A stretch of 64,000 nucleotides of DNA from Argopecten irradians (lineage: Eukaryota > Mollusca > Bivalvia > Pectinida > Pectinidae). Below the pieces are notes generated by a model. It was given only the letters and a program-made list of their open reading frames with translations. It did no database searches and was not told the origin of the DNA. Each line of letters opens with the position of its first letter. Positions within the stretch are counted from its first letter, which is position 1. The position numbers and the translations under genes were made by a program. Shown piece by piece: positions 1 through 64,000 of this stretch. The stretch spans positions 38,151,338 to 38,215,337 of the forward strand of contig NC_091134.1 of NCBI RefSeq assembly GCF_041381155.1, in the 5' to 3' direction.

Positions 1-1427
1 TCAGACCGTGCGGTCGCTTTCAATTTTTAATCGATATACTAGTAGATACACCGACATTATAGATATATAATTAGCCATGCCTTTGGTTTGATGGTTATGT
101 AATACCTTGACCAGGATGTTATTTACCTGTACCCAACGCCATTCATCGAACTCACCTGTAATTACCTGGCCGCGGGCAATTTGCTATTCGGTGGACTATA
201 TCGGGTATTTGCTATTGTCTTACTGTCAATCAGGTTAGGACATCCGTTAATTGGATTGTGATTTGAATTATGGAAACCCCGTACATCTATGCTCTAGGTT
301 TTTTTATTGTCACCTCCATTTTTAGAATGAAGATACCTGATCATACCTAGGAATACATATTACATACACACACATATATACATGTCGTACGCAGGTAAAA
401 CAAAAATGGAAGGTGACTTATTCAGAAACAAAAATGGTTCTAAGAACTAGTTCAACTAAAGGTTTAACCTTAAAAATAAATCCAGTCTAGACTGTAATTA
501 CGGAATCGTGGCATATAGCAATCACCAGTAATTTCTAAGGTATTAGTAAAAATTCTAAGCATGTATTTTCACCGTTTCGAATCTTAATGTACATGTATAG
601 TCATACAAGAAGGGTTACAACATTATCACACTAAATATACTTATTTAAATATCACTTACTATATTTTTAAAAAGGTACAAGATATTATATCTATTTTTTA
701 ATGCCTGTATACGAATAATTTCAATTTTCATTTGAACACTGTATGTGGTTACTTTTTGGATTATACGATAAATGTTCATATATCATACTATTAAATCTCG
801 GTATGATATACAAAACAGTCGACAATGAATATACTATTAAGGATTTAGTATAATTTTGAAATAATGAATTTAAATCTACACTTAAACTGTAATATAGGAA
901 CATATATCAGAAATACCATTGATGTATTTCTGCTTTTTAGTAAACGTTATGGATAAAGTTTCAAAGGCAACAATATAGATATAAATATTATTTTCGGTAT
1001 AAGTTCGGTACTGTAACTCCAATATCACATAACTGATAACCGTCCACATTTTATTTTTACTCAAAAACGGTGCCGTGTTTGCATCATATCGTTATAGCAG
1101 AAGTTTGAATGAAATAAAAACACGGATTCTAGATATATTCATGCAAAATTTTGGGATTTTACTCGTAAAAAGATAGTGTTAGATTATACTCTTTTTTTTT
1201 ATTACACTGAAATTTACATCATATGCTATCTAAATCTCAGTCCAGACTGATCCGAACATCATTTTGATATCGCTATCAAATTGGACTGATTATCTAATCT
1301 AAAGTTAAATATATGCTTGTTTGAATTTTTGAAGTGGTGTAAATGGAATGTTTTGAAACTGAAAATATCTACATCATAAAGCTAGAATAACAATATACTC
1401 GAAAAACTCAAATTGTAGATCTAACGT
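1..1427. other. AT-rich intergenic DNA
   Basis: No credible gene is visible. The short open frames near 721-1064 are low-complexity, lack any recognisable protein pattern and are what chance gives in AT-rich DNA. No tandem array or terminal inverted repeat was seen before the MITE at 1428. Confidence 0.6.
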
Positions 1428-1801
1428 CATCCTCGATACTCCAGGGGTTCAGATCACTTACGATCTCTACACCCCTGGACTATCTCATAGTGAAATTGAA
1501 GGCAGCTCAGCTGAAAATATTTGACCAATCACAGACCAGCAAAGATTTCCTTTGAAGACTACAGAGAGAGCGACTCCCAACTTCAAAGCCACATAGTCAA
1601 CCACAGTGTACCGTCAAATACGGCTCATTTCTTGAACTAGTATCGGAACCCCTCAAGCCACATGTTCAACTAAATTACTTTTTGATCTAACTATCAAAGC
1701 ACTAAATTACCTGTTCTGTTCTGTTGCCTCCAGTTTTACGATGAGATAGTCCAGGGGTGTAGAGATCGTAAGTGATCGGAACCCCTGGAGTATCGAGGAT
1801 G
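1428..1801. mobile_element. Non-autonomous inverted-repeat DNA transposon (MITE-A, copy 1)
   Basis: The element starts CATCCTCGATACTCC and ends with its inverse; the terminal inverted repeats run about 60 bp (1428-1490 and 1739-1801). It is flanked by a near-perfect 9-bp target duplication, atctaacgt at 1419-1427 and atctgacgt at 1802-1810. A second copy lies at 61678-61993 in the opposite internal orientation. Nine-bp duplications are typical of Mutator-like elements and also fit Merlin (8-9 bp). No transposase is encoded. Confidence 0.85.
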
Positions 1802-2951
1802 ATCTGACGTATACGTATATATGCTGTATACATGTATAGTTCTAGGCTTACCTTGCGTCACGGCTCGGCGCGCCCGCTCGATGTAAGCGACGAAATGTGT
1901 TAATACAAACGCAGAAACATTGAATATAAACGCAGAAACATCGAATATACACGCAGAAATAAATAAATACTGGAATTACATGCAACAAAGTACATCAAAT
2001 ATTACCAGAATATGATATCAGTCATTTTATGTATATCAAATCAATTCAGCAAACCTGAAAAGCAGATCATTATGTATAACACTTAATCAGCATTTTACAA
2101 TTAAAGGCAACAGCAAAATATCTTTCAAAACGTCTGTAAATAACAATTTTTTATTTATTTTATGGAAAACGATCTTATTTTAATATCGTCAACAATTCAA
2201 ATTTGTGAGAAGAATATACATACATGTAAATGCACATAATCAAACACATGATTTGTTTGACATAGTTAATCCCCGTGTATATACACATATTTTACACATA
2301 ACCTGGACAGTTATTCATTTGTTACCGCTCGTATCGGAACTCTTCCGAAAAAAGGTGCAAAATGCATAGCTCAAATGACGAGACGCGGGAAAGAAAACAA
2401 CAAAAGATAGGAGAATAGGATAATGAGGATATATGTATTTTTAAAGGGGAAAAGAGAATTGTAAACATAATTATTTTACAGATACAATCAGCTGGCGGCT
2501 GTACGTACTGTAAGTCTCGTTTCACAAGGTAAAGTTTACCTGTGTAAGCCGTGTGCTCGGCCGTCACGGCTCGGCGCGCCCGCTCGATGTAAGCGACGAA
2601 ATGTGTTAATATTAGCGCAGAAACAATAATATAAACGCAGAAACACTGAATATAAACGCAGAAACTCTTAATTCTATCGCCGAATCTGTTAATTTCACCG
2701 TCGCATCGGAAAAGTTTGGCGATTCCCAACCTCCGACAATGTAGCAATAAATAGCCGTGCACGTAACGAAGTTGGGTAATTGTGACTGATACCCTCCGTT
2801 ATTCGGCCGTCAGCCGTCATGACCCACGGCGGACAGAAAAATACTTAGTTTTACGGCAGAAATACTTAATTTTATTAATCGAATTGGAATTCTGAGGAAA
2901 AGTCTTAATATAAAGGGTTAATACTGAATAAAAAAGCACATATGCTAATCC

Positions 2952-3006
2952 TGCCGAAACTTGTTAAAAATTAACTATTCTGCCGTTATTCTAACAAGTT
3001 TCGGCA
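2952..3006. repeat. Hairpin in segment C, copy 1
   Basis: The perfect 15-bp arms TGCCGAAACTTGTTA (2952-2966) and their inverse (2992-3006) surround a 25-nt AT-rich loop. Extra pairing continues outward with one mismatch. The same hairpin recurs at 4111-4165. Confidence 0.8.
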
Positions 3007-3452
3007 AGATTAACACATTTTGGGTTACAAATTTGTGAGAAGAATATACATACATGTAATTGCACATAATCAAACACCAGTGTTCCTTAGTGTTAATCCC
3101 CGTGTATATACACATATTTTACAACTTAACCTAGGACAGATATCTTCATTGTTTACCGCTTGTCAGTTATTCATTCTGTTACCAACCCACAGCTAGTATC
3201 GGTACTCTTTCCGAAAAAAGGTTGCAAATTGCATAAGTCATAGTGTACGAATACGCGGAAACGTTAAACTACCTATAGATAGGGAGAATAGGAAAATGAA
3301 GTAATATATGTATTTTTATAAGGGGAAGAAAAGTGATTTGTAATCATATAATGTTTACCAAGTTACAATCGGCTGGCGGCTGTTCGTACTGTAAGTCCCC
3401 TTGTTTAACAAAGGTAAAAGTTTACCTTGAGACAAGCCGTGTGCTCGGCCGA

Positions 3453-4007
3453 GTGGCACGGCACGGGAGGCGTGTGGTGACGGGGACACCGTTGTTTCGC
3501 TGTGGGCACAGTGCAGGGATATCTCGTTGACTGTTTCAGACTCCAAAGCTGCGTTGTTTAGCTCAAGTTTGCTTGTCGTGCTCTGTGCTCACCATGATGG
3601 TCAAGTCAATAGACACATGCAAGAGAGCAGATCAGGTCATGCAGAGTTCTATGAACGAGCATACAGATCTTGGTGGCGATACAACTGCTCATAACTTTTC
3701 ACCGATTGCGCCAGTGAAACGGGGTGTTACTGTATCACAATTCGGAACGCTTAGAGAGAGTTGTAGAGTGTGCTGCATGTCAGAGAGACTCATCTACTTG
3801 CTGGATTCGGCTATCTGCTTGTGCTCCGAGACTATGTATCGGACAGAGAAACACTAACGCTGGATTAGCTCAGAGCATACTTACACGCGCCGGTAAAGCG
3901 AGGTAGTCGGGGAGAGCCCAGTTGCTGCAAGCGCGAGGTAACAGCCACACACCAGACGCTACAACGGAGCAGGTCTCAGAAAAACTTTACGTCTAACTTG
4001 AGACAAT
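3453..4007 (+). other. GC-richer unique segment with a doubtful 94-codon ORF
   Basis: This 555-bp stretch replaces the segment that follows the first B copy and has a higher GC content than its surroundings. An ORF at 3573-3857 (+) would give 94 residues with scattered cysteines. No domain, signal peptide or splice-supported continuation is visible, and the flanks are repeats, so it may be part of an unclassified mobile element. I do not call it a gene. Confidence 0.3.
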
Positions 4008-4110
4008 TACGGCAGAAAGTACTTAATCCTTTATTAATCGAATTGGAATTCTGAGGAAAAGACTTAATATAAAGGGTTAATACTGAATAAAAAAGCACAT
4101 ATGCTAATCC

Positions 4111-4165
4111 TGCCGAAACTTGTTAAAAATTAAGTATTCTGCCGTTATTCTAACAAGTTTCGGCA
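4111..4165. repeat. Hairpin in segment C, copy 2
   Basis: The same 15-bp perfect stem as at 2952-3006, with arms at 4111-4125 and 4151-4165. It ends about 25 bp before the first degenerate satellite monomer, so the compound repeat and the satellite abut. Confidence 0.8.
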
Positions 4166-4189
4166 AGATTAACACCATTTTGGGTTTAC

Positions 4190-7100
4190 CAGTGTATGTA
4201 TAACTATGGCCTGCTCACCTTTAGTTGCCTATCTTTAGATATATATTATTGTTTATACAATGGCCAGCTCACCTTTAGAATAGCCTATCGTTTATTTATT
4301 ATTATTTGGGTAGCTCCAAGGCAATGCTCACTCATTTTGTATAACGCTATCTTTTAGTATATATTATATGTATACCATGGCCTGCTCACCTTTAGAATAA
4401 CCTATCTTTAGTTTATATTATATATGTATACCATGGCCTGCTCACCTTTAGAATAACCTATCTTTAGTATATATTATATGTATACCATGGCCTGCTCACC
4501 TTTAGAATAACCTATCTTTAGTATAGTATATTTATATGTATACCATGGCCCTGCTCACCTTTAGAATAACCTATCTTTAGTATATATTATTTGTATACCA
4601 TGGCCTGCTCACCTTTAGAATAACCTATCCTTTAGTATATATTATATGTATACCATGGCCTGCTCACCTTTTAGAATACCTATCTTTAGTATATATTATA
4701 TGTATACCATGGCCTGCTCACCTTTAGAATAACCTATCTTTAGTATATATTATATGTATACCATGGCCTGCTCACCTTTAGAATAACCTATCTTTTGTAT
4801 ATATTATTTGTATACCATGGCCTGCTCACCTTAGAATAACCTATCTTTAGTATATATTATATGTATACCATGGCCTGCTCACCTTTAGAATAGCCTATCT
4901 TTAGTATATATTATATGTATACCATGACCTGCTCACCTTTAGAATAACCTATCTTTTAGTATATATTATATGTATACCATGGCCAGCTCATCTTTAGAAT
5001 AACCTACCTTTAGTATATATTATATGTATACCATGGCCTACTCACCTTTAGAATAACCTATCTTTAGTATAATATTATATGTATACCATGGCCTGCTCAC
5101 CTTTAGAATAACCTATCTTTAGTATATATTATTTGTATACCGTGGCATGCTCACCTTTAGAATAACCTATCTTTAGTATTATATATATTGTATACCATGG
5201 CCCTGCTCACCTTTAGAATACCTATCTTTAGTATATATTATATGTAATACCATGGCCTGCTCACCTTTAGAATAGCCTATCTTTAGTATATATTATATGT
5301 ATACCATGGCCTGCTCACCTTTAGAATAACCTATCTTTAGTATATATTATATGTATACCATGGCCTGCTCACCTTTAGAATAGCCTATCTTTAGTATATA
5401 TAATATGTATACCATGGCCAGCTCACCTTTAGAATAGCCTATCTTTAGTATATATTTATATGTATACCATGGCCAGCTCACCTTTAGAATAGCCTATCTT
5501 TAGTATATATTATATGTATACCATGGCCTGCTCACCTTTAGAATAGCCTATCTTTAGTATATATTATTTGTATACCATGGCCTGCTCACCTTTAGAATAA
5601 CCTTTCTTTAGTATATATTATATGTATACCATGGCCTGCTCACCTTTAGAATAGCCTTATCTTTAGTATATATTATATGTATACAAATGGCCTGCTCACC
5701 TTTAGAATAACCTATCTTTAGTATATATTATATGTATACCATGGCCAGCTCACCTTTAGAATAACCTATCTTTAGTATATATTATATGTATACCATGGCC
5801 AGCTCACCTTTAGAATAACCTATCTTTAGTATATATATTATATGTATACCATGGCCTGCTCACCTTTAGAATAACCAATCTTTAGTATATATTATTTGTA
5901 TACCATGGCCTGCTCACCTTTAGAATAACCTATCTTTAGTATATATTATAATGTATACCATGGCCTGCTCACCTTTAGAATAACCTATCTTTAGTATATA
6001 TTTATATGTATACCATGGCCTGCTCACCTTTAGAATAACCTATCTTTAGTATATATCATATGTATACCATGGCCTGCTCACCTTTAGAATAATCTATCTT
6101 TAGTATATATTTATATGTATACCATGGCCTGCTCACCTTTAGAATAGCCTATCTTTAGTATATATTATATGTTACCATGGCCTGCTCACCTTTAGAATAG
6201 CCTATCTTTAGTATATATTTATATGTATACCATGGCCTGCTCACCTTTAGAATGACCTATCTTTAGTATATATTATATGTATACCATGGCTGCTCACCTT
6301 TAGAATAACCTATCTTTAGTATATTATATTATATGTATACCATGGGCCTGCTCACCTTTAGAATAACCTATCTTTAGTATATATTATATGTATACCATGG
6401 CCTGCTCACCTTTAGAATAACCTATCGTTAGTATATATTATATGTATACCATGGCCAGCTCACCTTTAGAATAACCTATCTTTAGTATATATTAATTTGT
6501 ATACCATGGCCAGCTCACCTTTAGAATAGCCTATCTTTATTATATATTATATGTATAACCATGGCCTGCTCACCTTTAGAATAACCTATCTTTAGTATAT
6601 TATTATATGTATACCATGGCCTGCTCACCTTTAGAATAACCTATCTTTTGTATATTTTTATTTGTATACCATGGCCTGCTCACCTTTAGAATAACCTATC
6701 TTTAGTATATATTATATGTTATACCATGGCCTGCTCACCTTTAGAATAACCTATCTTTAGTATATATTATATGTATACCATGGCCTGCTCACCTTTAGAA
6801 TAGCCTATCTTTAGTATATATTATATGTATACCATGGCCAGCTCACCTTTAGAATAGCCTATCTTTAGTAATATGTTATATTGTATAACCATGGCCTGCT
6901 CACCTTTAGAATAACCTATCTTTAGTATATATTATATGTATACCATGGCCTGCTCACCTTTAAAATGACCTATCTTTAGTATATATTATATGTATACCAT
7001 GGCCAGCTCACCTTTAGAATAGCCTATCTTTAGTATTATTATTTTATGTATACCATGGCCTGCTCACCTTTAGAATAGCCTATCTTTAGTATATATTATA

Positions 7101-10100
7101 TGTATACCATGGCCAGCTCACCTTTAGAATAACCTATCTTTAGTATATATTATATGTATACCATGGCCTGCTCACCTTTAGAATAACCTATCTTTAGTAT
7201 ATATTATATGTATACCATGGCCTGCTCACCTTTAGAATAGCCTATCTTTAGTATATATAAATATGTATACCATGGCCTGCTCACCTTTAGAATAACCTAT
7301 CTTTAGTATATATTATATTGTATACCATGGCCTGCTCACCTTTAGAATAGCCTATCTTTAGTATATATTATATGTATACCATGGCCTGCTCACCTTTAGA
7401 ATAGCCTATCTTTAGTATATATTATATGTATACCATGGCCTGCTCACCTTTAGAATAGCCTATCTTTAGTATATATTATATGTATACCATGGCCAGCTCA
7501 CCTTTAGAATAGCCTATCTTTAGTATATATTATATGTATACCCATGGCCTGCTCACCTTTAGAATAGCCTATCTTTAGTATATATTATATATGTATACCA
7601 TGGCCTGCTCACCTTTAGAATAACCCTATCTTTTAGTATTATAATTATATGTATACCATGGCCTGCTCACCTTTAGAATAGCCTATCTTTAGTATATATT
7701 ATATGTATACCATGGCCAGCTCACCTTTACAATAACCTATCTTTAGTATATATTATATGTATACCATGGCCTGCTCACCTTTAGAATAACCTATCTTTAG
7801 TATATATTATATGTATACCATGGCCTGCTCACCTTTAGAATGACCTATCTTTAGTAGATATGTATATGTATATATTATATATGTATACCATGGCCTGCTC
7901 ACCTTTAGAATAACCTATCTTTAGTATATATTATATGTATACCATGGCCAGCTCACCTTTAGAATAACCTATCTTTAGTATATATTATTTGTATACCATG
8001 GCCAGCTCACCTTTAGAATAGCCTATCTTTAGTGTATAATATATGTATACCATGGCCTGCTCACCTTTAGAATAACCTATCTTTAGTATATATTATATGT
8101 ATACCATGGCCTGCTCACCTTTAGAATAGCCTATATTTAGTATATATTATATGTATACCATGGCCAGCTCACCTTTAGAATAACCTATCTTTAGTATAAT
8201 ATTATATGTATACCATGGCCTGCTCACCTTTAGAATGACCTATCTTTAGTAGATATTATATGTTATACCATGGCCTGCTCAACTTTAGAATAACCTATCT
8301 TTAGTATATATTATATGTATACCATGGCCTGCTCACCTTTAGAATAACCTATCTTTAGTATATATTATATGTATACCATGGCCTGCTCACCTTTAGAATA
8401 ACCTATCTTTAGTATATATTATATGTATACCATGGCCTGCTCACCTTTAGAATAACCTATCTTTAGTATATATTATATGTATATAACATGGCCTGCTCAC
8501 CTTTAGAATAACCTATCTTTAGTATATATTATATGTATACCATGGCCAGCTCACCTTTAGAATAACCTATCTTTAGTATATATTATTTGTATACCATGGC
8601 CAGCTCACCTTTAGAATAGCCTATCTTTAGATATATATTATATGTATACCATGGCCTGCTCACCTTTAGAATAACCTATCTTTAGTATATATTATATGTA
8701 TACCATGGCTTGCTCACCTTTAGAATAGCCTATCTTTAGTATATATTATATGTATACCATGGCCAGCTCACCTTTAGAATAGCCTATCTTTAGTATATAT
8801 TATATGTATACCATGGCCTGCTCACCTTTAGAATAGCCTATCTTTAGTATATATTATATGTATACCATGGCCAGTTCACCTTTAGAATAGCCTATCTTTA
8901 GTATATATTATATGTATACCATGGCCTGCTCCCCTTTAGAATAGCCTATCTTTTAGTATATATTATATGTATACCATGGCCTGCTCACCTTTAGAATAAC
9001 CTATCTTTAGTATATATTATATGTATACCATGGCCAGCTCACCTTTAGAATAACCTATCTTTAGCATATATTATTTGTATACCATGGCCTGCTCACCTTT
9101 AGAATAACCTATCTTTAGTATATATTATATGTATACCATGGCCTGCTCACCTTTAGAATAACCTATCTTTAGTATATATTATATATGTATACCATGGCCA
9201 GCTCACCTTTAGAATAACCTATCTTTAGTATATATTATTTGTATACCATGGCCAGCTCACCTTTAGAATAGCCTATCTTTAGTGTAAAATATATGTATAC
9301 CATGGCCTGCTCACCTTTAGAATAACCTATCTTTAGTATATATTATATGTATACCATGGCCTGCTCACCTTTAGAATAGCCTATATTTAGTATATATTAT
9401 ATGTATACCATGGCCAGCTCACCTTTAGAATAACCTATCTTTAGTATATATTATATGTATACCATGGCCTGCTCACCTTTAGAATGACCTATCTTTAGTA
9501 GATATTATATGTATACCATGGCCTGCTCAACTTTAGAATAACCTATCTTTAGTATATATTATATGTATACCATGGCCTGCTCACCTTTAGAATAACCTAT
9601 CTTTAGTATATATTATATGTATACCATGGCCAGCTCACCTTTAGAATAACCTATCTTTAGTATATATTATATGTATACCATGGCCTGCTCACCTTTAGAA
9701 TAACCTATCTTTAGTATATATTATATGTATAACATGGCCTGCTCACCTTTAGAATAACCTATCTTTAGTATATATTATATGTATATACCATGGCCAGCTC
9801 ACCTTTAGAATAACCTATCTTTAGTATATATTATTTGTATACCATGGCCAGCTCACCTTTAGAATAGCCTATCTTTAGTATATATTATATGTATACCATG
9901 GCCTGCTCACCTTTAGAATAACCTATCTTTAGTATATATTATATGTATACCATGGCTTGCTCACCTTTAGAATAGCCTATCTTTAGTATATATTATATGT
10001 ATACCATGGCCAGCTCACCTTTAGAATAGCCTATCTTTAGTATATATTATATGTATACCATGGCCTGCTCACCTTTAGAATAGCCTATCTTTAGTATATA

Positions 10101-10565
10101 TTATATGTATACCATGGCCAGTTCACCTTTAGAATAGCCTATCTTTAGTATATATTATATGTATACCATGGCCTGCTCCCCTTTAGAATAGCCTATCTTT
10201 AGTATATATTATATGTATACCATGGCCTGCTCACCTTTAGAATAACCTATCTTTAGTATATATATTATATGTATACCATGGCCAGCTCACCTTTAGAATA
10301 ACCTATCTTTAGCATATATTATTTGTATACCATGGCCTGCTCACCTTTAGAATAACCTATCTTTAGTATATATTATATGTATACCATGGCCTGCTCACCT
10401 TTAGAATAACCTATCTTTAGTATATATTATATGTATACCATGGCCTGCTCACCTTTAGAATAACCTATCTTTAGTATATATTATTTGTATACCATGGCCA
10501 GCTCACCTTTAGAATAACCTTTCTTTAGTATATATTATTTGTATACCATGGCCAGCTCACCTTTA
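4190..10565. repeat. 54-bp satellite array, about 118 monomers
   Basis: The monomer reads roughly ctttagtatatattatatg / tataccatggcctgctcacc / tttagaataacctat (54 bp; for example 5281-5334). Two positions vary and define sub-types: CTGCTC or CAGCTC, and AATAACC or AATAGCC. Single-base indels in the TATA run are frequent. The left edge (4190-4340) is degenerate. The right edge runs into the last coding exon of the ACP6-like gene. Each monomer holds an NcoI-type CCATGG and, on the plus strand, a tiny ATG frame (M-A-C/S-S-P-L-E-stop). On the minus strand each holds AAAG|GTGAGC, which resembles a 5' splice site. Confidence 0.97.
7960..10455. repeat. Higher-order repeat inside the satellite (two units of about 1,247 bp)
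   Basis: Diagnostic monomer variants recur at a constant offset: 'cctatattt' at 8129/9379, 'gctcaactt' near 8277/9525, 'ggcttgctc' at 8707/9954, 'ggccagttc' at 8869/10116, 'tgctcccct' near 8927/10174, and 'ttagcat' at 9061/10309. The offset of 1,247-1,250 bp corresponds to 23 monomers. A weaker half-period near 598 bp (11 monomers) links 7987 with 8585 and 9235 with 9832. This is recent block duplication over an older, more diverged array. Confidence 0.85.
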
Positions 10566-10696
10566 TCTATTTTTTCTAGTATATCTGATTTACAGATGGC
10601 GAAGAACTCCTTGTCTCGTATCATGAACGGTTTCATGGCTTTTCTGAACTGATCTAAGGAGCATAGTGTTGAGTCACATCCTCGCACTTTCTTTGG
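10535..10696 (-). CDS. ACP6: ACP6-like terminal coding exon
   Basis: The acceptor is ttttttcag|CCA and the phase is 0 after MGK of the preceding exon. It encodes PKKVRGCDSTLCSLDQF and continues through an acidic/basic helix to DILEKIDKGELAMVYK and TAA. From 'taaaggtgagc' onward (10566 downward) the sequence is a 54-bp satellite monomer, so the last eight or nine residues and the stop come from satellite-type DNA. Alternatively AAAG|GTGAGC at that point is a splice donor, and the real last exon lies beyond the array. Confidence 0.8.
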   Translation of the reverse strand, partial: PKKVRGCDSTLCSLDQFRKAMKPFMIRDKEFFAICKSDILEKIDKGELAMVYK

Positions 10697-13600
10697 CTGA
10701 AAAAATAAACAAAATATTCTAAATGGATATGATGTTAAATATCTCCACCACCAACATAGCATAAAGCATATTCATCATATAAACAATAATTTGTGTTTAC
10801 TTATGAAAATGTCATATGAAATTATTTTTTTGAGATGTCATTCATCATATCTAATGTAAATCATGAAGCTCAAACTTTTCGTTGTTAAATTGTGATTTTT
10901 TTTAACTGTAGAACAATACTAATTTGCCTGCTCCTGATTTTGAAAGAGAAAAATCAACAGTAAAGCATCTTTAAAACAAAATATTATGTCTATATTTAGT
11001 TTTTGTTCCAAGAATCTAAAATTCACAAGATGGTGAATTATGACCTTTAAATTACACATTTGTTACAAAATTAGTGAAGAAGTGAATGAATGTAGTTGAA
11101 TATCAAAGATAAATGATTAAAATGAAAATATGGGAAATTTTGTTCTTGCACCAAGAAAAACACTGAGGAAATGATTAATATACGTGTACACACATTTTAT
11201 CTACCTCAATGGAAAACATCTCACCTTTCCCATATAGAGTACTTGGATGAATTTTTCTTTGTTTTCATTTTCGTACAGTTCCACCCTAAGGTCTACAGAA
11301 TATGGCGGCCATTGTTCGTCCCATATATCTAGAAGCCCCAGAAGGCCTACTATCGTAGAGTCATGTGTCGCAAACAGGAACAGCTTCTTGGCATCTCTGT
11401 TATCACAACAAAATAAATACATTCCAGGAAAAATATTTAATGACTTCAAAACTTCTTGAAAATACTGTATTACGATAGGGCTTAAAATGATCAGGCTAAT
11501 ATTTCGTGGTTTCCTATACCGATGTATTCATGGAGGTTAAAATTTGCGGTTCACAGATTTCTGTTATTCACTGTAAAGGTATGTCAATGAATTTCTGAAT
11601 ATTTTGCTAAGGTGTTTAGAATTTGCTTAGTTTAATGAACAGCAAATATAGCAGAAAAATAAACCATCCACAAATTTTTAAAATTTTAATTTCAAGAGAA
11701 AATTTGTATTACACATTTACAGGTGGTTGGTTCACTTGTGTCTCAAGAGTGAAATCAAAGTACTGAAAGTACTAAATGGCTCGGTCTCAATGATTGGAGG
11801 ATATATTTCTAAAGTCAACATTTTTTTGGACAATAAGAAACAAAGTTTGCTAGTGTTCCTTCCAGTTTGGACTTTTGAGGATTCCTTGGACACCAAGGTG
11901 TTAAATAAGAAACATATACTAAACTCTTAGGAGCCCATTCTAATATTTCCTATGGTGTTATATGCCAAATGACTTTATAGCATCTTTAACCTTTTCCTTG
12001 TTAATTTGATGTCAATTAAAATATCCATTCTGAATTGCTATTCTCATTAAGTTCCTGGGACCAAAGTATCAGTTAACAAGTATTATTTTGCATCAGAGAC
12101 AGACAAGAGGCATATTTTTCTATGCCAAAATGTCTTAAATATAGAATATGTCAGTCCTCAAGAAGACTTATCAATATAGTCATACCATTTCTGAATAAAC
12201 TGGTCAATTGGTCTACTTTTAACAAGTTTTTGTAATTAGTCTTTTGTAAAACAGCAAGTTGATTGATATATCCAAACATGATTTAAACTAGCTCTGATAA
12301 AATATCTTAAACATCTTACAGCCATTTAAACAAGAGCTGTCGGAGAATAGCAAAGCTCGCCTATTCAGAAGAAGTTGTTGTTCAAGTATTTACTATTTAA
12401 ACATGGAAATATGACAAATTAACAGACTAAAAAAAACTAAAGGGCCCCAAATTGGTTGTATTATCACGTTCAGCATCCATACACATTAGGAAAATAAAAT
12501 CATAAACATTTATGATGACTTAAGCTTAAACAATAGACAAAATAGAAACTTGCTCAAAAACTTTAACGTGAAATATGACAAATTAACAGACTAAAAAAAA
12601 ACCTAAAGGGCCCAAAATTGGTTGTATTATCACGTTCAGCATCCATACACATTAGGAAAATAAAATCAGAAACATTTATGATGACTTAAGCTTAAACAAT
12701 TGACGAAACAGAAGCTTGCTCAAAAACTTTAACGTAAAAGGGGACGCCAACGCTGACGCCGACGCCGACGCCGCCGGCGGGTGACAACAATAGCTCCCCC
12801 TATTCTTCGAATAGGCGAGCTAAAAACGTCTGGTCTATTTTCATGTTAAGTATACATTATGCCAAAAAGTAATCATTCTACATTTTATTCCAATATCAAT
12901 TGGGTATCTTGTTAGCTCGCCATAAACCATGAATTGTTTTATACACTTTTTTAACTTGAGGAAATTACATTTGATGGAAATGATTTTTTCTACAATATTT
13001 GTATTTTCAAATCCCCATACTTCTGATGAGTATAATAAAACTGGCATTACAAGTGACTAAAATATTTTCAGTTTAAAATCAACAGGAAGGGATACATTCC
13101 TTTGTTTCTTAAAAATAGTAGACACTGATTTAATTGTTTGTTCAGCAGTTTTTTCCTTTTCTTTAAAAACGCTACCATTAATGTTAAAAAATATACATAG
13201 ATATGTATACCCCTTCTTATCAAAATAATTCTATATCCCATAACGTAAACTGGTGTTGTTGGGCCAATTTACGTTTTGAGAATATTACAACTTTTATCTT
13301 TCTGATATATTAGATTATAATTTCCATGTAATGCGATAATGTAATGCAATATTATTCAAATCCGTTTAACATTTGTTGTAGAACAGTGTCATCGCCATAT
13401 AAAATGATAAAAGTTTGGGATACATTCAATGTTATCTGTAAATAATTTGTCAATAGTTGTCAGACAATTAACATTCTTTTTCCGCCAGATAAGATTCCAA
13501 GTCATCAAGGTATATTGAAAATAGGAAAGGAGATATAAATAAGGTACCATACTGTGCATGTATATGTTCAATGTAAATTAACAATGTAAGCTGATCTTGC

Positions 13601-16600
13601 AGAATTGCTTTACAGCGTTATAATAAATGCAGTTTGTCTCATTGCATTGGATATAAATTGATTTAAGGCAGTTCATGTGGCGACCGAAAAAGGTAAAAAT
13701 CACCATTTTCAGAGTGATCACAGAAGATTGATAGTCAAGGAGGGAAAACATAAGACAACCTGTGTTATGCAAATTAATATCTAATTTATTTTGAATAAAG
13801 TATGCCGAAGATGATGATTAGTGTATTATTAACAATAATCTTAATATGTTTTCTAAAAATATTAACAACTAATGTCATATTGTGGTATAAATTTAATGTT
13901 TTATTTATTCTTTTTATTTCAAGCATGTAGATGTCATAGAAAATAAACAAATACCAAGTATATGCATATTAAAGTAAAATTTACAAATCACAACACTAAT
14001 GTGTATTGTATATATGGAATGAAGATGATGATGGTAATTATTTGGATCAAAAATGTTTACAACATTAAATGTATTATATATATGGAATTTGAATATGATG
14101 ATAGTAATTATTTTCATATCAAAAACTATTACAGTATTAAGCTACCACAGTTGAAAATGATTTCTTTCATTTTGTTCACACATTTTTTCTCCTGGACTGG
14201 TTCCAATTGAAATGATACTTGCATGTAGACATTCTGTAAAACATAAGAAAACAATAAATGTATTAAACAGAGTAATTACCGAAAAGGCTAATATCATATA
14301 ATTAAACTTTTTTTTTTATAAATAACAATACCAGTTTAGAGTAAATATTATTGAAATTTATTTTCTGTTGTTCTTTAGTCCTCCTGTTCTTTGGAGTTTT
14401 ATCCTTCATAAATTGATTGTAATACAGCAGTTGTCATATAATGTATCTGATAATGTATACACAGAAGTATAAGTATATGCATATGCATGTGTGCATGGGC
14501 ACGGTGATAAGTTTATTTTGCCGAGTAAAAAGTTCAAAGAACTAGTATTGTTCATACTCAAAGATGTAATCGCACTAAAAACAGTGATCGTGTAGGCTTT
14601 TGTGTGATTGCATTTGTAAGGGGTGTATCTCCGAACGCCAACATTTTGGATTTAGCTGTAGGGTAGTTTGTTGTGACAGTAGTTATAGTCTTTTTCCTAA
14701 AGGCAGACCCAATGCCACAGGTAAATTTACCTGTAAAAGTTACCTGTGTTGATACTTATCTAAGTGTATATTGATTAATTTTCATTTCAATAAGTGTTCA
14801 TATTTAATATCAGATACATATATACATAATATATGTTTCTGTTAATATCTATGAAAATATAACGATAGAATCTATGAATGAAATGAAATTAAATTAAATT
14901 CACAATGATTTTATTTCAAGAATTTTAAAGATTTCCTTGATATATCAAAAATCTCTGGTATAAATCTCATTAGATTTTCAATAGATTGATATTAAAATCA
15001 AGCAAAATTCTTTGAAACTTATTTCACATGGAAGTAACTTTACCATTCAGTAATATCAAAGAAAAAATCCAAGCCTTTTGCCTGTTGAAAAATGATATAT
15101 TTCCACAAGGTCTTCCATATATGTCTGTTAAGTGACCTTATATACATATATAGTACATGTACATGTAACATCTGCGTTAATAACCTACCAAAGAGTAAGT
15201 GAATTTATGTCAAATATGATTTCCAAATTTTACTTGTACTTGACTGACCTTTTTAAGTTAACAAAACATACAATATATTTTGAAAGTTGCATTAGGATGC
15301 ATCATTTATCATAATTATATAATTTTCCTGCTTTCTTATCCTAAGATGGTATTTCTAGATCAGCGTGATGTTACATTATAATGTAAATGTACATGTACAT
15401 TTAATTTGTATATCATTATAGCAAAAAAGCACCCAACTGTTGTCCGTTAACAGCGCAGTAAAATTATATATTTTTGTGCATGTTAGAAATAACATATAAA
15501 TTTCTTTCCTATGGTTGAATTTCGGTCAAACATTGTTACTAGATACAAATTGGTATATGTACTATAATCTTTAAACAGAAAAAATTAGAAAACTGTTAAT
15601 TTGGTATTCTGAGCACTAAAAGTTTGCAACATTTTGAGAATTACAAGACCTTCAACATATGGACTTGAAATAATTTTGCCAGTATTGCAACATTAACATC
15701 TATAATGTGTATTAAAATGAATATGGTTAAGACCCTAAGTAACAGTCTTCAATCTCATTTCATTTAGTATTTTTACATTATTAAGTGACTTCTAAAAATA
15801 TTTTGTATCAAAAATACATATAGAGCATTAAAACCCAATGATATATATTATTACCAATGTTTATAAAACATCATAATGTGTGTTTGTGTCGGCTTCAATA
15901 GATTACCAACTTAAACTAAAATCAACAGGTCAAAATTTCCGACAATATTAATTTAAACTTTTGTGATATTGTTTTTCTCCACTCATTTTCTAACCAAATA
16001 CTTCACGGTGTACGTCTATGCGATAAGAGAAATCATGCGCAACTATGCACGGTCACAAGAAATGAAAGTTGGCTAAGAATGTAGCCCTACTGGAACTCCT
16101 ATGTCAAAACAGAATACTGTTACATTAGAATATACACTGATCAAGAAACCTGTTTTTCTGATAAAAATTGAGATATGATTTGTAAAAAAATATTTCACCT
16201 GGAACTCAAAATGCATCGTTCTTAATAATCCACATGTAGCTCCATATTAATTCTTAGCATATTAAAGCACTGATTATCTTTGATTGATAATTTACGTTGT
16301 ATATAATACAGAATATATTGAAGGAATTTTTATCCAAAACCCACCAATGTTACCTGTGATACTGATTGAAATACAGGTAAATCTCAAGTGACTTTACAGG
16401 TGAAAATAAAGACAGCTTATATGAAACAGTATATAATTGTCTTCCTATTGTTTCCTAAAACAACACCTACCTGTTGTTGATAAATATGTTGGCGTTAAGA
16501 GAACATCCCTTTGTAAGACTGTGCCAGGTGGTAGAGATTAGTTCCGCTCGAGTGATCACACAATGCAAGTGAGAATCGGGAGTATGTTTATGTAAGTTTT

Positions 16601-19600
16601 AATTACTAATCAGTAATCTCTGGTGATTGTTGATAAAATATAACTCAGGATAATTGCTAAACATTTAACCGTTTTCTCCACGTTTGTTGTAGATTGAAAC
16701 AGCTTTTTAAGTGCCGTTCTACGAAAGAATTATGAAAAAGAAATCGGCATTTTTATCGATCTACAAATGAAGTAGTCCAAAAAAATCTCACTTCGAGTTA
16801 TACGAACATTTTATGTGTGATTTTTGTCATTCGGACCAAAAATACTTCTTTAATTACGTAGTTTACTGAATACGTTATATATATTATCAGAACGTCAAGC
16901 TCCTGTAGGCCTACATGTGATGAAAGTGGCTAAAATGTTTTTAGTGACAACCTCTATAGTGCTTTAATATGTATATATAATCTGATAATGTATACATGTG
17001 CTTATAAAATTATCGATATTTATGGATGTGGTAAATATTCATACCTTATTAACTGCCGTAAGTTGGAAGATTACGCCAGCTTGGACATTTAGAAAATGTT
17101 CATCGTCTCTCACGCGCTATGTGATCAGTTTACAAAAGTTTATCCTAAATTTTCTTAGAGTTGTCTTTCTTCCATTGTGGATACACGTACATGTGGCATA
17201 ACGCAGCCGTGATAAACAAATCTCCATTTCGTCCTGAGATTTATTTGCTCCGAACTAATATGATTCAAATTACAAAAATCATTATTGTAAAAATTTTGAT
17301 GTTTGAGGTGAAACATTGATTTCATTTTTACCGTTGCGGGATAATTGTCACTAGTAGGGACAAAACGCGTGGGGCGAAGCGAAGCATTTTCGGGACGAAA
17401 CGTCTTCATGCATTGTTAACAACATTTTCGGGACGGAAAGTCTAGATACATTGTAAACAATTCAAGTGAAAATTTTCCAACCTAAGATCATTTGGATAGT
17501 GTATATGGTAAGGATATGAAAGCAGTTATCTACTTCTCCTATTTCAACATTACAGATACGCTTATTTCAGTAACTTTCATATTCAAAATTTGCTATTTAA
17601 AATTCCCGGTAAAATCAAAGTTGTTGAATACACTGCCGTTAGGAGCGCTAGTATCTGCGAGCAAGTTCTAAGCCAATCATATTGAGGAAATTGACTGAAA
17701 GAGAATTTTGCAACCACGATCACAATGGCGAGGTGATCCTCGCCAAAAAAGGTTCCTTGCAGTTAATCAATTAACGTGATATCACTATATTAATAATATC
17801 ACTTCTGTAAGCAAATTCCGTTTTAAATTTTGTGTGTTGAGAAAGAAATACTCCTTTACCCTACAGGCTTATAGAACCCCTCTCTTATATCATTCAAGTT
17901 TGGATGGAGAAGTTGGGACACTTCCTATGATTTTTGTGTAAATAATAGTTTTTCGCTACCTTTTATTTTCCTCTAGGTCTCGTATATTATCCATCACATA
18001 TGTCATTAGTGGGCCTGTGGATAGTCTTGTTATCAAATCACGCTCCGCTCTACAAAACAGATAAACATTAGAGCTATATGTATGAGGTGTCTTTTAGCTG
18101 AAATGAGTAATCACCAGGCAGAATGTACATGTAGGCATGCCTCATGCTTCCACAAGCATATGTACGTATTCGATATCGAATTAAGCAAATATCAAAGCAT
18201 ACACCATGCAAAATGCAAAGTCATGTATTGTAGCAGAATAATTAGATTGACCTTTGATTACTCTATTTACCTACTAATTACAGTAATTATAAATTGAAGT
18301 TCTTTTCAAGGTTGTGCAAACATGTGATATAGATAGACTTACTTGTGCTGCCCACAAAATGTAGCATACATCATTCTACTAGCCATTAGTTCTATCATGT
18401 CCCAGAGAGGTAGTGCATAGGACGGCACTGGTAATCCATGAGCCTGGTAACAAAGGGAGATAATCAACATCAATTACATAGACAAAAAGCAATAGCATGT
18501 CCCAGAGGTAGGGCATAGGATGGAACTGGTAATCCATAAGCCTGGTAAAAACGGGGAGATAATTATCATCAATTACATAGACAAATGGCACTATCATGTC
18601 CCACAGAGGTAGTGCATAGGATGGCACAGGTAATCCATGAGCCTGGTATCAAGAGGAGATAATTATCATTACATAATTACATAGAATACAGGGCACTATC
18701 ATGTCCCACAGCGGTAGGGAATAGGACGGCACTGGTAATCCATGAGCCTGGTAAAAAGGGAAGATAATTATCATCAATTACATAGAAAATGGCACTATCA
18801 TGTAGGGCATAGGATGGAACTGGTAATCAATGAGCCTGGTAAAAAGGGGAGATAATTATCATCAATAACATGGAAAAATGGCAAAATCATGTCCAAGAGA
18901 GGTAGGGCATAGGATGGCACTGACCATGACTCAAGCCGAATGGCAAGAGGAGACAATGTCTGTCATATTAACCTATTCATACAAAGAAATTGAATGCAAT
19001 TTCCAGAGGATTTGAATTCCATTTGTATAAAACAGGTATTTGTACTGTCTGAGTTTGTATTAAGAGGGTTGGACTGTATTCAAATACCCCTGATCCATAT
19101 CTTACCTTGCGTGCCACTAAATCAATCACGAATACCAACAAAATTTAATCCCACGTAATCTTTGAAATTTACACCTGGAAGAGATAAAATAATATTTCAA
19201 ACTACCAGCCCTATAGCACCAAAATGAAAGGTTTATAAGTGTGCTTCCATGTAAAGTATCAAATAAAATGTCTAGCACATTATCTCTAGTTGCTACGAAA
19301 TTGTGATTATACAAACAACAAATTATATCTTATATATTTTTTTTGGTATATATATATATATCAAAGCATTGTAAGTATACTTGTTGTACCTGAAATTATG
19401 AAAAATGAAAATCATGCTCGAATATCTAATTAATTTCTTTTGCAAATGGAGTTATGGCTTATTTTGTGCAATACTTTATTGAAAGGCTAGTACAAACTTG
19501 ATTCTATTCAGCTTCCAAACATTTTTTTCAATTTTCAAACAACCTGGGCAGTTGTTGTCAAATTAAATGAAAAAATAAATGTTTTTCTTATTATCTGATG

Positions 19601-19894
19601 TTTTTGAAAAATGATCAATAGCTCTATGGTTACTTTGTCAGTCCAAGTTTGGTCCAGTTAGGTGACTCCCCTTCTATTTTTTCCAATATTTAAGCGCCCC
19701 GGGCGATTATTGGGTTAATTACGGTAATAACTCACCAAATGCTTCCTCTAGTTTGTGTCTAGATGGCAGGTATTCAGGTTTGTCGGCGATGTGGAACAGT
19801 ACAGAGTGGTTGTTCTGTTGTAATACATGACAGCGTTGTATATTAGGGAAGAGAACCTCAGTTTTGGTGTCAGCAACATACACTTTCACTGGAG
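10535..19894 (-). CDS. ACP6: Lysophosphatidic acid phosphatase type 6-like gene, 3' part
   Basis: Five minus-strand exons (19736-19894, 19106-19174, 18343-18443, 11225-11396, 10535-10696) match in order the C-terminal half of vertebrate ACP6, a branch-2 histidine phosphatase that converts lysophosphatidic acid to monoacylglycerol, mainly mitochondrial in mammals. The catalytic His-Asp motif is present as THDST, followed by WPPYSVDL and RGCDSTLCSLDQF, which correspond to human WPPFAVDL and RGCPDGLCPLDMF. The exons with the N-terminal RHGxRxP motif were not found; they may lie among the repeats upstream. One exon between 18343 and 11396 is also unlocated, because the reading phases do not meet. 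The 69-nt exon carries one base too many, and the stop codon lies in satellite DNA. The gene may be intact with local assembly errors, or decaying. Confidence 0.85.
10697..11224. other. ACP6-like intron
   Basis: AT-rich intron between the last two exons, with GT/AG ends (gtgaga at the 5' side, ttttttcag at the 3' side, minus strand). Nothing else is recognisable in it. Confidence 0.7.
11225..11396 (-). CDS. ACP6: ACP6-like catalytic exon (HD motif)
   Basis: The exon lies between acceptor gataacag|A and donor AAG|gtgaga and gives 57 full codons after one completing base. It encodes DAKKLFLFATHDSTIVG, a hydrophobic helix, then DEQWPPYSVDLRVELY and FIQVLYMGK. HD of THDST is the second catalytic motif of histidine acid phosphatases; the matching human ACP6 segment reads RKLYLYAAHDVTFIPLL. 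This is the best conserved part of the gene. Confidence 0.9.
11397..12353. other. ACP6-like intron, unique part
   Basis: AT-rich intron sequence without recognisable coding or repeat structure. The expected exon between 18343 and 11396 was sought here and not found. Confidence 0.55.
12354..12821. mobile_element. Inverted-repeat element with internal 160-bp duplication
   Basis: The ends are inverted: AGCTCGCCTATTCAGAAG at 12354 and its near-inverse finishing at 12821 in 'ggcgagct', followed by aaaaa. The right end holds a GC-rich run of 'gacgcc' repeats (about 12745-12780), unlike the rest. The interior is a direct duplication of about 160 bp (about 12410-12568 and 12569-12733). A related, degraded terminus with 'agctcgctactcggagc' starts near 21131. 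It has no ORF. Confidence 0.7.
12841..13775 (-). mobile_element. LINE reverse transcriptase relic
   Basis: Minus-strand fragments run in the order of a non-LTR reverse transcriptase. First comes a finger/palm stretch ending near FLFSIYLDDLESYL (about 13500-13775, in more than one frame). Next is the catalytic box LYGDDTVLQQ (about 13375-13405, a YADD variant). Last are TIKSVSTIFKKQRN, LLYSSEVWGFEN and MVYGELTRYPIDI (12841-13165). The last block is typical of mollusc jockey/CR1-type elements. Frameshifts and stops break it, and no 5' part or endonuclease is seen. Confidence 0.8.
13776..18342. other. Long ACP6-like intron, gene-free
   Basis: Long AT-rich stretch with no accepted exon. It contains the 16-nt palindrome CAGGTAAATTTACCTG at 14718-14733. 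A related cluster of caggta/tacctg motifs lies at about 16349-16403. A perfect small hairpin, tggcgagg-tgat-cctcgcca, lies near 17733-17752. A mildly repeated segment with 'acattttcgggacg' lies at 17384-17450. Confidence 0.5.
18343..18443 (-). CDS. ACP6: ACP6-like exon whose start is tandemly amplified
   Basis: The acceptor is tttgttaccag|GCT (exon start 18443) and the donor CACAA|gtaagt (exon end 18343), 101 nt. It encodes AHGLPVPSYALPLWDMIELM and then ASRMMYATFCGQH, matching the human ACP6 segment [20 protein letters not shown]. The acceptor and the first half of this exon are repeated five more times upstream at 18445-18940. Confidence 0.8.
18384..18940. repeat. Minisatellite of about 100 bp made from a splice acceptor and exon start
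   Basis: Six copies of 'catgtcccagagaggtag' / 'tgcataggatggcactgg' / 'taatccatgagcctggta' plus intronic 'ggagataattatcatcaatt'. The acceptor positions (minus strand) are at 18443, 18541, 18642, 18747 and 18835, with spacings of 98, 101, 105 and 88 bp. A sixth, degraded copy lies near 18885-18940. Each well-kept copy preserves the polypyrimidine tract and the AG before GCTCATGG. Only the most downstream copy continues into a complete exon with a donor. Confidence 0.88.
19106..19174 (-). CDS. ACP6: ACP6-like exon with one extra base
   Basis: The acceptor ctcttccag|GTG and donor GCAAG|gtaaga give 69 nt. After the G left over from the 19736 exon it reads GVNFKDYVGLNFVGIRD and then TGA. If one T of 'gtgattgatttag' (about 19122-19127) is discounted, the frame continues as DLVARK and meets the next exon at AHGLPVP in the correct phase; 68 nt would be needed for that. 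It is a real frameshift or a single-base sequencing or assembly error. Confidence 0.65.
19736..19894 (-). CDS. ACP6: ACP6-like exon, most upstream one found
   Basis: The exon runs from acceptor ctattacag|CT to donor TTTG|gtgagt, 159 nt. It encodes PVKVYVADTKTEVLFPNIQR, CHVLQQNNHSVLF and ADKPEYLPSRHKLEEAFG. The corresponding human ACP6 stretch is [20 protein letters not shown]. No upstream exon was identified between here and 36 kb. Confidence 0.8.
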
Positions 19895-22190
19895 CTGTAA
19901 TAGAACAATTTCAGGGCTGCGGCATACATTGACTATAGCTAGTATGTATTTGCATATAACAGAGTTATCTGCTCTTACAGGTATGTATTGTTTGTTGACG
20001 TAATGTAGCCACAAATTAGGAAACTGTGTTAAATGAAAATTTTCACAAAAACTTCATTTTCCAATGAAAACCGTAAAGTTGTGAAATCATGCGGGTGTAA
20101 CATTTAATGGTTTACTGCTCTGAACTTACATGCAGATGTTTATTTTCGTAAATCACCATTTTAACTTTAAAAACATCATTACACATTACAGGTAAAACCA
20201 TGATTTTTGAAGAAATTACATTGCAAGGCATAACATTTTGCAAATTTAGATAAATGTGCGGAATTAAAAACCTCCACAAACATATGCCATTATACACAGG
20301 GGGCCAACTCAATGAAAATGGATGTTGTCATACATTTTTTGTATTTGGTGGATGGACTGATGAGTATATATGACAGTCATGTGATTTTTTTCATAAAATA
20401 CGAGATTTGAAAAATTATTAAAAAATCGGGATATTTACTATAAAACAGAGAAAGGGACGACAGTCGCCATATTGGAAGTTTTACCCCCACCTCGATTTAA
20501 GTTATTTTTTTCACAATAGTATACCTTTTTTTCTAGAGTCATAGTCATGCATCAGTCCTCCGATATTCCATTATCACACACTTACCATGCAAATCCATAT
20601 ACACTATTAGACCAGTCAATCTAGCCATAAAAATAGCTGAACCTCAAACTAATTGCAACAGAAGCAACTATGCATTTTTCTTACTCCCTGATATGTAGTA
20701 AATGATGTATTAAAATTCCCAAATAATCCCAAAAGGGGAAAATTGAAAAATATCAGCTTTTCTAAGACCTATATAGCCTCGCAGATAAGCACTGTAGATT
20801 AAGGGGGTAGGGTAATAAAATTATTCTTTCTTGGAAAGTATTTATATGTACACAGTATATACTTGCAATATTACAATAAAGATAGATTAAACTTTGTTAT
20901 GATATTTGTTTCTGTAAAAATCATTCTATTATGAAGGTCAAATAAAGGTCAAAACTGACGAATTGGTGAAAAAATGATGAAAAACCAGCAGTGTTTTCAG
21001 ATTTACTCTCTTGTAGGTTTATAATGCATTATATCACTTATACCATTTTCATCTTTGCACAAAGTTAAAATAAATTAATACAAACTACAAAATATAACCA
21101 TGGCAACTATATAATGTCCCATTACATTGTTAGCTCGCTACTCGGAGCTTACGGAATCACTTTGGTGTCAGTGTCGGCGCCGGTGTTAGAAATCCCATGC
21201 TAAGGTTTTGGTTGTGTGTTGTAATATATACTGCTATTCTTAACAACTGACATTGATTTCTACAAAATACTTGGATAAAAATTGTCGTGATAAGTATGGA
21301 CAAGCAATTAAAGAATGAACATGCTGGATTTGGAGAATTTCAAGAGGCCCAATTGGCTGAAGTAGGCAGGTTAAGGTTTTGGTGCAAGTGTTGAAATACT
21401 GTCATATGTCAGAACTGACATTTATTTCTGCAATTTTGGTTTATAATTGTGGTATATGGACAATGACTTAAAGGGGGAAATGCTGGATTTTGATAATTTC
21501 AAAAGGCTTAATGGACCAAAAAGTTAAATTACATAATGACATTGCTATATTTTATACTTTGGCCAAAGGGATTTCTTTGATGAAGGTAGTCTAATACCAA
21601 GGTTGTATCTTTCCCAGCCTTTCACACATGGACTTCGAACATTCTTTGTGTTGGTCATTGGTTATATAATTGACCTCAGTGGCGTGATAACTAAAATCAC
21701 ATAAAAATGAACATCAACTACAGAATATCTATTTATTAATTACCATATTCACCGTAATTAGCGCCCAGGGCACTTACAAATTATAACAAAGATTAAAGGG
21801 GGCGCTTATTAGGTAAACGTAACGAAAATTTAAGTTGTGGACAAAAAACCTCTAACAAAAGTCAGACATATTTTTACTCTTTCCACACTCATGGCACATT
21901 TATCTGTCACAGTAAACATACATATGCCTTCTTTCCTTTGATTACGCATTAGTACGTAATGATTCACATGTGGAAGACTCACAAGTTCATGTAATATGGA
22001 ATACGATGCCTGTAAGCATCACACAGTTGTAAAACATCGTTAAATTCATTGGATGACGGGGGCATTTATATAACTTCAGCATTAAGGGAGTGGGACGACT
22101 GGTTCACCCGTCAGTATAATGTCTTCGGCGGCATGCTTCAGTGATATAGCACTATAAAAAGGCCAAGACATCCACTATACACGAATATAC
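19895..22190. other. Gene-free repeat-rich DNA
   Basis: No exon recognised. It includes a degraded terminus related to the 12354 element (from about 21131, with 'gtgtcggcgccgg'). A short piece of a 'gcgcccaggg ... gcgcttattaggtaa' repeat lies near 21755-21815, with a relative near 19691-19725. The rest is AT-rich. Confidence 0.5.
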
Positions 22191-22194
22191 CACA

Positions 22195-22340
22195 GTCTCC
22201 CAAAGCACGCACCACGCACTTCATACAGACAACACACAGCATACATGGGAGGTCATCCTTACATGATCTTAGCTGTTGATAGGACGTTAATTTAATCAAA
22301 CAAACAAGCAAGCAAACAAACAAACAGACAAACAAATCAA
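22195..22340 (+). mobile_element. SINE-type repeat with CAAA tail
   Basis: Ends with 'gctgttgataggacgttaa' followed by a caaacaaacaagc tail (22297-22336). The same family core 'catgggaggtcatccttaca' appears inverted at 27428-27515 and 32020-32095. The tail is shared with the tRNA-headed SINE at 59296. A 76-codon minus-strand ORF across it is only the simple-sequence tail. Confidence 0.65.
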
Positions 22341-22830
22341 TTCCTCCAGAAGAGGGGAGGGGCGCCAATTACGTCGAATACAGTATGTATATAAAGAACT
22401 AAAATGATTAAGAAGCGGAACCAATATATGACGTCAAATTGTTTAAAATGTAATTAGCGGAGTGATGTGACAGTATTGTCCTTGTACCAGTAGCTTACCT
22501 ACAAATAATACAGCCTCATGTATATTATGGTTTGTGTCATGGGGATTGGTTGTGGTCTACAACATTATGTTGACGTTGTATAAAGTGATATTCTAAAAAC
22601 TAAGAACGGTTTATTGCTACACTGTTGTTTGGAGTAATTAGAACATAAACGATTTGCGAGATCTGCGTCGGCCATCTAACATCCAGGAATATAATCAATC
22701 ATTAGGAACAGGGAAAAACTTGAAAACATATTTTTTATTTCCAATGATTTGGTATAAGTTTCACGATGTGTCTGATAATTGATCTATTAAAATAAATCAA
22801 TAAATGCGTTAAGGAAAAAAACCCACTTTA

Positions 22831-23086
22831 AACTAGATTTGATCGCGATCAAAACACGGGATTTCCACCTATGTAATGATATAAGTAATGCTAGTGAACA
22901 GACGATCTTTAAGTCGAATTAATTAAATCTGTTTTTCAGTTGGACCAGACTACTTTCGTAAGAAACGCTTTCTGATTAATATTGAGTGAGATCGTCCGTT
23001 CGTTCAAGCAATCGTCTGTTCGCTAACATTACTTATATCATTACATAGGTGGAAATCCCGTGTTTTGATCGCGATCAAATCTAGTT
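22831..23086. repeat. Foldback unit with 76-bp arms
   Basis: The left arm 22831-22906 and right arm 23011-23086 are inverted copies with two mismatches, enclosing 104 bp. Each arm contains the 16-nt palindrome TTTGATCGCGATCAAA and 'ggtggaaatcccgtg'. The right-arm type recurs at 23868-23944 and in part at 31980-32017, where it forms the edge of longer repeats. Confidence 0.85.
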
Positions 23087-24460
23087 ATTCTTTTTTTTCA
23101 GAGATTATGTCTAGGTCAAGAGTTCGCTAGAGGGTCAAATGAGGTCAAACAAAGGTCAAAAATGAACTTTACCATAGAAATGTTTTGAAGAGCGCTCATG
23201 AAAGAACATGCTCTTAAGCACATAAAATGACCAATTTCAAGGCCATATTATTCAAAATGGCGGAGATATTGGACATCAAAAATCGAAATTTATATTTTTT
23301 TATTTTTGACTTTTTGTAAAAGAAGACCTTCGCATATATTCTGTAAAGGGTTTCAATTTCAAAGACAAAGCTTTAAAAATGACGGAAATATAGCCTTGCA
23401 AATATGGCGTTTCGTTCATTTTTTAACCTAAATTTTACCGAAATTTATGAAATTTCCAAGAGAAAAGTTTTGAATTGGATGTGAGAGAGCATGCTCTCAG
23501 ACACATAAAATGACCAATTTCAAGGTCATATCATTCAAAATGGCGGGGATAAAGGACATCAAAAATCGGAATTTAGTTTATATTGGTCTTTGCGGCAGGC
23601 GTTTCAGCGCCTTTAAACCTGTATGTACAGTGTTGATTTTTCATACCTATGTTGTATGAACTTTTGTCTTCAAAAGTTATGGATTTTAAAGGGGCTATAT
23701 AGCAAAATGGCGGAAATATAGCTCTCCAAATATGGCAATTTGTCCCGTTTCCTTATTTTTTCCGTACTTAGTGAGCTCGTACGTAGGGCCTTTATCATTT
23801 AGTGAAGGGTGTTGATTTTTTGTAAATGTAGACATTGACATAGTGTCATGATTTTTATGTTCTAAAGCAATCGTCTGTTCGCTAACATTACTTATATCAT
23901 TACATAGGTGGAAACCCAGTGTTTTGATCGAGATCAAATCGAGTTATTATTCCTTTTTTTTTCTTATTTCCACAAATCTTGTTAGCAGGATGTCTCACGA
24001 ACGACACACAGTACGACGCTCAACTTTTGACACATTATGTAGGTACATTAGATCTTGAAACGTACATTCGATTTTTCACAAAAAAATGTTCAAGGTCAAG
24101 GCCACAGACGTAAAAAACTACTTTTTTTCGACCAAATTTTAAACGTTCCTTTCTTCATAACCGTACGCTGTACGTTGTCCCCGTTTTGGCATTAAGGTAG
24201 ATCGTGACAAAGCGCGATTTTTGTTCATCACATGTTATCAGAGATTATGTCAAGGTCAAGAGCTCGCTACGGGTACAAACAAATGCCAAAAGCGAAAATT
24301 GCCACAGAAAAGTTTTGAAAGATAGATTTGAAAGGCCATGCTCTCAGAAATATATAATGAAAAGTTTCAAGTTCATCGGAACCAAAATGGCGGAGATATA
24401 GACCTTAGAAAACTGCGATTTTGCCATTTTCCCGCCAAAAATGCACAAGATTTCAGCGCC
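23087..24460 (-). repeat. Inverted, diverged copies of the 505-bp core repeat family
   Basis: Read on the minus strand this matches the element at 31983-34690, sharing 'tatctccgccattttgaa', 'gaccttgaaattggtcattt' and 'ctagcgaactc'. It contains an internal family terminus at 23868-23944 followed by a T-rich tract and a second body. It has no coding capacity, and several TCAAGGTCA and AAATGGCGG motifs occur in it. Confidence 0.75.
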
Positions 24461-25274
24461 TTTAATACTTAACATACATGCTTGAATTTTGCATAGACAT
24501 AGCATGGACAGATATCTTTAACAGTTTTACGCCAAAACTTTGTGACTCTGTTACGTCATCAAACTCGATTATACAGATTTCATATTTCAAACACCTATGG
24601 CATACATGTGTGCCTGCATGAATTAAGATTAAAATTAAAATTATAGTCAAGGTCATACAAGTCACATATGCTACGTCAGTACAATTGTTGTAGAACATCT
24701 TTACATCAAAGACCGATTGCCGTATGTCACAATAAGTTTTTATTGTATGACGTAAATCACTCTTGAAGGTCACGGTAGTAAAATGTTGAATTATATGCTA
24801 AAATATTATTTTACATTAACACAATTCCTTTGAAACATCAGCTGAGCTCATGTATGGTATAAATGTATACGCTTACAATCGAATTACGTTGACATGAATT
24901 CAAGGTCACAATGGTCAAATCTTGCCCCAAGAGCACAACATAGTTCAAGTTATATGTGTCGTAAGTTTCATACTACTGAAACAAGAAGATCTTTTAATAT
25001 GTTATTCACCGCCAAAAGTTACCAACATTTTGAGAATTGCAATATTTGCAATGCAAAGAGTTTAATTTTACAAAGTCAAATAAGTGTTCAAAATCTATTT
25101 TTGCGGTATATTTACTGCCTACAAGTGAGTATATTTACTGCCTACAAGTGATGATATTTTCCACTTCAGTGCAGAAGAATAAATACACACGGTCCGACCA
25201 TGAAGCTAAGTTGTGGTCTGCTATTTTATTTTACATTTTTACAATGGTATCAGTAATTATAAAGTGACCTTTTC
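24461..25274. other. Gene-free DNA
   Basis: ORFs of 76-103 codons on both strands lack any recognisable domain and overlap 'tcaaggtcat' repeat pieces. A short direct repeat, 'tatttactgcctacaagtga', occurs at 25108-25128 and 25132-25152. Nothing else was identified. Confidence 0.45.
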
Positions 25275-26949
25275 ACGTATACTCTCATCTAAACATACAT
25301 AAAGCATAAAGACAAGAACTAATGGTGCATAAATGCTGTGTTGTAACGAATGCCTATAAAGCTTCCTGATTTTCACAGGATCTCAGCGCATTTACAATTT
25401 GGTGTATGATGGTCATTTTTTGCACATACATGTAGGTATATACTATGGAACGATGTTTAGAACATTTTTGTTTCAATGTCATATCATACAAAGTGGCAGA
25501 GATATTGGCTCATGAAATTGACAATTCAATTGCCAAGATCATCTCGAGTTGCGTCTTTTTGACCATCATTTAACTTACTTACTAGTTACTGAAACCAAAG
25601 GTATAGAATTGCATAAGGACAAAAATTTTCATGATATTAACATATACATGTACATCGTTGTTTGAATGCTGTTAGATCTAGCCGCTACTGAGACGCGCAG
25701 TGTTACGTGTTAATAACCACATATAAAATATATTCAGAACTTGTTTGTACAAAAGTGGCGGCTTCATTTCACATAAATCACACAAAATGTTGAGGCTTCA
25801 TTTAAAGATATAGTATATCTTATTACCCCATCTTAGGCAGTGATCCGTTCAATGCACATGTATGATTCACAAAAAGTTATATACATGTACATTGTAATTT
25901 GTCCTCTATCTATGTTGCATTTGTTGAATGTTGTAATTATGTTTCTGTACACAGTTTTTTTTTTTTTTGAAAATTGACTAATAATAAAGTTTGAAGTTTG
26001 AAAGTCCAGAGACACGACAGGTAGTGATCCATTCAGTTGATTTTATCCTTTAACAGACAACATCAACTAAGCCACAATTGTGGGCACTGTCTAGACCCAG
26101 TAGGTAGCTAAATCGACAAGTTTGTCGGTCATTTTACACATTTTTCACAAAAGCTTTCATCTTAACATACATAAAGCGTAAAGACAAGAACTAATATGGT
26201 ACATGATTTGGATGATTTTCACGGGGTCTCAGCGAATTTACAATGTGGTGTTTAATGGCCAATTGTCGCACATTCATGTAGGTATATACTATGGAACGAT
26301 GTCTATAACAGTTTTGAGTTTCAAGGTCATATCATACAAAATGGCAGAAATATTGCCATCAAAATACTGTCATCAAAGTAATCATGTAGGTATATACTAT
26401 GGAACGTTGTCTAAAACAGTTTTGAGTTTCAAGGTCATATCATACAAAATGGCAGAAATATTGCCATCAAAATACTGTTATCAAAGTTAAATACACGATC
26501 GCGCCCGGTCACGAAGACAACTCGAATTGCGTCGTTTTGGCCATGAAACTAAAGGTATAGAATGCATTTACAAGACTGCATAAGGAAAAAATATTTGAAT
26601 AAAGATGTGTTTTCACGTTTTGAAAATATTGATATATAATCGTTCTTTGGATACTGTTAGATTAGGCCGCCACTGAGGCGCACAGTGTTACGTGTTAATC
26701 ACTAAATATACTGTAAAATATACAGAACTTGTTTATACAAAAGCGGTGACTCTATTTCACTTTACACACAATACAATGAGGCAAGATTATATTCCAATTG
26801 TTTTATTACTGATACATCTATCTAATTCAAAAGCAATTAAATCCTACTATGAAATTTACAAATAAACCCCTACAATCTAAACTATGACTAAATAACCTAA
26901 CATGTGGCTTCTTGGGAGTTACTCGTATGACTACAAATATACTTGTTAT

Positions 26950-27320
26950 ATAGGTAGACTTCTACCCTTAATTTTACCAGGAATGACCCATCTGGTATCA
27001 GGTTATGCTTTAGAAATATTGCAGGTAGACTTCTACCATGCATTTAGGGGTGACCTTATTTACCAGGGGCGGACCCATCTGGTTTGAAGTCAATTTTCCT
27101 ACCGGGGACCTTATTTACCGGGGGCGTCCCCACCGGTATCAGGTTAAGAATTTTTTTTCTACCACGGACAACTTTATTTACCAGGGATAGCACCTCAGCC
27201 GGTATCAAGTTAAATCCTCTGGTTTAATTGATAGATCTTATATATAGGTATAACTTTTATTTCAGGGACAACCTTATTTACCAGGGGTACAACCTCAACC
27301 GGTATCAAGTTTAAATCCTC
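26950..27320. repeat. Degenerate minisatellite, unit about 60-80 bp
   Basis: Five or so copies of 'ccttatttaccagggg', a 'ccggtatcaagtta' type segment and 'cttctacc'. Copies vary in length and carry small insertions. Confidence 0.65.
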
Positions 27321-27427
27321 TGCGTACCTATTCATTTCAGAAAATTATTTTAATTGATCTATCAATTATCTGAATCGGGGGTAAAAATTGTTGTTTGCAA
27401 CCAGTTGTTTGTAATTTGTTTAGTATT

Positions 27428-27515
27428 TTGTTTGATTAATTAACGTCCTATTAACAGCTATGGTCATGTAAGGACGGCCTCCCATGTATGCGGTGTGTTG
27501 CGTGTATGTTGTGTT
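27428..27515 (-). mobile_element. Inverted SINE-type fragment
   Basis: Reads 'ttaacgtcctattaacagct' then 'aaggacggcctcccatgtat', the reverse of the 22195 SINE tail and core. Only about 90 bp remain. Confidence 0.6.
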
Positions 27516-30050
27516 GAGTAACTCCAAAACATATTAACATATGTTGATAAATATCTTTAGAAAGCATATTACAATAAAATATAATTAAAGTTATGTAATT
27601 AACAAAACAACATAAACTTTAGGAGTATCTGGGACAATAACAAGCAAATTACTCTGTTCCAGGAATTATGAAATTGACCAGAGCCCAGCTATCTAGTACC
27701 TAATATTCCTGTCACATAAGATTTGCCCAATCATAATTGACTGTCTTAGTCATGTGACTAATCAGCCCAAGACTAACTAGGACGCTGTCGAAACAAGTGT
27801 CCTCTACTGATTGGTTAAAGGCTAGATCCCCTAAACTATAATACCCTAAATTATGTACACACACCCACACCACGTGTAAGACCCCACTCCCTTTCTGACA
27901 TCACTGCCCTTCCTTATCCAGACCCTAAAGCAATTAATCACAGCCCAAGGCTGAATAACATCCCTATGCATAAACACCCTCCCTTAGATATTCAGAACAA
28001 AATAATGACAATAGTCCTGACTGCTTGACCTCAATTGAAATGACCTGCCAAACTCCCATAAATAAACAAAGGCCTTGTCTGACTCCCTCATCCAACTCTA
28101 TTCCCTGACACCCCCCCCCCCTCTCCTTTTCCCTATGTGTCTGTAATTGATGCCCTGATTACAACATAAGGTAAATTCAGTATAAAATATAAATCAAGCT
28201 TGTTACAGATATATGAATATAGGTATATGTATTGTGTATAAACAAAAATTAAACAAATTTACATACAAATCGCACAAAATAATGAGATTTCATTTATAGA
28301 TAAAGTATATCTTAATATCCCATCTTTGGCAGTGATCCGTTCAATGCACATGTATATTTCACAAAAAGATATATAATTTGCTTCCATCTATGTTGCATTA
28401 ATTTTGTTGAATGTTGTTAATTAATATGTTTCTCTACACGGTGTATTTTGTAAAGAGACTAGTAATACAGTTTGAAGTTTGAAAGTCCAGAGACACGACA
28501 GGTAGTGATCCATTCAATTGATTTTATTTTCACCAGTTCTATTAAAATACAATTTAAACAATCTTTTTCAATGTAAAAATCTTTAAGTGACAACATCAAC
28601 TAAACCATAAGTATGGGTACTGTCTAGACCCAGTAGGTAGCTAAATCGACAATTTTGTCGGTCAAGCTCTCATCTAAACACATACATAAATCATAAAGAC
28701 AAGAACTAATATGGTGCATAAATGCTGTGTTATCACGGGTGTGGAAGCCTATAAAGCTTCATACATGTTTGTACATGCCTTTGAATGATTTTCACGGGAT
28801 CCCACCGAAGTGTAATGACCATTTTTCGCACATTCATGTAGGTATATACTATGGAACGATGTCTATAACAGTTTTGAGTTTGAAGGTCATATAATACAAA
28901 ATAGCAGAGATATTGGCTCATGAAATTGGCAATTTGATCATCAAAGTTTAATAACGATAGCGACCGGTCGGCGAGATCATCTCGAATTGCGTCCTTTTGA
29001 CCATGATTTAACTCACTTACTAGTTAATGAAACCAGAGATATACTACAGTAGAATGCATTTAAGAGACTGCATAAGGACAAAAAATTGAATAAAGATGTG
29101 CTTTCACGTTTTCATAATATTAACATATACATCGTTCTATGAATGCTGTTAGATGTGGCCGCCACTTGGACGCGCAGTGTAACGCGTTAATGATCACATA
29201 TAAAACAAACATAACATATACATATACATGAATCACACAAAATATTGAGATTGAATCTAAAGATAAAGTATATTTCAATATGCCATCTTAGGCAGTGATC
29301 CGTTCAATGCACATGTATGTTTCAGAAACATAAAAATATATAATTTGTCTTTCATCTATGTTGCGTTTGTTGAATGTTGTAAATATGTTTCTCTACACAA
29401 TGTATTTTGTAAAGAGACTAGTAATAAAGTTGAAAGTTTGAAAGCCCAGAGACACGACAGGTAGTGATCCATTCAGATGATTTTATTGCATCAGTTCCAT
29501 TAAAGTGCAATTTAAATAATATTTTTAAACTTAGAAACCTTTAATAGACAACATCAACTAAGCCACAATTATGGGCACTGTCTAGACCCAGTAGGTAGCT
29601 AAATCGACAAGTTTGTCGGTCATTTTATACTTTTTCACAAAAGCTCTCATCTTAACATACATAAAGCGTAAAGACAAGAACTAATATACTACATAAATAT
29701 GTCTTGTTACGGCTGCATATAAAGCTTCATACATGTTTGTCAGTGCCTTTGAATGATTTTCACGGGATCTCAGCGAATTTACAATTTGGTGTTTAATGGC
29801 CATTTGTCGCACATTCATGTAGGCATATACTATGGAACGATGTCTATAACAATTTTGATTTTCAATGTCATATCATACAAAATGGCAGAAATATTGGCTC
29901 ATGAAATTGGCAATTTGATCATCAAAGTTAAATAACGATCGCGACCGGTCGACGAGATCATCTCGAGACTGCATAAGGACAAAGATTTTGATTAAAGATG
30001 TGCTTTCACATTTTCATAATATTAACACATATACATTGTTGTTTGAATGC

Positions 30051-30204
30051 CAGGGGCGTAGGAAGCGGGGGGCTTTCAAAAATTGCCCCCCCCCCCCCCC
30101 CGTATCCCCGTATTCAATAATTTCCTGTTAGCGACGCCGCTGTCTATAGATGTGTACAAGGAAATTTGCTTCCCACCATTACGTTTCATCTTCATACGCC
30201 ACTG
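30051..30204. mobile_element. CAG...CTG-ended MITE, hAT-like, 154 bp
   Basis: It starts CAGGGGCGTAGGAAG and ends in the near-inverse of CAGTGGCGTATGAAG. It is flanked by a 5-bp duplication, aatgc (30046-30050 and 30205-30209). The sister 1-kb units at about 25668 and 29145 show the empty site 'gaatgctgttagat'. It contains a 16-C run at its left. hAT elements have CAG/CTG ends and 5-8-bp duplications. Confidence 0.75.
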
Positions 30205-30705
30205 AATGCTGTTTGATCTGGCCGCCAATGAGACGCGCAGTGTTACGTGTTAATAACCACATATAAAATATACAGAACTTGTTTATACAAAAGTGGCGGC
30301 TTCATTTCACATAAACCACACAAAATGTTGAGATTTCATTTATATATATAGTATATTTTAATATCCCATCTTAGGCAGTGATCCGTTCAATGCACATGTA
30401 TGTTCCACAAAAAAGTTATATAATTTGTCCTCCATCTATCTTGCATTTGTTGAATGTTGTAAATATGTGTCTCTACACAGTGTATTTTTTAAACAGACTA
30501 ATAATACAGTTTGAAAGTCAAGAGACACGGCAGGTAGTGATCCATTTAGTTGATTTTATTGCATCAGGTTAATTAAAATGTAATTTGAACAATCTTTTTA
30601 AACTAAAAAAATTTAAGTGACAACATCATCTAAACCACAAGTATGGTCACTGTCTAGACCCAGTAGGTAGCTAAATCGACAGAAAGTTTGTCGGTCATTG
30701 TCTAC

Positions 30706-31980
30706 AGTTTATGCGTCGAAGTCCAGATGAGTAGAACTTTTTAAGATAGTCCCTCCAACTTCGACTACTTAAGACTTTAATGTACTTTATACAGCAGGCA
30801 AAACAAAAAATATGCCATTTTATTTATGTGTTATTTATGTGCATATTGATTTCATCGTTATCCGTTCTTTAACTTTCAACTTTTTTCAGCGCTGTTTGTT
30901 CGTCAATGTGTGCAAATTGTGATCATCATATCGTGCGTTTCCACCCACCTGTCCGTCTGTCATTTGTTCGTGTATTTGTTTGTGTGTCTGTCTGTCTGAG
31001 TTAATACAATCATATATGGAAGCAGTGTGTTCTGTCTGTAAGGACGTGTGTATAGACAGTGGAATGAAGGGCACGTTGAAACCCGTATACAACTAGATAC
31101 ATAGCGGACTACTAGATACATTGCGTATATAATTATTTTTTTTCGTTCGTTCTTTTTTTTTATTTTTTGTTCGTTTGCTCTTTTCGTTCGGTATTTATTA
31201 TTTCTTTTTTTTTCTTTTGGGCGTCCGTTTGTTCGTTCTTTCGACCGTTCGTTCAGTCTGTGGTGTACATGTACACTTTTTATAATATTTATTGGGATAC
31301 AGAGTGTATGGTCAAAGGGGAGATAATTTACGTTTACTACTTTCCGCATATTGGTTCTAACTTTAGTTTATACGAATTTACCGGAGTTCCGGAATTTGAA
31401 TTTGTTTTGTATATTATTGGAGTCTTGAAAAAAAAAGTTCGAATGGACGCATGTATATACTTATAGGGATTGGATGTATTTTTTCTAATTTTCATATCGG
31501 CTATGAATAGCAGTTCTAAGCTATCTACAAATCCCGTGGAGCGCGTTAGCCTTCCGGTCGACCTTGGTTTGCAAATGACAAACGATAAACAAGAAATATA
31601 GTTAAAAATAAGATTTGATTGACTTATTATAGTAAACCTTAGTTGATTCTATATCAAGAAACAACACATAAGATATTTTGTAATAAAATACTGTAAGGGA
31701 CTATTTTTTTTATTTATATAAAACTGGCGCATTGTTTGAAATCAGCTGATCGATGCACGAGAATCGTTGTATTCATAGTGTATTCATAGTGTTTTCATAG
31801 GCAAATGTTTGTTTTCGTCAGTTGGTTGATTCATAAAGAGACGAACCACTCAGAATGTAACTATACTTTTATGAATGCTCATCTAGGGGATCACAAATCA
31901 GTACAGATATTTCGAATAGATGCGAACAGAAAACGTATTAAAGTGATTGTCTGATCGATAACATGATAATTTTGCTGCAT
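30706..31980. other. Low-complexity T/C-rich DNA, gene-free
   Basis: Contains 'gttcgttcg' and 'tctgtctgtctg' simple runs around 30960-31260. These produce overlapping open frames of 99 and 129 codons on opposite strands, rich in K/R/N/T on one strand and F/S/V on the other. They are composition artefacts. Nothing else was recognised. Confidence 0.6.
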
Positions 31981-32019
31981 TGAAATCCCGTGTTTTGATC
32001 GCGATTAAATCTAGTTTTG

Positions 32020-32095
32020 TTGTTTGTTTGTTCAAATGTACGTCCTACTAACAGCTAGGGTCACGTAAGGACGGCCTCCCATGTATGCGGTGTAG
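32020..32095 (-). mobile_element. Inverted SINE-type fragment
   Basis: 'acgtcctactaacagctagg' then 'aaggacggcctcccatgtat': the reverse of the SINE core and tail at 22195, preceded by the gttt-type tail. Confidence 0.6.
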
Positions 32096-32434
32096 CTACA
32101 CATGTACGTGTATTTACGCAAACATGTGTACATTGTTCATATATACGTGTACATGTAGAACTTAAAACATCCCGAAAAGTATTCAAAACTAAATGAAAAA
32201 AAGACCTTCGAAACGGCCCCTGTGTATACAAGATTGAGCCAAGGATATAATTTTAACCCGGCCGCTGATTGGCTGGCTAATTAAAAATTTCATAATTAAA
32301 GATGTTTTCTGTTTTCATTATGAATCACATGACCTTGAAAATAGTCATATTCTGTGTCTGAGATCATGCTCTTTAACATCCAATTCAAAACACCTCTCTT
32401 TGAAATACATAAATTACGGTAAAATTTACGTTAA

Positions 32435-32779
32435 AGATGCTCCACCGCTGACAAATGGTATTTTTTCACTATTAAAAACAGGAGCAGATGATTTAGTATT
32501 TTTCTTCAGTTACAAAAGTTACTTACTTTACACCATTACCATCATTGAAATGTTTGAGCTTCTAATTTTACTTCAAGTTAGAAATGTGAAAAATAATTAA
32601 TTGCATCCCGAAAAAATTCCGTACCACTATATCTTATATGGAATGAACTACTGAATGCGCATGCACCAAAGGCAAAATAAATTATTTTATATTACTTTTT
32701 GTGTTAATTAGACTAATATATACACGATTATTGTTCAAATGATGAATATAATTTATGCTCTGTCGGCGGTGGAGCATCT
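32435..32779. mobile_element. TTAA-flanked MITE-B, full length, 345 bp
   Basis: It starts AGATGCTCCACCGCTGAC and ends in the near-inverse GTCGGCGGTGGAGCATCT. TTAA lies on both sides (32431-32434 and 32780-32783). The sister core repeat near 33266-33310 shows the empty site 'acgttaaaaaatgaacg'. A second, right-truncated copy at 58331 is also preceded by TTAA. TTAA duplication fits piggyBac- or Kolobok-derived MITEs; a TA-target (Tc1/mariner) reading cannot be excluded because of flanking A/T. Confidence 0.8.
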
Positions 32780-34690
32780 TTAAAAAGTGAACGAAATGCC
32801 ATATTCAGAGGGCTATATTTCCACCATTTTCAAATTCATTACTTTGAAATTAAAACTCTGTACAGAGATTATGCCAATGTCTACGTTTACAAAAAAATCA
32901 ACACCTTACAATAAATGATAAAGCCGCTACGAGCTCAGAAATTACGTAAAGAAATAAGAAAATGGAACAAATTGACCTAATTGAGGAGCTATATTTCCGC
33001 TATTTTTCTATATAGCCCCTTTAAACTCCATAACTTTTGAAGACAAAAGTTCATACAACATAGGTATGAAAAATCAACACTGTACATACAGGTTTAAAGG
33101 CGCTGAAATACCTGTCGCAAGGACAAAAATAAACTAAAATTTCGGTTTTTGATGTCCTATATCTCCGCCATTTTGAATCATATGACCTTGAAATTGGTCA
33201 TTTTATGTATCTGAGAGAATGCTCTTCCACATCCAATTCAAAACATTTCTCTTTGAATTTTCATGAATTACGGTAAAATTTACGTTAAAAAATGAACGAA
33301 ACGCCATATTCGGAGGGCTATATTTCCGCAATTTTCAAATTTATGTCTTTCAAATTAAAAACCTGTACAGACAATAGGCCAAAGTCTACATTTACAAAAA
33401 ATCAAAATCCTAACTGAAATGATAAAGGCGCTACGAGCTCACAAATTACGGAAAAAAATCAGGAAATGAAACAAATTACCATATTTGGAGAGCTATATTT
33501 CCGCCATTTTTCTATATCACCCCTTGAAATTCATAACTTTTGAAAACAAAAGTTCTTACAACACAGGTACGAAAAATGAAGACTGTACATACAGGTTTAA
33601 AGGCGCTGAAACGTCTCGCGCAGGGACAAAAATAAACTAAAATTTCGATTTTTGATGTCCTATATCTCCGCCATTTTGAATCATATGACCTTGAAATTAG
33701 TCATTTTATGTGTCTGAGAGCATGATCTTTCACATCCAATTCAAAACATTTATCTTTGAAATTTCATAAATAACGTTAAAAAATGAACGAAACGCCATAT
33801 TCGGAGGGCTATATTTCTGCCATTTTCAGTGCTTTGTCTTTGAAATTGAAACCCGATACAGATAATATATTAAAGATACAGATAATATATTAAAGTCTAC
33901 ATTTACAAAAAATCAACACCCTACATTAAATTATAAAGGCGCTACGATCTCACAAATTACGGTGAAAAATAAGGAAATGGAACAAATTGCCATATTTGGA
34001 GAGCTATATTTCCGCCATTTTTCTATATAACCCCTTGAAATTCATAACTTTTGAAGACAAAAGTTCCTGCAACACAGGTACGAAAAATGAAGACTGTACA
34101 TACAGATTTAAAGGCGCTGAAACGTCTCGCGCAGGGACAAATATAAACTAAAATTTCGATTTTTGATGTCCTATATCTCCGCCATTTTGAATCATATGAC
34201 CTTGAAATTGGTCATTTTATGTTCCTGAGAACATGGTCTTTCATATGCGCTCTTCAGAACATTTCTACGCTAAAGTTCATATTTGACCTTTGTTTGACCT
34301 CATTTGACCCTCTAGCGAACTCATGACCTAAACATAATCTCTGATAACATGTAATGAGAAAAAAACTTTCAATATCGCGATCTACCTGAATAACTAAACA
34401 TGGACGATGTACAGCGTATAGTTATGAAGTTATGAGCATTTAAAGTTCGTTCGAAAAAAGTAGTTTTTTACGCCTGCGACCTTGACCTTGACCTTTATCG
34501 TACAAAATCGAACGTACGTTTCAAGCACTCATGTACCTACATAACGTGTCCAAATTTGAGCGTCGTACCTTGTTCCGTTCTTGAGAAAAAGTGTTAAGAA
34601 GGTTTCGTGGAAATAATAAGAATAATAAGAAAAAACAGAACAATAACAATAGGGATTTCCATCCTGAATGAATGGAAATCCCTAAAAATC

Positions 34691-36342
34691 AGTAACGTTA
34701 CTCCAAAAGGGTCAAAACAATTTATTGAAAAAAAATGATGTTAAAAATGCTCGTATACATGATTTAGCGAGGCCCTACTTTCACCACTAGAAAATATCTT
34801 AGACAGGAAATTGGTTGTAAACATAATGCTACCGGTACGTAAAGCAGACTGTATATGTTGTTGGCTAATAACTTCCAGACGCAAAACTTACAGGAGCATT
34901 TTGATGAGCTTGAAGAGGTTATGTAAATATCTATATATTCTTGTATGTCTCAATGGCAATTTCCTATGAGATTCGTGATTTTTATTTTATAACAACACAT
35001 GTATTTGGCGTGCTTTTGATACTAGCATTCCCCTTTGTCTGTATAATAAACGACCCAATCCGATTTATTTATGTTATAAACAAAGTAACCGAATAATTAG
35101 ATAGCAAGTTCCTAATCATTCTCGTATTCATTGTTCTGCAATATTCCTTACCACCACCCCTTTCTCATGTGAACATAATAGTTTTAGTAATTTCTTTTCA
35201 TGTCCCTATGATTATTTTCTGAAAATAAACTGGTTACTCCAAAATGTGTTTTCAATTACACGATCCGATTTTATAATGCTGTGAGTCGCGCGCAACACCC
35301 CAACCCCCACGACTGAAACAGCTGGACATTGTTGCGGGTTATATCTCTCGGCTCTGCTGCAAGCCCATTATAGTTGAAAGATAAAATCGACTGCAACTGA
35401 ATGTAAAAGGATGATGACGGTTATGAACGAAGCTAACGATGGATTATTATTGACAGGCTACCCCATTTACCTTTACTAATATCAACCATTGTTGTGTTAG
35501 GATCTTGTTAGGAGCTTTGACAGTGATTTTCTTTTAATCTTGTAAAGGACAGTATTTTTTTTTTAATCTTACTTTCAAATTGATAATATCAGTCTTATGA
35601 TATTTGAACTCTCCGTGCTATTTTAATTGATCAAATACCAAGCACATGTTGTGGTTTTTACCATTTTTTTTCTTAATTAAGACCTTTTAACTAATTCGCA
35701 TGTCCCTGTAAATTTTAACTCAGAAAAATGCTATCCCGCTACATTGTAAACTGAACTATCACGCCTTACCATATTTAGCTAACTGTCTACGAACACGTTT
35801 GCCTGTTTCAATACACATGCTCATTCAAAGATTTCAAATGTTTAAAGAATTTTAATCTCAAATAGCTGACTGCTTTATCACCGAACTGTCTGTAGCAGTA
35901 TGAGCTCGTATCGGGGTATGTTCATGTTCGGAGTTTTAAGTTTACATGTACATGTATTCGCTAGTATCGCGCTATCTTTACTTAAGTTTACTGACGTGCT
36001 TTTGCACATCCATTCGTATAAAACGTTATCTAAAATAGAATACAGGCACGTGACTCAGAGTCTGTATCACTTCCTTGCATAAATCTCTGATCAGGGACTT
36101 CATGAAAACGCTCCAATTCAATTCATATCACAGACACTTTCCAAATTGTTCCATGACAGGACCATGCAATTACAAATTAGCCCCATTTTGATAATTTAAT
36201 TAAGCATCTTAATGAGGTTACAATGTAAATACCAATTAAGTTTAAGACTTTAAACATAAATAGATAAGAATAAAATGAACAATGAAATTTTTATAGCTAA
36301 CCACAGTACATCAAATCATCTAACATCAACTTTTACCAATAC
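34691..36342. other. Gene-free DNA downstream of the EF-hand exon
   Basis: This is presumably intron of the minus-strand EF-hand gene, but no further EF-hand loop was found in it. A 60-codon ORF at 35900-36082 (+) has no recognisable pattern. Repeats are sparse here compared with the preceding 15 kb. Confidence 0.45.
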
Positions 36343-36514
36343 CTAGCAACGTAATTACCCTGGCTTGTTCCTCTGTTCCTTTAAATCCCGCAGTCTTCAG
36401 GACATCGCAGACCTCCTCAAATGTCAGCGCCCCACTCTTGTCTCTGTCCGCGGCATCGAAGTCGTCTGCCACTCGCGAAAGATGGCGTTGCGTCCAGGTA
36501 TCAAAATCCGCCAT
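36343..36514 (-). CDS. First coding exon of an EF-hand protein
   Basis: The ATG at 36514 sits in a good context (AAGAAAATGGCGG). The exon reads MADFDTWTQRHLSRVADDFD and then a canonical 12-residue calcium loop DRDKSGALTFEE (Asp1, Asp3, Ser5, Gly6, Leu8, Glu12), followed by the exiting helix VCDVLKTAGFKGTEEQAR. Two donors are possible: CAGG|gtaatt (exon end 36359) or CTAG|gtattg (36343). An in-frame ATG at 36580 would add 22 residues but has a weaker context. Later exons were not found; they should lie at lower coordinates among the repeats. EF-hand calcium binding is clear from the loop, but the exact protein is not recognised. Confidence 0.75.
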
Positions 36515-39500
36515 TTTCTTGGTTGGTTTCTTTATGCTGAACTTACATCGTATAGGTGAAATCTGAACGTTCGCCAACATCCGGGTTCTTTGTTGTAATT
36601 ACAGCACGGATGTAAAAAACACACCAGAAAATCACGTTGGCGTTTGACGTCTGTCGAATAGCTTTGGTCCATAGAACAGCCGGTGAATATTACATCCCTG
36701 CTCCTTCCCGTTACGATGAGTGAGACACATAGCGTATACACTATGCTCGTGCTATTTGAAGTGCTGAGTATGTGTTGCTATGTTGGTTAATTTAGAGAGT
36801 TATAAATAAACAGACATGCATACTTATCTGTAGCATCTGGTTCTCATCTTACTTTCCAAACTTCAGTCTTGTTTCATCCTAAGGTTGATATACACATGAT
36901 ACTCAAAATACCGTACCGTCTACTGACAATAACATCCCAATATCTGATAATGTTTATATCCATTACAACCAACGCATTCCAGATCTGATAATCTGTCTCT
37001 ATACTGACAATCACAAATCTATATCCGATAATCTGAGTCATTGATGCCAAGGTCATTCATTATTGTCCTTGTCCTCGAGTCAGGCATCTCATGTATTACC
37101 AATAATTTGTGAGATGTTGGCCTGTTTAATTGATCTACGTGACCTTGCATAACGGGCAAGGTCATTATTTTGGTATATGAGCCTTTCATCCCAATATAAT
37201 CAAGATTGATTGGGATGAAGATACTATTAAGATTGTGTAAGGTTTTAGCTTATTTATCTCTTGCAATCTTTAAAGAAGTTCAAGGTTAATTTAAACTTTG
37301 TACAAAGCATTTTATCACAGGATGCTGAATACCAAGTATGCCCAACATCAGGTATCTTTGACTCTTGGTTATTGGCATATTCGACACACGTGACCTTGGG
37401 TGAACAACTTTTGTAACCATTCATTCGGAATTTCCAGCAAGCTCGGTATGAGGTGCATTGTATCGAGGTTTCATGGTTATCATCAGAAGAACAGATGACC
37501 ATAGTTGAAAATGAAATTGTTTACGGATGATAATGGATAAATAGCGATTACAATAGGTCAACTAAGACTTTGCATTACTGCACCTATAATAGCTACTGAA
37601 AACTCGATAAGAGGAGGAAACAAGCAACGGGTAATTTACCATCGACTATAATTAAATGTAATACTTTATGTGTGTGTAGATATCAGTAATTAGCTAATTA
37701 TTGAATAGTATACCGGTATGTAACCTGGAACTTCAAATAAGTTATTTGAAGATGACGGACTTTTCAATCGCCGTTCAATTTCATAGCTTGTCAAAGATTG
37801 CACACTATTGTTTCTTAAAGGAAAACTACCTCAAAATAGGCGGGAAATGACTAATTTTGCATATTTACATTTTTGAATGGTTACCATGGCAACTAGAGTA
37901 GTAATCATAGAAAACTACCATCTTAAATACACCAGGTATGTACTAAATATTTCAGATACAACAGCTTAATTTCGTAATGTTAGTTGAAAATTTGATGAAT
38001 TTGGGGGGCAATAAGGGCCCAAACCATAGTCCTTTCTAGAAAACAGAAAGAACAGAAAAACAGGGATCTTTTTTTAATTGTCATTAAATTGTGTACATCA
38101 AAGTTTCTTTGGGATTTCTTGTTCCCAGGACTTTTAAATGCAATTAAATCTAAAGAATGTTGCTATACTATTTCATTTCTTTACAGATGAGAAAAAAACA
38201 CAAACACATTTTCTTTAATCGCAAGATGACAAATTTTAATGGTGATTTCAAATCATGAATTTCAAAACTGAAATAGGGAGCAATTAAGCTACAATATCAC
38301 ATATAGCATGCCTTGACACATTGTAATATGTGGTTCAATTACCTAACCTAGAGGTACAACGATTTACAACATTCAGACATGATCTTAACTGCACATTAAG
38401 TCAGTCGTCTTCATTGACTTTAAAATCTACTGAGCTTAATAGCTTGAATTTTTCCATTTATAATTTCAATAAAAAGTTTATTTGGGTATTATATCATGCA
38501 ATATCAATATCAATTTTAAAACTTTTATATGTTCTTTCTCATTAAGTTATTGAATATATAGCATGCTTTTTATTCCCGTCCTTTAGGAGATTTCTAGTGT
38601 TACATATATAAAGGTGATTTTAATATGTGAAGTTTCATACAAGTATAAATCACTTATTTAAACGTCAGTCAGTTAAAATCAGAATATTTGGCATACCATT
38701 ATTAGAAATAAGCCTGTTGAAGCTATCAAACTACCTTCTTTGATCTTTCAAACAAAAACAGCTTGTGAGTAGCTACTAAACAAGACAAAATTTCTTGTAA
38801 CTTAAAATAAAGACGCCACAATTTTCTGTTTTGATTTAAACTGTACAACAATAATGATGGTGGGTGACAACACTTGTTCTCAAAACAGGAACTACAACTG
38901 GTCAAACAGCTCAATAGGTCAACTGACCAAGGTCACTGGGTAATCACTCTGTCCAGCAGGTGGTCATTCCAGTAACGTCCAGTGTCACTCTATCCTTATG
39001 ATACAGACTCACAGAGCCCGGTCAAAGGTAACAAGCTGCACCTCGTACTGTTGAGCTTTGCTCCAAGGATGTAGAATCTTTTCTAACTAATACTTTAGTT
39101 CATAAATACTTGAAGCATCTCTGAATGTTTTAGGTAAAAGATATTTAGAAAAGCATTCTGATGATGGTGGTCCTCAAACATACATCATGGAACTTAGAAT
39201 GGGACTTGAAAATGATTCCTTCTCTTCACTTCTGCTTTACCAGGTAAGCTCTTAATCTCCCATGGTCTGAAATGACATGATTTAGTTTGTTATTTTAAGT
39301 GCAAATCTCCCATGGTTTGAAATGATATAATTTAGTATGCTATTTTAAGAGCAAAATTCTTTTAAAATAAACACATGGGCTTTTTAAAAGGAAATATTAA
39401 AACTATCAGTTACATTTCAAAGGCATCAAATTTTCCTTATCATTACTAAATGTTTAAATACTAAGAAATTCTGTGAGAAAATGAAGATGAAACAATAGAT

Positions 39501-39611
39501 GGTATTATTCCATGAATAATTTTACACTTACATCTCTCCCTTTTTTCAGCTTAGCATCAACTCTAAAATGGAAAAAATATGAAATTTCATAAGCATCCAC
39601 TAAATTAGTTC
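36515..39611. other. Gene-free DNA between EF-hand exon and pearl-like element
   Basis: The 5' flank of the EF-hand gene is at its left end. A perfect X-box-like palindrome, GTTACCATGGCAAC, lies at 37881-37894. An 82-codon ORF at 37254-37502 (-) is cysteine-rich but unsupported. The last exon of MEAF6 was sought here and not recognised. Confidence 0.45.
37881..37894. promoter_or_regulatory. X-box-like palindrome
   Basis: GTTACC-AT-GGCAAC is a perfect inverted motif of the RFX-binding type. No gene start lies within 1 kb, so any role is unsupported. Confidence 0.25.
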
Positions 39612-41366
39612 TCAAACAAGAGATCCCAGAGGGATCTTGGCGCCTACCAAAGATTTATCTTTGGTGTCTGACAAATGAAAGAGGGATCTTTTCTCTGCTT
39701 TTCAAACTTACACTTCTTTTTTCTGCTTTTCAAACTTTAAACTATCAAAATCCAAGATGGTGGTCGCAAAATGCAATAGGCAGAACTAGGGTCCTAGAGG
39801 AACCTACATATGATATTTGAGAACAATCCCTTCAATACTTTCTGAGAAATAGCGGTAACAAACTTTAACTATCAAAATCCAAGATGGCTACCGGTCGGCC
39901 ATTTTGTTGACCGATCAGTCCCAAAATGCAATATGCACAACTGGGGTCCTAGGGGAACCTACATATGAAATTTGAGAAAGATCCCTTCAGTGCTTTCTGA
40001 GAAATAGCGGTAACAAACTTTAACTATCAAAATCCAAGATGGCTACCTGGCGGCCATCTTGTTGACTGATCAGTCCCAAAATGCAATATGCACAACTGGG
40101 GTCCTAGGGAAACCTACATATGAAATTTGAGAAAGATCCCTTCAGTGCTTTCTGAGAAATAGCGGTAACAAACTTTAACTATCAAAATCCAAGATGGCTA
40201 CCTGGCGGCCATCTTGTTGACTGATCAGTCCCAAAATGCAATATGCACTACTAGGGTCCTAGGGGAACCTACATATGAAATTTGAGAACAATCCCTTCAA
40301 TACTTTCTGAGAAATAGCCGTAACAAACTTTAACTATCAAAATCCAAGATGGCTGCTGGTCGGCCATCTTGTTGACCGATCAGTCCCAAAATGTAATATG
40401 CAGAACTAGGGTCCTAGAGGAACCTACATATGAAATTTGAGAACAATCCCTTCAATACTTTCTGAGAAATAGCGGTAACAAACTTTAACTATCAAAATCC
40501 AAGATGGCCACCGGTCGGCCATCTTGTTGACCGATCAGTCCCAAAATGCAATATGCACAACTGGGGTCCTAGGGGAACCTACATATGAAATTTGAGAAAG
40601 ATCCCTTCAGTACTTTCTGAGAATTAGCGGTAACAAACTTTAACTATCAAAATCCAAGATGGCGGCTGGTCGGCCATCTTGTTGACCGATCAGTCCCAAA
40701 ATGCAATATGCACAACTAGGGTCCTAGGGGAACCTACATATGAAATTTGAGAAAGATCCCTTTGGTACTTTATGAGAAATAGCGGTAACAAACTTTAACT
40801 ATCAAAATCCAAGATGGCTGCCTGGCGGCCATCTTGTTGACCGATCAGTCCCAAAATACAATATGCACAACTAGGGTCCTAGGGGAACCTACATATGAAA
40901 TTTGAGAAAGATCCCTTCAGTGCTTTCTGAGAAATAGCGGTAACAAACTTTAACTATCAAAATCCAAGATGGCTACCTGGCGGCCATCTTGTTGACCGAT
41001 CAGTCCCAAAATGCAATATGCACAACTAGGGTCCTAGGGGAACCTACATATGAAATTTGAGAAAGATCCCTTCAGTACTTTCTGAGAAATAGCGGTAACA
41101 AACTTTACCCGCTTTAACTATCAAAATCCAAGATGGCTGCCTGGCGGCCATCTTGTTGACCGATCAGTCCCAAAATACAATATGCACAACTAGGGTCCTA
41201 GGGGAACCTACATATGAAATTTGAGAAAGATCCCTTCAGTACTTTTAGAGAAATAGCGGTAACAAGAATTGTTAACGGACGGACGGACGGACGGACGGAC
41301 GGACGGACGACGGACCACGGACGAAAGGCGATTTGAATAGCCCACCATCTGATGATGGTGGGCTAA
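39612..41366. mobile_element. Pearl/Helentron-like element with ten 155-bp core repeats
   Basis: The 5' side carries two small hairpins, AGATCCC-aga-GGGATCT (39621-39637) and CCAAAGA-ttta-TCTTTGG. Then come ten core units marked by 'tccaagatgg' at 39751, 39878, 40033, 40188, 40343, 40498, 40653, 40808, 40963 and 41127; seven successive intervals are exactly 155 bp. A 'ggac' microsatellite follows (41277-41309). The 3' end is a hairpin with 11-bp arms AGCCCACCATC (41339-41364), then CTAAAAA. Pearl elements of bivalves have short ends and ~160-bp core tandem repeats and are held to be Helentron-related. No protein is encoded. Confidence 0.8.
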
Positions 41367-41493
41367 AAACATATTATGGAAAATGACAGTATCTTTTAAC
41401 AGTTATGATAATTGAACAGAAATCTTCAATTCCTAACTTTTTTTAGCATTTATGTTCACGATCCATATTCTTAGATTTGAAAAGTAGTAACAC

Positions 41494-41563
41494 AAACAAT
41501 TTTAAGTTATATTGTGCTATGATTGTTTAAACAATTTTAAGTTATATTGTGCTATGACTGTTT
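41494..41563. repeat. 35-bp direct duplication
   Basis: 'aaacaattttaagttatatt' and the following 15 bases occur twice, starting at 41494 and 41529, with one base difference (gattg versus gactg). Confidence 0.85.
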
Positions 41564-41754
41564 AAAGGTAAACATAAAATGTAAGAAGAGAAAGATATTG
41601 GTTATTTTCCAGAAAATCAAAGCAGCACTTGTGCTTAGATTTAGAAAGCAATTTGAAGTATCCTGATACAACATCTTACAATTTATCTAACATCCAATCA
41701 ACAACTTCTAAAATATTGATCCCACCTGAGAAATCTCCACTTCTCGTAACTTAC

Positions 41755-41941
41755 CTGTGGCGTGACTTGTTCTTGCCCTTTTTGTGACGGATAGGGCCTC
41801 CCCCTTTGTGTATCTTGCCTGAATGACTTTGGGAACTACTATGGCCCCCAGGGGATCCTGGTCCTTGCCCATTGGTCTGAGGTGTGTTGGCACTGTTTTG
41901 GTTATTCTGAGAGTCTGGGCTTGATGGTGGTTCTCGGTCTC
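41755..41941 (-). CDS. MEAF6: MEAF6 exon, C-terminal basic region
   Basis: Acceptor ttttgtag|GA, donor CACAG|gtaagt, 187 nt. Reads [20 protein letters not shown] and then a Gly/Ser/His linker to [10 protein letters not shown], like the human HKKRKNKNRH end. The final exon should follow at lower coordinates. Confidence 0.88.
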
Positions 41942-44102
41942 CTACAAAAGAATAAATATTTTTTAGGGAATGGGAGGTAACTCTTAATCAAAATATAGGA
42001 ACAGTTCCACTCTTTCAGTTAACGTTATTGATGCTTTCAGGGGTTTCATTATCTTTCAGGAGAAGCGAACAATTGCAATTTCAGGGGTGACTTTTCTGTG
42101 CTATCTAATGTAATTTAGCCTAAATCAGGTGGTACCACAGCCAGGTTTAGGTAGCAGACAAGAGAAGAACAGCCTGGCCCTGGTCTATATTTTTATTAAG
42201 TGTGGAGCCCCTGTTTTGAGCCATGCATAAAAAATAAAAATCAAATATATTCTGAAATTGGTACATCAAATATGGAGGGTTTGATTTAAGTTTCGATTTT
42301 TTCAGAAATAGACATAACAAAAATGGGTTAGAGATTACAATTCTGGGCTACTCCGGAAGTGCCTCTTGACCGGAAATGCTAGCTTTACTTGAAGGAAAAT
42401 CCATGGCACGGGTTTAGGCAAAAATAATGAAAAATCCACACGATCTACCTATGAAATAAATTAGCTTATTTTACCAATTTACCAATGTGATAGAAGTGCT
42501 CAATTTAAGGTAGGTCTTAAGAAAAAATGAGTACAATTTTCTGCAATTTTGGGCTAAAAATCACGATATTTTTCAATTTAAATCACGATATTTTTCAATT
42601 TTTCAGGTAGTTTTTTGTTGTTACCATGGTATTCATATGCATGAATAAGCACAGAATATGGCCAAATCTGTATCAAAATATCAAATTTTAATTGCAAAAG
42701 TTGTGCTGATTAATAATATAAATACTTTTGTACAAGTATTTTTTACAGTTAAATGACTATATCTATATTTCTAAGGCTTGCTCCTTATTTTCATAGATTG
42801 TCCAAATCTACTGTTTTCTGCTACCTTAAACGGCAAAAAGTACCGAGTACCGCCTGTAATGAAACCTGTGCTTAAGCTAATCATGGTTATCTTCCATGAG
42901 TAAATAAAATAATATTCCAATACAAATTTTGAAACATCTCTACATATTTTTTCCCTTTGTATCCATGATGCTTGATCCTATGTTTGGTTCTTATGACGCA
43001 TCTAATAAAGATTTCAACATATACAGAGATACTCACTGTTTTTATCATTGTTGTCTGCTAATCCACTAACAGCCTAAACAACAAAGGAAAATCATGTTTA
43101 ATATTAAAATTTGATGCCAATCACAACACCTTCAGAGTGTTAGTTTGTACATTTTATTATTGTCAATCAGTTTTATTTTGTGTATAGAGCTTCTTGAGGG
43201 CCATGTTTAAAATCAGATTTTTAAAAATTAATTTACATACAGATATTGAATGACTTAAGAAATTGAAATGTAGCTATTAAATGGTAAATTATGAGAATTG
43301 CAATTGCTAGGTAAAAATTTTCAATCAAGTTTTCTTGATTTTGACAAATATTTTAACTGTATACATCTGTCAAACTGTTTAACAAATTTGAACATATAGC
43401 AACACATTATCCCCTAAAGTCACATTAATAAAACATTCAGTAAAATATGTTTATAGCAAACATGCTTATGATGAATTCATAGTTATAACAATGTAATTTT
43501 CATTTTTCATCAAGGTTCCTAGATGTTTATTATAACTGTAAATATAGTATTTATTCAGTATTTCTAAACTTATATTATGAAGTAGACAAGTAGTGTTTTA
43601 TTACTTACTGCAGCAGAAGTGACAGAAGACTTCGAAAACAATCTGTCAGCTTCTTTGAATTTTCTGTTCCTTTTGTCAGCTTTACTGTTTGTGTTTCTAA
43701 AGTAAAATACAACTGGACATTATGTTAAGTGATCCAAATTGAATATTACATATTTATATTTAAAATACATGTGTAATTAGTCATCTACTACATTGTATTT
43801 AGGTTAATTAATTTACATATGAAAAGGCTCACAATACATATTTTAGCATTTATATTATTACTAGAACAATTTTGTCTACTAAAACAGTAAAACATAAACT
43901 CTCAAACAAACAAAAAATACCATGCTGTAGTAGTCATTCATATACACAAGCACATAAAATAATGTTTCTTCATCTCTAATAATTACTTTGTATTAGCCAA
44001 GTAGCGGTCCCATCCTCGGATAATGTTCCCATATAACTGTGTGTCTTCTAGATAACTTCCTTCAAAAGCATATATCTGTCTTTCTAAGTTGGCAAGGGTG
44101 TC
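41755..44102 (-). CDS. MEAF6: MYST/Esa1-associated factor 6 (MEAF6)
   Basis: Four minus-strand exons join in phase: 43987-44102, 43609-43696, 43037-43073 and 41755-41941. They encode [80 protein letters not shown] and a Ser/Gln/Gly-rich stretch ending [16 protein letters not shown]. Human MEAF6 has the same order and nearly the same N-terminal coiled coil and basic [15 protein letters not shown] motif. The protein is a small nuclear scaffold subunit of NuA4/TIP60, MOZ/MORF and HBO1 histone acetyltransferase complexes. All introns have GT/AG ends. The small exon carrying the ELAELVKRK-type helix and the last exon after 41755 were not located. The probable first exon is at 49684-49832. Confidence 0.95.
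43037..43073 (-). CDS. MEAF6: MEAF6 micro-exon
   Basis: 37 nt between ttgtttag|GCT and AACA|gtgagt; encodes [12 protein letters not shown], matching human AAVSALAG in position. Phase 0 in, phase 1 out, fitting both neighbours. Confidence 0.88.
43609..43696 (-). CDS. MEAF6: MEAF6 exon, [15 protein letters not shown] motif
   Basis: 88 nt between tttactttag|A and GCTGCA|gtaagt; encodes [20 protein letters not shown] and SKSSVTSAA, nearly identical to the human protein. Confidence 0.92.
43987..44102 (-). CDS. MEAF6: MEAF6 exon, Eaf6 core
   Basis: 116 nt between tttctatag|GAC and ACAAA|gtaatt; encodes [20 protein letters not shown] and [17 protein letters not shown], the signature of the Eaf6 family. 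Confidence 0.95.
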
Positions 44103-45736
44103 CTATAGAAAGAGAATAAAACATACATCTTTAAATCTAAATTGTCATGCTTAAATACATCAAAATGTCTTTCAAAACAGAGAATCAAATGAGTGTTTGT
44201 GTCTAATATTATCAGTCAAATCAAAGAGGCTATCATCTACTGATCAATTTCTTGTAAAATGACAAACATTTTTTTTGTTGGTATAATATTTGCATTTGAA
44301 TAAATATTAAAGATATTTGAATAATCAATGGTGGGGATTAATTGTGTAAACAATAAAATGATTAAATTGACATAGTGGACTACCTTGTGTTTTGTCGTCT
44401 GATCAGAAATGCTTTAAATTAATATGTGACCCAGACCAGCTTTCTATTGTGTCAAAGCTAAGTCTTAAGAAAGAATTACCTCCCTTACAACTTTCGTGTT
44501 TTGGATGCTGTTGTTGGTTTCACAAGAATCAAGACTATTTATCATAGAATGAAGCCGATATCATAACCCCCTGACTAAGTTTATTCTTTTTATCAGACGT
44601 TATCTTGCTGTCAGACTCTTGACTCTCATTCTGTATTTTCGAAGGCTTCTTTAAATTTATTTGATGCTCATTCCAACGTCAGATGAAGGCAAAAGGAAAA
44701 ATGGAATAGTATAAATATTTAGAACTCTTACAGTTTAGGTATTTAATTTACAGTTTAGGTATTTAATTATCTCATTTATACTGTAAAACCATAATTTGGG
44801 GCCTCAAAAAGTATTGTTTTAGCCAATTAAGTATGATTCTTCCTTTCAGTAACATTTTAACCTAGTTTAAATATGCGAACTTGGTTGCTACAAAAAATGG
44901 AATGTGAATTCAAGCGGACAGAATACAAGTTAAAGTGAAGGCAAATAAGCGTTTCAGTGACTTTGCAAATCATTTTTTCTATTTATAGGACAGATCAAGA
45001 TCAGTGTAGGGAATTTTCATACCAAAACATTTCCCGAGCGATGATATTACTCTGCAAACAACACAGTTTTGATAATTCAGACCATGTTTTGTCTGGGTCA
45101 TGAAAGATTACGTTTGGAGATCTATGTAAATTTTTGTTTTAGATGGATTTAAGGACGTTCCGAACAGTGATTGAATGTGCCGTTCACTAGAACCTCCTCG
45201 GGTCAATGAGTGTGTTCGGAACTGCACATGAAAACTCTTTTGTGACTAAGATTATGAAGAATAGCTATCTATATGTTATCCTTCTAACGATATCTTACCT
45301 TTTAACATTAAAACCAGGACAGTATAATTGATAAACGGCGTATTTGTCGATATTGTACTTAGTTTGGTTTGCCGAAAGCTTGATACCGTGTGAAAATCAA
45401 AGTTTGTACGGTAGGTGCAGGGCCTAGCTTTGACAAACTAGAAAAAAATAATGTTGTCAGATCTTTGAATTTGGCTAGGCTAATATAACATGAAGCTTCA
45501 TGTATCTTTTGAGAAGCAAATTGCATAACTCATACAAACGGACTGATATATATATATGCTGATACGGTCTGATACTGAATAAAATGAGATTTCATAACAA
45601 TCAAGTGATTAAAACATTTTCCGTTCATCTCCGTCAAACTGTGAATATTTGACACTTAATATACATGTATGTGTTTTAAGGAAAATGCATAATTAAATCA
45701 AGATATTCCAATTTTGCCGAGTAATCCTCACCCATT

Positions 45737-45845
45737 GGGCCTCGTTACAAATGATGATATATAGTTAGGTCACGTCAATTTACATACATTACTATGTGAC
45801 CTATCTTATATATATCATCATTAGTAATAAGTAGTAATGAGGCCC
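45737..45845. mobile_element. Foldback element, 109 bp
   Basis: The left arm 'gggcctcgttac' then 'aaatgatgatatata' and 'taggtcac' pairs with the inverted right arm ending 'taatgaggccc'. The right arm has an 11-base addition (tacttattact). A clear near-full-length foldback; no target duplication was determined. Confidence 0.7.
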
Positions 45846-46106
45846 TGTGCCCCACCCCTGCTTTTCGTTCAATATGTACAAGCCAGTATATTTCATGAAT
45901 ATTGCATATTTCGATGTCTACATGTATCATGTTTAGCTAATATGATCAACACGTTCGGGAAACAAGACCTTATTTACTGTATACATGTACGATAAGATAT
46001 ACCTACTGTATTTAGATGACGCATGTATTGGGAGTACTCTGATTCAGTTGATCAAATACTATCTTATGAAAAAGCACATGAAAGCTAGTATCAACAACAA
46101 TAGTAT

Positions 46107-46448
46107 CAGTGTTTTCCCCTGGGTATTTTGGGAAATTGCCACCTGGTAAAAATTGGGAAATTTTGTGTGATAAAAGTAGGAAATGAAAAATTTAAACTGT
46201 GTTAATGGAAATTTTGGAAAAGGTAGAAATAGACAATTATGCTTCTCTAAGAATCAAGTGTAAGAATGGATACTAAAATACAACATTAAGTCTTGGGATT
46301 TCCGCAATTTTTTAATTTCCTTGCACAAAATACGCTTCAACTCACTGATTTGGGGAATTTAGACATAGATTTGGGAAAAAATAACAAGAAATACAATTGG
46401 GAATGGGGCCAAATTTCGGCCGCAAATATATAGGAAGGAAAACCACTG
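46107..46448. mobile_element. CAG...CTG-ended MITE, hAT-like, 342 bp
   Basis: Begins CAGTGTTTTCCCCTGG and ends GGAAAACCACTG, with a 5-bp target duplication agtat (46102-46106 and 46449-46453). It shares the terminal trinucleotides and duplication length with the 30051 element, but the interiors are unrelated. No ORF. Confidence 0.75.
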
Positions 46449-48018
46449 AGTATATATGTGATATAGAAACTACACATGAACATGAAGGCATAGACTAATT
46501 ATTTCCCTATCTACAGTACAGTAATCAGCTGAATGTAGATCGAGGATTCAGAATCAGTGATTTTTTTCTTAGGCGTACACTTACAGTACAGGTAATCTTG
46601 AGGATCCAAAAATCTGTTTTAGTTTACTTCGGATAATAAATATATATCTAGTACATGTATTAGATATACAGATATCTCCACAAAAAAACATACAAAGACA
46701 TACAGTTGTGTATGATGACATCAATTTTCTCAACATATTTGTGATCAAGTTGAAGTTATCAACTTCGATCCTTGTCACATGCTTTTCATGGCTACAATTT
46801 TGGGGCAAAATTCTAATTTATGCTTGAATATCTGCCTCAAACGGCTACTGAAGCTAATATAAGATATCTTGACGATGGAAAAATAGATTTTGATAAAATA
46901 TTTTTCCGCTAAACCAAGGATTTATAAGTGAGAAGGATTCGTGTCTGTCTCTTTACATTACTAAACACCACGCGAGACGCCTATGAACCGGGAATAAAAA
47001 CCGTTTTTCTCAACAAATACTTGTCTTATCGAGTCAAACGAAACACCATTGTAGAGTTTATTAAATTTCACGACGTTTATAACTTGCTTTAAAGACGGAA
47101 TATTTAGGGGATATGTCTTAAATTTTCGTTAAAAAAAATTGACAGCCCATGAAATGACAGCACCGCTTCAGAAAGTAAGACGGTAACCCTCGCACCCGCA
47201 AGCTACATCAAAGGCTGCGCCGGCGGATATCAAAGGAAAATCAGTCGTCGCCCAACGTCACGGTCAGTGCACAAACACAAAAGCGCCTGCCTCGGACTTC
47301 CCCAAAACCCAGTGTGACTTATCCTTCTCATATACGTCCTTGGCTAAACCAATATTATATCCAGGCAAAATAATAGGTCATTTGTGCCATTTCTTGGCTT
47401 TGTATAGCATCGAATCGGTGGCATCGTGACATAAAATTAACAGTTATAACAATTTATATTATCAGACTATTACACTTTATAATGTTGAATATATAAGATG
47501 TACTTTATAAAAATATTACCGCTCGATTTCGGTCTAGATAATTATATAATTGTGAAAAAGTCATTTTTAGGTAATTGGGGTATAGAAAGGCTAATTACTC
47601 AAAAATTTCACAGTCAATATTTTTTATATTCTTCCATCGTAACTGAAACAACTGACTTATTATGTGGACAAAAAATAAAGAAAATTAAACGACGCAATTT
47701 TTTGAAATTAGGTATTTAAATTGAAATTCAAATGCAAAAATTGGCCCTTTTTAGACCTCATTTATACGCATTCGGGTAACAAATTCACAATTAATGTATA
47801 TTTAAGAGTGGGAACGACATTATATAAGGTCATTGATAGCCATATAAACTTACATATTAAAGATACAAAATGTTGTTGTTTGTAATGTTTCAGTCAATTA
47901 CCAAGCTTTCAAAATATGTGTGTAAAAGTGTATTTTGAGAAAAACAGACGGTAAAGTAAGGTTATTGAGAGTGCAATATTTCCAAAACTGCTTGGTCAAA
48001 TTTCAAATAAAAGCCATA
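46449..48018. other. Gene-free DNA
   Basis: No coding signal accepted. A locally GC-richer patch at about 47150-47340 has no domain pattern in any frame. Confidence 0.5.
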
Positions 48019-48590
48019 AAGGGACAATTCATTCTACGAGAACATTAAAATTTGTATATATATCGGAAAACCCCCAGTTCTAATGGGAATTAGATCAGTC
48101 GGTTTTACTGTGATATGTCAGAAAATCCCATGGTGGTGAAATGCGTGTGAAATGTTCAAACTCACTCGCTGTCTGCCATTACAAATTGTGGTCGAATATC
48201 TTGTATGCCGAACCCAGTCCCTTGCTCGTAGAGTAATGCTACTTTTGTCTAGAACAGCTCAAATCGCTCTGACAGAAATGTTTTTACCTTATTAGGTGAA
48301 TTGTCTTGCCTAAAAAAATCATTATATCACCTCCACAGTGGTTATGTAGTTCATTTGTTTAACGTGCGTGACTTTGGCTCGGATATTGGTACAGCGTACC
48401 TATTGTACCTGCTTTATCGTATTGATCAACGATTTGTAATTACAACGGTATCAATTAAAATACAAAACAATGACGTGGAATTTGTCAATATCTTATGTTA
48501 TATGTTTCATAAGAAATGTAAAACAATACATTTATGCCATATTTTGCTTCTTGGTTATGTAAAAGAATTAGCGTGAGTGAATTGTCCCTT
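48019..48590. mobile_element. TA-flanked MITE, 572 bp
   Basis: Terminal repeats AAGGGACAATTCA at 48019 and the inverse ending at 48590, flanked by TA on both sides (48017-48018 and 48591-48592), as expected for Tc1/mariner-type MITEs. The 91-codon ORF inside (48301-48576, +) has no transposase motif. Confidence 0.75.
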
Positions 48591-49683
48591 TAATAAACAG
48601 TTTATCAACCAATCTTTCAGTGAGCAAATTTCAAAGAAAATTAAATGATGGTAAATTTTTACGCATAACTGTATCAAACCACCTTAAAGGCTGTTTTTGC
48701 CAAACTTTTTATCAATTTATGAAAAAAGAGGCAGGAATTTGACATTGTTGACTATTTAAATGTGATTTAATTTTCATATTGTCACAATCCCAACTTTGAA
48801 AAGGTGGCCATGGTAGAACGAATATACATACCCGGCCTACTATACCTTTCGGCCGGGTACAAATTGGTCCCTATATATGTGTCGTAGTGGAGCACTGCCT
48901 CAGAAATTTTTGTAGGTTTCCAATTATTGTATACGTATACATGCATTTACATATTATTTTGTCCAAAACAAACATAACTACCATTCTTAATATATACCGT
49001 ACCGCTCACACGACGTCAAATTCATAATTTCTGGACTTGCCGTATCAATTCCCTTCAGAAAGACCTTTATATGTATTATGTAAAAAAAAATGCCTCGATG
49101 AGAATTTGATAATAAATGTGGTTCAGTTTTATTGCCTAGTAGGTTAGCGCTATCGAACAAGTACGATAAAATACAAACAGACGTTTAATAATGGTTTGCA
49201 TAATCATTACTTTGCTCCATTAGCAGTAATAGGCACCAATTGTAGCTCTAAAGACGATACCATTTTCTGTCTAAAAGTCTTTTGAGCTACAATATTGCAG
49301 CTATGGCCATGGGTAACCATCAGCATCGAGTAAATCGCCTTTCAGAAGTTAGAGGTTACCGTTAGACACGACGTAATGTTTCAAAAGTGTCTGGTGCTAT
49401 AACAGTTACAACATTGTTGGAGAGTTATACGACATAAATTAGAAAGTTATCAAGTCGATAGTAAACAACACATCCATTAAATTGTTAATTAAGATAAGAT
49501 GATGATTTTAAGGCTAACTAGGAAAATTCCATACGAAAACAAATATGATTTTACTTTTACCGGTAATATTGACTATTATTGAATCGTTATTCGTATTTGG
49601 CGCCATTTGAGAAATCCCATATCAATACAAAAATACTAATTTTTTCGTGCAATTAAACTATCATATTAAAATTTTAGATTTAC

Positions 49684-49832
49684 CTATTAGTCTTGACACC
49701 ATGGGCATTGTTCATAACCTGAAGAGTCAGAATGACATTAACTAAATCGACGCAAAACAGAAAATTTATGTCACCGGCTTTCGGTCTCGCAATATTTTGG
49801 TGCGAAGAACCGCCATCTTTGTTTTCAGTCAT
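49684..49832 (-). CDS. MEAF6: Candidate first coding exon of MEAF6
   Basis: An open frame from ATG 49832 (MTENKDGGSSHQNIARPKAG...) contains an internal ATG at 49716 giving MNNAHGVKTN and then donor AATAG|gtaaat. A short N-terminus starting MNN/MAMHN-like before the coiled coil is usual for MEAF6, so the internal ATG may be the true start. The exon leaves in phase 2, so a further small exon must precede 44102. Position, strand and CpG-containing surroundings support it; similarity is weak. Confidence 0.4.
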
Positions 49833-50015
49833 CGGTGCATATGAAAAGAATTTTCTACATTCTCCGCACAATATCGAAATTTACACCACTATATTGACTT
49901 AATCAACAAAAAGTGACATTATGTATATCTCCGTACCGCTATTTCTGTTCTTCTTCGGACCAATTCGTTCAGTTCTTCCCTCGAATTGATCGACTGTGCA
50001 GCTTTACTGCTCGAC
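49833..50015. promoter_or_regulatory. Putative bidirectional promoter
   Basis: Two divergent starts lie 183 bp apart: minus-strand ATG 49832 and plus-strand ATG 50016. The interval has more CpG than its surroundings ('ttcttcggaccaattcgttc', 'ccctcgaattgatcgac'), no TATA box in either direction and an inverted CCAAT (attgg in minus orientation is absent; plus 'accaatt' at 49960-49966). A compact housekeeping-type divergent promoter is the simplest reading. Confidence 0.45.
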
Positions 50016-50941
50016 ATGGCGAAAAATCGACGAGAACACAACGCCGGTTTTGATTGGCTAAAAGTTTACGGGATAGGAGACAGTGATGCAAGAACCATAA
50101 CTCGTACAAAGCTACAGGTACTGAACAGTCAGTATCATATAAAGTGTATAAGATTGTACGTTTTTTGTTTATAAAATCTACAAACTCTAATGAATGTCCT
50201 TTATCAAATTATCGATCATTACTTTTTATTTCGTGTACAGTAACTATTTAGGGGAGACCGGGACTAGTCCGGCCCCCTTTTTTTTATAGAAGTTTTATTT
50301 TATAAATGATTTATGCAGATAGATTACGTATATTTCTTAAAATATATCTTTAAGTAAGGTATACATGGACTGTACTACCATCGGCATTCCCTATATAATT
50401 TCTTAATCCTAGTAAGAGTTATTTCTCCTTTAAGCGACCTACTAATTATTATAATTACTTTTACACTTGTAACAAATAAATTAAAGAAGACCATCGCCTT
50501 TGAAGATGATAAAACCTTTCTAGGTCATCCAACGAAAAGCGGAAAAACTGAATTTTCAAAAAAATATACTCAAATGATGCAACTCGAAAGTTTGCTTTTA
50601 ATATGAATGCCGTAAACTAAAGAATTCACAAGTGTTGAGCAAATTATAATATTGTAACGTTTAATCAATGAAATACTGTATAAATCTGTATAGGACCTTT
50701 TGAAATGTTTTTTCTCAAACACAAATTTAAATCTATTGACTGATAAACATGCTGAATATTTTCTGTTACATGATATCGAATAGAAATACAGTATTATTTA
50801 TTTCTGTATGAATTGGATAAATCTAATAAAATGTATTGTCATCAACAGATTAAACAGGTCCCTGCAGCCAGGAAAAGGCGAAAACGTTTGCAAATTTTTC
50901 CCCCGGAAAAGAATAAAAACGCAAATGCCCTATGTATTTAG
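50016..50941 (+). CDS. Two-exon gene for a 64-residue basic protein (unrecognised)
   Basis: Exon 1 (50016-50117) starts at ATG in context CGACATGGCG and encodes MAKNRREHNAGFDWLKVYGI, then GDSDARTITRTKLQ, to donor CAG|gtactg. Exon 2 (50849-50941) starts after atcaacag|ATT in the same phase and encodes IKQVPAARKRRKRLQIFPPE, then KNKNANALCI and TAG. The spliced product is 64 residues, very basic, with a nuclear-localisation-like RKRRKR. I know no family for it. It is divergent from MEAF6. Reading past the donor gives a 62-codon unspliced ORF instead, so the splicing is inferred from phase and splice sites only; it could also be the 5' end of a longer gene. Confidence 0.45.
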
Positions 50942-50984
50942 TCTATGACTTCATAAACCCAACAGATAACAAGAATTCAAGCTA

Positions 50985-51515
50985 CTTTTGGAAGCAGCTC
51001 GCCGTCCAACTTCAACTTTCAGCCAGGTTCTTTAGGAGCAGCTCGCCGTTCAGCTTCAACTTCTAGTCAGGTTCTTTAGGAGCAGATCGCCGTCCGACGT
51101 CAACTTCCAGCCAGGTTCTTTAGGAGCAGATCGCCGTCCGACGTCAACTTCCAGTCAGGTTCTTTAGGAGCAGATTGCCGTCCGACGTCAACTTCCAGCC
51201 AGGTTCTTTAGGAGCTGCTCGTTGTCCAGGTTCACTTTCCATCCATGTAGGATAAGGAGCAGCTCACGATCCAGCTTCAATTTCTAATCAGATTCCTTTG
51301 GGAGCATTTTGCCGTCCACCTTCAACTTCCAACCAGGTTTATCTAGGAGCAGCTCGCCGTCCAGCTTCAACTTCCAATCAGATTCCTTTGGGAGCATTTT
51401 GCCGTCAACCTTCAACTTCCAGCTAGGTTCCTATGGATTCAGTTCGCCGTCCAGCTTCAACATTCAGTTAAATTCTTATATGCAAGCAGCTCACCGTCAA
51501 ACTTCAGCGCTGTGA
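50985..51515 (+). repeat. 44/45-bp minisatellite, about 12 units
   Basis: The unit is 'gttctttaggagcagatcgc' then 'cgtccgacgtcaacttccag'. The first seven or so units are 44 bp apart (for example 51071 and 51115). The last four are 45-46 bp long, and there a frame stays open for 68 codons repeating P-S-S/T-F-N-F-Q. It lies just past the stop of the small plus-strand gene. Confidence 0.85.
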
Positions 51516-52051
51516 GACTTATACATTACCAGCTTCGGTCTCTCAACAACCAGTAGCCTCTTTGTACCTTAACAGATCAATATGGTGAGCAGCAGTTTAT
51601 TAGTCGGCTCACCACACCAGCAAGTAATTTGAAGATTCATAAATAATAATATTTTCTTGTAGGCTAAAACTGTATTTGGGGACATTGTTTTTAGATAAAC
51701 CAGAATTGTCAGAAACACACATGCTCAGAACAAGTTGTGCGAGCGTGCAATATTGATTCATGCTTTATTAAGTATATATAACGGATGTAGATCACCCGAC
51801 ACAAATTGGCATTGGAATGAAGAAATGTTATTGATTTTTAAATCAAATGATTTTTATTAACAAAGTTAAGTATACAATAATCTTTGAGCACAATATCGGC
51901 ACGGTTGATAACCCGCGGTTAAGTTGATAACCCGAACTGCCTATTTATATGACAAACTATTTCGGTAGAAATAGGTGTCGATGATACTAGATCTGTATAA
52001 CTTACATGTAAATGATTTTCATCAATTTTCTAATATATGAAAATTATTTTA
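51516..52051. other. Intergenic DNA between convergent genes
   Basis: AT-rich, no gene or repeat recognised, apart from the repeated phrase 'gttgataacccg' at 51903 and 51923. Confidence 0.5.
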
Positions 52052-52120
52052 ATACAGCTGTTTGTGTTGCTGCTTAAGCTGATGACAACGACGGTTGAGC
52101 AGCAACACAAACAGCTGTAT
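52052..52120. other. Perfect 23-bp hairpin
   Basis: The arms 52052-52074 (starts atacagctgtttgtg) and 52098-52120 are exact inverse copies, with a 23-nt loop (52075-52097). The hairpin starts 152 bp past the stop of the large minus-strand gene, so it may lie in its 3' UTR. Size and perfection would suit a small-RNA precursor or a young foldback insertion; no target duplication is obvious. Confidence 0.8.
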
Positions 52121-52271
52121 ATAAGTACATGTAATATGTTATCGAGAATTAACGATAAAAATAAGTTGGCTAGACATGATGACCAGTAACAGTTATCTGA
52201 ATATCTGTAAGAGAAAATTATTTGTCATTTAACTATAATAATAATTCTATCACATGATATGTGTATTTTAT

Positions 52272-54476
52272 TCAGTGAATATTAATCAAATTAGTATATA
52301 TGTCCCTCCGCAGATGAGGGTGGCGTCTGCGGTCCAACCATGCCCGGAATCGTCCTCGGTATTGACGTATTCGCTGTCCTAAGGGATTGTCATACATATG
52401 AGAGAGCACATAAAGTCCATGCCATTGGTAATGGAGAATCCCCCTTTGGCGCCTTGATTGTCGAAGGCGCCTGACTTCATCCACGGAATTAGTTGTATCG
52501 CCTACGTCATCAGGCCGACGCGAGGGCTTCTCTCGTAATCTGACGGGCCGTTCATCAATATTTGTGTCATCTTCCTTGTTTTTCCGAATCTGTGCAGATG
52601 ACTCACACTGCGCCTCTGTCGAATCTTTCGACACCATCGTTTCCAGAGTTGTGACGTAAGCGTCGCCGAGAGATTCGTTTTGAGTGTGACGTAATACCTG
52701 TTCTGATGTACGATAGTTACAGGTCTTTGAAGAAGACTGCACACTATCTTGACAACAATCGGTATTAGGGCCTATACATGTTTCGCCATTGCTTTTCACG
52801 ATTTTATTTGAATCGAGATTTCCAAGATGCACATGATCAACAGGCGATGTTCCATTATGAGTATGCAAAGACAAATATGACTTCTTACAATACCCGGCAT
52901 CTTTATAACACAGAGGGGGACTCTTTGTTGTGTTACTGCCTCCATCTCCCAAGGAAGAGGAAGAACCTGACTCAAGTGTAACACTTGAGTGACCAGAACA
53001 CACCACGAGATGATTAGTGAAACTTCCAGATCTCTGTGTAGCACGGATTTCACTGGAAAACATATCAGACACATTGACCATTACATAGCCCTCGTCACCA
53101 AGGAGACATCCATCCGAGCTTGACGCGTCATAATTGCGATCTTCCTCTTCAGTTCTGTGAAAATCATTGCTCTCGCTCGACTCTCCTTCTGTGTCGTTAT
53201 TTTCATTTACAACGTTCTTCTCTTCCTCGTTAACATCATCTTCAAAATCACTCTCTCTCTGATCATTAGTTGATGAATAAGACTGGCAGAAATCTGTACA
53301 ATCTATATAGCTATTAACGTCCTCAATTTCTCCACTTTCTGATTGTTTCGTATCAGTATCGCCGTATGTCCAAACAGTAGTGTCATTTGGTTGTTTCTTG
53401 ACGCTACCGCATTTCAGCTGCTTCTCGCTCAAATATGAAAGTGTGTTTGTTTCATTGGATGCACTTGCGGTCTCACAACTGTATTTCAACGAGGAAGATA
53501 ATTCATGGTATGACACATTACTTAGTGTCGCATGATCTTGTGACTTCGCGAGAACATTCTTCGATTCTCCACAGAAGTTGCCACAGCCACCAGAATCATC
53601 TATATCTGATTCTGCAACATCATTGGTTTCCTTTCGTTGAGAGGTGCTCCTCCTTCTTTTCTTGTAACGTACTTTAGATTTTCTTCTCGGTTCTTCGTTG
53701 TCATTTGAGCTTAAATCGGCATCATTTTCAGAAGAGGCATACTTCGTATTGAGGCCATATTTCGGTTGTTGAATTCCACGTTCCGACGACAATGTGTCCC
53801 GGGAACTGATTGTTACAATCGTGTTGGAGTCATCCACCACACAATTGGCAATGTCCTTTAAATCTGAAATGTTATCTTTACAAACTGCCTTATTCACACA
53901 GTAAGACTGCTGTTTTTGGTTTGAATATGGTGTTATGTTTTTCACATTGCTTTGTCCTGCACCTGCTGTGGAATAAAAGGTTGAAGCAGGTTTTTCAACG
54001 TGTTGTTGATCATCAGATACTTCGTTGAAAGTGTCGCTTTTTTCTGCTGGCTTTTGAGTTTTCTGTATTTCTGGAAGTTTATTTTTATCGCAACCACGAC
54101 TTCTATTTCTATAAATAAAAGACGTTTCTTCCAATGTTTTTCTTATGACTGGCGAAGGAACAGAGCGCTGCTGCATTTCGTATGATTTTACATCAGCTTC
54201 TTTCCTGGACGTTTGGCGTCTAGTTAGAACATCTTTAACCTCCTCTACTGAATCATCCGTTGGACTAGAAACATCCGACTCCTCTTTACTATTGGAAACA
54301 TTGAATGCATTTCGGCGTTTGATTTTCTTCTTTTTCTCGACGTGTTTTTCTTTTGTAGAATATTTCTTTTCGTATCTTGCAATTATTTCGTTTTTCCATG
54401 GTGATTTATCGAACACTGAAGTAGACTTTTTATCTGAACTTTCTGGTCCAGAAGGTGACACCTCAGGTCGACGATT
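52272..54476 (-). CDS. Large gene, last coding exon
   Basis: Acceptor taattgtag|AAT, phase 0; 734 codons plus stop. Reads NRRPEVSPSGPESSDKKSTS and on through acidic, serine-rich low-complexity sequence to an Arg-rich end. Its antisense strand is open in several places, which is a codon-bias shadow. Confidence 0.85.
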   Translation of the reverse strand, partial: NRRPEVSPSGPESSDKKSTSVFDKSPWKNEIIARYEKKYSTKEKHVEKKKKIKRRNAFNVSNSKEESDVSSPTDDSVEEVKDVLTRRQTSRKEADVKSYEMQQRSVPSPVIRKTLEETSFIYRNRSRGCDKNKLPEIQKTQKPAEKSDTFNEVSDDQQHVEKPASTFYSTAGAGQSNVKNITPYSNQKQQSYCVNKAVCKDNISDLKDIANCVVDDSNTIVTISSRDTLSSERGIQQPKYGLNTKYASSENDADLSSNDNEEPRRKSKVRYKKRRRSTSQRKETNDVAESDIDDSGGCGNFCGESKNVLAKSQDHATLSNVSYHELSSSLKYSCETASASNETNTLSYLSEKQLKCGSVKKQPNDTTVWTYGDTDTKQSESGEIEDVNSYIDCTDFCQSYSSTNDQRESDFEDDVNEEEKNVVNENNDTEGESSESNDFHRTEEEDRNYDASSSDGCLLGDEGYVMVNVSDMFSSEIRATQRSGSFTNHLVVCSGHSSVTLESGSSSSLGDGGSNTTKSPPLCYKDAGYCKKSYLSLHTHNGTSPVDHVHLGNLDSNKIVKSNGETCIGPNTDCCQDSVQSSSKTCNYRTSEQVLRHTQNESLGDAYVTTLETMVSKDSTEAQCESSAQIRKNKEDDTNIDERPVRLREKPSRRPDDVGDTTNSVDEVRRLRQSRRQRGILHYQWHGLYVLSHMYDNPLGQRIRQYRGRFRAWLDRRRHPHLRRDIYTNLINIH

Positions 54477-57400
54477 CTACAATTAATAACAAAAGTTGAC
54501 GATAATTATTATAACGCTTAAATAATTTTACATGACTGTTCTAAAGTTAATACAAATATCACAATCTATCCGAATCAAAGTCGATATTTTCCCAAAAGTT
54601 GTACTAGAAAGAAGTACAGTTTAAACGAAATGAAGTTTAGAAATAGGCTTATACCTGTTTTACCTGGAGATACAATGGTTAATTTCATGATATGCCAAGT
54701 GGAGCAGAATAAAACATTCTTTGATCGCCATCGAGGATCATAAAGGATGTATAATTAAAAGACAATCATTTTTAATCGAGAGTAACAGCATTGCCGTAAC
54801 AATAACTCAAACATGAAAGGACAAACATACTTTAAATGGCCACTCATGGTCAGCGGTTGGTTTCCACTTCCAAGGTTCTTTCTCGTCGATGTCCTGCAGA
54901 CATTCCGTTGCACAGCGAACAAAGAATCTTCGAGCCACAGGACCATTGCCTCCACCAAAATGTGTCAAAAATGAAGGCATTTGTTCCAAACGTTTAGACA
55001 TATCACCCTCTGGCATTCTACCGATATATTTTTTGATTGACGCCTGCCATGAACGTATCGTTTTTTCAACCGGACGGCGTCTCGTTGGGTGAAAGTTATA
55101 TTCGTATGGATCATAAACCCATGTGTCCGGGGAATAGCTACATCTACTTGCGTACCGATGGTGTGTATGCATATAAAGGGCGGATTGGTTAACGTTCATC
55201 ATGACAAGATCCTGGTTCAAAAAATCTGCATCTGGTACGCCAATTTCTTCTTTCAAGGATGCGTCCTGCATATCAGGCATGCCTCCATTTCGGTTATTCA
55301 AGTATTTACATCGACAACCGCTGTGCGCACATTGATGAGCAGATTGGTTGAAGTTAGCCATTTCATCAACCACGCATTCATCGTGGTAGCAATTTGGACA
55401 GGGTACGTAGGGCGTCAATTGTTTCCCCAAGTCTTCTGCAGATGTACACGCCATGTCGAAGTCGCATCCTGGTGATGACAATGAACGCACCCGTTCGATA
55501 GGTTCTATGCCGTCGACAGTGTCTAGATACCATGGTGACAGTTTGCACTGGTCGATCATATCTTTTTGAATGTGTCTTAGAGATAAAACAGCATTGCTCA
55601 AAATAAAATCAACATACTCATCGATGTTTCCATCTTCAACAAATTCGTGAAGTGCTTCAAGCATTTCACCACTGTCTTCTCCTACGCAAAACACTTCGTC
55701 TATTTCACTTTTGTGATTCGTATAATCGCATCCAACTTTAAGAGGATTGCATTTCCACATTGGGCACTTGTCGTCCAATTTGATAGAACTACTTTTAGAG
55801 CTTGGTATTCGATAGCTGGTTCTGCTTTCAGTCTTACAATCGTTCACAACCATATCGTCATCATGGCACCGTGACAATGTATCCATCCATGAACATCCAG
55901 GTATATCTGAATCTCTATTCTCGGATGGCTGCTCAGGGGAACATACAGATTCAATGCTTGAGCTCCTGGGGATATTGATAGAGTTTTCATCGCTGGCACT
56001 TGGTATCTGCCCCGGTCGTCTCGCTTCTTCCACAATAGTGGCAATATCTTCATCAGAACTGCCATCGACCTCGGGAGTTTGTGTTTGGGAGAAGGCGGCA
56101 AGTTGCAAGATGAATGGAACGTACCAATGAGGATCAAAGTCGACTAGCATTTGCCGGTACATGTACTCTGAGCCTGCCACAAGAGTTGAAACAGTCGCAT
56201 CCGTGTCATCATTTGATATGTTAGACGGGTCTGGAACTAATGCTGGTTCCTTCCCATGTCTTGACAGTTGAGATGGGCGGGGTCTTCTGGTGCAGCGGCT
56301 ACGATGGTTTGGTCTCCTTGATCTGAATGGCTCCTTGGAAAAGATAAAATATATCTCAACAAATCTGACTATCGAATGTGCGTTGGTCACTATATCTGAC
56401 ATTGATAATAAGATGAACACTTTTAAGTGATTTGAGTTTCTAACTTATCTGAAACCAACTGCCATCCACTAGTTATGGGATGGATGTTATTTGTGGGATT
56501 TTTTCCTCGTTACGTTGCCATGACAACATAATTATTAATTATACTATTTAAAAAAATTAGTATATTGAAATCAGTTGACTAAAAATACCAATAAAAGCCA
56601 TATGATATTTGCATAATAACGTTGGATTGTGATCTAAACGTATCCTTCGCTCAATTGATCGTGGTAGAAGGTTCACGTCTCTGATATTTTGTATAGTCGT
56701 TCACTTGTTTATTTCAATATAATAGACGCATATTTCCACACGTGTATTTATCATGATTACAAATGTGGGGGAAATCGTACCTGGAAGTAATGTTCCCTGC
56801 TGACTATGGCGTTATGCACTAAGGCAGCGGTGGCTCCAAGCTCCATCGTGGGAAAAGGCGTGGTAAGTGCTCTATTTACCAACAACTGGTGAGGACCAAA
56901 CATATCGGGGTCGAGATGGTCAAAGAATGTGTCTCCATGCCGAGTTATCATCTCTTCGAATGCATCTTCAATGACTCTATGAAACAGAGGAAATATGTTG
57001 AGGACAAAAGATAAAATGGATAATATTGTTGGCGTAAATAAAACATCTGAAGCAACATTACACGTTTGGTATTGTCTTTGGTTAATGCCATGAGAACCAA
57101 CAGCTAAAGTCTTATGAGGATAGCATTCCTAGACATGCCACGGGTTGTGATTGTATTACAGTGTATTCTGCGTTGGTGCTGGAAAAGGACACTATTGTGT
57201 CTGAATGCAACACTTTTTAGTGCGAACGCAATAGCATTGCGTGCGAAGGCAATACTATTGTATGTATTCTACGGTGGCTGGAAAAAGGCACTTTGTGTGT
57301 GAACGCAACACTTTTGCGTGTGAACGCAATAATTATCGCATGCGATTAATCTAACAGAAAACAAACATCAAGCGTATGTGTTGCATTCGAAATTCTACCT

Positions 57401-57967
57401 TAGCTTGCTCAGGTTGCTCTTCTTGTGCCTCCTTGAGAACAGTTCCAGAATCATAGGGATAGTCGGCTCGATCGCTGCTAGCCAATACGAACATGGTATA
57501 CCGTCCAGGATCGGCTCATTGATTTTATCGTAGTTGAATTTTGCCTTCATTTCAGCCGTGATTCCCTCACATATGACAGTATCCCATGTATACTTCTGAA
57601 ACGACCTATGGAATGACTGGCGCGTGTTTCTTAATTCGCCGTCTGTGAAGAGCCATGCTATATTGAGGACGGGGTTTTTGACTGATGAAACCAAGGCGAC
57701 TAGAAGGCCCTCAGTCTTCAACGCCTTGAAGAACTGTCTGTCTAAGTTCACATTTCGCAAGAAAAGTTCAGAAACTGCAATTTTGAACAGACGCCATCTT
57801 TCGATTCTCTTTGCCTTTCTAGACCCTTGTTGTCTTGGAGCACGTCTTACTTCCACGTATAAGCTTAGTAGCGGCTCTTGGACATCTGTACATGTAGAAT
57901 CTTCAACAAGTGGTTTGACCGACTTGTGACGGTTTCCACAGAAGCAGCCATTTATAAGGGACGGCAT
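52272..57967 (-). CDS. Large unrecognised protein, about 1,490 residues, four coding exons
   Basis: Coding exons 57399-57967, 56781-56976, 54831-56333 and 52272-54476 join in phase with GT/AG introns. Residues 1-255 look folded and helical (LLVALVSSVKNPVLNIAWLF; FFDHLDPDMFGPHQLLVNRA; FPTMELGATAALVHNAIVSR). The third exon (256-756) starts Arg-rich, passes through Ser/Asp-rich linkers, has a Cys/His cluster near 560-600 (CPNCYHDEC, HQCAHSGCRC) that could bind zinc, and ends in a conserved-looking block with WQASIKKYIGRMPEGDMSKR and KWKPTADHEWPFK. Residues 757-1400 are Ser/Asn/Asp/Glu-rich and probably disordered, with basic patches such as RYKKRRRSTSQRK. The tail is Arg-rich (RGRFRAWLDRRRHPHLRRD). 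I do not recognise the family. The start MPSLINGCFCG is the first ATG in frame after an in-frame TAA at 58025-58027. Confidence 0.8.
54831..56333 (-). CDS. Large gene, third coding exon
   Basis: 1,503 nt (501 codons), phase 0 both ends: atcttttccaag|GAG and TTTAAA|gtatgt. Contains the Cys/His cluster and the WPFK block at its end. Confidence 0.85.
56514..56527. promoter_or_regulatory. X-box-like palindrome in intron
   Basis: GTTGCC-AT-GACAAC, an RFX-type inverted motif, in the intron between the second and third coding exons of the large gene. No transcript start is visible nearby. Confidence 0.25.
56781..56976 (-). CDS. Large gene, second coding exon
   Basis: 196 nt between tttcatag|A and CAG|gtacga; encodes VIEDAFEEMITRHGDTFFDH and on to NAIVSREHYFQ. 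In phase with both neighbours. Confidence 0.85.
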
Positions 57968-58028
57968 CACATTCTTGCTTGACCCACCTGGGGATCTTTC
58001 TGATGATATAGTTTCATCGATCCATTAA
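57399..58028 (-). CDS. Large gene, first coding exon with 5' untranslated part
   Basis: The acceptor tattctacag|TTAATGG starts the exon at 58028; donor CTAAG|gtagaa ends it at 57399. The main frame is closed by TAA at the exon start, and ATG 57967 is the first in frame. The open frame between the two would read WIDETISSERSPGGSSKNV, which looks protein-like, so a missed upstream splice or a one-base error remains possible. Confidence 0.75.
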
Positions 58029-59065
58029 CTGTAGAATATAACATACATTGTTAGAACAGTAAGTACACATGCATGTATTTCATGTAGGAATCAGTAATGT
58101 TCAAACGTGAATTTTGTCTTATACATGTAGCTTGTATGTATCTACTGTTAATTTTGTCTATTCATGGCATTCAAAATTTATGCTTTTTTTTAAAACCTAA
58201 GCAACAATATATGGCAAGTTCCTTCTAACAAAAAATCCCCCTTAATCGACATTGAAATTAATATGTTGAGGATAAGTTATAGAATACCGATTTATCTCTA
58301 CACATTATTACTATAGATCTCCTTTCTTAAAGATGCTGCACCGCTGACAAATGGTATTTTTTCACTATCAAAAACAGCATCAGACGATTTAGTATTTTTC
58401 TTCAGTTACAAAAGTTACTTACTATACACCATTACCGCCGTTGAAAAGTTTGAGCTTTTAATTTTACTTCAAATTAAAAATATGGAAAATGATTAATTGC
58501 ATCCCGAAAAAAATCCGTGGCACTATATCCTATATGGAATGAAGTACTGATTGCGCATGACCCAAAGGCAAATAAATTATTTTATAGTATTTTTTGTGTT
58601 AATTAGACTTATGTATTCACGATTAAACACTAATTATTGTTCAAATGATGAATATCATTATTTCTTGCGTGAATCTTGACAACTCTGTTGCCCCGAGGCA
58701 TTGCATAATGTGTTCTGTGTTGGGGCTCAAATAGAACAGGTTCAAACATCAAAGGTTCTGACCAGCTGTAGAACAGGCTGGACACACGAACAGTAAGCGG
58801 GTCTAAAATTCAGAACATTGTACGTCTGCATGCACCCGCCCTAACATATTTTCCCGGGCAGTTCAGAACCTTTTGCACCAGTTCGAACTCCGATCTGTCA
58901 GTGCAAAATTCGGCTAGATGTAAGATTGAACATGATAATACTCTAACTATGTTAAATCAGGTAAATCAAATACAAGGAACTAAATAACTCGATAGTCGAC
59001 GGATTTGGCAGAGTTGATATAAATCCATTCATTGTGTACTTACCGCTTACTGCACTTCCCTCCAT
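57967..59065 (-). other. Upstream ORF that overlaps the main start (TGATG)
   Basis: A candidate 5' exon ends at 59044 with a strong donor (AAGCG|gtaagt). From ATG 59065 it splices in phase to 58028 and reads MEGSAVSVNGSMKLYHQKDP then QVGQARM and TGA (27 residues). The TGA (57969-57967) shares its A with the ATG of the 1,490-residue ORF. Such overlap is compatible with termination-reinitiation, but a one-base indel would instead fuse the two frames. Confidence 0.4.
58331..58660. mobile_element. MITE-B copy 2, right end missing
   Basis: Starts AGATGCTGCACCGCTGAC after TTAA (58327-58330) and follows the 32435 copy base by base with scattered changes up to 'caaatgatgaatat' near 58655. The right inverted repeat is absent. 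It lies in the first intron of the large gene. Confidence 0.8.
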
Positions 59066-59098
59066 CGCTCAAAAGTTTATGTGATTACATGGCAACAC

Positions 59099-59206
59099 GA
59101 CGTCATAATAAATAATGGAATTTACGTCACAATGAAAAAAATATTTCGGACGTCATCAATTGATGCGCAATACAAGTCAAGCGCTTCTTCATCCCAACGT
59201 TGACGT
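59099..59206. promoter_or_regulatory. Cluster of CRE-type sites, putative promoter of the large gene
   Basis: Four TGACGT-type half-sites lie within 108 bp: GACGTCAT (59099-59106), TTACGTCAC (59122-59130), GACGTCAT (59149-59156) and TGACGTTT (59201-59208). They lie 35-140 bp upstream of the candidate first exon (ATG 59065, minus strand). CREB/ATF control is inferred from motif and position only. Confidence 0.45.
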
Positions 59207-59295
59207 TTTATTTCGGCATAAGCAGTGTATATACACTAATAGGACGTATGTTTAGCACCGTGTAATTGTGGGCTATGCCAAAGCACTATATCATT

Positions 59296-59475
59296 GTGGT
59301 GGCCGAGTGGTTAAGATGTCTCGACATATCACCACAATCCCTTTGGGTCGCGAGTTCGAATCTCATAAGAGGCAGTTGCCAGGTACTGACTGCTGGTCGG
59401 TAGTCCATCAACAAACCTGGCACGTCCAAACATGACCCTGGCTGTTAATAGGACGTTAAACTAATAAAACCAAAA
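59296..59475 (+). mobile_element. tRNA-derived SINE, near full length
   Basis: The head has pol III boxes: A box TGGCCGAGTGG (59300-59310) and B box GAGTTCGAATC (59351-59361), resembling a Leu/Ser-type tRNA. The body contains 'caggtactgactgctggtcg' and 'cctggcacgtcc', and the tail is 'ggctgttaataggacgttaa' then 'actaataaaacc'. This composition is common in bivalve genomes. Confidence 0.85.
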
Positions 59476-59624
59476 ACCAGAATAATTGTGTATTCAATAC
59501 AAATTAACTAACTTAATTAATTTACGGTTTCTACATACATCCCAAATGTGAGAATATTATAATAACGATCATATACTATCTAAAATTATAAACGTGTAAG
59601 ATACGCGTAGTCCGAAGTTTTATA

Positions 59625-59800
59625 TGGGGCCGTGGTTAAGATGACCACAAGCCAGCAGGGTCCGAATCACGTGGGGCAATTGACAGGTACTGACAGCTGG
59701 TATGTGTTTTTCTGTGGGTACTTCGGCTTTCCTCCTGCAACATATCAGGAACGTCCTTATAAGACCCTGACTGTTAATAGGACATTAAACTGATAAAACC
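59625..59800 (+). mobile_element. tRNA-derived SINE, degraded second copy
   Basis: Same family as 59296 with a truncated head ('ggggccgtggttaagatg'), a fuller body ('gtgggtacttcggctttcct') and the tail 'gactgttaataggacattaa'. It is in direct orientation, about 150 bp after the first copy. Confidence 0.8.
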
Positions 59801-60149
59801 ATGCCGAACATCTATGTAATAGTCATATTGCCCTAATATCTTTTTGTTTTAAACATTTGTATTGCGAACTCTGTAGGTTGAACATGTATATATCCTGATA
59901 TCTTATAGTCCGAAGATTTGTATTGTAAACAATAAACACTGATCGTTTAGATTACATACAACTGTATCCTATACAAGTCGAACATCTGTTTCAAAGACCG
60001 CTTTAATTAATCCAAATTATAAATTATAAATATGACATTCCAAACGTTGTCATTATAAACACTTTAGAGTTCGAGCACACTTATAATATTAACCACTTAC
60101 TTTTTTTTCAGCACATTTTTCGTTCAAACCCTAAGATGTAATATTTTAT

Positions 60150-60402
60150 CGAAACCTTTATGTTCTAAACTTCATTTGTTGAAACCCTATATGCTCTAAA
60201 TATCATTTGTTGAAACCCTATGTTCTAAACATCATTTGTTGAAACCCTATGTTCTAAACATCATTTGTTGAAACCCTATGTTCTAAACATCATTTGTTGA
60301 AACCTTATGTTCTAAACATCATTTGTTGAAACCATATGTTCTAAACATCATTTGTTGAAACCATATGTTCTAAACATCATTTGTTGAAACCCTATGTTTT
60401 CT
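60150..60402. repeat. 29-bp minisatellite, about 8 copies
   Basis: Unit 'ccctatgttctaaacatc' plus 'atttgttgaaa', 29 bp. Edge copies are diverged ('ctatatgctctaaatatc'), inner copies nearly identical with c/t and c/a changes in 'aaaccctat'. Confidence 0.9.
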
Positions 60403-61677
60403 ATATTTTTGCAGAAAATTTACGTTCTAAAATACAATATGTACATATACCTTAATTAAACCCCTATATTTCAAACATCAACTGTTCAAATCCTATAACA
60501 AGTGCTGCAGTTTTGTTGAAATAACCCTATGTTCTGGACGTCTTTTTTATTACTATTCTCTTTATTTAATCCAAAATTACTACCTTTGTATCAAATCATT
60601 GCATCATAACAGGTCTCTGGATATTTCAGATAAATCAGATTTGACCCCATGCCCCTAAACAAAGATCAATGCTATTTGAGTCATCTCTAGTATTGGTTAT
60701 TCAGAAGAAGTTTAATCGTTTGAAAACTTTTGAGAAGTCTGACCTTGATTGCCGATAAAGGTCATTTACATTCACACTGTTTTCCAGCCGTTGTAAGTCG
60801 TGGACTTGTAAGGCCGTTCTATATTTGGTTTCATCCTAACACAAACTATGTAGCCTTACATTAAAGTACATGTATGTTAAAAGTTCATTATTGCATCTGA
60901 TCTTCAGTCAGTGGAGATCGCTTAGATAGGCTAATCGTTTTGCATTTTGTAATTAAACTTGTTAAAATACCAGGTCTTTAGGCATCATGGTTAATGAGAA
61001 AAATTAGAAAAAACAAAAACATTTTAACTTCTGCAACCTTAGGTGCATGGTAAGGCTTATGTATTTAGTAATTAGTTACCCCCCTTTACAAGAACATGCG
61101 CACAGACTTTATATCGGTAGTCTTGAATCTCCTTTGTTATTGAGAAGTTGCACAGGGGGGGATTTCTAAAAGCTAATGATCAACAATGACCTTGAATGAA
61201 GGTCACAATTTTTCATAGTATTAAACTTGTAAGCTAACTATCTTGCAGGTTTTTATGTACAATAACAAGACTATATACATCACAGAATTTCAAAATATTT
61301 TATTGTTTAAGCACTTAAAACAAAATATTTTTTATTTTGCTTTTTTCAATACTGGGAATAGAGTTTTGGTGAAAAACTTTTTCCGGGAAAACTTTTTCTG
61401 GGAATATACATGTTATTTTTGTCAGTTCTATAAAAATATAAAAGTCATCTAGCTGTTAACAGATTATTTCTATCAAGATGAAAACTAGATGTGACAACAT
61501 GATGATCACAGCAGCCATAGTTTTCTCTTGATGAAGACCAAAGCTACAGCAAAATTTTACAGAACACATTTTCCTATGACATTAAAATTAAAGAGTATAG
61601 ACAGTTGAACTAATGATACATCAATGTGAAACTTTTTGTTAGTGGTAATTCACAATATCATAATAAATACTGTTTCC
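60403..61677. other. Gene-free DNA
   Basis: No gene or repeat recognised. A 69-codon ORF at 61243-61452 (+) is F/N/K-rich and without a domain. Confidence 0.5.
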
Positions 61678-61993
61678 CATCCTCGATACTCCAGGGGTTC
61701 CGATCACTTACGATCTCTACATCCCTGGACTATCTCATAGTAAAACTGGAGGCAACAGAATAGAAAAGGTAATTTAGTCATTTGATGTACATCAAAAGAG
61801 CCATATAACGGTACACTGTGGTTGACTGTGTGGCTTTGATGTAGGCGTCGCTCTCTCTGTAGTCTTCAAAGGAAATCTTTGCTAGCCTGTGATTGGTCAA
61901 ATGTTTTTCGCTGAGCTGCCTTCAATTTCACTATGAGATAGTCTAGGGGTGTAGAGATCATAAGTGATCAGAACCCCTGGAATATCGAGGATG
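61678..61993. mobile_element. MITE-A copy 2
   Basis: 316 bp with the same ~60-bp inverted ends as the 1428 copy and a perfect 9-bp target duplication, actgtttcc (61669-61677 and 61994-62002). The interior ('ggttgactgtgtggctttga', 'gtagtcttcaaaggaaatct') is the reverse of copy 1 and somewhat shorter. Confidence 0.9.
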
Positions 61994-62240
61994 ACTGTTT
62001 CCATACATAGAAATTTTTTTTTTAGTCTATGTGAATTTTGAACCCTTGTCATCTTTTGTATTAGACATATTATACATTTTTAATGTGTAATGGAAAAATA
62101 TAAATCCATTTTACCCTGAAGGTATGATGGCTGTATTGAATTTACTTTATCTATTGATACTTTTTAAACACTTTCTCACCTTCATATTCTCTCACTTTAT
62201 TGTCCATTATACAAATTGGTTGTATATCTGATTTTACACT

Positions 62241-62370
62241 AATATATTAGATTTAGAGGCCACAATTGCTTTGGAATATCAATGATAACGATATTAATTA
62301 CATGTAATATATTAGATTTAGAGGCCACAATTGCTTTGGAATATCAATGATAACGATATTAATTACATGT
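62241..62370. repeat. Exact 65-bp tandem duplication
   Basis: 'aatatattagatttagaggc' through 'aattacatgt' occurs twice without a difference (62241-62305, 62306-62370). It is recent, or an assembly artefact. Confidence 0.95.
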
Positions 62371-62670
62371 ATAAGAAATGCAAAACGGCCCAGCCATCAG
62401 CTGGTGAAAAGCCCTATAGAGTATAAGTAACATAACAATAACAAAAGGTAATGAAAGCCCTAAATAGGAAGTCCGACAATGAACCATATAAAAATACATA
62501 AATGCATGTAAATATAATAAAGTACATGTACATAGTACAAAGGAAAGTTACATCATACATACAAATACATGTATTTAATAAACAGAGATTGATACTATGT
62601 TAATTTTCAATGTGCAAGGCCTATAAATAATTCATCCTACTAAACATTTTGTATTAAATCATAGGTTTTT

Positions 62671-62826
62671 TAGGTCAAAGACCCACTACAGACTAAGATA
62701 TAGAGAAAGGTAAGGAGCTCCTCTGTGATGCAAAATTGGGAACTGGTAATTCATTTCAAAGTCCTGGCCTACAGTATGGCTACAGACTAATCTCTATATA
62801 TTAGTCCATATTAGGTCTTTGACCTA
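62671..62826. mobile_element. Short inverted-repeat element, 156 bp
   Basis: The ends TAGGTCAAAGACC (62671) and its inverse (ending 62826) extend into about 36 bp of imperfect pairing through 'gactaa-atatagaga'. MITE-like; no target duplication was determined. Confidence 0.65.
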
Positions 62827-64000
62827 CCAGCATATGATTAAATCACAATCAGATATGATCTAATGATTCATATGGATTTTAAATCCTTACTACACCTAAG
62901 AACATTCATTTAATTGATTGGCCACTGATTCATAGTTTTATAGTGTTACCACACTGAATCGTCATTTAAATGGGTCGTGTTGCAAGTGGCGAGTTAAATT
63001 TCAACACATATGCCAGTGCACATACCTACATACATGTATATATATGTTTGGTGAACTAAGCTAGCGAGCGTATGTCAGTAACTTGAAGTGTTATAGATTA
63101 TATGACATGTAGAGTATAAACAATCCATCGTACTTTGATTTGTTGTTGTTGTTTTTTAACTAAACATGCCGTGGCAAGACTGTCACTTCTATATGACATT
63201 TTGTTGCACGCTTCCCTTTGTTGACGCGGCCTCGTTTTGGAAAAAAATATGTCATGTTCTATGTAAAGCTTGACTTCGCTCTATTTTTAGAGGAGTATTT
63301 TCCTGGTCAAGCTAGGCAACTGACCACCCATTTTGTTCGCTGTATGCATCGAAAATGATCTGAAGATTATATCTATGAACGGGATAAATTTCAATTTCGT
63401 AAACTTTATATTTCATTGGGCGAAACCTACATTTAACAGGTTTTGCTTGTAATTTCATCATTTTAAACAAAACTTAAAGGTATGCTATGCATGTTCTACT
63501 ATTAACCAATATATTCAGAACAATTTGTTTTTATGATTTAAGGATACTAACGTTCTATTACTCACATATTTTGCAGAAATTAAATACACTATGTACAAAC
63601 ATATATTGAAATTTTATAAATAAACACACTCTTATCACAGATTAGCAATCTCCAGATATACCATTCTTTCATTCTTAAAAAATCTCATATTCTATGATCA
63701 CTATCACATGTAAACATTTGTACATTGCCATTCACATCTAAAAATCTTTTGAAATACAACTTTGGAATGTCAGGATCTTTTCTTCTTTATGTCAATCTCT
63801 TAATTCTTTTGTGAGTCTTATTTCTTGTGAGTTACAAAAATTCCTTTTCAGAAGAAAATTATTTTCATAAACTGGATAAACTAGGGTTGACTTGGAATCT
63901 TTATCAAATATACCCAGGTAAAGCCAGGGTTCTCACTAAATTTTTAAATAGATGGTTGAAAATTAACAATAGATGGTTGAGGGCCACAAGCCCCCATGGG
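62827..64000. other. Gene-free DNA
   Basis: No gene recognised. The last 70 bases repeat 'aatagatggttga' twice and may start another repeat beyond the window. Confidence 0.45.

Follow-up and report, generated by a model that had tools for sequence, protein, structure and literature searches.

A tandem repeat spanning a probable exon-intron junction of an ACP6-like gene in Argopecten irradians

Introduction

In a window of 64,000 nucleotides from Argopecten irradians (the whole stretch of DNA analysed here, on the contig called C1), an ACP6-like exon runs without interruption into a long tandem array of a 54-bp unit, at a point that also resembles a 5′ splice site. Two questions follow. Does the array end the protein or does it fill an intron, and was it brought in from elsewhere or made from the gene itself? 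The original prediction, made from the letters of the window, allowed that a satellite had been captured as a coding end, or that the repeat had grown from the first bases of an intron and created an array of decoy donors.

Results

The junction and the 54-bp array

The features at the junction are as follows (positions are those of the window).

4195-10565, minus strand: 54-bp minisatellite, 117 units by alignment to the repeated consensus (116.5 copies by TRF)
10555..10564, minus strand: junction AAAG|GTGAGC, putative 5′ splice site of the parental gene
10535..10560, minus strand: read-through of unit 1 in the open frame, giving GELAMVYK and a TAA stop if unspliced

Read on the minus strand, the exon ends in ...SDILEKID AAA G and is followed by GTGAGCTGG. 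The open frame at 10535-10771 (minus strand) terminates in ...DILEKIDKGELAMVYK-TAA, with its stop at 10535, and the prediction that DILEKID runs into a repeat unit to give KGELAMVYK and TAA was thus borne out. At the candidate splice site the exon would end at 10561, with the GT at 10560. Each unit comprises TAAAG, which is also how exon 10 ends, and a further 49 nt, with the donor AAAG|GTGAGC inside it. This donor had been expected in every one of about 118 units; most units do carry it, the string AAAGGTGAGC being intact in 108 of the 117 and AGGTGAG in 110. In a second array, on contig C13, AAAGGTGAGC is intact in 52 of 53 units.

The array begins 5 nt inside the ACP6-like exon, where TAAAG (10561-10565) forms both the last bases of the exon and the first of the repeat. 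Towards the exon, resemblance to the unit ends before TAAAG (1/11 positions match). Similarity between the unit and the exon sequence further upstream was not significant (P 0.25 local, 0.33 anchored), and the suggestion that this stretch is a diverged unit was rejected on these values. Where the C13 array ends on its far side, the last unit extends to TACAG with 8/11 nt matching, a feature picked after being seen (chance 0.003), and beyond TACAG 3/12 match. An array of TAAAG plus 49 nt in tandem, with a TAAAG-like sequence at its close, fits slippage or unequal exchange between short direct repeats. The array may have begun in this way, with the end of the exon as one of the two direct repeats.

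The repeat is confined to two loci

The core monomer pattern AAAGGTGAGCNGGCCATGGTATAC was searched with up to 3 mismatches in the genome (846 Mb, 1508 contigs). A total of 159 matches was found, on one strand only: 107 in the window and 52 in a 60-kb section of C13 (C13:19475001-19535000). The two counts together account for every match, so that the repeat is private to this pair of paralogous loci. Every one of the places listed (100 of the 159) belongs to the window or to C13; among the matches listed by a looser DNA search, 90/90 fall in the window or C13 arrays. The repeat had been called a satellite; it is a gene-private minisatellite and not a genome-wide one, and copies at many places in the genome, as a dispersed satellite or a Helentron-borne repeat would have, were not seen.

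A complete gene on C13

On C13 the array (2.8 kb; 53 units, 52 of them full) stands directly after exon 10, as in the window, and on its other side adjoins sequence with diverged partial relatives (20 other matches at 68-82%). The gene here is complete. The gene model (region 19496700-19511400) has 11 exons, all introns GT-AG, consistent phases and 456 residues. Its best solved match is ACP6 (4job, E=2.5e-67, residues 45-425 against 15-388 of 396), and it matches Pfam PF00328 at 100 bits; full-length similarity and the RHGAR motif place it with ACP6 in branch 2 of the histidine phosphatases. The alignment with 4job covers exons 1-10 at least in part, and exon 11 lies beyond the aligned part.

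Past the far edge of the C13 array the sequence reads TTGATTGTTGTAG|AAATCAAAGAAGAGGAG...GGGATGTGA. The terminal exon candidate found here (exon 11, C13:19496905-19496981) consists of 25 codons and a stop and reads DK-EIKEEEKGEVQTEEIREQSETPAGM-stop. It is compatible with phase 1, the phase in which exon 10 ends. The acceptor candidate, TTGTTGTAG, is found about 0.57 kb past the array, the predicted intron 10 (19500373^19496981) would measure 3391 nt, and an AATAAA starts 142 nt from the start of the candidate's stop codon. A genome search with the 291 nt around exon 11 found C13 and no second match.

Two codon models were applied to this candidate. The first, built from 16 long ORFs of the fetched loci, gave known exons scarcely any signal (0.4 and 0.5 bits). 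Nor did exon 11 stand out in it, as 184 of 4202 comparison candidates in 160.6 kb scored as high and 88 of the 184 had a good pyrimidine tract; this model was set aside as a test. The second was trained on exons 1-7, 9 and 10 of the gene (not 11) together with 7 of 16 histidine-phosphatase matches; the other nine, all on the minus strand, were left out because the slices taken contained stops. Among the phase-1 terminal exons that lie within 9 kb of the donor, exon 11 had the highest score with this model. The comparison DNA, 140.6 kb without the first 9 kb of the left flank and its long ORF, gave 7 of 3554 candidates that scored as high, the cut-offs being the candidate's own values and the model the second tried. 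Three of the seven match the pyrimidine tract, and none also has AATAAA within 400 nt. Two known exons receive low scores from this model (-2.1 and 0.3), making it a moderate test.

A phase-matched terminal exon candidate with an AATAAA beyond the C13 array suggests that the array most likely fills the last intron of the C13 gene. The junction AAAG|GTGAGC is likely to be a 5′ splice site in the complete gene. On moderate evidence, it would be that of exon 10, which would then not be the last exon; its description as the last exon is probably wrong for the C13 gene.

Consequences of reading into the array

In both copies the open frame continues into unit 1 and meets its stop there. The in-frame TAA of unit 1 starts at +23 and the next donor lies at +54, so that in the C13 gene the second donor falls 28 nt past the unit-1 stop. 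Splicing from donor 2 or any later donor would end the protein at KGELAMVYK, with 439 residues. Unit 3 of the C13 array contains an AATAAA 109 nt downstream of the first base of the unit-1 stop. A short C13 isoform ending in the array through premature polyadenylation is therefore possible, and the captured stop stays a candidate. In the window array no AATAAA was found in the first 3.9 kb.

The window holds a partial duplicate

When the eleven C13 exons were compared with the window by BLAST, only exons 5-10 were recovered. For exons 1-4 and 11 neither the window nor the 30 kb on its left side gave a BLAST match (E up to 0.01), and the window copy is without the RHGAR exon. The ACP6-like gene of the original prediction is accordingly present as ACP6 exons but not as a whole gene, and the region 4000-11500, proposed there for the alignment of RNA, is a gene fragment. 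The exons and the sequences around them are:

10561..10696, minus strand: ACP6 exon 10 copy (PKKVRGCDS...SDILEKIDK), 135/136 nt identical to C13
11225..11396, minus strand: ACP6 exon 9 copy, 172/172 nt identical to C13
17960..18049, minus strand: ACP6 exon 8 copy, 90/90 nt identical to C13
18343..18443, minus strand: ACP6 exon 7 copy, 100/101 nt identical to C13
19106..19174, minus strand: ACP6 exon 6 copy, frameshifted against C13 by an insertion of 1 nt
19736..19894, minus strand: ACP6 exon 5 copy, 159/159 nt identical to C13
11755..17744, no strand: 6-kb stretch in intron 8 of the copy, absent from C13 at that place
3700..4194, no strand: sequence adjoining the far array edge, its array-side 188 nt found at at least 39 other places at 95-97% (40 of 245 candidates scored)
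20609..21300, no strand: repeat adjoining the other end of the duplicated piece, with at least 40 further matches at 86-98% (40 of 160 candidates scored)

Outside the array, the match between the window and the C13 gene is made up of 10566-11754 and of pieces from 17745 to 20607, corresponding to C13:19500378-19504538; the remaining matches between the window and C13 are repeats elsewhere. In the aligned blocks exons differ at 2/669 nt and introns at 64/2750. Selection on the C1 copy was considered from the near-identity of the exons and set aside, as exons 1-4 and 11 are missing and exon 6 is frameshifted. For the same reasons we prefer a recent duplication of a divergent allele as the probable source of the C1 copy. 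It is probably a partial duplicate, later than the C13 gene and without ACP6 function. Since it has no exon 11, its array could only supply a stop, if the copy is expressed. For the window copy a captured coding end is thus the only end visible; in the parental gene it is the less likely of the two readings.

The three commonest unit variants are present in both arrays and so probably predate the duplication. The array has 53 units on C13 and 117 in the window, a comparison between two copies only.

Next to the far array edge, at 2198-4186 of the window, a 180-nt segment occurs twice in direct orientation (4007-4186 and 2851-3026, 97%), and the segment at 4007-4186 is multicopy in the genome. 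The same region has a 428-nt alignment (76%), also in direct orientation and occurring twice.

A second array at the start of exon 7

The same gene contains another repeat that crosses an exon boundary:

18392..18922, minus strand: 105-bp minisatellite (5.4 copies by TRF) whose units repeat the intron 6 end and as much as the first 52 nt of exon 7

Its counterpart on C13 lies at 19502150-19503072. Exon-7 starts number seven on C13 and six in the window by BLAST, one of each belonging to the full exon; a strict pattern of acceptor plus exon-7 start gives 7 copies on C13 and 4 on C1. The exon part of the unit aligns with human ACP6, which clearly argues that the exon came first and the repeat later. 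This makes it likely that the 54-bp array arose in the same way. The 105-bp array was dropped as an argument for instability, for seven and six exon-7 starts (BLAST) hardly differ.

Discussion

Origin of the array

We consider it probable that the array is a mirage minisatellite, in which the exon 10/intron 10 junction of ACP6 (54 nt including the donor, of which 5 are exon and 49 intron) was duplicated in tandem and expanded inside the last intron of the gene. On C13, AAAG|GTGAGC would serve as the 5′ splice site and be joined over the 3391-nt intron to a short terminal exon encoding EIKEEEKGEVQTEEIREQSETPAGM and a stop. The first donor would be preferred over those of later units, and the downstream units would act as decoy donors; with the second or a later one in use, unit 1 would stay in the mRNA and the protein would end in KGELAMVYK. 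The partial duplicate on C1 (exons 5-10), flanked by multicopy repeats, would have arisen later, and its array now has 117 units. Of the two origins first proposed, growth from the start of an intron with decoy donors is therefore the one favoured: the unit is private, starts 5 nt inside the exon, and has a phase-1 exon candidate and a poly(A) signal beyond it.

There are points against this explanation. The unit holds only 5 nt of exon, with no significant similarity to the exon further upstream (P 0.25 and 0.33). The donor matches the consensus at 7/9 positions and is no better than five other donors of the gene, which equal it, one more being better. Exon 11 was not singled out by the first codon model (184/4202 as high) and lies outside the part aligned with 4job. 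Human ACP6 is not known to have an intron at the place between exons 10 and 11, and exon 11 would then be lineage-specific.

Alternatively, exon 10 could be terminal after all, the unit having been formed from the last codons, the stop and the start of the 3′ UTR, with unit 1 as the original end of the gene, the remaining units as 3′ UTR and no donor used. In both copies the frame runs on into unit 1 and finds its stop there, which agrees with this, as do the AATAAA available in C13 unit 3, the end of 4job no more than about 8 residues past the last one aligned and, in human ACP6, a last exon which we take to be the homologue of exon 10. The GC content also falls at the unit-1 stop, from 52% in the 21 nt before it to 20% after. 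However, a GC content as high is reached by 10.8% of ordinary 21-mers of the window, and the sharpest GC contrast lies elsewhere than at the stop, so this break was rejected as uninformative about a coding end. With a phase-matched terminal exon candidate and a poly(A) signal beyond the array, and a window array that is without AATAAA for its first 3.9 kb, a terminal exon 10 seems rather unlikely to us. It is distinctly unlikely that both ends are used, with unit 1 as an alternative terminal exon and with decoy donors and AATAAA-bearing units setting the ratio of 456-residue to 439-residue protein. Both signals do exist in the C13 gene. A stop close to a downstream junction (within about 50 nt) escapes decay, and by this rule a message spliced from the second donor, 28 nt past the unit-1 stop, would escape, whereas those from later donors would not. 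Against this, use of either end is predicted from sequence, and splicing is reportedly undisturbed by lancelet mirages (PMC3087553, PMC3902484). We regard as very improbable a length-dependent switch, in which U1 binding along the 52 donors would compete with the first donor and premature polyadenylation and so set the acidic 25-residue tail against KGELAMVYK.

Arrival of the array from elsewhere, as a satellite or mobile element captured as a donor or a coding end, is highly improbable. An array edge within 5 nt of the junction would be consistent with it, and an oyster genome has tandem repeats in mobile Helentrons (PMC7492417). Yet the 159 core-pattern matches are all accounted for by the two paralogous arrays, as are the 90/90 among the matches listed in the looser search, and the C13 array is bordered by exon 10 and by sequence with diverged relatives (20 matches, 68-82%). 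The mirage minisatellite stays our preferred explanation.

Comparison with known systems

The array most likely belongs to a kind already described. Tandem duplications of exon-intron boundaries are known as mirages from lancelet globin genes and Adh3 (PMC3087553; Canestro 2002 is the reference cited for them) and also from lancelet TnC and PGBD5 (PMC3902484), and RT-PCR suggests that regular splicing is undisturbed by them (PMC3087553). As in Adh3, BflGb6/BflGb9, TnC and PGBD5, tandem units span a junction at a 5′ or 3′ boundary: the 54-bp unit does so provided that its junction is spliced, and the 105-bp unit does so with at most 52 nt of exon 7 and the end of intron 6. Many units carry AG/GT signals, as they do here (AAAGGTGAGC in 108/117 on C1 and 52/53 on C13). 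Copy number varies in the lancelet cases; here it differs between the two copies of the 54-bp array and hardly at all between those of the 105-bp array. Unlike the lancelet cases, the arrays here have 53 and 117 units, as against 6 and 3 in BflGb6; a donor array and an acceptor array lie in one gene; only 5 nt of exon enter the 54-bp unit; the host is a mollusc; and splicing here is a prediction. No molluscan mirage was found in the open-licence literature, which is no proof of absence.

A human repeat bears comparison too, in an interferon-induced transcript reportedly IFI6/6-16. That minisatellite likewise offers several 5′ splice sites and, by the title of the paper, provides multiple donors to the transcript (Turri 1995), whereas here the donors past the first are predicted only. 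Internal tandem repeats (minisatellites) also lie at exon-intron boundaries of human duplicated genes (PMC2812944). There, as here, a boundary minisatellite differs in copy number between segmental duplicates, but the units average 30 bp x 4 and some form new introns, and the present array is far longer. The AGGT model of intron gain by tandem duplication (PMC4974935) likewise involves a splice site in the duplication. Unlike in that model, and provided that exon 11 is genuine, the presumed acceptor lies outside the repeat here, about 0.57 kb past the C13 array, so that the two intron ends did not both come from the repeat. Minisatellites also occur in an intron of earthworm metallothionein (among PMC3862624, PMC12783039 and PMC5405514), and the passages on them do not state that they span a junction.

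If the explanation holds, a junction amplified to dozens of near-identical competing donors would provide a natural experiment on 5′ splice site choice by the spliceosome, in a gene that repeats an acceptor as well. The molluscan host would mean that mirage minisatellites are not confined to lancelets. Moreover, gene finders may take such arrays for stop-bearing terminal exons.

Other features of the window

On the minus strand, 36326-36598 holds an open frame of 90 aa whose match to the EF hand is weak and falls below the Pfam cut-off, and 52272-58024 holds long open frames of 734, 545, 209 and 123 aa, with no Pfam match at E 0.001; near the latter lies a 44-bp GC-rich tandem repeat (50985-51506). 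At 39763-41323 a 155-bp tandem repeat (9.6 copies) is followed by an ACGG microsatellite, an arrangement that resembles the architecture of bivalve Pearl/HINE Helentrons (PMC7492417). Together with 42 matches to the tyrosinase domain, this element suggests a bivalve, whereas lancelets have GFPs and few tyrosinases; searches for COX1 and for the GFP family gave no match, the GFP control also being silent. An array similar to the 155-bp repeat is present at C13:19530168-19531400.
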